A stretch of DNA of 64,000 bases, taken from positions 18,879,806 through 18,943,805 of the forward strand of contig CM069875.1 of the NCBI GenBank assembly GCA_036172665.1, written 5' to 3'. The DNA is from Prosopocoilus inquinatus (taxonomy: Eukaryota; Arthropoda; Insecta; Coleoptera; Lucanidae). A program made the position numbers and the translations under genes. Shown here piece after piece: positions 1-64,000 of this stretch. The notes under the pieces were generated by a model. That model made no database searches and was not told the origin of the DNA. It was given only the letters and a program-made list of their open reading frames with translations. Numbering within the stretch: position 1 is the first letter of the stretch; each line of letters starts with the position of its first letter.

Positions 1-2
1 GC

Positions 3-863
3 GTCGACCGATTCACTCGATGGCCTGAAGCTTTCCCGATCGAGGACATCTCCGCCGAAACAGTCGCGCGGACCGTATACGAAGGCTGGATTGCGCGTTA
101 TGGCGTGCCCCTACGTATAACCACCGATCAGGGAAGACAATTCGAGGCGAATCTCTTTCATGCACTCACGCAAGCAACAGGAATGACACATTGGCGGACA
201 ACAGCTTATCATCCGGCAGCAAACGGCATGGTAGAGCGTTTTCACCGTCAATTAAAAGCTGCGATTATGTGTCACGAGGGCGAATAATGGTCAGAGAGAC
301 TCCCGACCGTTCTAATTGGCATTCGAGGTGCCTGGAAAGATGACCTCAACGCAATTGCAGCCGAGCTGGTATTCGGAGAACCAATGCGCCCCCCGGACGA
401 ATTTCTCGAACCTTCGACAGAGCCAGACGACCCTACAGATTACGTCACTCGTCTACGCCGTCATTTCCGGGAACTCCAACCAGCACGAACAAATTGTCAT
501 GGTACGCGGAAAGTCTTTGTTTACAGAGATCTGGCATCAACAAGCCATGTATTTGTTCGAGTTGACGCATCCAGAAAAGCATTACAGCAGCCATACGAGG
601 GACCATTTCCAGTAATAGCGCGACGAGAAAAATTTTTCGTCGTGCGCATCCGTGAACGGGACGTCACTGTCTCAATAGACAGGCTCAAACCTGCTTATGT
701 CAGCAAGCATGACGACGCAGAAGACACAGCAACAACAGTTCCAACCACCGACGCCTACAGCAGGACCTTCGAATGCACCACGACGTTCCACACGACATGT
801 AAGGTTCAAGAACGCAAATTCGCCGAGTTCTCAGTAGAACCTTACACACTGCCGACGGGGTGA
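3..863 (+). pseudogene. Ty3/gypsy integrase C-terminal fragment, one nonsense codon
   Basis: The frame opens at the window edge inside an integrase catalytic core. It contains [10 protein letters not shown] (second catalytic Asp) and [10 protein letters not shown] (catalytic Glu), then a post-core segment typical of gypsy integrases (VFVRVDASRK, PYEGPFPVI, SIDRLKPAY). One in-frame TAA at 285-287 interrupts an otherwise continuous frame ending at 861-863. The family is retroviral-type DDE integrase, which inserts element cDNA into the host genome. The upstream pol domains lie outside the window. The single stop with good flanking similarity suggests a fairly recent but inactive copy. It is unrelated at sequence level to the intact gypsy at 18.3-24.9 kb beyond the shared domain. 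Confidence 0.9.
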
Positions 864-1110
864 TGTGGCGACCAGGAAATATACGTCACCCAAGAAGGTC
901 GAGTTCCGAGTACTCTAGTCAACACCCTTCCAGGGAGAAAGGTACCAGACTCGAAGGCAGTTCGTCATCAGCCGCTGGAGTATTCGTTTGCGACGTTTTT
1001 ACAATACAAATATTTTATTGTATAATTACATAAATTAATTATTAAATACGTATTAAATGGTTTCCCTAATATAATGAGGTACGACTTTATTCAGTTCACA
1101 AAACCCCACA
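864..1110 (+). repeat. Start of the 3' LTR of the gypsy fragment (end uncertain)
   Basis: Right after the pol stop codon, a short purine-rich tract (ACGGGGTGA) is followed by TGTGGCGACC. This has the form of a polypurine tract plus an LTR start. AT-rich sequence with possible polyadenylation signals follows around 1010-1060. No second LTR is in the window, so the end is a guess; a TTCACA near 1100 is one candidate. Confidence 0.45.
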
Positions 1111-4100
1111 GCACTTACGATGTTGACCTTCTACTTAAAACATCCGGTATGAACAGCGAAAGAAGGGCCGGAAATGCCCGCAATCGAGACACAAGAGTAC
1201 GAGTTTGCGACGATAAAACTTAAGTAGACGTTACCAAACGGAGGGGGTGATAAAAACTGAGGGGGTGGAATAAAAGGCTGAGAGAAAGACAAGAAAGAGG
1301 TATTAGCGAAGGATGGATCTTAACACACTTTGCGCAATAATTAGCCTCGCCTGTACGAAACTACTGAAAATTACTGAATTACTGAAACACTAACGTCACA
1401 AGAATGGTTCTTGAAGCTGGCACAGCCGTATTTGAGTTATATCCACCCGATTATTTCAAACTCATAAACGACGACACTCTTTGACAGTTTGCCAAGTCAG
1501 TCAGGCAATGGACAATTCGAGCGCGCAAACGAAAGTGCCATGATCCGACTCAGTGAATCTGGATCAGTATTAAAATCCGGATCAAAGAATTCAAAGAATC
1601 TGTACACTGTTCGCTCATAAGGTTGGTCGGTTTCAAGGTTGGTAGAGCTGGACTGTGTATTAAAAGGTTGCCTTGATCAACAGAGTGGAGAGAGGGTGCG
1701 TATCTCGTTACGTCACGTTCCGTGATAAATTCCATTGGGCATATTAACGAGACTTTTGTTTTATTTGATCAATAGGACCACAGAATTGATTCTATTTTTA
1801 GTGAATTAGCTTAAGCTTTAAGAGACAGATTAAAACTCACTCTATTTACTTCACTGTGACGGATAGAAGTTTAGTGTAACGTCACGAGTTACTTTTGCGG
1901 GGAGCAAATTTCAAACTGCATATTAAATGGGAACGAGCGAACAACCTGCTAGATGCAATATCAGTTTTACCAAACCTGGGTCGGTTTTACAAATCATGCC
2001 ACCCTACGCCAGGTTAAAAATTAATAAAATGATGACTGGTCAAATCGTATTAAAGATTAAAATGCTGTATTATATGGTACTATAATTATTTATGAACTTA
2101 TATGAGTAATTCCTTACTTTTCTATGAACTATATGTTTTTTCTTTATTTTAAATAGACCAGTTGGAACTGTTTCTTACAAAAAAAATAGCTTAAATCAAA
2201 TCAAAGAATTAACATAAACTGACACTAAATACTCAAGTTTAATGACTATTAATATTAATCACTTACACTGATGCTCAATCTCATGGCACAGACTCGATGC
2301 GTTCGATTGACCTGCGAGTCCTGTGTTAACCGTGAGCCGCATCCCAAAATTTTCGGATCCGGCTCACGTGGGTCTCTTAAAGAATCCGAATCAGTAAACC
2401 GGTTCAGTCGTGAACGACCCATCTCTACCCGCGCGTTAGAAAGGTGCAATCCAAAGCGTAAAGAACAGGTTGGTAGGGTCGGCTTCACAGATTGGAATAT
2501 GTGAACTACCATGGATGAAAGTAACGACGTTGCAAAAGCAATTGTAATACTGGGATAATAAAAATTCAAGCCGGGACGGATGGCAACCATAGTGTGGAGT
2601 TGGCCTAAGAATACACTATTAAAATGTTGTTTTATCGAACAATCAACATACAGTGAGAATCTTGTAACGCTGCACATAGACGAAAATTACGTGATCAGAT
2701 AATACATTTCTGAATCATATAAAATTGCACATAGGGGTTTTAACATTACGTTGCTATAGTTACTACTTAATTCTTAATGCTGAATCATTTACAAATTGCA
2801 CATGGGAAGTATTAAGGAAGGAAATAATTGATCTAAGTATCTGGAAATTTGGCGGCAAATAACGCAAAGACCTCTGTCAATGACGCTGCATTTGAGAATG
2901 ATGTGTACCTACATTTCCACTTTTTCCGCGGTTGTATACATTTTACAATAAATCGAAAGAACAATTTAATTCAATCTGACAATTCAAAATCAGTAGTGTT
3001 ATTACTAACAACGCACGGTAACCATGACGAATAAAATAAATTTGGAAATAATGTAATAATGTTTCCGTTGATAATAATTACTATGTGCAGTCTTATAAGA
3101 TTCTCAGTGCATATTAAACTCCATTCATGTTATCAAAGCAAACTTCAAGGAAAATTAAGTAATATTATTTTTTTATGAATAGAGGACTCACACACATATA
3201 ACGTCAAAATAATAACATAATAAAGGCACAGGAAACTTCGAAGTGTATAATTAGGTTCAGCTCACGACAGAGTGGCATTTCAATTTCCAAATTGCATGTC
3301 AAAGAGTGCGTATCACAGAAATGTATCAGTCAGAAATCACGTCAGAAATCCAAAGTTAAACTCGACAATTACACATATGACGAATATAATAATTCAATTA
3401 TGTCGGAACGGTGCAGAAGTCGGGGAGCAAAGATTGCGTGTTTGGAACGGTCCGTAAATTTGTATGCATTATTATGTCTAATTCTAATCGTGTCGGTTGT
3501 ATCAGGCGGTCGTTTAAAAAAACGCAATTACACGTATCTCATTAAATTTTTGTCAAATTACTACTTGGACGTGTATCAGCGCTGCATTTAAAGGAAATTG
3601 GTGTCAAATTAATTTTTTAACGGTCGAGGTTTTTTTTTCATCGATTCATTCAGAAAACAGTTGTCAAAGAAAAAGATTATTTTTCATTTTCTTTTCAAAA
3701 GCAATCAAATTAATTAATGAATTACAGAAATAACAAACCGCTGCAATTAAAATAGGCCGAGTGAGTTATCAACTCGGCAGGGATAATTTCATTTTGTGTT
3801 TCCGACGTGACAAATTGGAGATTGGTGTAACCGTGATAATAACACCACCGGGGGGGTAGCAACCTTGTATGTGAAACATGCCCAGTCATTGTACCGCGCA
3901 TCAACTATATACATTTCTTCACCAACCGGGATGGGGGAAATTATTCCTAAAAAATGTTAATAACGCTCACCGTTGCGGCCATCAAGATGTTTCCTGTGAC
4001 ATAATCACCCCGGACGACGATAAATTTTTTACATAACGAACGCTTATGGCGTTAAGTAGCTTGAAAAATAGCCTTGCTTTGCATACACAAAACATTTTTG

Positions 4101-7100
4101 AAGTCATTAAAGATAGAAAGAATATTTTACAGTATACGATATCGAATGATAAAAAAAATAGTAAGTATACTTGAGACGTTTAATTAAATTTAAATTTAAA
4201 TAATACCTTAACGAACAGATGAATGATAAATTAAATTACAGGAAAGAATACAGGGTATTCGACAAATATATGTAAGTGCTGCTAAAAAGAAATAATAATG
4301 ATTTTGAAATAATTATCTTAATCACTTCCAAGCTTAATTTCGTTAATTAACTTATCTTTATAATAAAGATATTTTACACTCATTTAATTTTCTGTAACTA
4401 TTTTTAAATAGGAGTTTTCATTTCTTTAGTGATTAATAAATTTACAACTGTATACCATGCGTGTAATATTTACTTCGGGCAGTCAAAACTAAATTAGACG
4501 TGCCGATGCATACATACTATGCAACCACGTGGTGCAATAGAGCGGGGCGGCGCTGCAATTACAGTGCGTTTCAATATAGTTGAAACTCGTAAAATAATTG
4601 ACGTCCTGTTATGGTCATAAAAAAGATTGTGATCGGTAATCCTTTCTAATCTTAACAACTTTACAATCGGATTTTCATATTTAAGAACCTTTAAGATATT
4701 ATAGAGTTTTCACAAAGGCACCGTTACGTTATGAATGAATCGTTAGAAATAGAAAGGGTAGTTAATATTTCAAAACGGTAGGGACAGGAACAAGTTTCTT
4801 GAAAAATGTATGCATAAATTTAGACAATTTTTTAATACGATGCTTCTCCTGTTCGTTTTCAAACAGTAATTACACTTTCTACATATTTTATAACGATTGA
4901 ATTTATAACGTAACGATGTGATGGCCCAAAGCCTATAATATCAGTTCTTAGAAATTTTTGGAGTATCTAAATACAATTTTATCAAATCCACCAAGTCTCT
5001 AATTTTATTTCCGAACAATTAGTTTGATAGTTAATTTTATTTCTTGCTTGCGCATCCCCTGGCATTGAATATGGGTTTTTAGGAAAGGATACGATAGCTC
5101 TACATGAAGTAATTTATTTTTTCTTTGTTTTGCAACTTTTCATCTACAATTCTATAACAATTTTATATATTTTTTTCTTTGATTTATATAGAAACATTAA
5201 TATTAGGTAAAACCTGTTTGTTTCTATGAAATAAAAATAAAAAAAAATATTTGTAACCGATTATAAGGCAAACGTATGCAGTTACGATTTCTAATGAAAA
5301 TATTTGTTTCGATCCGCTTTATGTTCGATTGACCGTGCGTATAATATACATTCGTATATGTACAGGAAAGAAGCCGTCAGAATGTTATATTTGACAAATA
5401 ATTCTTAACAGCTAGTACGAGAATTGGTAAGAACCACTATAAAGGATTATAAGCTAATACGGCGGCGCATTCGATACGGTAGCACGAACGTACGAAATAC
5501 GTGCACGATAGATGTTATGTCATTCTCAAAGCATAAACACTATTCTCTCTCACACATTGATGTTTTGCCTCCCTGCCTTCAGCTATCTCTCTCGCACATT
5601 GACCTTACGTTCTCCTGCATATACCAATGCACAGCCGAATGCTCTGTCGGATCACCTACATTATTATTCTGCACCGTGATATGAGCCAATGACAACTTGA
5701 AACTTATAGGTCACAGAAACTCAAACATTGTTTTTTATTGTAATTGAAGTCGACTCTTTTGCGGTAAAAGTGGATTTTAATTTTTAAACGGACTGTGAAA
5801 ATTGCACGAACTCTTACCGTTTAAACTATAATAATACACTATAAGTGTTCTTTACAAGTGATACATGTTTAAGCTGTATAATTACTTGTACATTAAGAAA
5901 AACATGTAAGTAGAAAATACGAGTTTTCTCTAACGACAATAACAAACAACTCTAAAACATATTCCTTTTGTTCCAGATTTGTTTCTTTTTATCCAGGCAT
6001 CGCTTTTTGTAGGCGTCATTCGTTCCTTTATAATACTAATGTTTATGTGGCAGTATTGTGAAGGTAAGTTACTGTATATTAATACCGTATTCCAAATACG
6101 AGACAGAGACTTAAATGTATACTATTTTTTAGCATGCTTGTCTCTGCCAAGTATACAAGTATACAAGTAAGAGGTCACTTGAATATCATTTTTTATACTG
6201 TACAGCGGTAAATATGGATGTACTGGACAATTTAAAAGCTGATGCAAGGCAAGAGGATATCAACGCTCTTGTCACATTCTACCAATTTGTTTATAAAATT
6301 GGTTGCACTGGGAAGTATACATTCTGCTTTTTCGTATGCTAGTTTTAAGTACGCATTTAAAATCGCATTCGAGTATTCTAAGCACTCGACGCCTCGGCCT
6401 GTCAAATGAACATTTAGAACACGGCATATGTGTTCATACCGAACTCATTATTTTATTATTTAAAATTACATTCAACAAAGGTAACTGTATAATTTAAAAT
6501 TTAGTTATTCACTAAATATTCTTCTTCTTAACCTCCTCGTAAGACCTCAAACCAAATATCATCCAAATCGGTTCAATCGTTCTTTTGCTACAAGAAAAAT
6601 TAACCTTTGAGGTCAGAAATCTGTGATTAAGTCATGTTTGCGTAATTTAGACGCAGCCTGTATGCGTGGAATGCAGCCTTTTCAATACATAAGTTGGTAG
6701 CCATTTAGATGTTATCTTCCTAACCTTAAAAAGTTATAGTGAGATATGTGTTGTGGCCACCCTGTTTTTCACAGTAACGGTTCACTGCAAGTAACGAAAA
6801 CTTATCTTCCTGTGGGACCTCACATCCAATATCATCCAAATCGATTCATCCTTTGTTATAAGAAAAATAAACTTTTTCTTAGAAAACTGAAGAAAAATAC
6901 TGTCGTAACGAAGTACTTTTGGATATAGATAAGTTTGGTTAAATCGTCTTATCCTGAGCCCAGGAATCTGGTTAAACCGTGACCTCGGAATTTAAACCCT
7001 CCCAGTACGACAAAGAATTTTATGTCACGTATTTCTTGAATTGACTTTTTATTAACTGGCAGTGAGACACCACTATTTATTTTATTTGTTTATTATAGGA

Positions 7101-7149
7101 TAAAATTGGGGAAGTATTTTTCTATGAATGTTATCGGTGGGCAATTTTT
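1111..7149. other. No recognisable gene; AT-rich intergenic DNA
   Basis: I see only short, unsupported open frames. Around 2290-2500 there is a slightly GC-richer patch of no recognised origin. Around 6540-6870 two diverged copies of a short segment (shared CCAATATCATCCAAATCG-like text and a following AAGAAAAAT) sit about 280 bp apart, probably a decayed repeat. Nothing else is supportable. Confidence 0.6.
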
Positions 7150-7985
7150 ATATTTCGCATATTGCGGAACAACGTTTTTCTACAATTTCTTCTAGTTTCT
7201 GATGTAATTATCATTGAAATATCATCTGCATACATGTTAATTAGGTCAGCTGATAGACATTGTACAGGAAGATCGTTCATTATCACGCAAAACAAGAGTA
7301 GACCTATTATTGTACCATGCAGTACGCCGCTACTGGTTTTCTTAATCTTGGATTTATGGTGGCCTATTGTTTTCTACCTTTTAAGTAATACTGATATGAC
7401 CCTGGAAAGATCGAGGGTCCCTAGGGGGTTGCTCAAAAGGAGCACTCGCTAAATTAGCAAAGGAGGTACCTTAAAAAGTAATAAAAAGCACACACATCTT
7501 ACGGTATCCTTTTATTTTAAATGGATAGTCAGATTCCTTTAGCAGGCAGAGTCCAATCATCGGGTGCTCCAATGTCAAAGGCATGGCACACTCTTCCTTG
7601 CCACCCGGTTTTTTTCTGCGTAATATTCTACACATTCTACCATCAAATTCTTACGCCTACGTAACTATGTAAAAAAATAATAATTGATCTTCTTATCCTT
7701 AGCATCATTTGCGGCAATACGAGATCTATTTATGTGCCGGTCCTCTTGCTCCGTAACAATAAAAGTTTCCTCAGAAGCGAATTATCAACGGTATCGAAAG
7801 CCCGACTCATATCAAAAAATAGTCCTATGTTTTTGTTCTTATTATCTAGCGCTTCTATCATTCCTGTTAAAGTTTTGTGCACTGCTGATATCGTTGACTT
7901 TGACTTTCTGTAGTCATATTGACTCTCGCTGAAAATAGTATATTTTTCAAGAAATTTATGGACTCTAGCGGAGAAATCATAGTTC
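7150..7985 (-). pseudogene. Decayed non-LTR retrotransposon reverse transcriptase
   Basis: Reading the minus strand in shifting frames gives ordered RT motifs of the jockey/R1-like type. First comes a segment ending SQYDYRKSKSTISAV (about 7890-7985), then FFDMSRAFDTVDNSLL (about 7780-7830, catalytic Asp region). Next are a GVLHGTIIG-type motif and NDLP (about 7265-7345), and MYADDISMII with the YADD catalytic box at about 7221-7232. These match the order expected for an RT palm domain. Frameshifts and stops lie between the motifs, so no intact frame exists. The endonuclease and 3' end were not recognised. It is an old dead copy. Confidence 0.75.
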
Positions 7986-8726
7986 TGAGCGCCTGGAAAC
8001 TAGTTGCGGTGCATGAACTATTAAGCTTATGATTTTCCTTTGCTTGCACCTAGAGAATTGCACCAAATCAAAATGGAAAAATTTTAAAGTTCCAAAATTT
8101 ACGGTATTACGCAACTTCTAAATGACGAAAACTTGACTGCTGAGCTTCTTTTCGAAATTTTCAACGTAGTACCTCCAGGTAAGTTTGCCATCGATCTGAA
8201 CCAATAGCTTATACTGAGAAATACAAACTAATGGAAACATCATCACATTTTACAAGTAGTGAAAAATAAACTTTCACATTATTAGTTACAATTGGTATTA
8301 CGTGAGTTTTTGACACATTTAGGCTGGGTTGCATAAAACATTTAAAACAACATTAAGTTTGAGCCGGATCCTGATGCAAATACGTAAGTGCAACGGTAAA
8401 CTGGTGATTTAACCAATGAGGAGTCTGCCAATTTTTGGGAGTAATTTGCTGAATCCGTTTCGGCTGATCCTATATGCCCGACAAAAAAGTGTGGGACATA
8501 TAATATGTCCTACTGTAAATATAACGAAGTGCTTTTATATTACCATAGAAACAAGCTTTAAATATCATGATGAATGACTGAAAGTTGCATTCAAACTAAT
8601 AAAGAACTCAAAAATGCATGTAAAGAGTTATCCCAGATTTTTTGACGAGCATAGTACCTAAAGTTTCACTCGTATGACATATCTACTTCAACCATGCTTT
8701 TTAGGCCCATAGCATAAAATGTCACT

Positions 8727-8920
8727 TAGAGCCAGTTGTACCAAGGGGGGGATTACCTAAATCAACATTCAACTGAACCAGTTCAAAGTAAACAAATTCG
8801 CATAGGATCTTAAGATCATATGGCAATTAGTGCATTCATAAATAAAATTTCATGCGACTTTATTTACTGACAATCTGGTTCAGGTGAACGTCTGACATTG
8901 GTGCAACTGACCCTTAGAGT
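8727..8920. repeat. Short inverted-repeat element (MITE-like)
   Basis: The ends are imperfect inverted copies: AGAGCCAGTTGTACCAAG on the left and TTGGTGCAACTGACCCTTA on the right. The spacer is about 150 bp without coding capacity. A related GGCTGGGTTGCA-type end occurs at 8321 and again at 14516, so the same family may have left solitary ends nearby. Confidence 0.5.
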
Positions 8921-10436
8921 AAAATTTAATTCTGGATTAAATGTTATATGTAATCCATCGTTAATATTAAACCGCTGAGCACGAACCATTGGTTCATCTG
9001 GTTTAGTGTGTCATTCACATTAACAGTAACTTCGGTGGTATTGCTAGCAAAAAATTACTGTGTTCTAAAGGTTAATTTTCCGTATTTTATAAAAAAATAA
9101 TAGAATGTTAAACAGAATATTTATGTCTACGAACGAAATAGTGTTCAATGTTAAGTTTCTGGAGCAAAGTAACTAATACCTAAGTTTTTAAAGCGTTTAG
9201 AATACGAGAACACCGATCGTAAAGTACTTAAAATTATTACGCGTTATTAATCGGAATTTGTGTATAATCATTTATGACTTTCAATTAACTTGAAACGCAC
9301 TATACTGAGGTAATTGGCTTTCACTGTTCAGGGTAAATTTATAATTAGAGCAGGCTGTGATATTTTCCGAAAAGTTGGCAACACAGGCTGCAGCTTGAAA
9401 TTAAAAATTTGAAATGTCACGATTGTGACTTTTTTTTAATGATAGATAAACAGATTTGTCTTAGGGAACCTCCCTTAATATTCTAAAAAAGGATTTAAAC
9501 CAGCATCCATACAAAATATAACAACAAAATAAAGACTGTACAAAGCATACCTTAAATATGACAACTGTCAATTTATTATTTATTACTAAGTATATCCAAC
9601 TATACAGTATAAAATAACACCAGCCACAGCCTCCTCTAATTATGAATTCCGTTGAACACCCGGTATTATACGAAACAAAAAGGATATTTGCCCTAATTTT
9701 TAGTTAATTTAAAATTTCAAATACATCCTTCACCTCATATTCACCTTGCTTCGGTAACACGTAAAACAATATTTTGTAAACAGAAACAAGTTTTAAATAT
9801 CCTGTTAGCGTGTCCGTGTTTTGCCTTGCATTTGTAGCGCAAAGGAACACACTATTTTAAAATAATATTAATGAAGTTCCACTTTTCATATGAACTTTTA
9901 CTGTATGTATAAAAACTCTGAAACGCTTTAAATATTCCCTAAAATATTTTCTTTTTGAAGAACACTTGGATAGGTCAGTTATTACGTATTATTAATCTGC
10001 CATATATCAGAGAGGTTAATTTGCTTGTATAGCGGTGTACTAAAGGGGTACAAAAATAATTTTAATTTTTCTTAATGAAAACTAAACTTTTATTACGAAT
10101 TTTAAAACACATATTTTTTACGTACGTGTATATTAAAAAAGTTATGGGGTCACATGAGAAATTTTTTAAAACGCTGTGCAAGAATTTAAAAAGGACAGAA
10201 ACCAAGTAAACGAAAAACACTGAATGCAGATTATCACCTCAACGCTTCTTACCACGAAAAGTGAGAAAATTTTCTTACTAGAAACAATTATTAAATTACA
10301 TGCTGTGCTGTGACTAACAAAATATTGGTCTCAAAATAATTAATAATCACTGTTTAATAGAGAATTTTTGAATTGCGATTATTAAAAAAGAAAAAATTAT
10401 GTGACCCTATAAAATTTTTATACAAATGCACGTAAA
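8921..10436. other. No feature seen
   Basis: AT-rich sequence with no open frame of note and no recognised repeat. Confidence 0.55.
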
Positions 10437-10713
10437 TATATACCGGGTGGAAAGCTTTAAACCCGAACATAGCAAACTTGCATTGAAAACTGTCATACAT
10501 CCAATTGTCGTACATGGAATTGTCGTACACCCAATTATTGTACACCCAACTGTTGTTCACCCAATTGTCGTACATCGAATTGTCGCGTACACCCAATTAT
10601 TGTATGCACTCCATTGTCATACACTGAATTGTTATACACCAAACTGTCGTACACCGAGTTGTCTTACACTGAATTGTCCCGCTCCAATCTCCCTAATTAT
10701 TTACTACCTATAT
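10437..10713 (+). repeat. Solitary element end followed by a degenerate 15-bp minisatellite
   Basis: TATACCGGGTGG at 10437 is a copy of the terminus of the inverted-repeat element that starts at 10714. From about 10490 to 10685 the DNA is a degenerate tandem array of a unit close to GTACACCCAATTGTC (about 13 units). A second copy of the element terminus follows at once. The open frames through the array (10354-10596 minus, 10426-10746 plus) are by-products of the repeat. Confidence 0.75.
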
Positions 10714-11714
10714 TATACCGGGTGGAAGTTTCAAACCCGAACATAGCAAAGTTCCATTGAGAATTACATTTCTGTAGATTACTGCTCTCCATTTAAAGGT
10801 ACAAAAATGGTAATGGTATGAAAGGAAAGAGAAAATTAAGGCCAATATTATCGTCCTAAAATTATTCCTAAATATTAATACATTCAGAATAAAAATTTAA
10901 TTTTCAAATTTTAAATGAAAAATTTATTCTCCTATGTCAGATTTGAAACAGTCAATTCTTTTCAGTTAACGGAAAATAATTTATACGTTAGTCAAAAAGT
11001 ATTATGATTATGAATAATTATACGGGCCAAATAACAGGTACTCTTACGTTTAAATTACAACGACTGTTTCTTTATTAGAATAACTTTATTCTGCGTCTTA
11101 GCATACAAAAATATTGTTGTTTCTGATTCTATCAATCATTCAATTTAAACTTGATACTAAATCAGTTTTAAATTTCAATTGTACAAGAATTAAATAAGTT
11201 TCACACGACTATACACTGTTCAAGAATACAATATAACATAAAACTGTAAAGAATATTTACACGAATCCCACATGAATTCCACATCAGTTGCCATCATTTT
11301 TTTTTGTCAACCTTAACGAGAAAGTGCGAATGTATTTTGTGAAACAATGAGAGCAAATAAATAAAATATATAAGTTTTTCATCATCAGTATGTTTTACGG
11401 ATGAATGAACTTTTATTTTGAATTGTTTTGAATCAGAAGCCTATTGTAGAAAATTCTGGTTATTGAGTTGCAAACTTTAAGTCTGACATACTAAGGCGAC
11501 TACATTTTTCATTTGAAATTTGAAAACCTAATTTACATTCCAAAAGTTTACTGCAATATAAATAATTTTAACACGATAATATTGGCCTTAAATTTCTGTT
11601 TCCTTTCATACCATTACCATTTCTGTATCGTTAAATGGCGAGCAGTAATTTACAGAAACTTAGTTCTCAATGCAAGTTTGCTATGTTCGGGTTTGAAACT
11701 TTCCACCCGGTATA
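10714..11714. mobile_element. Inverted-repeat (foldback) element, family B
   Basis: Left end TATACCGGGTGGAAGTTTC and right end GAAACTTTCCACCCGGTATA are inverted copies. The arms extend inward for over 100 bp, including CAAACCCGAACATAGCAAA and a segment containing AATGGTAATGGTATGAAAGG. TATA at both ends suits a TA target duplication. No transposase is visible inside, so it is non-autonomous. A second copy lies at 30448-31394. Confidence 0.8.
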
Positions 11715-12027
11715 AGCTTTTAGAATTTGTAATAAATGATATGAATTTGAATTAAAAGAAATTAAATTACTTTTGTATCCCAATGGTACACCACTGTACA
11801 AATAAACGAACCACTCCAAAAGATAGTAAATTTATAGAAAACATCGACATTTTTCAGCGTTTTTGCAAAAAAAATACGTTAGCAGATATTTAAGGTGTTT
11901 CAGATTTTTATCATCACAGTAATGTAAATTAAGTAATAATTGTAATTGGGTGAATCCAAGTTTTTGTCATACAGAAATTATATAAATAAAATCACTAGAA
12001 TTTAATCAGCATACATCGACATAGCAT

Positions 12028-12382
12028 GTGGTAAGTTCGTAACGAAACTATAATGAAAGAGGGCATTTTCTGCTCACAGAAGAATGAATAGCCCGTTTAA
12101 TTCTCATTGCTACAATCGCTTATATGAGCACTTATAGTCGCAGCTCGGTCATGAGCGCTATTTGAAATCTCCGCTAGCATCTATCAACACAGTTTCGTTG
12201 TTACTTTACCCCAAGGGTAAATTCATAACGAAGCTGTGGTGATAGATGACAGCGGAGATGTCGAACAGCGCTGATAATGAAAAACACATAAGCGACTGTA
12301 GCAATGAGAATTAAACGGGCTATTCTTCTGCGTGCAAAAAAAGCCATCTTGTATCATCATAGCTTCATTATGAACTTACCCT
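12028..12382. mobile_element. Near-palindromic MITE
   Basis: The two halves are diverged inverted copies of each other along their whole length. For example CCCGTTTAATTCTCATTGC on the left matches GCAATGAGAATTAAACGGG on the right. The ends are GGTAAGTTCGTAACGAAACT and a CTTCATTATGAACTTACCC-type complement. Length is about 350 bp, with no coding capacity. The centre lies near 12210, where GGGTAAATTCATAACGAAGCTG restarts the unit. Confidence 0.75.
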
Positions 12383-13960
12383 AAAATTATCTCGTGATCA
12401 GTCGGGTGTTCCTGGTTAATGTGCTGAGATCGGTATGCTAAACAAAGGAAGGCACTTTAATTTATAACATAAAATAATTTCTGGTGCATGAATCATGTGT
12501 ATACATGTAACAAATATTTATATATTTTTATACTCAAAATAATATTAAGTTATAAAGTCTGATATAATTAGACTTCCCTAACATTAAAGTGCAAGAATTT
12601 TCACTTTTACGCGCTGCTACCACTTGAAATTGTTAGAATATTGCTGTTAATAGTTACAAATCAGAACTAATATTAGTCCACCTAATTTTCAACAGCGCGA
12701 GCTTCGTATAATACAGGATAGCTGTTAGGATACGCATTAATTTATCAATTTCCTAAATAAAAAATCCATAATAACGAGCAGACAGCTTCCTACAGCAGCG
12801 TGTAATTTGAAGAATATTTCCAAAATAAAATCAAAACGCCCCAATACGATCCGACACTTCCATAATATTGCATGACTGGTCACAAAACTCCTTTTACTCC
12901 TTTTTTAAAGAAAATTAGCCAGTATCATGCTAGTTTAATAACGATAGTCAGTGCCGTCAAGTCGGAGAAGCGGCAATTTCATCTAAACGCCTTAGAATAA
13001 TTCCTCTTCTTCGGATAAGAAAACGCCGCTCTTCAGAGACAGCAACAGCCGGTAGCGATATAATAAAGTCGTAAGGATGAAAATTAGCCATAATTTAATC
13101 TACCGACATGTTTTTTATTTGGAATTTTTTTAATTTCTCGAACATAACTAGGTGTCAGGCACGCTACGTTAAAAATAATCACTCAATAAAAGTCAAACCG
13201 TTCAGGTGCATTCATAAAGAAAATGGGTTTATTGCTACTACGTGAAATTGATAACGTTAGAGGCTCTCGCTTTATGATTATCCTCCAACTTACGAAGCGG
13301 TTTTATGGTTAATTGTTTAATAATAATAAATTAGTAAAATTTCGAGCGTAAATAAAATTTCACAGACGTTAACGGTTTCGTTAATAGATTTCATTACAGT
13401 GCATTAAATACTTAAGAAACGGTTTAACAAAATAGACTTTTTAGACTATATTTATGTATGTGATTTTTGTACGCAATTCAAAGTTTTTTAGTCTGGATAT
13501 AAAGCAAGAATACTAATATTGTGTGTTGTTTGGATATGAATAAATATGCAACGCTTTTTTTCTAACAGGGTTTTTTGTGGTAAGAATTTTGTCTCATGTT
13601 AACTTATGTTCTGCTTGAAATTTTAATCAAATTTCAGTTTCTAATAATCTGTTACATAATTTATTACAAATTAAGCGATGTGCAAACCAGAACAGGTATG
13701 GTTATAAGAACATACAAATCCCTCATCACGACAGCCACCGCGCGCGTTTTCGTTTCAGTCTCGCTTTACACATTCCCAGAATAACAAGTGCATCATTAAT
13801 TTAATTAATGAATAAATATCGATCGAATATCTGAAACGTGTATAAACTTGTAAAAATTCTTTGCACGCTTGTTGTACACCCACAAGCGCTTCAGTTGAAG
13901 TTCTCCAGTCAATGTGGTTCGAAAATAGCTAAGTGACCTATGGATTTCATCACTTCATCA
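12383..13960. other. No feature seen
   Basis: AT-rich sequence without recognisable genes or repeats. Confidence 0.5.
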
Positions 13961-14410
13961 ATTTATTGTTTAGAATCATCACTTTATTGATCATCGCTTC
14001 TCCGAATCAACAATTCAACAATCACCGGTACACTGTTTCATCAGTCATCGTTTCGCTTCGTGCGATGAATTGTTGATTCATCGCACGAAGCGATAGAAGA
14101 TGAATTCATCGCACAATCCATTTATCGCCTCATTGCGCTTCACCGATTTGTCACGTTATCGTTCCGTCGCTTTATCCATCCATCGATTCATCGCTTCATC
14201 GATTTTTCGCTAGATCGATTCCTCGCTTCATTGATCCATCGCTTAAATTATCGTCGATCCATGGCTTCATTACTCAATCGATTTAGTGATCGCTTCATCG
14301 ATTTACGGTTTCATTGATCTATCGCTTCATCAATTCATGGCTTTAGTAATTCATCGATAAATCACTTCATTAATCCACCATATCGTCGATCCATCACTTC
14401 ATCAATTAAT
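13961..14410. repeat. Degenerate minisatellite of ATCGCTTCATCGATTC-type units
   Basis: The stretch is built from variants of TCATCGCTTCATCGATTCA in irregular units of about 14-17 bp. Inside it, around 14049-14093, CGCTTCGTGCGATGAAT and ATTCATCGCACGAAGCG form an inverted pair around a short loop. There is no CRISPR character, because units abut and are degenerate. Confidence 0.75.
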
Positions 14411-14599
14411 GCCCAAATTCCCACGTAAAGTGATTAATTTCGTTCGAATAATTCAACTACCCCGCATTTTTCAAAACTTGGCCACGGAAGGGTTAAGCGT
14501 ATGGAATACTATGGCTGGGTTGCACAAATGATTTAAGAAAAGATTAATTAAAGTTAAAATTAAAGCACCTGTCATATTTTAAGAATTTTCTATTACAGA

Positions 14600-15400
14600 A
14601 ACGAGAACACTTATGTTAACACCAATATGGCGTTTTCGAAACGACAGCAGTCAAAAATTTGAGACCACTAATAAACAAACCGGTATAAATAACCCGAGAA
14701 GAATCTCGTAAGTTAATCGCATGAAGAGGCAAAAACCGTGCTGTCTCCAACAACAGTGGACGTTGCCGCCGTCGTCCCTGGACTTTTATCATTAAGTCGA
14801 TGCACCCTAAAGAGGTCGTGCCGTCTCCACCAACGGTGGATGTCGCCGCCGTCGCCTCTGAATTTTAATTGCTGAAACGATTCACTTCAAGAGACCGTCG
14901 CCGTCTTCATCAAATGACAGGCGTCGCCACGTCAGCATCGCCATCGCACCTAGACCTAACATCGCCATTACTACAAGAAAGACAACATCGTCGCCATAGA
15001 TCCAGCCTCCGCATTGCTGCTAGAGGAGATCAAGACATCTCAGTAACCCCGAGGCATCGCTAGATCCGTCAAACTTTCGGCCCTGTTAACTGAACGCCCC
15101 GAGAAGCCGCCTTTAACAAATCCATGGCTACCGAGTTCCTACAACAACGCCGACGCTCATTCACTTCATACATCCACTCCCTCCGATGTGACACAGTGAA
15201 GGACTACCTTGTTTGCAATGAGGACAAAAGGAACCGCGGACTGGCAAAACCCCGACCTCCAGAGATTAAATTAATCAATTATCAAATAAAGAGTTTATAT
15301 GTTTGTATTCAATTGTTTAAAGCTCTACCTACGCACCTAATCCCGGAAGTTTTTGCATGACATGATGATGGCGCAGAAGCTTCGTCGCGACAATATGAAG
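14600..15400 (+). repeat. Possible solo LTR or short non-coding retroelement
   Basis: This segment is clearly GC-richer than its surroundings. It has a TATA-like GGTATAAATAACC at about 14681, a diverged internal duplication (CGTGCTGTCTCCAACAACAG and CGTGCCGTCTCCACCAACGG, about 14727-14850) and an AATAAA signal near 15285. It ends near a TGGCGCAGAAG resembling a primer-binding site at about 15370. The layout suits an LTR, but I could not define matching ends or a target duplication. The short frames at 14869-15063 and 15124-15360 have no recognised similarity. Confidence 0.35.
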
Positions 15401-16165
15401 AAATGGCCGTTAACGTTTCTATAAAAAAAGTATGTATTCCGAGAATAAAAATAAAATCTTAAGGCTAGTTTACATTATTCTATTTTGCATTAGATTTTCA
15501 GTTTCGAGTAGCTCAAACGTATTATTCTTGCCTTTACGCTATTCGATTTTCCATTCAAGAAGCTAATTTCATTCGAAACAAATTCGAATATAAAATCGAA
15601 CAGATAAATCAAATAAAAAAATCAAATAATGTAAACTAACCTTAACTCCGGTACGGTCAAGTGTGTTGTGTTACTCACTTAAGAAATTGTATTCCCGATA
15701 TTGGTTACTGTTTGCTTCTTTCCTATTGCAAGAACCACAAACAATATATATTTTTGTCCTGAAAGTTAAAACTCTCCGAATTTCGTTTTACTGCAAAAAT
15801 GAAACAAATGAATTGCACAGTGAACTTGACAGAAAGTACGTAGTGTACACACCAATATGGCGGAACGGATGTCGTTTCTTGTACGTAATAGCAACTGCCT
15901 AGTTATCACATCCATGCCAAAGGAAAAAAATTTTGCTCGATTTATAACTAAAGACCGAACGTTTAGGTCGTAAAATAGTGTAAAGACGCATGGACCTAAT
16001 TTGGGTGACTTAATTATGATATTAGGTATTTATATTCTCGTAGTAGGTTTACGGAAAGATGGGTAAATATAAAATAAATAAAACATTAAAATTAAAGTCA
16101 TTCTGACTTTAGTATTAATTTTGTACGAAATTCCGGATAATGGCTTTAATTTTAATATATATATA
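15401..16165. other. No gene seen
   Basis: AT-rich. ACACCAATATGGCG occurs at about 14620 and 15848, perhaps pieces of the same decayed repeat. A short TA microsatellite lies at about 16155-16169. Confidence 0.5.
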
Positions 16166-17387
16166 TATAGGGTATTCATGGGAAGCCGCTACAATAGCTA
16201 ACTTTCTTATTTGTATTCTTATGAAGTAACTAAATTAGGAAAGTTTTAGGACCTTTCTTCCTCGGTTGTACGGTACTTTCAAAGAAACAAATAACAATCA
16301 GGTTTTCGAGATTTTCAATTGTTTTCAACTTTTTTAAATAGAATGTTAGGATTTTTATTATCGCATCGCGTTCAGGATGTCAAATTAATTATGTCTCTAA
16401 AATATCATCTCCCAAAGCGTACTATTTTAGAAATGATTTAGTAACAATGTCTTGGTGTTCACGGGAAAAATGGTTACAATAGCTAACTTTTTTATTTGAA
16501 GTTTTACGAAGTAGCTTAAATCAGGAAAGTTTCAGGACCTTCCCTGCTCGATTTTTATGGTACCTCTGAGAAACAAATGACTGTCAGATTTTCGAGATTT
16601 TCGAAATTTTCAGTTGTTTTCAACTTTTTTAAATGGAACATTATATTTTTTATTAGCGTATCGTGTTCAGGATGTCAAATTAAGTATTGCTCTAAAATAC
16701 TCCCCTCCTAAGTCTACTATTTTATAAATTATTTAGTAAATAATGGTATTAGACATTTTTGCATGTCGCGCTTTCAACATTTGGACCCAAGGGTTTTTAG
16801 TTTGAACTAAATTTAAACAAGTTTTGAATCATGACAGTTCACAAAGGTCTGTCAGTTTGAACACACTTCCTTTATTATCTTGTTTCAACGCGCACCATAT
16901 TGTATTCGTGAATTAAAAGACTATCGTAATGATACACTTCTTCCGGAGAATATCAAGACTGAATTATTTATGAAATATTCTGTCTTGAGATATTATTTCA
17001 CAAGCATACTTAATTTGACATCCTGAATGCGATTTCGTGATAAAAAACGTAATGTTAAAGGTGCTGAAACTTTTCTAATATAAGTTACTTCGTGAAACTT
17101 CAAATAAAAAAGTTAGCTATTGTAGCCATTTTGATTTGGGATATAATATTTTAGAGACATCATTAATTTGACATCCTGAACGCGATACAATGATAAAAAA
17201 CCTAACATTCCATTTAAAAAAGTTGAAAACAATTGAAAATCTCGAAAACCTGATTGTCATTTGGTTTTCCGAAAGCACCATAAAAACGAGGAAGAGAAGT
17301 CCTAAAACTTTTCTAATTTAAGTTATTTTATAAAAATACAAATAAGAGAGTTAGCTATTGTAGCGAATTCCCATGAACACCCTGTAT
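16166..17387. mobile_element. Large foldback element with four copies of one repeat
   Basis: Left terminus TATAGGGTATTCATGGGAA and right terminus TTCCCATGAACACCCTGTA are inverted. Inside, a unit of about 280 bp occurs four times. Two copies are direct from the left (16170-16448 and 16449-16740). Two are inverted towards the right (about 16975-17135, with an internal deletion, and 17136-17385). Landmarks in each are GCTACAATAGCTAACTTTC, TTTTCAACTTTTTTAAAT and TTCAGGATGTCAAATTAA. It has no coding capacity. Its transcript would fold into a long hairpin. Confidence 0.8.
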
Positions 17388-18298
17388 GTATTATTCAACT
17401 CTGCTGGACCTTTTTAAGAACCTTTTACGAGAAAATAAATACCTGATATCATAATCAAGTTGCCCGAATCAAGCACACAGTAATATAATACAGTAAGTTC
17501 TTAAAATTGAAAATAAAAAAAAAACTAAATATTTTAAATTATTAACCGATTAACCGACCACCCCTTCCATTATATTATCTAGATTACGTCATAGCTCCTT
17601 GTAAGTATTAAAATTCTAACTATTCACTAATTTAGGTAACTTTACGCTTCCAGGAATAAGGAATTTTACAATATTTTACTTCAAAAACTCACGTTTTCCT
17701 AATTTAACAAGTACGGAGAACAAATTAATGAAATCTTTATTTAATTAAGTTTTATTTACTTTATATTGTAGAAATACACGCAAAACCACTAAGTAATTAA
17801 GAAGGAATTTCTGTAACTATCTTATACTATAATTATTTAATCATAATTAAATTTTCCAATTAGATGTCTCAATTTACATAAACAATTTTAGAAATACGAG
17901 GTGGATGTTAAATAAACAACCAAACAAAATGAATACTGTAATTAAACACTAAAAAGCCATTATTAAATACCCTCCTGAATTGGTTTTTCTAATATTTTCA
18001 AGTGACTTGTGTTATTTCAAAAACAAAAAACTTTTGCAAATAATTTTCAAGTAATCACATCGTTTCCAATAGGGACCCATATCTGCAAGCTTTATACGTA
18101 ATTTAACATTCAAATTCTTTTATTCGAACTTTATTATTTTTGTGATCTTCTCTTCTTCCTTTCTTTGTACCAATTATTTATGTGAAAATAAAAATACATT
18201 TTAAATGCTTAATATTTGTTAAATAAAGAAACTAAATAAAGAAACAAGTTTAGATTCTTTAATGGGAGTACTTTTTATTCGTCGTCGTGATAACTATG
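17388..18298. other. No feature seen
   Basis: AT-rich flank of the gypsy element. Nothing recognised. Confidence 0.5.
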
Positions 18299-18302
18299 TT
18301 AT
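18299..18302. repeat. Target-site duplication TTAT, left
   Basis: TTAT immediately before the left LTR is repeated immediately after the right LTR at 24857-24860. A 4-bp duplication is characteristic of Ty3/gypsy integration. Confidence 0.85.
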
Positions 18303-18629
18303 TGTTACATTTCTAGGGTTTAATTAATTTATTTAAACGAATAAAACACTCGATAAAAACTTAACCGTAATTTAATAAAGCTTAAAAACTAATTTATTTG
18401 TAATAATTTATTTTCACACTAAAAATCTAACTTCGCCGTTCGCTGTTAGAATTCGACTGACTGGTGAGTCAACTCCGGGCGATTTTATATCTACTGCTGG
18501 CGTCTGGAAGTCTCTATGCTGGAAGATTCTAGTTTGCTCGATATAGGCCCCGAACGCGTGACGGCCGATGACACATCGAAGCGGACCGACTTCTTGACGC
18601 CTTGCGCTAAGTCAGGTTGGCTCGCCACA
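18303..18629 (-). repeat. 3' LTR of the gypsy element
   Basis: 327 bp, matching 24530-24856 except for one base. The last six codons of the gag-pol frame, including its stop, are encoded in this LTR (18612-18629), with the LTR beginning exactly at a codon boundary. Confidence 0.95.
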
Positions 18630-21600
18630 CTGCCCCCTTCTTAGAAACGTTTCGTCTCGAAATGTTCCTGGTGATAGTCTTGAAGGAGGGTGTCGGAATC
18701 TACATGCTGGCCCATTCTTGCAACTTCCCGCCTGGAAGAAGTAACAGTCTACGGTTTTGCTGTTGCTGACTGTTGCCTGTGGGTGGTGGCTGCAGACTAG
18801 GACTTCAATTCCCGTTCTGTGGAAGATGACTTCCAGCATGCTTCGAATTACTCTCCAGTCTAGTCCGTCCAATCCGCAGCCCAATTTGGGGATGGCTAAC
18901 TTCATCTGATGGTTCTCTATTAGCTGTCTCCTCAGGCTATATAGGGCTCTCCACATAGTCACATAGTCAGGTTTACCGCTTGATGTCTTCTTAGTGACTA
19001 AATAATGCACGTGGCGCCTCCGATCTGCCGTCGAATCAATGATCTGCAAGCTCTTGCCTACCACGGGATGCTGTCTTCGTAGCTCCTCGATTTGGCCAAA
19101 TTTCTTCCTAAACACCTGAGCGATTCCTTTGGACATTTTCAGGTCTTCTGCTACGCAGTGGGCCAGACTGTACTCCAGTGGCACTTTAAAGAGATCTTGT
19201 TGCTTCTCCGTGGTCACTCCAAACCGTGCCTTGCTTCCTTCGGCGTGATGAGACATGAAGGTTTCGAAGTTCACTTCGGAAACTTGCGCCCTTTGTACTG
19301 TCCCTTCATCTGCTTCTCCATGGTAAGGGGCTATCCGGTTGAAGTGGATTACTTTGGGTTTGCCATGGGGGACCTTCTTGATGCGGTAAACGACGTCGTT
19401 GATCCGTTTCATCACTTTGTAAGGACCTTCCCAAGAGGTCTGTAATTTTTGGGAGAGGCCTCGACGTCTTTGGGGGTTATAAAGCCAGACCAGTGCTCCA
19501 GGTTGGTATCCCCCGTGTTGAGCGTTGATGTCATAGTGCTCCTTCATCCGATCGCTGGCCGTCTGTATATTGTGACGCACTTGGTTGTGGATATCATCCA
19601 TTTTCCTGCGTAATTTGCTCACGTAATCTTCGTCGGCAGAGACTTCGCCAGGCTTCACACCAAACTTCAGGTCGCAGGGCAGTCTCGGCTCTCGCCCGAA
19701 TACCACTTTCGCGGGAGTCTGCCCTGTTGTCTCATGAACAGATGAGCGGTATGCCATTAGAAACAGGGGAATGTACGTGTCCCAGTCCCTCTGATGATCG
19801 GAAACGACCTTGGACAAATGTCGGTTGATGGTTCTATTGAACCTTTCCACCATTCCGTCCGACTGTGGGTGGAGTGCAGTTGTTCTAGTTTTTCGTACGC
19901 CGAGCAGAGTACACACGTTCTTGAACAAGGCCGATTCAAAGTTCCTTCCTTGGTCTGAATGCAGTTCCATAGGTGCACCATACCGACTGATCCATTCCCT
20001 GACAAGGACTTCCGCAGTAGTGACTGCCTCTTGGTTAGGTAGGGCGTAAGCTTCAACCCACTTGCTAAAGTAGTCCATTACCACGACGATGTACTTGTTT
20101 CCACCATTCGTTTCTGGAAACGGGCCGGCTACATCGATGGCAACTCTCTCAAAAGGACTTCCAACGTTGTACTGTCTCATGGGAGCCTTACCCCGCCTGT
20201 GGGGACCGTTACTGGCTGCGCAGACTGTACACTTTCTGCACCAATCCTTCACGTCTTCCTTGCAGTTCACCCAGTAAAATCTTTCGCGCACCTTCTCCAT
20301 AGTCTTCTTAACTCCCAGATGCCCTCCCGAAGTTCCATCGTGAAGTTCCCTCAGAACTTCTGGCACCCTATTCTTGGGGATCAGTAACTGTGTCTTCTGT
20401 TCCATGCCTTCCTGATTCTCTATGCTTCGTCTCAGAAGACCACGATCCAACACTATGGAGTCCCACTGCGCCCAGTATGATTTTACGGACGGTGCACATG
20501 GTGCTACCTCTTCCCAGGTAGGCCTCGCGTCCCTGCTTTTCCATTCTAGCACTAATTTCAAATCCGGGTCGTTCTCCTGGTCTCTTCGCAGTTCTTCGCC
20601 TTGCCATTTGTCATCAACAATGGCTGTCCTCGCAGTCGTGGCTATTTTCTCGTCCAAACGACTACAGTGCTTACAGTCTTCGGCACAGGGTCTTCTCGAC
20701 AGAGCATCGGCATTTCGATGGCTAGTTCCTGCCCGATGCTGAATTTCAAAATCGTACTCCTGAAGTCGTTCGATCCATCGTGCAACTTGCCCTTCTGGGT
20801 TCTTGAAACGGAGAAGCCATTTTAGAGCGGCGTGGTCGGTCCTCAGCAGGAAGCGTCTACCATACAAGTACTTGTAGAAGTGTTCTATCGTTTTTACGAC
20901 GGCTAGCAATTCCCTTCTTGTGACGCAATAGTTTCGTTCCGGCTTTGATAGGACTTTACTGAAGTAGCCGATCACCTTCTCTTGCCCCTCTTGTATCTGG
21001 GAGAGTACGCCACCAATCCCAACGTTGCTAGCATCTGTGTCCACGACGAACTTGCCTTCCGGGAGAGGATAACTCAGAATAGGAGCACTAACCAAGTACT
21101 GCTTTAGTTGTTCAAAGCCAATTTGACACTGTTGGTCCCATTCAAATGGACGACCTTCTTCAGTGAGTTTTGTTAACGGCTTAGCAATGTCTGCAAATCC
21201 AGGAACGTAGCGCCGATAGTAAGTGCACAGGCCAAGGAAACTCCTTATTTGGTGTTTATTTCTGGGAGTTGGCCAGTCTTTCACCACCTGAATCTTCACA
21301 GGGTCCACGGCGATTCCATTTCCATTAACAATGTGCCCCAGGTAATTCACTTCCTTCTGGAACAGGTGACACTTCTTGAGGCTAAGCTTTAGTCCAGCTC
21401 CGCGAAGCCGCTGGAACACTCCTTCCAGGTTCCTTAGGTGGTCGTCGAACGTCTTTCCCACGACAATTATGTCGTCAAGGTACACCATGCACGTTGTCCA
21501 GGACAGACCTTTCAGAACCGTCTCCATTAACCTCTCGAATGTCGCTGGGGCATTACATAATCCGAATGGCATCACTGTGAACTGCCACAGACCCATACCA

Positions 21601-24428
21601 ATGGAAAACGCCGTCTTTTCTCGATCTTCGGGCGCCAGCTCCACTTGCCAATATCCACTCTTTAAGTCCAAAGTTGAGAAGATCTTTGAGCCGGCCAGGG
21701 TGTCCAGGGTATCATCAATCCGTGGCAAGGGATAGCTGTCCTTCTTGGTGACATTATTGAGTAACCGGTAGTCTACACAGAACCTGGTGGACCCATCCTT
21801 CTTCTTCACAAGCACTACTGGTGACGCCCACGGGCTGCTTGATGGTTCTATTACATTATCCTTTTCCATCTCGCGAATAATGCGTTCCGCTTCCTCACGC
21901 TTCGCCAACGGTAATCGCCTTGGAGCTTGACGGATAGGTCTTTCTTCTCCAGTCTCTATTTTGTGTTTCACGACATCAGTTCTTCCCTTGGATCCATTTT
22001 CTACCTCAAATACATCTTGATAGCGGCCGATCAGATTCTTTGCTTTTGTCTTCTGGTCTGCAGTCAATTCCTGGGCTGTTGACATAACCATTTCCCATAA
22101 TTTCTTTGGGACTTTCGCTTCTGGCACGTTTGTTTCAAGTTGCCGGGAGATGGAGGACACCATGGTGCAGCTTCCCAAGATTGTTCCTTTCTTGATATTG
22201 ACGGAGAAACAATTGACGTTCATCAGGCGGACAGGTACTTCCTTCTTCGCCATCAACAACATTTTTCCAACGAGGACTCCTCTTCCAATCCTTTGATCAT
22301 CAGTATTAGGTTCAACCATAATGACTTGCCCATCTTGAAAAACACCGTCCAGTTTTGCGTCGACGATAACCTCAGTCCTGCTGGGTAATACAACGTCTTC
22401 AGCGAGGACTACTCGAGCGGCCACGTCCCCTCGTTGATGAAGAACCAACTCCTCATTATTGACCGCCATTACGCCACGCTTTAAGTCCAATTGGAACCCG
22501 TGGGCACACATGACGTCCATGCCCAAAATTGCCTCGTCCTCTATATCTGCCACCAGTGCACGGTGTTTTATTGGAGTTGAACCAATGGTGATGATAACCT
22601 CTACTTCACCGTGGACAGTTGCTGATGTTCCAGTTGCAGTTTTCAGTCTCCACTTGGTCGGCTCGGTGCGTCCAGATGACTTAATGACGTCGGGTCTTAG
22701 GATGGTCTTCGTCGCACCCGTATCCAACAACATGGTGTGAGGAATGTCATCAATGGTGACATCCACGAAGACACTGCTGGTTAACTGCCGTAGGAATATT
22801 ACTTGGTTGGCTTTCGTCTTTGGGGGCCTTTGAATACGGGTCGACGTTTGCCCCTCTGCACCGACCCGGCTTAGTTTAACTGTGGCTTCCTTGGATCCTG
22901 TCTGGGCTTTGGACATCGCCTGCGAACATGTCCTTCCTCCTGGCAATTCCAGCGGCTTCTTCTGCTTGAAGACCTGTTCCACAATGCGGCGAACATCCTC
23001 GGCGGTGGCATACTCTCTGGCTCGCTCCTTTATAGTAGATCCCACCTTGGCGTTAGCGGATTCTTCCTCTTCTTCCTCTTGGAAGTCCATAGCCGCTCGC
23101 ACCTTGACATGCCCTCTTGAGACTCGTCTCGCTGCTTCAAATTCCAAGGCATAAGCTAATGCGTTCTTGGACGTCTTCGGATGGGTCATTCTCAATGCCT
23201 GCTGGTTGTCTGGGTCACGGATTCCATCTATGAAGGTCTGCACCGTCAAACATTTGAGGAATTCAACAGGAGCTGTGGGATATGCCAACTGGGCCAGACG
23301 CGCAACGTCTGCTTCGAATTCCTGAAGACTTTCTCCGGATTTCTGACAGCGATTCCTCAACTGTGCATGGTATACCTCGGTCAGATGGGCCTGTCCGTAA
23401 CGCATTTCCATCCTATTCACCAGCTTGTCGAAGTCTTCTTGTTCCTCTGGCGGCATCGTCTGTAGCACATCGATAGCATCCCCTCTCAAGGCCACAATTA
23501 ACGAAGTGGCTTTTTCGCTGGCCGTCCATCTGTTTGCCTTTGCTGCTGCTTCGAACTGTTTGAAGTAGTTGGGCCAAGAAGACTTTCCATCGAACGTTGG
23601 TGGTTTTATTTTTAATTTCGAATTTTCTGCTGGTCCTTCCGCAATTCGGGTTTCATTATTATTATTTTCTAGTACTTCTACTGGTGGCTGATCCCCGAAC
23701 ACTCGCAACCCCGCCATGATTTGTTCCAGATTTTTGATTTTGTTATCCTGCTGGAATATTATTTCTTCCACATTTTCTCGCAGGTTTCTTGTTTCTTCCG
23801 ATATTTTTACCACTAGTTTATCTTCGAGTCCTTTCGTCTGTTCTAGAAATTCACCCTTCAAATTTCCGGACTGTTCTAGAAGTTTCTCGTCGAAATTTCT
23901 GGATTGCTCTAGAAATTTCTCGTCTAAGTCTCTAGATTGTTCCAACAATTTATTTTGTAATTTGTCGAAATTTCCAGATTGTTCTAGAAGCTTCTCCTCT
24001 AAATTTCTGGATTGTTCTCTAAGCTTCTCTAAATTTCCAGACTGTTCTAGAAACTTCTCGTTCAAATTTCTGGATTGTTCTCGAAGTTCGTCCTTGAAAT
24101 TTCCAGATTGTTCTAGAAACTTCTCGTCCAAATTTCTGGATTGTTCTCGAAGTTCGTCCTTGAAATTTCCAGATTGTTCTCGAAGTTCATCCTTGAAATT
24201 TCTGGATTGTTCTCGAAGTTCATCTTTCAAGATTTTATTAAAATCGACGGGACCAGACGAAATTTCGAAAAGGAACGTCTCTGGATCTTCACCAGCTGTC
24301 AACAAATCGGATCGGAGACGCTGTTGAAGTGCGCCTTTCAAACCACAGGTTTCTAACTCTCGTTCTTCCAATTCTGTTTTTAATTCGGCCACTTTTAAGT
24401 CTTTCAACAACACTTTTCTCGTAGCCAT
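18612..24428 (-). CDS. Gag-Pol polyprotein with SAP, macro and CCCH domains
   Basis: A single 1938-residue frame. Residues 5-45 resemble a SAP motif. About 66-206 are tandem 11-residue repeats (REQSRNFKDEL, LEQSGNLDEKF types), a likely coiled coil. About 275-440 are a retrotransposon Gag region. Protease LLDTGAT is at 567-573. The RT has YLDD at 983-986. RNase H has D1130/D1132, E1173 and D1198. Integrase has an HHCC finger near 1363-1403 and catalytic D1432, D1492 and E1528 (DD35E). After integrase, about 1739-1879 is a macro domain closest in pattern to TARG1/OARD1. It contains SLAHCVAED, YLVTKK (K1813, equivalent to human K84) and LGCGLDGLDW (D1854, equivalent to human D125). At 1895-1913 is a C-x7-C-x5-C-x3-H finger. 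No CCHC knuckle lies between Gag and protease. Reverse transcription and integration are established for the family; any role of the macro domain is inference. Confidence 0.95.
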   Translation of the reverse strand: MATRKVLLKDLKVAELKTELEERELETCGLKGALQQRLRSDLLTAGEDPETFLFEISSGPVDFNKILKDELREQSRNFKDELREQSGNFKDELREQSRNLDEKFLEQSGNFKDELREQSRNLNEKFLEQSGNLEKLREQSRNLEEKLLEQSGNFDKLQNKLLEQSRDLDEKFLEQSRNFDEKLLEQSGNLKGEFLEQTKGLEDKLVVKISEETRNLRENVEEIIFQQDNKIKNLEQIMAGLRVFGDQPPVEVLENNNNETRIAEGPAENSKLKIKPPTFDGKSSWPNYFKQFEAAAKANRWTASEKATSLIVALRGDAIDVLQTMPPEEQEDFDKLVNRMEMRYGQAHLTEVYHAQLRNRCQKSGESLQEFEADVARLAQLAYPTAPVEFLKCLTVQTFIDGIRDPDNQQALRMTHPKTSKNALAYALEFEAARRVSRGHVKVRAAMDFQEEEEEESANAKVGSTIKERAREYATAEDVRRIVEQVFKQKKPLELPGGRTCSQAMSKAQTGSKEATVKLSRVGAEGQTSTRIQRPPKTKANQVIFLRQLTSSVFVDVTIDDIPHTMLLDTGATKTILRPDVIKSSGRTEPTKWRLKTATGTSATVHGEVEVIITIGSTPIKHRALVADIEDEAILGMDVMCAHGFQLDLKRGVMAVNNEELVLHQRGDVAARVVLAEDVVLPSRTEVIVDAKLDGVFQDGQVIMVEPNTDDQRIGRGVLVGKMLLMAKKEVPVRLMNVNCFSVNIKKGTILGSCTMVSSISRQLETNVPEAKVPKKLWEMVMSTAQELTADQKTKAKNLIGRYQDVFEVENGSKGRTDVVKHKIETGEERPIRQAPRRLPLAKREEAERIIREMEKDNVIEPSSSPWASPVVLVKKKDGSTRFCVDYRLLNNVTKKDSYPLPRIDDTLDTLAGSKIFSTLDLKSGYWQVELAPEDREKTAFSIGMGLWQFTVMPFGLCNAPATFERLMETVLKGLSWTTCMVYLDDIIVVGKTFDDHLRNLEGVFQRLRGAGLKLSLKKCHLFQKEVNYLGHIVNGNGIAVDPVKIQVVKDWPTPRNKHQIRSFLGLCTYYRRYVPGFADIAKPLTKLTEEGRPFEWDQQCQIGFEQLKQYLVSAPILSYPLPEGKFVVDTDASNVGIGGVLSQIQEGQEKVIGYFSKVLSKPERNYCVTRRELLAVVKTIEHFYKYLYGRRFLLRTDHAALKWLLRFKNPEGQVARWIERLQEYDFEIQHRAGTSHRNADALSRRPCAEDCKHCSRLDEKIATTARTAIVDDKWQGEELRRDQENDPDLKLVLEWKSRDARPTWEEVAPCAPSVKSYWAQWDSIVLDRGLLRRSIENQEGMEQKTQLLIPKNRVPEVLRELHDGTSGGHLGVKKTMEKVRERFYWVNCKEDVKDWCRKCTVCAASNGPHRRGKAPMRQYNVGSPFERVAIDVAGPFPETNGGNKYIVVVMDYFSKWVEAYALPNQEAVTTAEVLVREWISRYGAPMELHSDQGRNFESALFKNVCTLLGVRKTRTTALHPQSDGMVERFNRTINRHLSKVVSDHQRDWDTYIPLFLMAYRSSVHETTGQTPAKVVFGREPRLPCDLKFGVKPGEVSADEDYVSKLRRKMDDIHNQVRHNIQTASDRMKEHYDINAQHGGYQPGALVWLYNPQRRRGLSQKLQTSWEGPYKVMKRINDVVYRIKKVPHGKPKVIHFNRIAPYHGEADEGTVQRAQVSEVNFETFMSHHAEGSKARFGVTTEKQQDLFKVPLEYSLAHCVAEDLKMSKGIAQVFRKKFGQIEELRRQHPVVGKSLQIIDSTADRRRHVHYLVTKKTSSGKPDYVTMWRALYSLRRQLIENHQMKLAIPKLGCGLDGLDWRVIRSMLEVIFHRTGIEVLVCSHHPQATVSNSKTVDCYFFQAGSCKNGPACRFRHPPSRLSPGTFRDETFLRRGQCGEPT
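18630..18642 (-). promoter_or_regulatory. Polypurine tract (plus-strand primer site)
   Basis: On the minus strand AAGAAGGGGGCAG directly precedes the TGTGGCG start of the 3' LTR. It is also coding sequence here, since the gag-pol frame runs through it. Confidence 0.85.
23811..24233 (-). repeat. 33-bp tandem repeats encoding an 11-residue coiled-coil repeat
   Basis: About a dozen imperfect 33-bp units lie within the gag part of the gypsy frame. Each encodes an EQS-containing hendecad. Length is conserved in multiples of three apart from slightly shorter or longer units near residues 133-165, so the frame is kept. Confidence 0.9.
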
Positions 24429-24511
24429 TATATTTTTTTTTCCTATACTGTACTTATTTAATAATCTGATTAAATTTAATTTACTTTAAATTGTTTATTT
24501 ATTTGCACAAA

Positions 24512-24528
24512 CCCCACACCTGACACCA
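24512..24528 (-). promoter_or_regulatory. Primer-binding site
   Basis: Minus-strand TGGTGTCAGGTGTGGGG lies one base inside the 5' LTR. The complement ends in CCA and resembles the 3' end of tRNA-Leu (TGACACCA). The tRNA assignment is from memory of leucine tRNAs and should be checked. Confidence 0.75.
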
Positions 24529-24529
24529 C

Positions 24530-24856
24530 TGTTACATTTCTAGGGTTTAATTAATTTATTTAAACGAATAAAACACTCGATAAAAACTTAACCGTAATTT
24601 AATAAAGCTTAAAAACTAATTTATTTGTAATAATTTATTTTCACACCAAAAATCTAACTTCGCCGTTCGCTGTTAGAATTCGACTGACTGGTGAGTCAAC
24701 TCCGGGCGATTTTATATCTACTGCTGGCGTCTGGAAGTCTCTATGCTGGAAGATTCTAGTTTGCTCGATATAGGCCCCGAACGCGTGACGGCCGATGACA
24801 CATCGAAGCGGACCGACTTCTTGACGCCTTGCGCTAAGTCAGGTTGGCTCGCCACA
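24530..24856 (-). repeat. 5' LTR of the gypsy element
   Basis: 327-bp partner of 18303-18629. On the minus strand it holds, in order, the promoter, an AATAAA-rich R/U5 region and the AACA end next to the primer-binding site. Confidence 0.95.
24683..24716 (-). promoter_or_regulatory. LTR core promoter: TATA box and TCAGT initiator
   Basis: On the minus strand TATAAAA (24716-24710) lies 31 bp upstream of the A of TCAGT (24687-24683), the arthropod initiator consensus. The same pair occurs in the 3' LTR at 18456-18489. Spacing and sequence are both near ideal, so transcription probably starts at about 24685. Confidence 0.75.
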
Positions 24857-24860
24857 TTAT
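24857..24860. repeat. Target-site duplication TTAT, right
   Basis: Matches 18299-18302. Confidence 0.85.
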
Positions 24861-25249
24861 GTTTCCTAACTATTAAACATTATACCTATTCTTACAACCA
24901 AATCCTTCGACGCACCACTTTGGTCTTATTTCAAGAACGCATTCAGTTTATCCGACATCAACGCTCCAATTTCTCTTTCTTCTTCATGTAGAACATGCCA
25001 ATATTCTAACACCAACAGACTGAAACTAATAGACAGACCCAGCTGAGAACAAGCTACCCGCACCGAAAACGTAATCTCCATTCTCTTCGAAGGTCCACAT
25101 TTCACCATTACCTCATTGATGACATCATAACTAATGGGGAATTATTTCATATCAAACTTCCTTGCCACACTCTATTCGCCACGAAACTTCCAAAATTCTA
25201 AAAACAGCCAAACGCCCTAAATCGAATTACACTAAAACAGAATTTCAAG

Positions 25250-26110
25250 ACCTCAAAACTCAAAGGGTATGTCAGTGTAGTTTTGGAAAGCATAGATTAC
25301 TACCAGAAAATTAATAACTTATTAAACGACCCAGCCTACCCATACGACACAATCATACCTCCCATATAAAACGTACCCTAAAGACTTTATATAAAATGTT
25401 CCTCTATCCCTCCAGACACATAAAAATCTTGATCACTCGTGGCTTTAAAATTCCTAGACTTTACGGACTGCCTAATATCCACAAAACCGATACACCTTTA
25501 CGTCCCGCAAATAGCGCAATCAACTCACTAATCTGCAAAGTCTCCAAATATCTAGCACACGCCCTCAAACCATTTGCAGGTAAAAGTGAAACCTTTATCC
25601 TCAATTTCCAGCATTTCGTTCAAAAAATTCATGAGATATCCTTAGACACATACGATAAACATTCTAATGCTTCTATGTTACCTTTCGCCAAAGTCCCAAT
25701 TTCCGATACCATTACAAGTATCCAGCAAACTGTTCAGAGCCCATAAACAACCAGAAGACTGAATTCCCTTAATAGAATGTTGTTCAACCTCAACTTATTT
25801 CATGTTTTGAGATCAATATTACGAGCAGGTGTCAAATACAATCATGGGTTCCCCTCTCTCCTCAATAGTAGCGAACATCTTCAAGTAACAAACCATTATC
25901 TCTTTCCCCCTTAAAACCAAGTGTTGGTTCAGGTATGTTGATGATGTTCTTACAATTTGGTTATATGGCAAGGAATCCCAATCCCAGACAACTTTACTAT
26001 ACCTTAATTCCCAACTTTTTGACATTTGTTTCACTTTGGAGTACGAAAGTGACGATGACTTACTTTTCTGTTTCCTTTCCTTGCCTCCCGAACGGTAGAT
26101 TAATAAACTG
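25250..26110 (+). pseudogene. Decayed Penelope-like element reverse transcriptase
   Basis: The longest open piece (25396-25746) contains IPRLYGLPNIHKTDTPLRP, the signature early RT motif of Penelope-like elements, then KYLAHALKPFAGKSETF. Downstream in other frames are IMGSPLSSIVANIF (from about 25841) and WFRYVDDVLTIW, whose YVDD catalytic box is at about 25934-25945. The motifs are in correct order but separated by frameshifts and stops. Penelope-like elements encode an RT related to telomerase, often with a GIY-YIG nuclease. No nuclease is recognisable here. The sequence starts shortly after the gypsy LTR, and I could not tell whether the gypsy inserted into this element. Confidence 0.8.
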
Positions 26111-29100
26111 TGTATCGCAAATCGACTCTGAACGCATAGATTCTTTCTTTTCTTCATCTTTATGTGTCATTGATTTTTTTACTTTTCCGTCCTTTGTCCT
26201 GCAATTCTAAACTCAATCGTAAGCGTCATACGGTATCATCAAGCCATTTAAATATACAGGACGAAAATACGTTACGATGCTTACGATGAAACTTAGAATT
26301 GCAGCATTACTTTCATAGTTATAATAAACGCGTTTTTAAAAATTCCATCCTAAGTGCAGTTTTTACGAAAAGAATTTTGAGAAAACTCACTGGGGAAATT
26401 AATTATAAACAAACTTGTTAATAGATAAAACAGGCAACCCCTTCAAAAAAAGTCGGCACGATTGCTGACTTTCTTAATTTTGTAGTTATGGAGTAGATCA
26501 AATTAGCAAATTTCTAAAATATGATTCAATAGACGTCGCGATGACAAACAATCTAAAATACAGTATTTTTTCATCACAGAGAGGAATCGACCAGCTGTCC
26601 AAAGAATGTTCGGGAAATCCACAACAATTGAAAATGACTTCCAAACTACTTTTTTACATTTATATCAGTAAATATTTAAAGCAATTTATAGATATTTGCT
26701 AATAATATTTACCCATACTCAGGCTGAATACAACTATCAAAAAAAGAGATTCTATGAAAATTCAAATAATCAAAATCTATTCCATAAATTACATATAATT
26801 TTAAGGCCTCAGGTTTTAAATTAAAATTTCCTTAACGATTAGGTATACCGTTATGCACTTTCTGAATATAAATAAATAATTCGCAGTGAAATTAAACAAA
26901 ATACCAAACTTAATAAATGCCCAGGACACGTTATAATAACACGGGCGTAAGCTCATTTGATTAAATGCAGAACAACGTAATCGATAAAAACTGATTAGAT
27001 TTTTTATACGATCGACTGGATAAAAAAATAAACAGCTTAATCTTAATTAATATAAAACTCTATCTCGTTTAGAAGAACACATTAACTAAATTATTTCATC
27101 GCGGAAAACGTAAATTAATTGTGCATATCCGAAACGTGGAATTGACATTGACCAAATAATGACTGAAAATTATCGAAAAAGATGTGTGCATCTAATGTAT
27201 TTTTAATGCCTGAGTAATTTATTTAGAAACTCGAAGAGACGTAATTATGTGTTTATCCGTTAAATTAATCAAAGTAGCTATTAGCTAACCGTGTTGAAAT
27301 GTTTATGGGTGCTTAAATGTTTTTAAACACTTTTATTGGAAGTTTTAACTTTGTAAAATGCTACTCCGCTGACAGAAAGTAAAATTAACAAATAAAAAAA
27401 TGTTATATTGTAGGAAAACTTAAATTTACGCTCTGTGAAAAATACACATATTTTACGGGAAAGTTATAATCGTCTATTCGCGCCTTCAGAAATTACAAAT
27501 ATGACAATGATCATTGTGTAAGTGTCTGAAATATTAGATTCATTCCTACTAGGTTTCAACCGGTTGCTAACCGTCAGAAACATGCTAGATAAAAATTAGC
27601 ATTCTAGGAGAACAAAGATCGATAAATTGACTAATAGTTTAATGTTCCACCACCATAATTTTTACAAACCATTTTGCATACTATTTGAAAAGTTTTCGCA
27701 AATCTATCTGATAGACACAATATTTTTTAGTTATTGATTTATTATTAAAAGTTTACTAAGAAGAAGCTTTAATTTGGTCTCATGTAGCTACGTCCTTAAT
27801 TTTCTCCTAACGTTACCCAGTACATTTATTGTTATAGAATGAGTAATTGATGTTAATTACTACAGTGTTTGTAGTGTTCAAATTGTACAAGGTCCTACAA
27901 CATGTATGAAAAATGTTACCCTAAAATTCCAAAAAATAGCTATTTATTATACAAGCGTCTTATAAAAGCAAATAAGTCACGAACGGAATGTTTAGCCACG
28001 AGAGCTTGCTCGAGTGGGCTATATTTCTTGAGTGACTTACTTGTTGTTAAAGCACGAATGTTATACATAGTTTTATCCAACAATTGTTTATTATGAAGTC
28101 ATAATAATACCAATTTTGAATAACAGTTTAATTATAGGTACATAATTCCACTAGTGTTTTATAGACCTCTTAGTATCTTCAAAATGGGCATTGTTATGAC
28201 TTCATAATAAACAAGTGTTGGATAAAGAAATTAACTCCTGAAAAAAGGTAAATATTAGTTTAAAAGTACGCGTCTGTGTTCCTCTTAAATACTATTATAA
28301 ATAGATTTATCAAAGTAGAAAACTTAATTTTAATTTCTCTGGCAAGTCAATTTCAAAACTTGGCCGCATAAAGTAAATGACTTAAAAACGATTTGTAATT
28401 AAACATAGAATATTAAGTTCGCATCCCGAACCAAACGAGTCGAAAGCGAAAGAAACTAAAGAGCGTTTCACTTTATAAACCAACTTAATCTAATTATAAA
28501 TTTCGTTTTGGTACACAATCCATAAAGTCAGTCTTCATAAGTTGAATTCAAGAGGAGGGTAGCCGTAATTAATTGGCCCAAAAGAGCGGGCGTGGAAGAA
28601 AGACGCACTATCGCCTTCTCGCTCCCGTTAATTGGTTTTTGGAGGGAAGAGGGTGTCCGCAAGGGTAGCAGGTTAAATAATAAACCATCATATTTAAATT
28701 ATTACCGAGTATAATGTGAATAATACCTGTTTGTAGTAGCGAAATTAATTGACGGAGTTATTAATTCGTGCGAGAATTTTTTTATTAATAAGCGAACAGA
28801 ACGAGGTCTCGTTTCATATTCCGGACTATTTATTTTAATTTTGCGGCAACATTAATACAAATGCTCGTCGTGTACGCAAGCGACGGCTGAAATATATGTC
28901 CGATAAATTAAAGCCGGGCTTAAATTACAATTTTTTATTGCAGAACGTGAAAAATTGTACGTCCCGGTGAAATTAATTGAAACAGCAGCGCAACTTGTTT
29001 AAATAAGTCGCGCTAATTAGTACAGAAAAGTGTGTTTATTTAGTTTAGAAATTAATGCACTAATCAATTTATTTAAATTAAATAATTATTCAAAGGGAGC

Positions 29101-30447
29101 TAATTTCGTTTTAAATACCTGTGCATTAGAGTTGTGCTGTGCCTAGAGCCGGGTAATAACTAGTTACAAAGTAATTAAGCTAGTTATATTTTTCCAAAAG
29201 TATGTTTATTTCTAACCCTTTGAAATTTTTATCTCTGCAGTCCTGACAACACGAGATTCTATAAAACAAGCTGTAACTCCAGTACATAATTGGTAATCTT
29301 GGCTATTGTGTATGCAGGATTTAGAATGAAACAGACAAGACAATGATTAAAAATGGTTTAACTAATGAATGATTACAGATTGGGGGTCTGGTGAAAATGA
29401 AAATATTTAGACTGATTTAATGGAGGATCAATTAGTTGAAATGTTTTTAACTGTCTGACAAGTCTCACGCTTCGAGCTTGTTAGGAAGGCATATTCGGTT
29501 AGTTAGTCATATACTAGGCGTCTCATAACCTACGGAGGAGATTAAAAGGGTAGCTAGGGGATATAATTAAAGATCTTCTCTTAATAAATTTTCGGGAAAA
29601 AAGCAATAACTAAAAAGTTACAAGAGTTTAAAGTTATATTAATTAACAAGGAAAAGTTACTCCCTGTAGTAATATTTTACGTTTTAAATTCAAATTTGAG
29701 GCATTTATGAGTTAATTGAACACTGCTTTACAATAAACAACTATTTTAAAAAATGTAGTCACGTTAAAATAACGACTATTTCATTATTTCTTTTAATGTC
29801 CAAAAACTGGTTTTCATCTCATTGTGCACCGCCTACTAATTAAAAACAAAACTAGAAAACAGATTAACATGGACATTTTATGAATGGTGGTTTTGATAAA
29901 TTTAGAGTTTATTTAATAATAAAGGTGCATTTTGTGAAATAATTTCGATTAATTAAGAAGCTACAGGTATAAATTAAAGAAGAAATTAAGAAAGATAAAC
30001 TGCTGTTACTTTCTTATTATTTAATTTTGGTCAAAAACGAATTAAGAAAAATGCTTGATTTTGATGTCCTACAGCTTCCCTTTCAATCTTCTCCATATGT
30101 TGTGAGACACCCAGTATATTGCCCTTTGCGGCTGCGACGGACGTACAAGGTGGTTTTCTCCTCCAGCATTCGTGGGGAAACGCAGAAAATCCAATTTGAA
30201 GGAATATAACTTTAAAGGAAAACAATTCCACATCAGAAAATAGTGAAGAAGGTAACAAAATTAAGAATTCAAATGCGCTGAAGGTTTTCATTCAGTGCAT
30301 TAAGTAGGCAGAAAAGAATAATGCCCATATTTAAGAGTTAATAACACTCAATTGCCTTTTCAAGAAACCATGCAATAACTATATTCCTACATTTTTCGTT
30401 GATTATATGTACGTTTACATACATCAGTATTTATCCGCATTAAAATA
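26111..30447. other. No gene seen; AT-rich
   Basis: No supportable coding region. Around 28400-29000 the sequence is less repetitive, with some GC-richer patches (for example 28555-28670). It could be unique intergenic DNA, but nothing identifies a function. One small MITE is listed separately. Confidence 0.5.
28073..28228. repeat. 155-bp palindromic MITE
   Basis: Left ATCCAACAATTGTTTATTA and TGAAGTCATAA match, inverted, right TTATGACTTCATAATAAAC and AAGTGTTGGAT. Arms are about 35-40 bp with no coding capacity. The left arm overlaps the end of a spurious 64-codon frame. Confidence 0.75.
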
Positions 30448-31394
30448 TATACCGGGTGAAAAGTTTCAAAACTGTGTTTCTATTTATTTACTGCGCGCCT
30501 TTTCAGGATACATATACAAAAATGGTAATGGTATCAAAGAAAATAGAAAATTTTGGCCAATGTTACTGTGTTAAAATTATTCCTAAATATTAACACTTGC
30601 CCATTATAAATTAAATTTTAAAATTTCAAATGAAAAATTTAGTCTCCCCTGCCAGATTTTAAATTTAATTTTTGGTACAGGCTCCGCAAAATGGTCGCTT
30701 GCCATGTCTGATGAAAGGGACAGTTTAGACTTGCTAATTCGAAATTCGAGCAATCTTGGTTATTTAGCGAGCTGGTACCAAAAAATATTGGTACGTAAAA
30801 TGGTTTTAGGGGACTCATCTCATTAATTACGATTCGTCCACTAAAAACTTATTTTGCGTTCTTGATATATAAACTATTATTATTTTCCGAAAATATTAAC
30901 ATAATAGGACGAAGTTTCACACAATAATATTAACTTTTAAAACATTTTGTTGCAAATGTGTTTTGATTGCGGTGAAACCCTTAAGCAGCCTCTGTACAAC
31001 TGTTGCAGCCCTATTTGGGACCTTTTCAGCAGAAACGTAGCTCGAGATTTCCACTGTAAACCAAAAACGACTTGCAATAGAGGCTGCTCGAGGGTTTCGC
31101 TGCAATCAAAAACAATTTGCAACGATTTTTTTTTAACTTTCATTATGCTTTTACAGCAAGTATGGCCGCCCTGCACTTATTATGTAGCAAAACCTGGCTT
31201 GAATTTGTTTATCCTTATGCAATGTTAGGTTATAATGCGATCGTATGATGTTGCCGTTTTATCTGTTCGATAATATTAGCCTTAATTTTCAGTTTCAATT
31301 AATAGTATTACAATTTTTGTATCTTTAAATGGCGCGCAGTAATGTACGGAAACGTAGTTTGCTATGTTCGAGTTTGAAACTTTTCACCCAGTAT
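30448..31394. mobile_element. Inverted-repeat element, family B, second copy
   Basis: Left TATACCGGGTGAAAAGTTTC and right GAAACTTTTCACCCAGTAT are inverted. The arms share the AATGGTAATGGTAT and GCTATGTTCGAGTTTGAAAC text of the 10714-11714 copy. A foreign repeat (about 30945-31260) sits inside, so this copy is larger in the middle and less regular. Confidence 0.75.
30945..31260. repeat. Copy of the dispersed C-repeat
   Basis: The sequence includes TTTTCAGCAGAAACGTAGCTC, GAGGCTGCTCGAGGGTTTCGC and ATTATGCTTTTACAGCAAG. It matches the repeat at 45684-45877 and the insertion in the Polinton polymerase at 50169-50865. It is arranged partly as an inverted pair around 31070-31110. The short open frames across it reflect the repeat, not a gene. 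Confidence 0.7.
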
Positions 31395-31399
31395 GTGTC

Positions 31400-31757
31400 C
31401 GGCCTAGCGAGAGTGTACTGTAGTTACCTTAGCTACTTTTAAGTTACCAAATAGATTATTTTTGATGCGTGGACTGTTAATTTCTGGACATATCTCATTA
31501 TAAATGTTATGTAATACATATTATACTTTATTTTTGTACTTATTTTTTAATTATAATTTACACAGCACTAGTATTTCATTGAACCTGCCTCTTTATTACT
31601 TTTTCACATTTATTTTTTTTGCCGTAAAAGTAGCTTTTAAAAGTAACTTGTAATAAAGCTACAAATTATTTTCAGTTGAGGAGCTTACCTGTTTTTTCGT
31701 TTAAGTTGCTGTTACTTGTAACTAGTTACTTTTGGCTACTAGCTTGGCCAGCTCTGG
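31400..31757. repeat. Possible hAT-type MITE
   Basis: The right part contains AACTAGTTACTTTTGGCTAC and ends near CCAGCTCTG, resembling hAT termini. The left part has GTAGTTACCTTAGCTACTTT in the opposite sense. A related CTAGAGCCGGGTAATAACTA occurs at about 29146. Ends and target duplication are not certain. Confidence 0.35.
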
Positions 31758-32649
31758 CTACGCCAAGTACTACTGACATATAAACAACTATCGGATCTTC
31801 AACAAAAAAGTATCTCGAACTAACCTTGAAAATGAAATATACAGAGTTACAACTAATTAAAGTGCCACCATGGGAATCTTGTAAAATATAAGAGATATAA
31901 ATACGATTAAATTACAAAAAAGTTGCACTATTTTGGAACCTATCAAAATATTTAAAGAAATCTTTTCTACCTCTACTCGTTTCTGAAATATCTCAAAAAA
32001 ATTGAAAATTCTAATTATCGAAAATTTCGAATGTCTTCCTTATTTATTAAAGTAGAATCGTGAAACTTGATATTTTTATGTTAAATTCCATGAGCAATCT
32101 AATAGAGTCCGAAGAAATAGGTTAGGATCGACAGTTTCGCATATACGACTTTCAACCGTCTTTTTTCTTATCGACCCTATCATACCACGTGATACAAAAC
32201 TAAAATCTGAATACGATCGTATGACACACTTATGCTTATATTTTAAAACAATATATCAGGATACTACAAAAGGTTATGTCTAATAGGCGAATACGTGTAA
32301 ACCTTCAGAACCAAAATAATTATTAAATTATATTCAGTTATGGTACTTATTTACATATTTACATAAAAATATTACTTTTAAGAAAAAAATCAAAAAGCAA
32401 AATCAAAAGCATAAATGTTTATATGATCGTATTCAAAAATTGCTATGAATATCTAAGGTGGCGTCCATAAGAAAAGAAACAGTTAACTGTGGTATCTACG
32501 AAAATTTCAAACCTAACCTGTTTCTTCGAACTGCATTACATTGTCCATCGAATTTAATATAAAAACACCGAATTTTATGATGCTTAAGAAATAAATAAAG
32601 ATATTCGAGATTTTCGAAAATAAGAATTTTCAGTTTTTTTTTATAACTC

Positions 32650-33000
32650 TTATAGTTCTCTTAACAAATTGTCATTTAAATTTTGAGGATCTAGGCAGAC
32701 TCTAAGAGATTTGTCAGGTTTTTCTACCAAAACCACGGGGTTTACAAATTCGGTTGGTTCGTCTATTGACTTTATAATTTGTTCTTGCTCCATTTTTTGA
32801 AGCTCGAGCCGGTAAGCTTCATGAAGTTTAAACGGTACTTTTCGGCATGGATGCACGACACCTTTGTAATCGGGCTTTAATTTAAAATCATACCTGTAAT
32901 CAATTTCACCTATTCCTGTGAAAACTTGAGAATTTTTCTTTAATAAACTGTTTAGGTCTCTGTTTTCCAAGTGCACAATACTTTCGTTTAGATTTCTTTC
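32650..33000 (-). pseudogene. Truncated gypsy reverse-transcriptase N-terminus
   Basis: The frame reads FKLHEAYRLELQKMEQEQI, then EFVNPVVLVEKPDKSLRVCL and DPQNLN, the start of a Ty3/gypsy RT of the K02A2.6-like type. It stops just before the catalytic core, where the element is cut off at about 32645-32650. The protease that should lie between Gag and RT is missing: the Gag and RT frames overlap directly. This is an internally deleted, dead copy. Confidence 0.8.
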
Positions 33001-33611
33001 TTCTTGACTTGTTTCTTGTTTCTCTGGATGACGTCCACTTTTCCGCCTTCTCCGAGCGTCTGGAGCTGCTGTCCTGCCAGTTCTGTCGTTCTGCACAAAT
33101 ATATGCATCTATCTAAGTCGAGGTTTTCCACACGTAATAATCGATCTTTCAGTTGATTATTTTGAATACCAGCAATGATTCGATCACGGATAAGACTATC
33201 CTTCAAGTCCTCAACTGCACAATCTAGACTTAGTTTCTTCAGTTCAGTCAAAAAATCTTCAAATGTTTCACCCACTCTTTGGTTTCTCTTAAAAAACACA
33301 TGCCGTGATACACTTTCGTTTTTTCTTGGAACACAATAATTTGTAAACGCGTGTACAACAGTTTGAAAATCTTTTTGGTCCTCTTCACCGAGACCGAAAG
33401 TTTCAAAGTTGTCTTGCGCTTCTTCACCTAGTGCGTGCAAAAGAATTGCAACTTTCACGGAATCAGCTTTGTTGTCGCTTTCAGTTGCCGATAAGTAAAT
33501 CTTGAATTTTTTTAACCATTTTGTCCAGTTTTCGGACACATTTCCATCAAAGGATAACGGTTCCGGGGGCTTCAAATTTAGTGAATGCACGTATTGCATC
33601 TGGTCGGCCAT
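32988..33611 (-). pseudogene. Gypsy Gag fragment, open reading frame retained
   Basis: 207 codons starting at an ATG 85 bp inside the primer-binding site. Landmarks are LSFDGNVSENWTKWLKKFKI, VAILLHALGEEAQDNFE and FKRNQRVGETFEDFLTELKK, the usual capsid-like Gag region of K02A2.6-type gypsy elements. The frame ends after QVKKKEI, before any CCHC nucleocapsid knuckle, because the deletion that fuses it to RT removed it. Gag assembles the intracellular particle. Whether this truncated frame is expressed is unknown. Confidence 0.8.
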
Positions 33612-33694
33612 TTTCTGGACACGTTGCTTTTTACTTTCACTTTCACTGCTGCTTCAGATAATGTAATTTTATGCCTTCTTAGTTATGCAATTTA

Positions 33695-33710
33695 CCTCTT
33701 GACTGCGCCA
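33695..33710 (-). promoter_or_regulatory. Primer-binding site of the truncated gypsy
   Basis: Minus-strand TGGCGCAGTCAAGAGG follows directly on the LTR end. It has the common TGGCGCAGTC form. Confidence 0.8.
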
Positions 33711-33881
33711 TGTGATGGAATAAAGGCCTGGATCGTGTTTTTAGTATTTTATTGTTCCATATTCATTGTACAAGCTTCATACAACATTCTCTAACGTGCG
33801 TTTCTACGTGTACTGCGTGCACGAACTTCCGACCGCTGCTCCCCTGTAGGTGGAAGCACAAAGCATGTAATGGCGGGAACA
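33711..33881 (-). repeat. 5' LTR of the truncated gypsy
   Basis: 171 bp. On the minus strand it starts TGTTCCCGCCATTAC, has an AATAAAA signal and ends TTCCATCACA next to the primer-binding site (TG...CA). No partner LTR is present, consistent with loss of the 3' half. Confidence 0.8.
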
Positions 33882-33950
33882 TTTGAACTTATGATACATA
33901 TGACAAACGAGATCCCCATAGTGGCCCTTTAATTAGTTGTAACCCTGTAT

Positions 33951-35348
33951 ATCGTCAAATAAATAAGCCATGTTTATATGTAAAATCTGAATCTGAATAA
34001 ATGACAAATGATATAATGAAATTAAACTTAATCTTCTACATCTCATATCATTTTTTTATTTATTTACAAAATAATGTCATAATCTAAAAAATCTTTCCAG
34101 AGAAGTAAGTCACGTTCATGGCTAATAAGTTGTCTAAATCATTAACTAAAGATATCGTCGCTCGGATGTTAAAACCATGTATATCAAAAAATACAAGTCC
34201 ACAGAAATTAAAAAGAAGCAATGAAAAGACATTTTTTGTCATCGAATACTTTCAGCGAAAACTTGATTCCCGTCATTAGTTTAGTAGAGGAAAAAAAACG
34301 TTAACGTTGATCGAGACGAAAGTTAATCCTACTAATTTTTACTTCCTTCTAGCTGCCAGCTGTCACTGTTTCGCGTCATTATTAAATGTCAGTTTGTGCT
34401 GTTCGTCATAGCATTAGCATGAAGTCTGGTTCAGAAAGTGATTTAGACCTTCCCAATACGTACAGAAATAGTAAAACGGGTCCTAGAAAAAGTATAGTAT
34501 TTAACTCGTCGAAATCATTTTCTTAAGCACGCGAACAATACCAAACTGGGCTTCGCCTCGTCTAGTAACTTGTTCTTTCGCTCAAGAAATGGCACTTTCG
34601 TCACTCGTTGAACTATATACTGTTATAGAGCCCAAAAAAGGCTGTCGGCACGTCTGCGAGACTACTCACGCGTAAGCTACAAACGAATAACACACAAAAG
34701 GAACGTACGATAGCGCTGGTCGCTCGCAAAAACTAGATGGGGGGCGCATAAATAAAAAAAGAGAAAGCTCCAAGAATATGACAGTATAAATTAACAAATA
34801 TCAGTCAAAGTAAAATTCAAAAATTGAATACGAGTTGACTGTTAATTTGAATAGGAGTTACCTTGACAAATTAAAAATGTTTTTAAAATTACGAACTTTC
34901 TGCTGTTGTCATTATTATCTCAAAATTATCTTATATTGAGATACGAGGTTCTGACATCTCAGCGACGATATCGGATAACTTCTTTGAAATGGATTTTGTT
35001 ATTTTGTAGGGAAATTTAAGGTTTTTTTGGTATCGCTGTAAAGAGAAAGCAGATCTCAGAATGAATTAAAAAATTACTAGATTTTTACAATTTGGCTTTG
35101 TTTCACAGCTGTAAAATCAATTATATTCACTATTAATTATCAGGTTTATTATTTTAAATCAATGGATGCCGTAAAGAAATGAAATGAAACATAAAAATTT
35201 TAATTAACCTGCACGAATTGATTTAAGGAAAATACTTTTTCCTTTTCTTGAAAAAAAACCAATATCAAAAACCGAATATTTAAAATACTTTAAATATTTT
35301 GAATAAAAAATAAACTGCGGAGAAGGAAATTGTATCATTTATTATATG
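33951..35348. other. No feature seen
   Basis: AT-rich, with no recognised gene or repeat. Confidence 0.5.
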
Positions 35349-37234
35349 TACAGGTGGATTAATTTCGATGTCTCTTATGGGCATCTCCGTAACTATAAGA
35401 GATAGAAGAAAACTAGTGGCCAAGTCTCGATCTCTTTTTTAGAGATTAAGTCAATAGTGTCAACAAAAATGGGCTATTTTCTTTCGTTTTCAAGTTATGG
35501 GCAAAAATTGCCATTTTCGACTTTTCGTTTTTCGGTCATATATCGTTTATTTCTAGATATATTAAAAAACTGCTTGAACATTATTAGAACACTTTTTGGA
35601 ACACAATTCAATGGTGCAGTTGATTTTTTAATGTTTCCTTAAATTTTCGAGATATAACATAAAATTGTTTTTTTAAATAGAAATCATAGTAGTCAATGTC
35701 CTCATTAAATAGAGATTTTTTTTTCTGTTTTCAAAACTATATACTTTGTTGGGTTAATTTTTTATAACTAATAGGAAAAACTGTCATTTTTGTTATTATC
35801 TTTGTTAATATCCTAGTCTCAGTAGGCTGTCTTCAATGCAGTGCCGACATTTCTTTTGTTTTTATTAAATATTTACAAACTTTGAAACCTTTAGACAGTT
35901 TTGCCCGCGTAAAAAAATTCATATTCACTTTATTTTACAAAATAAGTTCCGTTTGAGAAATGTAGCACCCATCGCGACCGATCTGGGAAAAGCTTTTTTG
36001 TTTCTATTAAATATGAATGCAGGCAAATCTAGTTTAATACATGTCCGATTTTGTTTATATGTTACTATTTGTGTTTGTTTTTGTTTTTAGTGTTTTTAAT
36101 AAAATATAACTCAAGAGAAACGAAAAAAAGAAATCTTAATACAGTTCTAATTTAGTTATTATTACCGATATGTTTATCCGGACAACTCGTATTTTAGTTT
36201 AAAAGCATGTTACTTTTTCGTTTCTTTTGAACTTGTTTATTTACATTTTTTCACTCCTGACGAAACTATAAAGCGATAGCGAAACGTAGAGTGTTCTTGC
36301 GATTTCATAGTGTCCCTTTTAAGTTTAGTTAGTTTAAAAAATTTTAAAAATATTTTCTCTCACATATTTCATCTGATAAGAGTCGACTTCAATTATAAAT
36401 GTTTTTATTAAAATAGTTTCTTGTCCGATGGAAATTGTATAAAAATTGTTTTCAACCTTTAAACGGACACTGAAAATTACACCAACGTTCAATGTTTCTT
36501 CCTAACGAAGGCTGTCAACCGATAGTGACACGTTGATGATGTTCGTGCAATGTTGACCATTCAAATATTAAAAACAATTTTTCTATAAATTTTCGGTCTT
36601 AACACGTTTTAATAATACATAGTTTGAAACATTCTTGTTAAAATGTTCTGTGAAACGTGGTGAATGATAAACTCATTTTCAATAGAAAGACAGACAGGAG
36701 CACTTATCAGAACGGTCGCTCAAAACGATAAAACGGAATTTTGCAAATTAATGCGAATAGGCCATTATTTACGCAGTCAAAACTGTGAAAATATTTCAAA
36801 GCTCGTTAAAATTTTTTGCAAAACAAAAAATTCGCACCGTATTGAATTAAGCCTATTGAGACTAGGATATTAACGCAAGGATAATAACAAAAATGACAGT
36901 TTTTCCTATTAGTTATAAAAAAATAAATCCAACAAAGTATATATTTTTGAAAACAGAAAAAAAATCTCTATTTAATGAGGGCAGGAATTGTATTCCAAAA
37001 AGTGTCCCAATAATGTTCAAGCAGTTTTTTAATATCTCTAGAAATAAACGAGATATGACCGAAAAACGAAAAATCGAAAATGGCAATTTTCGCCTATAAC
37101 TTGAAAACAAAAGAAGATAGCCAATATTTGTTTACACTATTGACTTAATCTCCAAAAAAGAGATCGAGACTTGGCCACATCTCTTATAGTTACGGAGATG
37201 CCCATAAGAGACATCAAAATTAATCCACCCTGTA
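35349..37234. mobile_element. 1.9-kb inverted-repeat element, family C
   Basis: Ends TACAGGTGGATTAATTT and ATTAATCCACCCTGTA are inverted. The arms run inward about 500 bp (to about 35845 and from about 36840) with good pairing. For example CCTAGTCTCAGTAGGCT on the left faces AGCCTATTGAGACTAGG on the right. The centre contains a segment resembling the tail of a Penelope-like element (36180-36310). No transposase is visible. Confidence 0.8.
36180..36310 (+). repeat. Penelope-like element tail with hammerhead-like core
   Basis: ACTCGTATTTTAGTTTAAAA and ACTTGTTTATTTAC, then a repeat-like stretch, are shared with 42717-42850 downstream of the GIY-YIG fragment. CTGACGA (36257-36263), a 4-bp CTAT/ATAG stem and GAAAC (36281-36285) resemble the conserved core of hammerhead ribozymes known in Penelope-like elements. 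Confidence 0.5.
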
Positions 37235-37359
37235 CTCTCCCTTCCAAAACTGTAATTCTGAAAAAACAATAAAGCTGTAAAGTTAAATCTTATTTAAATC
37301 CTTCTTATGTGGAGGGGGTTTGTTTATACTTTGAACTATACTTACACATTTTATTATTA

Positions 37360-37999
37360 TATAGGGAAGGGCAAAAGTATGGAACCGGCTTAATATTTCG
37401 AAAACTGTTTGAAATTTGGTATGTGAATTAAGGTCAGTAAGATATATATTATCGATTTGTTTCAATTGTTTATCTGTTCTTGTTTCTGAGATCCAACACC
37501 TATTTTTTTATTTATTTATTGCATAAGAAAATCTTGGAGAAAATAACGTTTGTTTGAAAAAGTTAGGAATAATGGTTTACGTTGATATTCGGTGTTTGTT
37601 TTCATGTTTTTAAAGCAACTTTTATTAAAGTTTTCCTTAGTTCTATCTTAGAAGCAGCCCATAATCTAGTTTTTGTTTCTAGTTATTTTGTTAAAACTTG
37701 TATTTTTGTCGAATATGAACCTAAACTATTTTTCACAGCTTTTTCATTCAAACGCTATTTTCTCAAAATTTTCTGTTGTAATAGATAAATATTTTTATGT
37801 GGTTGTATAGACAATTAAACGAACAATTAAATAAAGTAAAAAACATTAAGAGGTTGTCATTTAAGAAAAATCATGTTGAAACAAATTGGTAATGTAGGCC
37901 TTATGGACTTTTGGAAATCACACACCATATTTCAAATAGGTACGTCAAACGGTTTTCAATATATTAAGCCGGTTCCATATTTTTGCCCTTCCCTGTATA
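37360..37999. mobile_element. Inverted-repeat MITE, family D
   Basis: TATAGGGAAGGGCAAAAGTA with GGAACCGGCTTAATAT on the left pairs with ATATTAAGCCGGTTCC and TTTTTGCCCTTCCCTGTATA on the right. Arms are about 40-60 bp, the internal 500 bp is non-coding, and TA lies at both borders. Confidence 0.8.
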
Positions 38000-39389
38000 T
38001 TAATTACTAAACATACTACATACAATATTTCAGAGATATGTAAGTTTACAACAATCGCCAAAATTTACTAAAAATAAAAACCAATGAAAATCAGAAATTT
38101 AACAAATGAGTACTAACCTTGCTAATTTAAATGGAACAACCTCCAATTGAAAATGTTATTTTTTTACTAATTAAAACAATATGCTTTATTTGGTTTCATA
38201 TCTTTTATACATATATATTTTTTAATTTACTTTAGTAGGTTTTGGATTAATAAGAATTTTGTTATGCGTAATAAGAGTCAATTATAATTAAATGACTGCT
38301 ATCTGGAATACTTTGTTTTTGATATTTAATATTAAAATAGAAAGACAAGCTCTTTTAATCAACTGTGGCACATATAAAAACTTCATTATTAAAACATTTC
38401 CGAACGAATTTTTCAATTAACAACTACGCTGAAATTTTAATTCATTATTTACGTTGTCCTGTAAAACAGCCATCAGCTATCAAACCTGAAATTGTATTTT
38501 AAGAGTCGATATTTCTGGCATAAAAATATCAAAAGGGAAAATTATTACGAGAGCAGAATTTATTAAGTTGAAATTTCGTATCCCCCGAGTACAATTACGA
38601 TTGTAATCGGTGTGGTTGTATATTAATTGAGGAGTTTTTATAAAGCGTGAACGATAATTTTCTCGGATGTAGTTTACGACCGAGGTCAATTTACCTGTCA
38701 AACGAAGTTATTAAGATATCTCTGTCAGGTGTTAGTCGTCGTTGCTTCTGCTCCGCCATAAACCGAGAACGACCAGCAAGGGTCCTCTCTTTCGACGAAT
38801 CATACGTAATTTAGAACTGTAATTATATCCAGGAATCAATTTATTTCGTATTCGTACATAAATTACCAGTAAAATTCAAATTGGAGGAAATTTTAATTCG
38901 AATTTAATACACCAAATAAAACTTTATGTCCGAAGCAGTCTGACGAGCACGTGGTAGTTAGGATCAGCGATAAGATCAAAAACAAGGCTGCAAATTGCTG
39001 AGAGAATTTTCAGATAATTGAGGAGATTATATGTTATAGCCAAATTTATGGAAAAGTCTTCATTTCGATTCTCCTGAATAAACATAGGCTGACCATTTTA
39101 CAAAAGCTTTTTGACTGAGTTTACTCATACATGACCACACTGGAGGTATAACTACTCTTTTGTTATTTTGTCTTACAGTAGTTTAGAGTAAACGTTGGGT
39201 TGAAGGAAAATATCGTATTATGTAATACGTCAAAGGTAATAAAGAAATCAATTTTGTACTTTCTTTACGAACTGACAAAGTAATTCCAAAACATATTTTA
39301 ATCACGACATAGAAAAGTTTCTTAAAGTTTTGTAGATTGTTTTATGATAGGATAGGGTGACCATACATCTAGCATTGTGTTGGATCTCC
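38000..39389. other. No feature seen
   Basis: AT-rich, with no recognised gene or repeat. Confidence 0.5.
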
Positions 39390-39875
39390 GGATTTTATAT
39401 CGCGTTTACACATTCGCATAAATATGTGAGGCGAGTGGACGAGGCGAACGTACAATACCGAGTTTACACATTTGCAGGAATGCGCGAGGCGAATGGCAAA
39501 TGATCGTTTCACATTCGCCTCGTCCCCTCGCTTCACGTATTCGTGCAAATGTGTAAACGCGATATTACACATTCGCCTCGTCCGCTCGCCTCATCACTCG
39601 TCGCGCTCGCACCGGAAGCGATCTTTTGAAAATGACTCAAAGGCCCTGACAAGGTAAACTCGATGTTTACACATTCCTCGACAAATTCGTACGTAACGAA
39701 CGCTTGTATCATCTACACGTTCCGATGTCTCGTCCACTCGCCTCAAATAATCTCACGAATGTATGAATAGATCATTCGCGTCATAGAATTGAATGTACGA
39801 AACGAATGCCAGTCACGAGTCCGGCAAGTGACGAGGTGAGACGATCGCACGAATGTGTAAACGCGGTCTTAAGCG
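39390..39875. mobile_element. GC-rich inverted-repeat element with repeated CGCGTTTACACATTCG
   Basis: ATCGCGTTTACACATTCG at about 39402 faces CGAATGTGTAAACGCGGT at about 39850. The same motif recurs inside in both orientations (about 39453, 39545, 39664), next to copies of TTCGCCTCGTCCxCTCGCCTC. The whole stretch is much richer in CpG than its surroundings. There is no coding capacity; the 60-70-codon frames are by-products. Confidence 0.7.
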
Positions 39876-40904
39876 AAAATTACGTAAATTTTATTGTTCC
39901 GCAATTGTTCAACTTCAGAAAGTTATTTTTTCTGATTTATGTAAAGGATTTTTTTAACACTTTAGGAAGTGCAGTTGCCAAAAAGTTGAGTTTGCTTTTC
40001 TCGATTTTACGAAAAGTACTTTTGCACTACTTTTTCCGTTTTGTGGTGCGTAGAAGGAAGGTTTCTTTGTTCGCCACGTAACAACATCTACCTTCTTCTT
40101 TGACACCCTTTCTTAGAATTTCATAAATTGTTGTTTGCAAGAACTCTTTTTGGGATCAAAATAAATTTTTTTGGTTATTCATCCAGAAACTCGAAAAATT
40201 AGGAAACCTCTTTTGAAACATTTTGACACTCATTAAGAATCATAGAACAGCTAGGGACACGCCATCAAGCGGCCAGGAGTTTGACCTCTTTTACTGAGCG
40301 AAATTTATAGAAAATAACAGCTATACTGCTGCCTCGTAAGCTATAATGCACAAGCCGGTCGATGCGGAACAATGGTGTGTCATCACAATTTTAAAGCTTA
40401 TAGTAAGTCAGCAGAATGCAGTGACGTCCACTGGGTAGCTATTTTGTCCCTAATTGCGGCACAAGTAGCAGATAGAACATTTAAGATAAGAACAAGATAA
40501 GAATACACCGAAAGCATTCTAGAAGAGTCAGTCACTTACAAAACAAATGTTTAAGAACTGCGAAATATGCTCAATTTCTCAGGTATGTGACAAATGGTAA
40601 GGAGTAAGAGAGATATACTTGTGAGAGAAATTAATATTTTTGCATGTTACAAGCTAGACTTTTCCGTTTTCTTGTTTTAATTACCTTTGATGACTTATTC
40701 AAATGTATTGGAAACTGCGGTTTCTAGTACAATAAAAATTGGATTAAATCTCTTCACCACAATATGCTTTTTTGATGGTATATACGTATTTCGGCAGCCA
40801 CGTTGACATCTTCAGTAGGTGACTTCTTTACTTGTTAATCACAAGAGAAATCATGATAATTTGTTTAGTTACTCTTGAGTAGGGATGGCAACGATATATC
40901 GATA
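39876..40904. other. No feature seen
   Basis: No recognised gene or repeat. Confidence 0.5.
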
Positions 40905-41929
40905 TACAGGGTTACAATTAATTATAGGGCCACTATGTGGATCTCTTAAAGTAGAAGAGATACAAAAATGGTTAAATTATAGAAAAGTTGTGCTATTTTG
41001 AGGTCTAACAAAACATGCAAAAAAATCTTTTCTATTTTCATTCGTTTTTGAAATAACTTCAAAGAAAGAAAAGTCTCATTTTCGAAAATCTCGAATAGCT
41101 TCTATATTTCTTAGTATCTTTATTTCTTAAGCATCATAAAATTCGGTGTTTTTATATTAAATTCGATGAGATCATAATGCAGTTGGAAGAAATAGGTTAG
41201 GTTTAACACTTTCGTAGTTACGATTGTCAACTGTTTCTTTCCTTATAGACGCTACCTTAGATATTCATAGCACGTGATGCAGAAATCATTTTTTAATACA
41301 ACCATATAAACGTTTACGCTTTAGTTTTGAAGCAAAAAAATAGATTACTAAGAATTCTTTTTAAACAGTAATTTTTTTTTGTAAAAATGTAAATAAGTAC
41401 CTTAATTGAGTAAGATCTATTATTTTATTAATAATTTTAGTTCTGAACGTTTCCACGCATCCGCCTAATAGACATTTTTTTTCAAAATCTTGTAGTATCT
41501 TGATATTCGGCTTTAAAACAAAAGCATAAGTGTGTCGCATGGTCGTATTTAGGTTTTGTTTTTGTATCACGTGGTATGAATGCGCAAGATAACGTCCGTA
41601 AGAAAAAAGACAGTTGACAGTCGTATATGTGAAACTGTCAGTCCTAACCTGTTTTTTTCGGACTCTGTTAGATTGCCCGTCGAATTTAACTTAAAAATAT
41701 CGAATTTCATGATTCTATTTTAATAAATAAGGAAGATATTCGAGATTTTCGAAAATTAGAATCTTCAATTTTTTGAAGATATTTCAGAAACGAATGGAGG
41801 TACAAAAGAATTTTTCGAATATTTTGGTAGGCTCCAAAATAGTGCAACTTTTTTATAATTTAACCATCTTTGTATCTCTTATAGTTTACGAGATCCCCAT
41901 ATCCCCCTTTAATTAGTTGTAACCATTAT
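40905..41929. mobile_element. Inverted-repeat element, family A, intact copy
   Basis: TACAGGGTTACAATTAATTA and TAATTAGTTGTAACC are the ends. The arms continue with GTGCTATTTTGAGGTC on the left facing GGCTCCAAAATAGTGC on the right, and further in with ATTTTCGAAAATCTCGAAT-type segments. About 1 kb, non-coding. It is flanked by ATATAT-rich DNA. Confidence 0.8.
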
Positions 41930-42139
41930 ATCAATGTCAAACATTCAATATATCGGTAAAAATTTCAATATATTTTCAAATAACCTTTTGATATATGTTT
42001 TTAACTTGTGCTGTTATAAAGAACAATGAAAACTGTTATTGGAATGTTCATAGTCATATCTAGAATCTTGAATTCCTTTCATTTTCTTTCATTTTCATTT
42101 GCTTTTTTGAAAATGGCATAAACCGAGCGACGTATCCTC

Positions 42140-42645
42140 ATAAAATGTAAGGCTCATGTGACATCAAAATTAAGAGACAGGCTACAAAACTTAATTTTGA
42201 AAGACATTTTCAAAAAAAAAACATTATTAATTTTAGCCAGTAAATCTGTAAATAATTTAAATTTTATTTTCTCGAACTTAAAAACCAAAATACCAAAATT
42301 AAAACAACCTAACGTGGTTTACGAAATCAAATGTTCAAATTGTAATTCACTTTATATAGGTGAAACAAGCCAAAATTAAAAAAAAAGTATTTAGACCAAC
42401 AGTATCATATCCAAAGAAACAATCAAAATCATTCAATGCTTGTACAACATTCATTAGTAAATAATCATAATTTTGATTTTGATAATACCGATATCTTGTA
42501 TTATGAATCTAATATTTTTAAAAGGCATTTCATAGAAATGTGTAAAATTAAGATGTTTTCAAATTCTATTAATAAACGTACGGATTTTGAAAATTTAAAT
42601 GACATATTTTGTAGTTTTCTGGATTCATTAAATCGGATATAGATC
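42140..42645 (+). pseudogene. Penelope-like element GIY-YIG endonuclease fragment
   Basis: Two frames join across a frameshift in an A-run at about 42377-42386. The first ends NVVYEIKCSNCNSLYIGETS, the first half of a GIY-YIG nuclease as found at the C-terminus of Penelope-like elements. The second (LVQHSLVNNHNFDFDNTDIL, then EMCKIKMFSNSINKRTD) is the usual continuation. The RT that should precede it is absent, so the copy is 5'-truncated. The nuclease would nick target DNA for insertion. Confidence 0.85.
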
Positions 42646-42716
42646 TGTAAATTTATATTTAATAATTAAAAAACAAGTAATTTCAATTTAGTTCTTGTTA
42701 CTTGTACCTTTATTCC

Positions 42717-42860
42717 ACTCGTATTTTAGTTTAAAATCACGTTACCTTTTTGTTTCTTTGACTTCTTTCTTTTGACAACTTGTTTATTTACTCTTTTTAC
42801 TCCTGATCAGACTACTAATCAGTAACGAAACGTTGAGTGCTTTTCCCTTCATAATTTTGC
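42717..42860 (+). repeat. Penelope-like element 3' tail, degenerate hammerhead-like core
   Basis: Homologous to 36180-36310. CTGATCA (42803-42809) and GAAAC (42827-42831) occupy the positions of the hammerhead core, but the first block deviates from CTGANGA, so catalysis is doubtful. Confidence 0.45.
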
Positions 42861-44406
42861 TCGGTTCAAGTTTAAAAACCCTTTTTACTTAACAATTTTC
42901 ATCGGACAAAAATCAACTTAATTTTTGTAAAATGATAAATGTATGTAAGTTAATTCCGCTTTAAATTATATTTTCTCATCACACCAAATTACCTTCATAA
43001 ATGTAGCAGTGGATGTTAATGAATTGCATACAAATAGTTATAGTTAGCGTATAGTTCAAATAATTCGATATAGGGGAAAATATTGATTCAGAAAGAAAAG
43101 ATATTAAAAACGATAAATAATTTTTGTAGGTAATACCAAGAACGGCGAAAGCATATTTGCAAACGGGTGAAGATGGCTTGACGTTTTCTTATGCGGTTTA
43201 TTGCTGTATGCCTTGCACAATGCGATGATAAAGACATAACAAAAAGATTTAATTGTCATGACAAACTAACAAAGATGTAACCATAAACCATAACGGAAAG
43301 GATCATAAAATAAAATATTTTCATGCATGTCGTAGATTTTGCAAGTTCCATGTTAATAATTTCACATTGTAGAAGACTCACAACTTCATTCGCTCGACAG
43401 AATGAAGTGTTATGGAGCTACGCTGTAATAAATTTAAATAAGCATTCTGTTAATAATTAGCGCCGCGTTCTCGCGTGGGTTAATTACTATCCGCTGGCTC
43501 GATTCAATCTGAGCAGTTTAACACGCTGATGGTACTTTTATTAATTTTCTTGCGCTCCCTGCCTTTGTCGTCTTGTTTTAGCTTTTTATTTTTATTTTTT
43601 GTTCTCTCATTCTATTATGAGGACACGCCTCTTGTATATAATAATATAGTCTTTTAAGTTGACGTAGAATAATTGCCTACAACAAAAATATGCGTGCGTA
43701 TATACATATACAAGGCTGCTCGCATAATGTGTGAATTGGATTTTTTGTTGTGGGACACAACAAAACGTATACTTACGGACCGTTTTAATTAAAAAACGTA
43801 AAAAGCCGGCTCGCAGCGAAACGGCGCGCAGGTAAGGCCGATACTCTTTTGCTGTTCATTTTCTGATACATTTTGAATCATTTTTACACTCATAAAAAAG
43901 TACATTAAAGTCTACTTCGTGAGTTATCTGATGAGACCAGACAAGCCGGAGATTTATTAATCAATAATTTTACCCAAACGGATCTTCCCTTCTTTTTTCT
44001 GCCCCTCTGCAGATGCATCATCCGCGATACCTACGGAACGAATTCGATTTAGCTTCGAAAACTTTGTACGTTAAGACAGTTGAATATTCGTTTCTTTTAG
44101 GAGTATAAAATACACAACAAGTTAAGTACTGTAGTAATAACAGTTTAGCGAAATGTAAAATCGCATTTATAAAAAGTTAAGAATCTGATAGTACGCAGAG
44201 ATGAAAGAAATAATAAATAAATCCTCTCATAGTCTTTCTTTGATTGCTTTTTGTATAGTATGCTTTTCTTATACTTTGTTTAATTTCGGTTTCTCTTTAC
44301 TGATTTAATTTTAACTTTTAACTTTAGATTAAGTAAAAACGTTATTTTTCGTCTATTAAATCATTAAAACTGCTATTTACATTGTCCGTTCATTAAAAGG
44401 TCTGTA
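42861..44406. other. No feature seen
   Basis: AT-rich, with no recognised gene or repeat. Confidence 0.5.
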
Positions 44407-45130
44407 TACAGGGTTCGGCAAAGTTCTGAATTTGGTCATTTATGAAGTTATTTAGGAAGATACCAAAAATTAATGTGCGGCATATGATTACCAGTATAAA
44501 TGCCCACAATTGAAAATTATTTTCGATAATACACGATGTTCCGTAAAGTTACTGAGGACCAAAGTTATATTGTTTTTCAATGGAACACCCTGAATATGAT
44601 ACACTTTTAGAAATGCCCTGATCGTGCCCTTTCTAAAAATATAAAGTTTTAATATTTTATATTGGGTGGTTAACAAGTTATGACCAGTTTTGTCTAAAAA
44701 TTAGCATAACTTTAATTAATGGCATGTAATATAGAATTCGACCGTGGTAAGATATACACGGTGTCCTATTTAAAAAAAAATTGAGTTTTTCAACCATTTG
44801 AGTTTTGACTCACTCTGTATAAATGGTGGCAAATGAGACACATGTTTCTACTAGAAAATAACTTTAACCTATTTGTAAGTACATTCGCAGTCACGAAGTT
44901 TATTTGGACATTAAAGTTATGCTAATTTTTAGACAAAACTGGTCATAACTTGTTAACCATCCAATATAAAATATTAAAACTTTATATTTTTAGAAAGCGC
45001 ACGATCAGGACATTTCTAAAAGTGTATCATATTCAGGGTGTTCCATTAAAAAAAATATAACTTTGGTCCACAGTAACTTTACGGATCACTCAGTATTATT
45101 GAAAATTCAGAACTTTGCCTACCCGTGTAT
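44407..45130. mobile_element. Inverted-repeat element, family E
   Basis: TACAGGGTTCGGCAAAGTTC at the left end pairs with AACTTTGCCTACCCGTGTA at the right. Inner arms pair closely, for example ACAAGTTATGACCAGTTTTG with CAAAACTGGTCATAACTTGT. About 720 bp, non-coding, with arms of about 300 bp. A 62-codon frame on the minus strand lies wholly within the left arm and is not credible. Confidence 0.8.
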
Positions 45131-45344
45131 AAACTCCTATTCAAAATTAACGCACCGCTACAAAAGTCGTCAATTGGTTGTATTTTTGCAACCATTTTCC
45201 TTAGGCTTTTACAACTATTGTAGGTAACACTACAGCAACAATTCATTTTTAATAATAAATAAAGAAATTAAAAAAAAATTAAAAAGACAAATTTGCTGAA
45301 CACCATAAACAAACAAAAACTGAATATCATAAAATAATTAATAA

Positions 45345-45640
45345 CGTGTAGTATCATCTCTAGCTCAGATAGATGCTTGAATTCGCTTTGGTAAGCTGCT
45401 TATCAAATTCTGGATAGTTTCTTGTGAAATGTTATCCCGGTCTGCAAGAACGAGATCTTCTAGTTCATGAAGACTTCCGGGAGCGGGTACATGACACTTC
45501 ACTGCTTTTTCAGAACATTTCGTAAGTGTTAGATGGAGTTCAAGTCTGGACTAAGAGGTGGTCTGTCCAATAATTGAATTTTGACCTCATTTAAGTAACT
45601 CAAGACATCTCTGGTAACGTGGCATATACTGTAAACTGTT
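45345..45640 (-). pseudogene. Tc1-like transposase C-terminal remnant
   Basis: The minus strand gives CHVTRDVLSYL, then LLDRPPLSPDLNSI followed by a stop where the catalytic Glu of SPDLNPIE is expected. After that come LHELEDLVLADRDNISQETI and NLISSLPKRIQASI. This is the DD34E transposase tail in order. It is short, contains stops and lost its last catalytic residue. The N-terminal half and inverted repeats are not recognisable. Confidence 0.8.
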
Positions 45641-45650
45641 CATTTTTAAT

Positions 45651-45709
45651 GAACAGATAAAATAGCGACATCTTACATCGATAGTAAGATGTCGCTATTT
45701 TATCTGTTC
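45651..45709. repeat. Perfect 26-bp inverted repeat with 7-bp loop
   Basis: Arms 45651-45676 and 45684-45709 are exact reverse complements (GAACAGATAAAATAGCGACA and so on), separated by ATCGATA. The right arm is the start of the C-repeat copy that follows. Confidence 0.9.
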
Positions 45710-45877
45710 ATCACTCTTACATCGCATTTGCGAATAAATAGGACATGTCATTTTTGTTTGCATTGGGAATGTCGAGCTACGTCTCTGCTGAAGAAGCCCC
45801 AAGCAGGGCTGAAACAACTGTACAGAGGCTGCTTGAGGTTTTCACTGCAATCAAAAACGATTTTCACAAAAATTTGG
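45684..45877 (+). repeat. Copy of the dispersed C-repeat
   Basis: GTAAGATGTCGCTATTTTAT, then GAGCTACGTCTCTGCTGAAG and GAGGCTGCTTGAGGTTTTCA. It matches the units at 50169-50865 and 30945-31260. The 67-100-codon frames across it are by-products. Confidence 0.75.
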
Positions 45878-45989
45878 GGTTTAACTTTAAGCTCCGTTTT
45901 ATTCCTGTGGAAACAATTGTCCTTACAATTGTTACCATGGAAATAAAACAAAGCTTAAAGTTAAACTGTAATGAACAAAACGGGCCTAA

Positions 45990-47190
45990 GTAACTTATAA
46001 TATTGACTTGTTCCATTTTGTACCGACTCTTTTGATAAAGTGCTATTCTACAGTTCCTTCCCCACTGTTAATTTGGAACCAAGTAAGATATAAGATACAG
46101 GCAAAGATATAATCAAGGTATATAAAAAGTACTAATTCTGATCTAATTACTAATTTTAATCTAAGTTAATTGGAACTGGACCATCAATTGGCCAGCAATT
46201 TATTTGTTTTGAATAAATTTACTTATATGTAATGTTAGTGATTTTAAATTCAATGACCATGCTATGTAGAATTAAATTACAGGAGTTGTTATCAAGCGCA
46301 GAATGATTAGAAAAATAAAAGAAATTACATAAATAAGCATCTTCATTAAGTTACACAAAAAATTACATTATTAGTTTATAAGAGGAACCACTCCTTTCAG
46401 CCCATAATTCACGTCTACGTCCGCATTATACCTCCCTATAATTGTTACAAATTTCTTGAGTTATTAAAGATGCAATAGCATTTCTACATTAGTAGGTAAG
46501 TGTTCCTTGGAAAAAGATGTTTTAAGTGCCCGCAAGAATAAAAATCTGAAATTGTCTTGTCAGGGCTCTACGGCTGCCTTAAAATTGGATAAATCCAATT
46601 ACTTCCATAATTGTGATTTAGCCAGTTAATAATAAAACAAGGATAAGAGGCCGGACAACCATTACTAAGCACCGATAAAAGAATTCTCCACACAGATAAG
46701 AATCTGGAGTTAATTCTAACACTTTTGGACGCCAGGGAACACTTTCTTGGTATTCTTTTGCATCCATCCGTTTATGAAGTTGAAGAAAACACAGTTAGGA
46801 TGTTTTCTATGTACAAGTAGGAGTAGAGCTTATTCTTATTGGAGTAAATTGGAGTAAACACTCACTTTTAGACACAATTTGGTTGGAAAAAGACGACAAT
46901 AACGCCAAATTTGATAAGGATTAATAACTTTTCAAGCAAAAATTTATCCATGTTTAACACCGATTAGACAGATTACAATTAATCCCAAAAAAAATATGTG
47001 TGCAAGTATACGAGCTAGCTCATAACCAGAGCCTATCACAAATAATTCCAGAACGCGTAACTGCCTCCACTCAGCGCTGTACACTTGGATCCACAGATGA
47101 TACAGCACTCGTTGAACGCGGAACGCCTCTATCCACTTCATGACAGTGAAAACTGAAAATTTATTAAATTTAAATAGGCTTTGAGTAGTA
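45990..47190. other. No feature seen
   Basis: No recognised gene. The 100-codon minus-strand frame at 46944-47246 overlaps the hairpin below and has no recognisable similarity. Confidence 0.5.
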
Positions 47191-47192
47191 GT

Positions 47193-47276
47193 AATAGGCC
47201 GATTCTGGAACCTCCTCCGACCTTGACCAATAAAATTCAAGGTCAAGGTTGGAGGAGGTTCCAGAATCGGCCTATT
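47193..47276. repeat. 36-bp inverted repeat (hairpin)
   Basis: Arms 47193-47228 and 47241-47276 are complementary with one mismatch (AATAGGCCGATTCTGGAACC on the left), loop 12 bp. It lies just before the TGACCTTGA array. Confidence 0.85.
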
Positions 47277-47300
47277 CCTGACGTGACCCCACCATGAGCT

Positions 47301-47566
47301 TCAAGATCAAGGTGACCTTGAGGTGACCTTGAAATGACCTCGAGGTGACCTTGAAATGACCTCGAGGTGACCTTGAAATGACCTCGAGGTGACCTTAAGA
47401 TGACCTTGAGGTGACCTTGAAATGACCTTGAAAGACCTTGAGATGACCTCGAGGTGACCTTGAAATAACCTTGCAGTGACCTTGAGATGACCTTGAGGTG
47501 ACCTTGAAATGACCTTGAGATGACCTTGAGGTGACCTTGAAATTACTGAGGTGACCTCGTAACGAA
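47301..47566. repeat. Minisatellite of TGACCTTGA/TGACCTCGA units
   Basis: About 25 copies of TGACCTTGA, TGACCTCGA and close variants at 10-11-bp spacing. A 103-codon minus-strand frame (repeated SRSPQGHLKVI) is just the array read in frame. Confidence 0.85.
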
Positions 47567-47750
47567 CCTTGAAGCGCGCTGACTCAAATGTAATTGTATT
47601 GAAATAACCCTGACGCAACCTGTTATTGAATATGTACCTATTTTAAGGAGGTGTTTAATTTGATACCCGCAGACGAAGGTTGACCCTCAGATTGAGTTTA
47701 CAACTTATTGAACGTAGTGAACGTAATAGTGCTTATTAGAATTATAAAAC

Positions 47751-50700
47751 ATGTTTGATTGCAATCAGTGTGGCAAACAATTTACGCGAATCGATAATAT
47801 GAATCGTCATTTGCGTACGTCATGCCAGGGAAAACGTTTGAAATTAGACGAAATTGCCGGACCGTCCAAAGTTGTTGACCAGGTGAACGTTATGAAATGT
47901 GATGTGTGTGAATTATACCTTAGCAGAAAGTGTTTCTCAGCACATTTGCGGAATAATTCACATAAAAGTAATGCTTTTGTGGTCGTCGATAACGGCGTGG
48001 AGAAGATAGCTGGTGCATTCGGAGACAAAATCGTAACGTACCGAGTCTATCTCTTAGATTCTAAAGAAAGTTCTGAGATAAAATCTTTTAACACCAAGAA
48101 TAAAATAACTTGTTTTGGAACTGATATATACAATATATATCGTGATTTTGTAAACGAAATACATGTAAAAATGTCGGAATTTCAGGAGCGAGATTCAGGT
48201 AAAAAAAAAATAATAGGTGCAATCGTTTAGAATAAAACTTAAAGTTGCAAGTATTGTTACAGGATGGACTTTGTGCAGAATTTTATATATGGAAGTCAAC
48301 ATTAATAAATACAATCCACTGAAAGCATCCAGCTTCATGCCATTACCGTCTTCAATAAGTGCGAAGAAAGCTGTCATAAATGTTAGAAATAACGACAACG
48401 CTTGCTTTGCCTGGGCGATAACGTCAGCGATGTGTCAACCGACAGATCTTCCTCAAAGGATGTCTTCGTATCCTCATTATAACACAGTAGCGGATTTCAC
48501 TGACCTAGAATTTCCACTGAAAGTTTGTGACGTGAAGAAATTTGAATGCAAGAACAATATTTCTGTAAATGTCTACGGACTAGGTTCCCATTATAATGGT
48601 AAGGTTACGGTTGATGAAGTTGTAGGACCGTTACATTTTACTAAAAATAGAAAAAACATTCATATAAACTTATTATTAATTGATGACAACAACGGAAATA
48701 CTCACTATTGTTGGATTAAAAATTTATCAGGTTTAGTGTCAAAACAGACTTCACGGTCACGAGAAATATATTTGTAAAGGATGTTTAGTGTATTTTCCAT
48801 GTATTGAAAAATTGCAACGACACGAGAGGGAAGACTGTAAAGTTATCAAAAGTTTTACCATCGACAGAGTTAAAAATAAATAAGTATGGTGAATCTTTGC
48901 CAGAGAATATATTACAATTTGAAAATTTTGAAAAACAGTTAAAACTTCCTTTTGTTATATATGCCGATTTCGAAGCATTGCTAAAACCACTGGACAGAGT
49001 AGAACCAAATCCAGATAAATCTGTCACTGTTAAGTGTTATGAACACGAACATCATTCATTTGCATATTACATTAAGTGCAGTTTCAATGCTAATTTGTCA
49101 ATGTTAAAGTTATATCGCGGAGAGAATGCCGCCACTGAGTTTATAAAATGGTTAGAAAAAGATATTAAAGAAATTTACGATAAATATTTAAGTAAAATTG
49201 AGCCGATGACTGATTTAACACGAGAAGAAAAAGAGGCATACGACCGTGCAACGTGTCATATTTGTGAAAAACCAATATTAGATGTTAAGGAGAAGGTGCG
49301 TGATCACGAACATTTATCGGGAGCGTTTAGAGGTGCTGCTCATTCTGTGTGCAACATTAATTTTAAAATACCAACATTTATTCTAGTGTTTTTTTCATAA
49401 TCTTTCTAATTATGACAGTCACTTGTTTGTAAAGACAATGGCATTAGATGGTGAAGATGTGTACGTGATCGCACAAAATAAGGAAAAATATATATCCTTT
49501 TCGAAATTAATACACGTGGGGGATAAGACAGACTGTAAAGGTAAAAAGCGTAAAGTATATTTCAAAATCAGATTTGTAGATTCTTTTCGTTTCATGCAAT
49601 CGTCTTTAGAGAAATTAAGCTCATACTTGGAAAATTGGCAATGTAGGGAAATTAGAAAATATTTTAACGATGAGGAGATGTTTAAATTAATACGTCAAAA
49701 AGGAATTTTCCCGTATTGTTTTATTGACTCATTCATGAAATTAGATTTTCCCACTTTACCTTCTAAGAAAGAGTTTTATGATGTGCTGTATGATGAACAC
49801 GTAAGTGATGAAGATTATGAGAGAGCACAGCGCGTTTGGAATTTATTTAACTGTAAAACTATGGGTGATTACAGTGATGTATACGTAACATCTGATGTTT
49901 TACTGTCGGCAGACGTATTTGAAAATTTCAGAGACCTTTGTATTGATAATTACAAACTAGATCCTTGCCATTTTTTCACCGCTCCAGGATTAAGTTGGGA
50001 TGCAATGTTAAGAATGACAAAAATTAAATTAGAGCTACTGCAAGATGTTGATATGCTACATTTTTTTAGAATGGGTATACGCGATGGAGTGAGTATGTGC
50101 ACTAAAAGAATCGAAAACGCTAATAATAAATTTGTGCATGGTTTTGACTGACAACTAAATATTTACTAAAATTTTGTGCAAATCGTTCTTGATTGCAGTG
50201 AAAACCTCGAGCAGCCTCTGGACAGTTGTTTCAGCCTTGCTTGGGGCTTCTTCAGCAGAGACGTAGCTCGACATTCCCACTGCAGACCAAAAACGACTTG
50301 CCCAATTTATTCGCAATTGCGATGTAAGAATGATGAACAGATAAAATAGCGACATCTTACTATCGCTTTTTGACCTGACATTGCAATCAAGAACGATTTG
50401 CACAAAATTTTTCTAAAACTTTCATTATGCTTTGACAGCAAGCATGGCCGCCTTGCATGGGGGACTTATTAGGAGCAAATCCCGCTTCAATTTGTCTATC
50501 CTACTGCAATGTCAGGTCAAAAAGCGATAGTAAGATGTCGCTATTTTATCTGTTCATCATTCTTACATCGCAATTGCGAATAAATTGGGCAAGTCGTTTT
50601 TGGTCTACAGTGGAAATGTCGAGCTACGTCTCTGCTGAAGAAGCTCCAAGCAGGGCTGAAACAGCTGTCCAGAGGCTGCTCGAGGTTTTCACTGCAATCA

Positions 50701-52026
50701 AGAACGATTTGCACAAAATTTTTCTAAAACTTTCATTATACTTTGACAGCAAGCATGGCCGCCTTGCATGGGGGACTTATTAGGAGCAAATCCCGCTTCA
50801 ATTTGTCTATCCTACTGCAATGTCAGGTCAAAAAGCGATAGTAAGATGTCGCTATTTTATCTGTTTAAATATTTACTATATCTTGATGCTACAAATCTGT
50901 ACGGTCACGCAATGTGTTCCAGATTTCCGTGGGGAGAATTTACTTGGTTGTGTACAGAAGAAATTAACAATCTTAACATTTCAGAGTTAGAAGAAAATTC
51001 AGATGTCGGGTACATATTCGAAGTAGATTTGGAATACCCGACTCATTTACATGACAACTACAATGAATTACGATTTTGTCCGGAAAACATAATGCCACCA
51101 AATTCAAAATATGGTAAACTTATTCCAAATCTGTACAACAAAATGAAATACATAATTCACTATTTAAATCTGAAACAATGTTTGGAAAATGGTTTAATAT
51201 TAAACCAAATTCATAGGGCAATTAAATTTAAACAATCTCGTTGGCTAAAAACGAATTCGAAATTTTTTTTTACAAATTATTAAATAATAGTGTTTTCGGT
51301 AAAACTATGGAAAATGTTGAGAATCGCGTCGACATTAAATTGGCCACCAGCTGGGAAACCCATAATCGAAGACCGGGAGCTAAACCAAACTATAAATCGA
51401 GTAAAATTTTTAGTGATCACCTGGCCGCAATAGAATTATGCAAATACAAGTAAATTATAATAAACCTTTATACGTAGGGTTTTGTGTTTTGGAAATATCA
51501 AAAACAGTTACGTACGATTTTTATTACAATTTTATAAAGCGAAAATATAACAATAGAGCAGCTTTATTATATACTGATACGGATAGTTTAATACTGACCG
51601 TTAATACTGATAATGTATAGGATGACATAAAGCAAAATTTAGATAAATTTGATACTTATACTTATACAAATTACCCACCGAATAATATACATGAAATGCC
51701 TCGAACTGAATCAGTTATTGGACGATTTAAAGACGAATACGCAGGACGGACAGGTTATAGAATCTTTTATCGGGACCGATGCGAAAGGCTACTGTGTAAA
51801 GCTTATTTCAAAATGTACTAAGAAAGCAAAAGGTGTTAAAAAATACGTTATAAATAAATACTTATCTGTAGATGACTACAAAGAAATCATTGAACGAGAT
51901 GGTTTTATTTTTAAAAAGATGTACGTGTTTCACTCGGATTTTCATACGGTGTATACAGAGTTGAAAAATAAAATTGCCTTATCATCTAAAGAGGATAAAC
52001 GTTATATTTTGAAGAAAAAGAACTAA
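47751..52026 (+). pseudogene. Polinton DNA polymerase B, multiply frameshifted and interrupted
   Basis: Order along the gene: an N-terminal C2H2 finger (CNQCGKQFTRIDNMNRHLR) and a second finger near 48770-48835. Exonuclease motif YADFEALL follows at about 48960-48980, a NLSNYDSH-type motif near 49400 and a YSDVYVTSD motif near 49880. Then come DATNLYG at about 50883, NNSVFGKTMEN near 51280-51315 and the palm YTDTDSL at about 51570. These are family B, protein-primed polymerase motifs with 3'-5' proofreading. Frameshifts lie near 48204, 48750, 48835, 49390, 50147, 51268 and 51450, with a stop near 51618. A 0.7-kb repeat is inserted at 50169-50865. Such a gene cannot produce polymerase. Confidence 0.92.
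50156..50878. mobile_element. Composite C-repeat insertion in the polymerase gene
   Basis: A 697-bp insert (50169-50865) lies between 13-bp direct copies of TAAATATTTACTA (50156-50168 and 50866-50878). The first about 220 bp are in inverted orientation. From about 50383 the same unit runs directly, one full length (about 315 bp) and then a partial copy ending at the ATCTGTT edge. Landmarks are CAGCAAGCATGGCCGCCTTG and GATAGTAAGATGTCGCTATT. It has no coding capacity that I trust. Confidence 0.85.
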
Positions 52027-52080
52027 TTGAAAAACTGTAAAAAGAATTTTATGTTTACAGTTGTAGTTAATAAATATTTA

Positions 52081-53024
52081 TTATAAAACATTGCGTTTTG
52101 GTATACATGAATCATGTTTAGAACTCAATCCTAAATAACTTACAAGCGCTTTATTACCTTTTTCTCTCAATACATTAATTAAATATATATCTGGATGTTT
52201 TACTTTTTGTAACTCGTACTCATAAAACCCACCAAGAATGGCTTCACCATCAGCGTCTTTAATTAGATATGTTCTGGGATTAGTATTCTGCACCGACGAA
52301 ATGGTAAATATTTCGTTGGACCAATCCGGAGTGTACATCTTCGAAAATGCTTGTCTTTATTTACTGATGCTCACATGATCTCCAACTTTAAATTTTGCAA
52401 TTCTTGGATCCACAATTTTAAGGTTGCTGTAGACGGACTGTAAAATACTTTGCGCATTTCTTTGATTTATCTTGCTGGGTTTGTAACCCGTCGTATGTGA
52501 ACAGTGTTATTGTATTCTTCAATTAGCCTTGGTAATAAATTGAACCATCCGAAATTTCCTTGCATGCTAAATTCTTTCCACATTTTTTGTTTTAGGGTTC
52601 TATTAAATCTTTCGACTATCGAACTTTTTAAATTAGAGTATGCGCTATAGTGATTAATTCTATATTTCTTCATTAAATTTTGGAACTCTGCATTGTAAAA
52701 TTCCTTTCCGTTATCTGTTTGTATATTTTTCGGTACAGAATTTCTACCTTCAGATAAAATCGATTGAAAAGCTTTGGTTACTTCTTTACCTGTCTTATTT
52801 TTTAATGGTATTCCCCAAGCATACTTGGAAAATGCGTTGATCACTGTCAGAATGTATTTGTATCCTTTGTTTATCTTGACATAAGGTAGCATTTCAATTA
52901 AGTCTGCTTGGAAGAGATCTCTGAGTCATTTTATTATTACTCGACGACGGCGAAAGTTTTTCCTTGCTGGTTTGTGCAACTCATTAAAAACATCACGTTT
53001 CACATTAGAAGATAGATTAGACAT
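52081..53024 (-). pseudogene. Polinton integrase with chromodomain-like C-terminus, broken
   Basis: From ATG at 53024: a basic N-terminal segment (ELHKPARKNFRRRR), an in-frame TGA at 52926-52928, then the catalytic core. The core has QADLIEM, NIQTDNGKEFYNAEF and SIVERFNRTLKQ (the D, D, E triad; 33 residues between the last two). After a frameshift near 52450-52470 come IVDPRIAKFKVGDHV, another stop near 52360, then WSNEIFTI, GGFYEYELQKV and a chromodomain-like end (DIYLINVLREKGNKALVSYL). It is a retrovirus-type DDE integrase that inserts Polinton DNA. It is convergent with the polymerase, 55 bp apart. At least three lesions make it inactive. Confidence 0.9.
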
Positions 53025-53400
53025 TTTCAGTTAGAACTCGTTTTCTTACGATGAATTCAATAAATAATGGAACTGCCCAAACTGAAGATGTGCAAGTAAA
53101 CGAGATTTGATCTCCCACATTCAACGTTCTTCCAATTAAAGTATCAGTAAAATTTATAGCGTTGATGGATACTGTAATGTTGGCAATAGTAGGTTGATGA
53201 ATAAGTACTTTTTTAACAACGCAAGTTTCTTGGATCGTATACGTCGTTTGGTGACCTCTATTTGAAAGCAAATATACACTTTCGGCGTTAAGCTCTTGAC
53301 TCTGAAAGTCTAATAATGTTTCGTAAAGTAATGGTGTAGCAGCAATGTGTTTGAAAACTGTGTGTTTATGAACGTGTCTTCCAGACTTATCAATAGTCAT
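53017..53400 (-). CDS. Small Polinton protein, unassigned (127 aa)
   Basis: An intact frame whose end overlaps the integrase start by 8 bp, a tight arrangement typical of Polinton genes. It begins MTIDKSGRHVHKHTVF and is rich in beta-branched residues and Thr/Ser (TVSINAINFTDTLIGRTLNV), suggesting a beta-sheet fold. No catalytic motif, signal peptide or membrane segment is visible. A minor structural or fibre-like protein is possible on position alone, but I do not recognise it. Confidence 0.6.
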   Translation of the reverse strand: MTIDKSGRHVHKHTVFKHIAATPLLYETLLDFQSQELNAESVYLLSNRGHQTTYTIQETCVVKKVLIHQPTIANITVSINAINFTDTLIGRTLNVGDQISFTCTSSVWAVPLFIEFIVRKRVLTENV

Positions 53401-53468
53401 TGTGAATCAATCAACAACTATGTGAAACTGAAATGTGTGCTCGCTTGCAGTCCACTAAATACTACAAT

Positions 53469-54636
53469 TTACAAAATAATTTTAGCCTCTTTGAATTCTT
53501 CAATGATCGCTATGATTTCATTGTTATGTGCGGAGTGACCTGCTGATTTGGATGCGTTCAATAAACGCAATCGTACTACTAGTTCGTTAAAATCATCCCA
53601 GTATTGATACTGCAAACATTTGTTAGGTACAAGCTTTTTCTCCAAAGCTCCACCTGTTTTCCAGCTTCGCGCCCACAAACGTTTGGTGGTTTTCCCTGAA
53701 TTATTGGTTTTATAATATTCACATATTTAAATCCTCTGCTTGCAGATATTCGCCCTGAGGGATTATAATTAACTTTAAACGCACTAGTTCTTCTCAATAT
53801 ATCTCTATAGTCTCGCACATCGTGAAACGTAAATTTCTCTGGATTTTTCTTAAAAATCAGCTCGTATAAACCTTTAGTACCCTTATACGCCAAGTCTCCA
53901 ATTACAAGATCGGGACCGTCAAACTTAAGCTCCTGGTTCCCAACAATCTCTCATCTTCTTCTCTTACACCGTATTTTGTATCGAATTCATTTTCTAAGGC
54001 AGCTTCTACCAGCGGTGATTCTAATCTAGTCCGAAGTAATGATTTTCGTTCTTCTAGAAGTGTACGAGCATGAGCCAGGGATTCGTCCACAGGGGGGTTA
54101 CTGCTTTCGGTGTCATATTCTTCTGCTTCTTCATAAACAGATTTTGAAGTTGGAGATGTGGACTTTTCATGAGGAACCTCAAGAATTTCTTCATCTTCTA
54201 AGATGGAAGGTTGTTTAATTTCACGTCCAAATGGTGTTGAAGTACCCACATCATGCTGCTCTGACAATCCAATTCGCGACGAAGGATCGGATTTTAATTT
54301 ATAACTCGGTCTTCTTCGTATAAAAGAAGGATCAGATCTCAATTTATAAATCGGTCTTTTTCGTAGGAAAGAACTCTTTGGCTCCTCTTTCAATCTCTTT
54401 TCACTGGCTTCGTATGACTGTTGCTCCTCTTTCATAGGTAATACGCTGCAAACAACATCTAGCTTATTGAAAATATCTCGGAGTGGCTCTACAATAGGTG
54501 AATAAGTTGTCTGCAGATACTTTTTTGATTGCTCCGCATGATGTTTTGCTTGTGCAATATCGGATTTAAGTGTTTTTAATTTAGTACGCAAACTTTCGCG
54601 CGCAGTGGCTAATTCTGCTTTAAGTTTGTTACTCAT
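53469..54636 (-). pseudogene. Polinton coiled-coil/DUF8207-like protein, two frameshifts
   Basis: From ATG at 54636: an N-terminal predicted coiled coil (MSNKLKAELATARESLRTKL), a charged low-complexity middle with a near-duplicate (RRPSYKLKSDPS, RKRPIYKLRSDPS), then a conserved C-terminal domain. That domain reads FDGPDLVIGD, KGTKGLYELIFKKNPEKF, DVRDYRDILRRTSA and YWDDFNELVVRLRLLNAS. I associate it with the domain of unknown function labelled DUF8207, frequent in insect Polintons (from memory). The frame changes near 53900 and again near 53690, within the conserved domain. Function is unknown. It lies between ATPase and integrase, all on one strand. Confidence 0.7.
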
Positions 54637-54725
54637 GGCGCATCCGCATCCTTTAACGTCTGTTACAGTACTGCAGAACTGTAGAACTATGTAAAAATGA
54701 AAGAACTATGTAAAATGTAGTGGTT

Positions 54726-55428
54726 TTAAAGATATATGTACGTGTCGAATCCTTTACGATATCTCCCTGCGTTTATGGAACAATCGGTATCAATAACTAA
54801 GAAACCAAACGGTTCCTTCCAACAAGCGTAACAGATATTACGAAACTGGTCCATAGTCATATCTCCGCTGACGTAATCATCATAAACGTGTTTCAAATTT
54901 GTGCAATCTTGACGAAATAGTACTAAGAAATTACAATTATCACGAATCATTTGTTTGGGTATTGCACTGTAAGTTTGACTTAAATAAAAGCAGTCAACAT
55001 TTCTATGACGTCCAAAGGAGAAATATTCTTTAATTAAATTTTGTGTAGTACACTGAACAAACAACGACTGAATATTCTTTTACATTTGTAGGTGATACCA
55101 TTTTTTCAATATCGGAAATTTCAAAGTAACCTATTTCGGGCACTGTTGATAGCAAATGTCAGAGAAATTTATACTTCCCCTGAGATAAGGTCTTACAGCA
55201 GATGTATAATTTTTTGAAACGTAATCCGTTCGGATGTGTTAATAATGTCACTAAGGAATTACTTTTACCAGCCCTTGAGCTCCCGCTAATGATAACGCGT
55301 TTACTTGATCCTCCGAAGAGAACACTGTGACGTTTAAAGGTTTCATTTGCGATTGCATCGTCGAAATTTTGTACGGGTAACTTTAAAGACTGTTGTTGAA
55401 ACTTCATATTTAAAATAATATTTTTCAA
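54726..55428 (-). pseudogene. Polinton genome-packaging ATPase (FtsK/HerA type), broken
   Basis: The N-terminal piece (55159-55428) carries Walker A GSSRAGKS in VIISGSSRAGKSNSLVTLL, then LRFKKLYICCKTL. After a stop near 55159 the reading continues as VPEIGYFEISDIEKMVSPTN. It shifts frame near 55055-55070 and ends with YFSFGRHRNVDCFYLSQTYS, IPKQMIRDNCNFLVLFRQD and a C-terminal tail. This is the A32-like motor that pumps DNA into capsids. The hydrophobic strand and acidic pair of Walker B, expected next to the second lesion, are not found in any frame. So hydrolysis would be lost even if the frames were read together. Confidence 0.85.
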
Positions 55429-55633
55429 AAATATTCAAAATATTTTTGCTCCTTACAACACGTTATTAATTTCCTCTTTACCAAACGCGATACTCTATTA
55501 CTGTGTTGCAGTTATCAATATCAACTGCTATATAAACACTGTTACTAAAACTCATAAATTATTTATTTAAATAAATATATAATAAATTAATATTCCTAAC
55601 TATGACTTCTCCAGCCACTCTGATTAATGCTCC

Positions 55634-56112
55634 TCACTGTAAAAAATAAGATGTTATTAAAATGTTGAAATGTTGTAATGAACGAGAACGAACCCAAGAT
55701 TCATCCATCGTGGATTCGGCTTCCACCACTGCCCTGTCCTCCTCCACCTCCACCTTTAGTGGTAAAGGTCTTGGTAGAGGAGGCTCCAACACTGGCGACG
55801 CAAACACCCTCCTTTTTAGGAGGACGCGTTGAGGCGCCGCCACTTGCTGCACCGGCGGCCGTCGTTCAGGTGTGGCCGCCGCTAGCGGCGTTGGAGTGTA
55901 GCTGGGTGAAGGTGACCGTTCGAGACGTGGATGAACCATGCGATAATTCACTACCGCCGTTTCTGCATTAATCAGAGTTCCGTCCGTTAACTGAAAAAGT
56001 AAATAATCAAAAATGTAAACCGTAAAAAACAAATTAGATTACGCACTTTCAGTTCCACTTGCCTCATAAAGATTGATTTCACAAGAGGTGTGGTATTTGG
56101 TGAAGAACTCAT
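55634..56112 (-). CDS. Probable two-exon Pro-rich protein in the Polinton, unassigned
   Basis: Exon 1 (56047-56112, 22 codons) starts MSSSPNTTPLVKSIFM. A GTGCGT donor at 56046 and a TTTTTCAG acceptor ending at 55991 define a 56-bp phase-0 intron. Exon 2 (55634-55990) reads LTDGTLINAETAVVNYRMVH, then a Pro/Val/Arg-rich tail (SPSPSYTPTP, LPRPLPLKVEVEED). Another TTTTACAG lies directly before the ATG, so a 5' non-coding exon is possible. The exon 2 DNA is markedly GC-rich for this window. I do not recognise the protein. The intron is predicted by eye only. It could be a captured host exon or a spliced element gene. Confidence 0.45.
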
Positions 56113-56423
56113 CTGTAAAACGAATAACAATTATTAAAAATTGTACAAAGAAAAATATTTTTTTATATCCTCGAAAACATACCTAATACCTCGACAACAT
56201 TTCCAACTTCATGTGAGGAACAAACCATTGAACAACAATATAATTCACAGACATATCTACTTAAGAGAAGAAGTTAAATTTTAAGACACTAAATCAAACT
56301 TAATCTTTTAAATAGATATGTCTGCGACAAGATTATGAAACAAATCTTGGATCAGGCTCAGACGGTTGTAAATGAGGGAAATTTTGTCATATTGTTCGTT
56401 TAAAGCCTGGTCAGTCGGAGACC

Positions 56424-56948
56424 TTAAGCGAACTGTACGTAAAATTCACGACAAGATTGCAATTCATCCGTGACTTTTCTAAGATTTTTCTCACCCTCTA
56501 AATAACAGTTCCTGACTTCAGGCATAATTCCGTCATAATAATTTTGGACTGCTGTTGAGATAACTCCCACTAAACTGGGAGAGCATGAAGGAAGGGGTAT
56601 AACATGTTGTGATGAAATTCCTATTAAATTTGTTCCTGAGGAAAGGGATCGAATAGGTGTAGAGGTTCGGACACTAGGAGAGGAAATTTGAAGCTGAGAA
56701 GGTGAAATCTGAAGTCGAGAATGTGGAATTTGAGAGGGTGGGATAAGTAGTTCCGGTTGTGATTGTGAAGATGACAAATTCTGAATATTGGATATAATAT
56801 TAGCAGATTCACTAACATTAGTCCTCGGTAGATTAAAAGTCCTCGGTCGACGAACAGAAGGAGAATTATTAGTCATTACTGGATTAATATTAATTGATGA
56901 GTTCGTGTTATTATTATTCCCAATTGGTGATAATTGAGATATCTCCAT
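56424..56948 (-). CDS. Ser/Asn-rich Polinton frame, unassigned (174 aa)
   Basis: Begins MEISQLSPIGNNNNTNSSIN 9 bp after the stop of the next upstream frame. A low-complexity middle repeats SPSQLQIS and PPSQIPHS. A less biased end (YYDGIMPEVRNCYLEGEKNL, RKVTDELQSC) could form a helix. After its stop another frame reads QYDKISLIYNRLSLIQDLFH, a likely helical continuation, so a frameshift near 56430 may have shortened it. No domain is recognised. Adjacent same-strand position suggests co-expression with 56958-58040. Confidence 0.5.
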   Translation of the reverse strand: MEISQLSPIGNNNNTNSSININPVMTNNSPSVRRPRTFNLPRTNVSESANIISNIQNLSSSQSQPELLIPPSQIPHSRLQISPSQLQISSPSVRTSTPIRSLSSGTNLIGISSQHVIPLPSCSPSLVGVISTAVQNYYDGIMPEVRNCYLEGEKNLRKVTDELQSCREFYVQFA

Positions 56949-56957
56949 TGAACGGTC

Positions 56958-58040
56958 TTATATATCAATTATTTCAGAAACTGAGTCATTAGGATTTAGC
57001 GGGATATTATCTGCAACAACACGGGATTGCGACTGACTCAGTTGACCTTGCAACTCCGCACTATGCATCAAGTCATCATTTGAACGCAAAGAAGAAATAA
57101 AAACTCTTTCATTAGCAATTCTTTCCAAACTACGTTCCATTGTGCGTTCCCTTCTGCGTTGTAAATATTCTGCTTTAGGCAACCACACTCTTTCATACTT
57201 GTCGCTAACGGTCCTTAGACGAGAATATTGCTTGCCACGTAGGATGCGTAAATATTGTGTGGGTTCACGAGTATTAGAAACGGATTTAGAAACAACAGAT
57301 TTAGAAATGGAACTCGGAGTTTTTGATTTAGAAATAACAGATCTAGAAATGGCACTCGGAGTTGTAAAGACGGATGTAACAATAGGAACACTTTCCGATG
57401 TAGCAATAGGAACGGATGTAACAGCAACCAAAGTAGTAGAGGCTGATGTGGATGTAACAATAGGAGTAACTATTGACTGTTGAGAAATGAGGCGTTGAGT
57501 AGGTTTGGTTTGCGTAAGGAAAGAAGAAATAAGGGGTTGAGTGGGTTGTTTAAGAATGGGAACTGATTTATTTGATGGGGAAACTGGTTTATTTGGTGGT
57601 TTCGAAGTTTGATTTGGTGGTTTCATTAAAGAAGAAGTAACGATTAATTGTTGTAGAATAATAAAAGAAGGTTGGGTAGATTGCTGATTAAGAATAAAAG
57701 GACTAGGAACCAGCAATTGGCTAACAATTGGTTGACTGGAATGAATGTCTCGAGAATCCACACGATCTATTACGTCACCAACTGCGTTCAGTGCAGAATC
57801 ATTGATAATTCCTTCTTGCAACAGGAAAGAGGAATTATCAATTTCATTCCACCATGAAGGCGGCACATTTGCTTGAGTGGTAAATGCACTCTGAGAAACA
57901 TTTACTTGAGCAGTACTTGCCACTCCTGTCTGTGTTTCTCTAAATGCAGATTCCACGCTAGTAGTTACTGTTGAAGAAGGATTTTCTTGCAAATATTGCT
58001 GTAAAATTGGGCGTTCATTTCCAAAGGACATTACTAGCAT
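56958..58040 (-). CDS. Ser/Thr/Pro-rich Polinton frame, unassigned (360 aa)
   Basis: The start could be MLVMSF or the internal Met three codons on. The first 60% is low complexity with short repeats (PPNQTSKPPNKPVSPSNKSV; SISKSVVSKSVSNT). The last third is basic and probably helical (QYLRILRGKQYSRLRTVSDK, then AEYLQRRRERTMERSLERI). The frame is fully open. There is no signal peptide or membrane segment. A Ser/Thr-rich stalk plus a helical end would suit a virion attachment or tegument-like protein, but that is speculation. No homologue recognised. Confidence 0.5.
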   Translation of the reverse strand: MLVMSFGNERPILQQYLQENPSSTVTTSVESAFRETQTGVASTAQVNVSQSAFTTQANVPPSWWNEIDNSSFLLQEGIINDSALNAVGDVIDRVDSRDIHSSQPIVSQLLVPSPFILNQQSTQPSFIILQQLIVTSSLMKPPNQTSKPPNKPVSPSNKSVPILKQPTQPLISSFLTQTKPTQRLISQQSIVTPIVTSTSASTTLVAVTSVPIATSESVPIVTSVFTTPSAISRSVISKSKTPSSISKSVVSKSVSNTREPTQYLRILRGKQYSRLRTVSDKYERVWLPKAEYLQRRRERTMERSLERIANERVFISSLRSNDDLMHSAELQGQLSQSQSRVVADNIPLNPNDSVSEIIDI

Positions 58041-59452
58041 GCAAAAATACGGAGTATATTAAAACATTAAAACGTAAATGTTACTTAATAATACTTAAGA
58101 AGAAAGGGGAAGAAAGCCCTCTCCCCACTCCCATTCCTACTCTTCCCTTTCCATTTTCTGGGCGTCACGAAGGCGTAACGAAGGCGTAACCACGGCCAAC
58201 TGGAACTAACCTTTCCTCTTTTCTTCTTTCCTTTCTTTCCTCCTTTTTTCATTCCTTTCTCTTCTTTTTTTCTCTCCTTTTTTTCTTTCCTTTCTCTCCT
58301 TTTTTCTTTCCTTCTCTTTCTTTATTCTTACTTGCAGTTATTTTGAAAAAATTTCAATAACTAATTATTCTCTCTAACGACTTTAGAATTTGAATAACAT
58401 TTACGAAGTTTAATAATAATCTTATTATAACCAAGTTGAATAGTAATTCTAATCTTATTATTACCAAGTTTATAATAATCTTTATTCAAATGAATGTAAG
58501 GAAAAAGTGTATCTGTCGAATAATAATCTTTATTTGCAAAAATTTTCCTAAATCAAACTTGCAAGTGTCACACAGTTTAACGATACACATTTCACGAGCA
58601 CTCATCTCCTAGAAACCATGATTTCATCGAACAGTCAGCCCCTAATCTTTATTTGTAAGAATCGTGTAAATTTAAATTACATTCTTAAAAATATTCTCTT
58701 ACTTATATTCTCTCGGTAAACACGCACTAAGCTCTGTGAGAGACCGATTGAGACTGGTGTGTAATAATAATATATTAGTTAAACGATTTCTATGCAAATT
58801 GAATTTGAATTTTAAATCGACGGTGAATGCTCGTAAATATGTTAATTTACTATTATGCAATTTTTGCTAGTATGGCTCGCTTTAAAACGTGCTTGTCTTT
58901 ATTTATTTAAAACGGTATTTATATTCATTCACAATTCGGAATACATATGTAAATTTTATAGTGTTTGTATATTTAATCGACGTTCGCCTTCAAACATGTT
59001 TATTTTTTCCATGCCACTTAATTTATTACACGACGGTGTGTGAATCTAAATCCTTAAATTTTAAATTGATCGATTAAAATTAATAACGTCTCCTTTCTGA
59101 TTTAGTTTATTATAATTTTAATACAGATTACTTCTTGCTATGAAATTTTTAACGCTAGACAGTGAAACCCATTTTTGTGACTTTTACATCGTAGAAAATT
59201 CGGAAATTTGACAACGTTTGAAATTTCAATCGAATAAAGCGATACTTTCAAAGACACTAAAAATCTGTCAAGCTAAATTGCTCATCAAGAGTTAATCTAA
59301 ATAATTTAATAACGCAATGTATTTCTAAATTCTTTCTTAAATCCTTAAATGGATTTATTAAAATTAATAACGAATAAAATAACAACTCCTTTCTGATTAT
59401 AGTTTATTGTATAATAATATATTATTAATAACAATATTTAATAATTAATATT
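58041..59452. other. Non-coding gap in the Polinton
   Basis: Contains a CT-rich tract (58205-58330) and two diverged direct copies of an about 80-bp AT-rich segment (about 59045-59125 and 59335-59420), sharing TTAAAATTAATAACG and CTCCTTTCTGATT. No credible frame. Confidence 0.5.
58205..58330. repeat. Polypyrimidine microsatellite (TTTCCTTTCTTTCC type)
   Basis: Irregular CTTT/CCTT repeats of about 125 bp on the plus strand, hence GA-rich on the transcribed strand of the neighbouring genes. Confidence 0.85.
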
Positions 59453-59800
59453 TTAATAATAATATTTAAGAATAAGTACACAAATAGCAATTCTTCTTCG
59501 TGGAGGTGGACCATCTATTTCATCCAAAGAAAATTCGGTTTGATTCCAATGTTGATGACAGAGTCTCTGACTTTGTAGATATTTACAACGTTGATAATGA
59601 ATCGGCAATTTAGGCCAGATGTATTCTAGATCTACGGCTGTGACTCTGGTGCATAGATACGATTTTGGAAAGTACTTCAAATCCTTGTCTGGTATACTAC
59701 TGAACGAACAATCTTTTTCGTACTGGTCAATAACTTCGCCAACTTTCTCTACAACATGCTTTATAATGTTCTTGCAAAATAGACGGGAGAAGAAATCCAT
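59453..59800 (-). CDS. Small Polinton protein, unassigned (115 aa)
   Basis: An intact frame beginning MDFFSRLFCKNIIKHVVEKV. Its core is KDLKYFPKSYLCTRVTAVDL followed by YIWPKLPIHYQRC and RLCHQHWNQ, ending near DEIDGPPPRR. Conserved-looking Cys/His residues suggest a small fold, but no metal-binding pattern is complete. It lies 55 bp from the next frame on the same strand. I believe similar paired small frames recur in insect Polintons, but cannot name a function. Confidence 0.6.
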   Translation of the reverse strand: MDFFSRLFCKNIIKHVVEKVGEVIDQYEKDCSFSSIPDKDLKYFPKSYLCTRVTAVDLEYIWPKLPIHYQRCKYLQSQRLCHQHWNQTEFSLDEIDGPPPRRRIAICVLILKYYY

Positions 59801-59855
59801 TGCGAAGCTGAACTTTTCTTATACTAACTAAGAACCAAAGTTTCCTCATAATATG

Positions 59856-60419
59856 TCACAAATGTTTAGAGTAAAAAAATCCTTCATATAACTTTGTTTG
59901 AATAAATTTATGTAAATCAAACACGTTCGTTAAAGCACACATGCAATTTCTTCTTGAGTGAAATGGACACTTGGGTTCGGATTTTTGAAATTTTTGTACA
60001 TCTTCGTAAATGTCACCCAAATCTAACATAGGTACACTTTCACCATTGCTTTTCGCTAGAATTTCACATAGAAATCGAGACTTCTCCACTCCTTTAACGT
60101 AAACGACTTTGGCTGTACAACATAAAAAGGTGATGATTGCGTCAAACTCAGATAAGGGGACGAATCCGCTATTCCAATCAATGCAATGGTGATTAGTCAT
60201 TAACCAGTTTGCAACATTTTGAAATTTTTTAGGGATCATTGACAAACTTGTGGGTGGTTGAAATAAAAAATGACTCACTTTTCTTTCACTATCGTAAGAA
60301 GCCAACTCTTTTGGTATAAATTGATTATTTTCCACTTTAAATCCTTGAATGTCAATGACAATAAATCGTTTTTTCATGGTTCGGTTGATGTTGCTTCTTA
60401 TAAAATCAAATGAAATCAA
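59856..60419 (-). CDS. Polinton accessory protein, possibly RNase H-fold (187 aa)
   Basis: An intact frame. KKRFIVIDIQGFKVENNQFI near the N-terminus resembles the first strand of a DEDD-exonuclease/RNase H-like fold (VIDIQGF). VVYVKGVEKSRFLCEIL follows, then a C-terminal CPFHSRRNCMCALTNVFDLH segment with a possible C/H metal site. A true start may be the internal Met of TMKKRF. Nuclease activity is only a suggestion: I cannot place all acidic residues. Flanking genes are capsid genes, so a morphogenesis or host-interaction role is equally possible. Confidence 0.55.
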   Translation of the reverse strand: MISFDFIRSNINRTMKKRFIVIDIQGFKVENNQFIPKELASYDSERKVSHFLFQPPTSLSMIPKKFQNVANWLMTNHHCIDWNSGFVPLSEFDAIITFLCCTAKVVYVKGVEKSRFLCEILAKSNGESVPMLDLGDIYEDVQKFQKSEPKCPFHSRRNCMCALTNVFDLHKFIQTKLYEGFFYSKHL

Positions 60420-60457
60420 ATAGTTTTAGCTTCTCTGTTAATATTGCCATTCACGGT

Positions 60458-61720
60458 TTACATCAACTGACGGACAATTTTGGTGAGAGGTGAATAAGAG
60501 AACGCTTTGTCATGCAGCATTAAACAGTAAGCAATAGTATCAGCTTTAATATTTTCTTTAGTTGTAAACTCAATTCTTATTTCTACTGCACTTTTATGCA
60601 TTACATCTCTCTGAAAAGTGCAGTCGATTCCTATTAATGGGCAACTAGCTAATCCTTTTGGATTAAACCAGGGTTGACTGCTTTCACGATGATAATAATT
60701 TTCCTGAAATCTAGAATACATGTCGTATATAACGGCGTATTTGTTATTTTCAATATCAATTTCAATTTTGTCGTACGGATAGCGTTCGCCATTTAGAAAT
60801 ACCGTTAATGATTTTAACTTAACGTCATCAAACAGACTCATGTTTGCATCGACGACACCCTTTCGCTTAGTTTGAAAACCGATGATTATGTACCTTGGCG
60901 TTTCCAACTGCGGAGCCGTTTTTACTGTCCAAGAATGACTTGTCGTAGTTGGGAGTGACGGATACTCGTGCAACTCCCAGCTTCTGAAAGGAATTTGTAT
61001 TTCAACATCTCTGTCTGTCACTCTCGTTAAAGCCAATTGCTCACGTAGTCCACCAGAAATATGAGGTATACTCCATACAATTTTGTCAATTATTAATTTA
61101 ATCTTTTCCGTCTTGTTTGTTTCCACAACTGCATCAACGTCATCATTTGCTCTGATCAATACTAATTCTTGCCTCATATTCAAGACGATCTTTTTATAAT
61201 CTTCCCCAAAACCTAATAATGTCTTTAAAGGTACACTTGCTGAGAAATATCCCTTAACGTTGAGTATATCGCTCATTTTATCATTCTCCTGGATCCATCC
61301 TGCATTTTCCAATTTTACTGTATCGTTGCGAGTAAAAGAAAAATATCCTTTCATTGTTGATGTTATGCCAACATTTCTTACCGAATCCACCTATACTCCG
61401 TTCAGAAGATATCTAATCTCGCTAAACATATAAGCTACCGGATTATTTATCAATTGTGCCGTCGCACTGTGTTTAGTATTATCACTAACCAAACGCAGTC
61501 TTCCCTCTATGTACAAATAACTTTCGCAAGGGAAGGTGTAATTGTCGATCTCAGGTACGGTGATACTCACATCATCGTTGTTACCAAATGATGAACTGAA
61601 TGGTAAGTGTGAATGGAACTCCATACTGGTTATTGAAGTGTCCAATTTAATTTTATCAGTTACTCCCAAAATATCCATGTCGTTCTGTTTAGATGATGAT
61701 TGCCTTATGATGGTGTTCAC
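60458..61720 (-). pseudogene. Polinton major capsid protein, one nonsense codon
   Basis: The frame runs 420 codons from ATG at 61720 with a single TAG at 61391-61393 after residue 109. Downstream landmarks are GITSTMKGYFSFTR, IPFRSWELHEYPSL, YAVIYDMYSRFQENYY and AYCLMLHDKAFSYSPLTKIV. These fit the double-jelly-roll capsid protein of Polintons, which builds the icosahedral shell. Apart from the stop no lesion is visible. It could still be translated as two pieces if downstream initiation occurs (a GTG follows immediately), but a functional capsomer is unlikely. Confidence 0.85.
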
Positions 61721-61931
61721 CCTTTGACGGTTACGTATCTTCTACAGAATAATTCCCCCTATGTTAGCACCTTATAACCTAAACTCTCTAAATATATTCA
61801 ATTTCTCTGTGTCAATTTCAGTTTTTTTTGTCGACAACAGTTCAGTATCTGTTTCCGTGTTTTAAATAATACATTACGTCTAATTCTGCTACACTCTTTC
61901 CGTTTAGAATAATTGCTATCGTAAATAATCA

Positions 61932-62666
61932 TTATGTGAATCTTCTCAAATGAAGTCTTAGAGTAATTACTTCGTTTCTAAAATTTACTAATCGATTCTC
62001 TTGATCTAATAGTCGAATGACTATTCTCGTAATCACGTTCACGGTCACTGGAAGATAAATAGCTTGAAGAGGAGATTCTATTATTTTAAACCCTGGAGGT
62101 ACATTTGGAAAGAAATGATACAAAACATGACCGGGTTCTCCGTTGTTATAAGATCCACCGGTTAGATTACATTCTATTCTTATAGCATTTACTTTATTTA
62201 TTTCCATCGGAAAATCACCAATGTTATTATCGTTTACTTTCAACGTTCTCGGTTTAAAACCCAACAATTTTCCCAATGAATTTGGTTTACTAAAATCGAG
62301 TTTAACCGAACTGTGTGTAGTTGCCTTTAAAGTATTATTATTTCCTTTAATGTTTATATAATCAGGGATATTGTTATTTTGAAAATAATCTTTCAGATAT
62401 TGGTTGATATCGTCTAGTTCATATGTACCTGTAGGTATAACGATAGTTTTCCAAACCGTCGTTTTTCCTGTTTCTTCATAATGTATCAAATTGTTACTTT
62501 CATCTATGTTAGGTATTGCATTAAACGTTTCAAAATTTAACAAGCACATTTCATATGTTGCGTCTTCATCGAGGTATAGTGGTGGATTCAATTCACAAAA
62601 TAAAACTGATTCAATTCCCGTAAGAGTGAACGTACACGCAACGGGTGAAGATTTCATGTTGACCAT
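61932..62666 (-). CDS. Polinton penton (minor capsid, single jelly roll)
   Basis: An intact 244-codon frame between protease and major capsid protein. It starts MVNMKSSPVACTFTLTGIES. The C-terminal half reads VPPGFKIIESPLQAIYLPVT, then RIVIRLLDQENRLVNFRNEV and ITLRLHLRRF, the signature I associate with Polinton penton proteins. In the family it forms the vertex pentamers. Length is as expected. No internal stop or frameshift, which stands out against the ruined replication genes. Confidence 0.82.
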   Translation of the reverse strand: MVNMKSSPVACTFTLTGIESVLFCELNPPLYLDEDATYEMCLLNFETFNAIPNIDESNNLIHYEETGKTTVWKTIVIPTGTYELDDINQYLKDYFQNNNIPDYINIKGNNNTLKATTHSSVKLDFSKPNSLGKLLGFKPRTLKVNDNNIGDFPMEINKVNAIRIECNLTGGSYNNGEPGHVLYHFFPNVPPGFKIIESPLQAIYLPVTVNVITRIVIRLLDQENRLVNFRNEVITLRLHLRRFT

Positions 62667-62688
62667 CTTTCTAGTACTACATTCTTAC

Positions 62689-63096
62689 TTAACTTGTAAA
62701 GGACTTTAAAAACTGTAGACATAAGTGTCCACAATTTTGTGTATTTTGTTTCTGATACCTTTCATAATTATAATTAATAACTCCCAATCCGTTCGACAAA
62801 AGATATTTCTCTACTTCAACTGGAGGTCGTAGATCTCCATAGCTGTCAAAATATTTTACGATTCCTCCTCTCTTATAATATGCCACCCAATGCGTTCCTT
62901 CACCAGAATCGCTATCTAAATTCACTACTCCACTTTCATGCTTCCATATCTTTTTAGGTAAAGTATCTCTCATAAACACACCTCGAAAGGAAGGTAATTT
63001 CCATATTTTAGCATATTTCAGTATGTCAATGTTAGTCAACGGTCGCCGAGGCAAATATTTCAGTTTTTTGGATTGGATCGTAAATATAACCCACAC
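62689..63096 (-). CDS. Polinton adenain-like cysteine protease
   Basis: Catalytic pattern of the adenovirus-protease (C5) family: His in GEGTHWVAYY (H69), Asp in KYFDSYGDLR (D84), and Gln/Cys in NTQNCGHLCLQFL (Q120, C122). The frame also has the typical start LPRRPLTNIDI and FRGVFMRDTLP. The listed start at 63096 overlaps the upstream PLA2-protein frame by 37 bp. A shorter start cannot be excluded, since no in-frame ATG precedes LPRRPL. The role is maturation cleavage of capsid proteins. All active-site residues are present. Confidence 0.85.
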   Translation of the reverse strand: MWVIFTIQSKKLKYLPRRPLTNIDILKYAKIWKLPSFRGVFMRDTLPKKIWKHESGVVNLDSDSGEGTHWVAYYKRGGIVKYFDSYGDLRPPVEVEKYLLSNGLGVINYNYERYQKQNTQNCGHLCLQFLKSFTS

Positions 63097-63881
63097 CCGG
63101 TTTTGTAAGGTTTTATATAGAATCCGCTTCTCACTGCTTTTGTTTCCATAGCGCGATTATGTCGCTCTGCTTCTTTCAGTTGCTCTTTCGCAGCTTTTGC
63201 ATCGTTTACCGCCTTAGCAATTGCAGCTGCACCGCCGCCGAGCGATCCTATTGCGCCCAAAGCCGCAAATAATGGAATTAAAGGTAAAAACCCTCCTCTC
63301 TTAGGAATTGGTATCACTCTTTGACGTGGAGGTCTTATTTTCTTGTGGTCCTTCTTTAAAACAGCCTGCGCCAATTTCACATTTTCTAACAGACTCTGGT
63401 TACCATTAAGTGAAATTGCATGTTGTGCTTTCCTTACAGTTTGTCGAAATGATAATTTACCACCACGCTTCTTCCGTTTACTACGTTTTATCTTCACTCC
63501 GTTTCCCATTCCAAGCTTTGTCTTAGCTTTCATTAAGGCGGTTACAGATAACGCAGATGCTTTTTCACCAAATTCCGCTTCTGTACTCTTCACTCTTTTC
63601 ACTGCCGCTTGATACAATTTTTTATCTGCTTCGTGACGTTTTTCTAAATCGCTACTTACAGAATATGCGATATCGTGTTGCTTGCACGCCTCATCCAACG
63701 CATTCACACCTCTGTCTCCTCTTTTAAGTCGAACGTCTAATTTTGTGCCCGGACCGCAGTAATTGTAACCTGGTAAGTGTAACTCTACTGGTAGTTTATT
63801 AATTCACGTATTAAGTAAACCACGACCTTTTCGTTTTAAGGTACTTCTCGCAGTGTAATCTGTTTTGACACGACGTCGCAT
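63060..63881 (-). pseudogene. PLA2-domain core/minor capsid protein, one nonsense codon
   Basis: From ATG at 63881 (basic start MRRRVKTDY) the frame has one TGA at 63804-63806. It then continues with LPGYNYCGPGTKLDV (calcium-loop-like) and DEACKQHDIAYS, whose His-Asp is the phospholipase A2 catalytic pair. After that come a lysine/arginine-rich segment (KIKRSKRKKRGGK), a hydrophobic glycine-rich stretch (FLPLIPLFAALGAIGSLGGG) and a GFYIKPYKTGCGLYL tail. PLA2 domains help small DNA viruses cross endosomal membranes; the hydrophobic segment recalls adenovirus pVI/pX-like proteins. Downstream ATG at 63707 gives a 215-codon piece lacking the calcium loop. Confidence 0.8.
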
Positions 63882-64000
63882 TTATGGCTTTTCTTTCTAA
63901 CAGTCAACGATGTTACACGTGTACTACTTCAATACTCACTGCTTATCTTTATATAGCGTAAAAATTTCTCTTAATTTTTTGGTTAAGTATCATTAGTTTA
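63882..64000. other. Polinton flank, nothing identified
   Basis: Short AT-rich end of the window. No sequence matching the left end of the element is visible, so the right terminal repeat is probably further on. Confidence 0.4.

Follow-up and report, generated by a model that had tools for sequence, protein, structure and literature searches.

The genome of the lucanid beetle Prosopocoilus inquinatus holds a Ty3/gypsy polyprotein which ends in a domain resembling TARG1, an enzyme that strips ADP-ribose off proteins and DNA. The locus raises the question of how such a domain came to be part of a retrotransposon, and what it may do there. The stretch of DNA analysed, referred to here as the window, is 64,000 nucleotides long, and the element within it comprises the following features.

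18612..24428, minus strand: single gag-pol-macro-CCCH reading frame, 1938 aa (ORF listing and translation)
24530..24856, minus strand: 5' LTR, TG...CA, 327 bp, 326/327 identical to the 3' LTR
18303..18629, minus strand: 3' LTR, whose first 18 nt hold the frame's last codons and stop
24857..24860: target-site duplication TTAT on the element's 5' side
18299..18302: target-site duplication TTAT on the element's 3' side
24512..24528, minus strand: primer-binding site TGGTGTCAGGTGTGGGG (letters read)
24309..24407, minus strand: SAP motif, residues 8-40 (PF02037, E 1.3e-5)
22509..22766, minus strand: aspartic protease, residues 555-640 (PF13650/PF13975)
21327..21809, minus strand: reverse transcriptase, residues 874-1034 (PF00078, E 1.8e-37)
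20754..21140, minus strand: RNase H, residues 1097-1225 (PF17917/PF17919)
19875..20381, minus strand: integrase zinc-binding domain and core, residues 1350-1518 (PF17921, PF00665)
19326..19427, minus strand: integrase C-terminal domain, residues 1668-1701 (PF22938)
18792..19214, minus strand: TARG1/OARD1-type macro domain, residues 1739-1879
18990..18992, minus strand: codon of K1813 (TARG1 K84), K in 60/60 aligned sequences
18867..18869, minus strand: codon of D1854 (TARG1 D125), D in 60/60 aligned sequences
18684..18758, minus strand: CCCH zinc finger C-x7-C-x5-C-x3-H, residues 1891-1915 (PF00642, 27.1 bits, cut-off 20.5; CPSF4, E 1.1e-8)
18630..18642, minus strand: polypurine tract AAGAAGGGGGCAG, inside the frame, coding for the LRRGQ motif

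The element and its C-terminal tail

The Pfam domain order (protease, reverse transcriptase, RNase H, integrase) is that of Ty3/gypsy, as are the two LTRs, the primer-binding site, which we take to be tRNA-Leu-like, the polypurine tract and the short target duplication. The element is a Ty3/gypsy LTR retrotransposon of the minus strand, young and present in many copies; its youth, already supposed in an earlier note on this DNA, is borne out by LTRs with a single mismatch in 327 positions. TTAT stands on both flanks. The SAP motif at the N-terminus, the CCCH finger and the frame running across the polypurine tract go beyond what that note had described. The gag region also contains a run of 33-nt repeats (23827-24228) encoding 11-residue units around EQSRN/EQSGN, which may form a coiled coil. 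Elsewhere in the window, a direct repeat of 145 nt, 82% identical and with a spacing of 295, lies at 16300-16739, and a group of genes at 49423-63707, presumably Polinton/adintovirus-like, includes a DNA polymerase B fragment (49423-50148, plus strand), a double-jelly-roll capsid-like protein (60461-61390, minus strand, E 4.7e-91) and a phospholipase-A2-like protein (63063-63707, minus strand).

The earlier note had read residues 1739-1879 by eye as a TARG1-like macro domain. This reading, and its coordinates 19214-18792, were confirmed by a phmmer search of PDB sequences, in which the tail matched human TARG1/C6orf130 (E 9e-29, 103.8 bits); TARG1, 37% identical over the aligned residues, is also its nearest macrodomain fold. 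The Pfam Macro model, whose cut-off is 22 bits, gave the tail only 17.5 bits (E 0.004), such that a family scan alone would miss the domain in spite of its strong match to TARG1. The assignment of K1813 and D1854 to TARG1 K84 and D125 was upheld in an alignment of 60 sequences. The domain had further been placed directly after integrase: it does lie downstream in the same frame, yet a linker of about 37 residues separates it from residue 1701.

The window domain thus shares the fold and the catalytic Lys/Asp pair of human TARG1/OARD1, an ALC1-like macrodomain hydrolase, but differs from it in sequence, in an alanine at the position of S35 (alanine also in fly OARD1 proteins) and in its fusion to gag-pol with a CCCH finger. 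TARG1 is described in an excerpt of PMC7050489 as a minimal macrodomain devoid of N- or C-terminal extensions, whereas the window domain is extended on both sides, after integrase and before the finger. Because of this fusion to the integrase side and the finger, it is termed here TARG1-type rather than a TARG1 gene.

The finger has the CCCH spacing (C-x7/8-C-x5-C-x3-H), scores above the PF00642 cut-off and is present in 40 of the 51 proteins of the window's family (family A) obtained in the searches. Beyond it the frame runs over the polypurine tract and stops 18 nt inside the 3' LTR; the motif RG[QA][CM] encoded by the tract occurs in 35 of the 51, the remainder being shortened or having other ends. 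The macro-CCCH tail is an integral part of the element. A CCHC knuckle is absent from the window polyprotein; of the 38 related polyproteins P0001-P0038, five have one, and each of these is a Molorchus protein (P0022, P0023, P0025, P0026, P0027). The idea that the CCCH finger substitutes for a missing Gag zinc knuckle was rejected, since these Molorchus members carry both together.

Spread, conservation and origin of the domain

The presence of the same tail in other gypsy copies was examined in the window's assembly (650 Mb, 173 contigs) and in other species, and in both the tail extends beyond a single copy. The best 150 of 1474 candidates in the genome were all 99-100% identical; a stop interrupts 4 of these 150, and 31 lie in open frames of at least 1800 residues, intact copies being over-represented among these best-scoring ones. 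A second search of the genome, with fly OARD1 protein, ranked elements other than family A first. Twenty of its best 150 matches (of 1300 candidates), picked to span the identity classes, were read and fell into five sets.

Lineage A, the window's family (L117): macro domain after integrase
Lineage B (L113, L122; like P0040): macro domain after integrase, with an acidic tail
Lineage C (L099-L107, L109, L110): macro domain after protease
Lineage D (L108, L112, L115, decayed L116): macro domain after protease
Lineage E (L111, L114, L118): macro domain after protease

In 19 of the 20 stretches, retroelement sequence lies in frame beside the macro domain, and the remaining one, L116, is tied to lineage D only through its similarity to L112. 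Pfam analysis of larger pieces showed, in lineage B, the order RT-RNaseH-IN-macro (L122; macro domain against TARG1, E 3e-41); in lineage C, PR-macro-RT in a single frame (L119 and L089); in lineage D, knuckle-PR-macro in copy L120 and macro-RT in copy L124; and in lineage E, a protease stretch, a stop in this copy, then macro-RT-RNaseH-IN (L121). The reverse transcriptases of A, B, C/D and E are 44-65% identical to one another. The two lineage C elements L089 and L119 are 97-98% identical in the DNA of their RT, 82-88% in the protease and 66-74% in the macro region, and thus appear mosaic, as though segments had been exchanged.

Among proteins of other species, a search with the tail in its polyprotein gave 41 (27 from Aromia, 7 from Molorchus and 7 unnamed), and one with the tail alone gave 18, fly OARD1 proteins and sequences of Gonioctena, Leptinotarsa and Pyrocoelia among them. 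With a profile, 2144 matches were obtained; the 120 listed include Brassicogethes and the leafhopper Macrosteles. We take the genera with relatives to be beetles, plus this one leafhopper, represented by a predicted protein alone (P0119, 177 aa), which falls in clade A. P0041, a distant gypsy element with an RT 28% identical and a TARG1-like C-terminus, forms a long branch in the largest tree described below.

The residues K84, G123 and D125 are invariant in all 60 aligned sequences, the window included, although these are not independent, 29 being mostly near-copies from Aromia and about 10 being cellular or viral rather than retroelement sequences. K1813 and D1854 are accordingly free of the random decay that would have spoken against the earlier note. 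Position S35 is alanine in 55 of the 60, serine in 3 and a gap in 2. Within the window's genome the same three residues occur in 21 of 21 macro sequences, those of L108 and L118 having been read by eye; L105 has glutamine in place of histidine in the AHC motif. Across 14 representative members of family A, 34 of the 136 alignment columns do not vary, and the family-A subtree of 17 rows spans 6.5 changes per site.

Relatives are 51-61% identical to the window element in the macro domain, 78-85% in RT, 74-80% in integrase, 47-64% in protease and, in the two cases that aligned, 37-39% in gag; the macro domain thus evolves faster than RT. Nei-Gojobori dN/dS was 0.14-0.15 in two pairs between subfamilies C1 and C2 and 0.19-0.27 in five diverged pairs within D, while values at short distances scatter from 0.21 to 1.70 on few changes. 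The window copy and L117 differ at 7 positions (dN/dS 1.69), too few for the window's own family. Purifying selection is therefore seen at the codon level in lineages C and D; for lineage A, dN/dS is uninformative and constraint appears as protein conservation across species.

Phylogenies were built from 171 rows reduced to 112 (nearly identical sequences of Aromia, Molorchus and Drosophila and a number of short ones were taken out, and human TARG1 was put in) and from two smaller, hand-picked sets of 57 and 51 rows, both excluding P0041. The 17 family-A tails form one clade (SH-aLRT 99 with 112 rows; 100/99 with 57 rows, where the bootstrap was unsettled), which groups with insect TARG1 proteins in the 112-row tree at moderate support (87) and makes up one whole side of the two smaller, midpoint-rooted trees. 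Approximately unbiased tests rejected none of the groupings tried, giving, for the 51-row tree, p-AU of 0.216 for all retroelement rows as one clade, 0.30 for A with B and 0.591 for A with C/D, and for the 57-row tree 0.284 for P0040 grouped with family A. The macro trees fit both single and repeated capture, so several independent captures from hosts are not claimed here; the differing positions in pol do imply at least one relocation or second insertion. Capture of a host gene, as the earlier note suggested, retains the cellular TARG1 gene as its natural source, but none of the three trees revealed the donor. No TARG1 gene belonging to the host itself turned up in the fly OARD1 search of the genome (best 150 of 1300 candidates, 20 stretches read).

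LTR elements that have captured a macro domain are already known as a kind: PMC4977317, citing Basta et al. 2009, mentions ORFs with a macro domain in fish epsilon-like endogenous retroviruses. Going by that description, these are additional ORFs in vertebrate retroviruses, whereas the window domain is fused to pol in a Ty3/gypsy element. Among the open-access literature matches listed, PMC4977317 was the only one to join a macro domain to an LTR element, and the fusion of the TARG1 class to pol, the CCCH companion, the frame across the polypurine tract and the two pol positions were not found among them. Arthropod-associated viral carriers, which are RNA or DNA viruses and not LTR elements, include Kadipiro virus VP8 (the best match in a viral structure library, 40% identity), an Armadillidium iridescent virus protein (34%, same library) and the virus-like polyprotein P0039, which has methyltransferase, helicase and RdRP domains by Pfam and whose residues 755-896 are a TARG1-like macro domain, 46% identical to that of the window over the matched part. 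Most of the 50 library matches listed, including phages, rubella virus and a coronavirus, are 14-29% identical, and for these TARG1 kinship is not claimed. A scan of IMG/VR confirmed 89 relatives, of which 80 loci were kept (L001-L080), with TARG1-like macro domains at 29-42% identity.

Possible roles of the domain and its host counterparts

The predicted fold, the putatively catalytic Lys/Asp pair, the fusion, the spread and the conservation are established for the domain by sequence comparison and modelling. ADP-ribosyl hydrolysis is by far the likeliest activity, as predicted from the catalytic pair, its conservation and the known reactions of TARG1. On balance we favor the view that the element has built a TARG1-type hydrolase into its polyprotein, carries it in the particle and counters host ADP-ribosylation with it, so that reverse transcription and integration proceed. 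The enzyme would be produced along with Gag-Pol, enter the particle and take off ADP-ribose placed by host transferases (PARP1 or PARP12/ZAP-like) on element proteins, cDNA or RNA ends, or nearby chromatin, and its removal would keep reverse transcription or integration unblocked. Such an anti-PARP role gains indirect support from the other lineages with the domain, some of them at another position, from the dN/dS values in those lineages (0.14-0.27) and from the PARP12/ZAP-like domains encoded in the genome. Weighing against the favored reading are the redundancy among the 60 aligned sequences, the uninformative dN/dS of the window's own family, the alanine at the position of S35, the mixed response of mobile elements in the fly study described below and the faster evolution of the macro domain relative to RT.

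A search for PARPs in the window's genome yielded 6 candidates, 5 matches and 4 loci: a catalytic domain like that of PARP1 (E 2e-59 against the human protein), two putative loci nearest PARP12 and ZAP/PARP13 (E 2.3e-17 and E 1e-7), and a fourth locus with stops. The PARP12/ZAP-like catalytic domains lie at G000:C2:71727145-71727531 and G000:C9:4463897-4464238. These loci are possible candidate opponents of the macro domain. Antiviral ADP-ribosylation has been studied mainly in vertebrates. PARP12-like proteins are reported in Tribolium in an excerpt of PMC4245714, which describes TARG1 as only occasional in invertebrates and mentions many viruses with TARG1-like domains, few of which keep all TARG1 residues. 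In parp-1-null flies, 8 mobile elements changed significantly, 5 up and 3 down; 3 of the 8 were LTR elements of the gypsy superfamily, springer showing the largest rise, and ten further elements, nine of them gypsy, rose below the authors' significance criteria (PMC7712786, in excerpt). The same authors allow for an indirect effect on mobile elements. In alphaviruses restricted to insects, macrodomain residues have been lost, and the authors of PMC7729036 tie this to mosquitoes lacking antiviral PARPs; the loss cuts both ways, as it predicts a need for the domain only where antiviral PARPs exist.

A broader and more tentative proposal, which we consider possible but doubtful, is that insect gypsy elements are engaged in an arms race with an unrecognised ADP-ribosylation restriction (PARP12/ZAP-like and/or PARP1), against which several lineages would each have acquired a TARG1-type eraser in pol on their own, comparable to the domains of some arthropod viruses. 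That only a few of the viral domains match TARG1 closely makes this proposal slightly less probable.

Retroviral dUTPase is a small captured enzyme found at varying places in pol, and the macro domain resembles it in both respects, the chemistry being different. By analogy, the domain may do housekeeping outside any defence pathway: in the particle or nucleus it would remove ADP-ribose that sits on nucleic-acid ends or in O-acyl-ADP-ribose. We regard this as rather unlikely: the variable position in pol is shared with dUTPase, and the substrates of TARG1 include phosphate-linked ADP-ribose at nucleic-acid ends and O-acyl-ADP-ribose (PMC7050489, in excerpt), yet the PARP12/ZAP-like domains in the genome fit defence somewhat better.

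Integration targeting is a further alternative, and an unlikely one. Chromoviruses are Ty3/gypsy elements with a C-terminal chromodomain, an extra host-type domain after integrase as in the window element, and a macro domain on integrase could similarly steer integration to ADP-ribosylated (damaged or PARP-active) chromatin. Lineages A and B carry the domain after the integrase C-terminal domain, in the place of the chromodomain, but in lineages C-E, from the same genome, it sits between protease and RT, and the invariant hydrolytic Lys/Asp pair, of a catalytic type that sets it apart from a chromodomain, would be unneeded by a mere reader. The 24 Pfam families that match the window polyprotein at E 1 or below include no chromodomain, which places the element outside the chromoviruses. 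The two positions, after integrase in A and B and in the PR-RT interval in C-E, are more readily explained by an enzyme carried in the particle than by a targeting module on integrase.

That the domain is a functionless passenger, a captured gene fragment retained by chance, is highly improbable: the sub-threshold Pfam Macro score of the window copy and codon data in its family with too few changes for visible constraint would agree with it, but the catalytic residues are invariant in 60/60, dN/dS is 0.14-0.27 in lineages C and D, and several RT lineages have TARG1-type domains.

If the favored reading of a particle-borne hydrolase is true, an intact-looking TARG1-type domain at two polyprotein positions of abundant elements would suggest that in insects ADP-ribosylation stands in the way of retrotransposition. 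The reading names host genes (PARP1, PARP12/ZAP-like) and one enzyme for assay. The recurrence of a host-type enzyme across several gypsy lineages within a single genome also makes a good case for the study of domain gain by retroelements.
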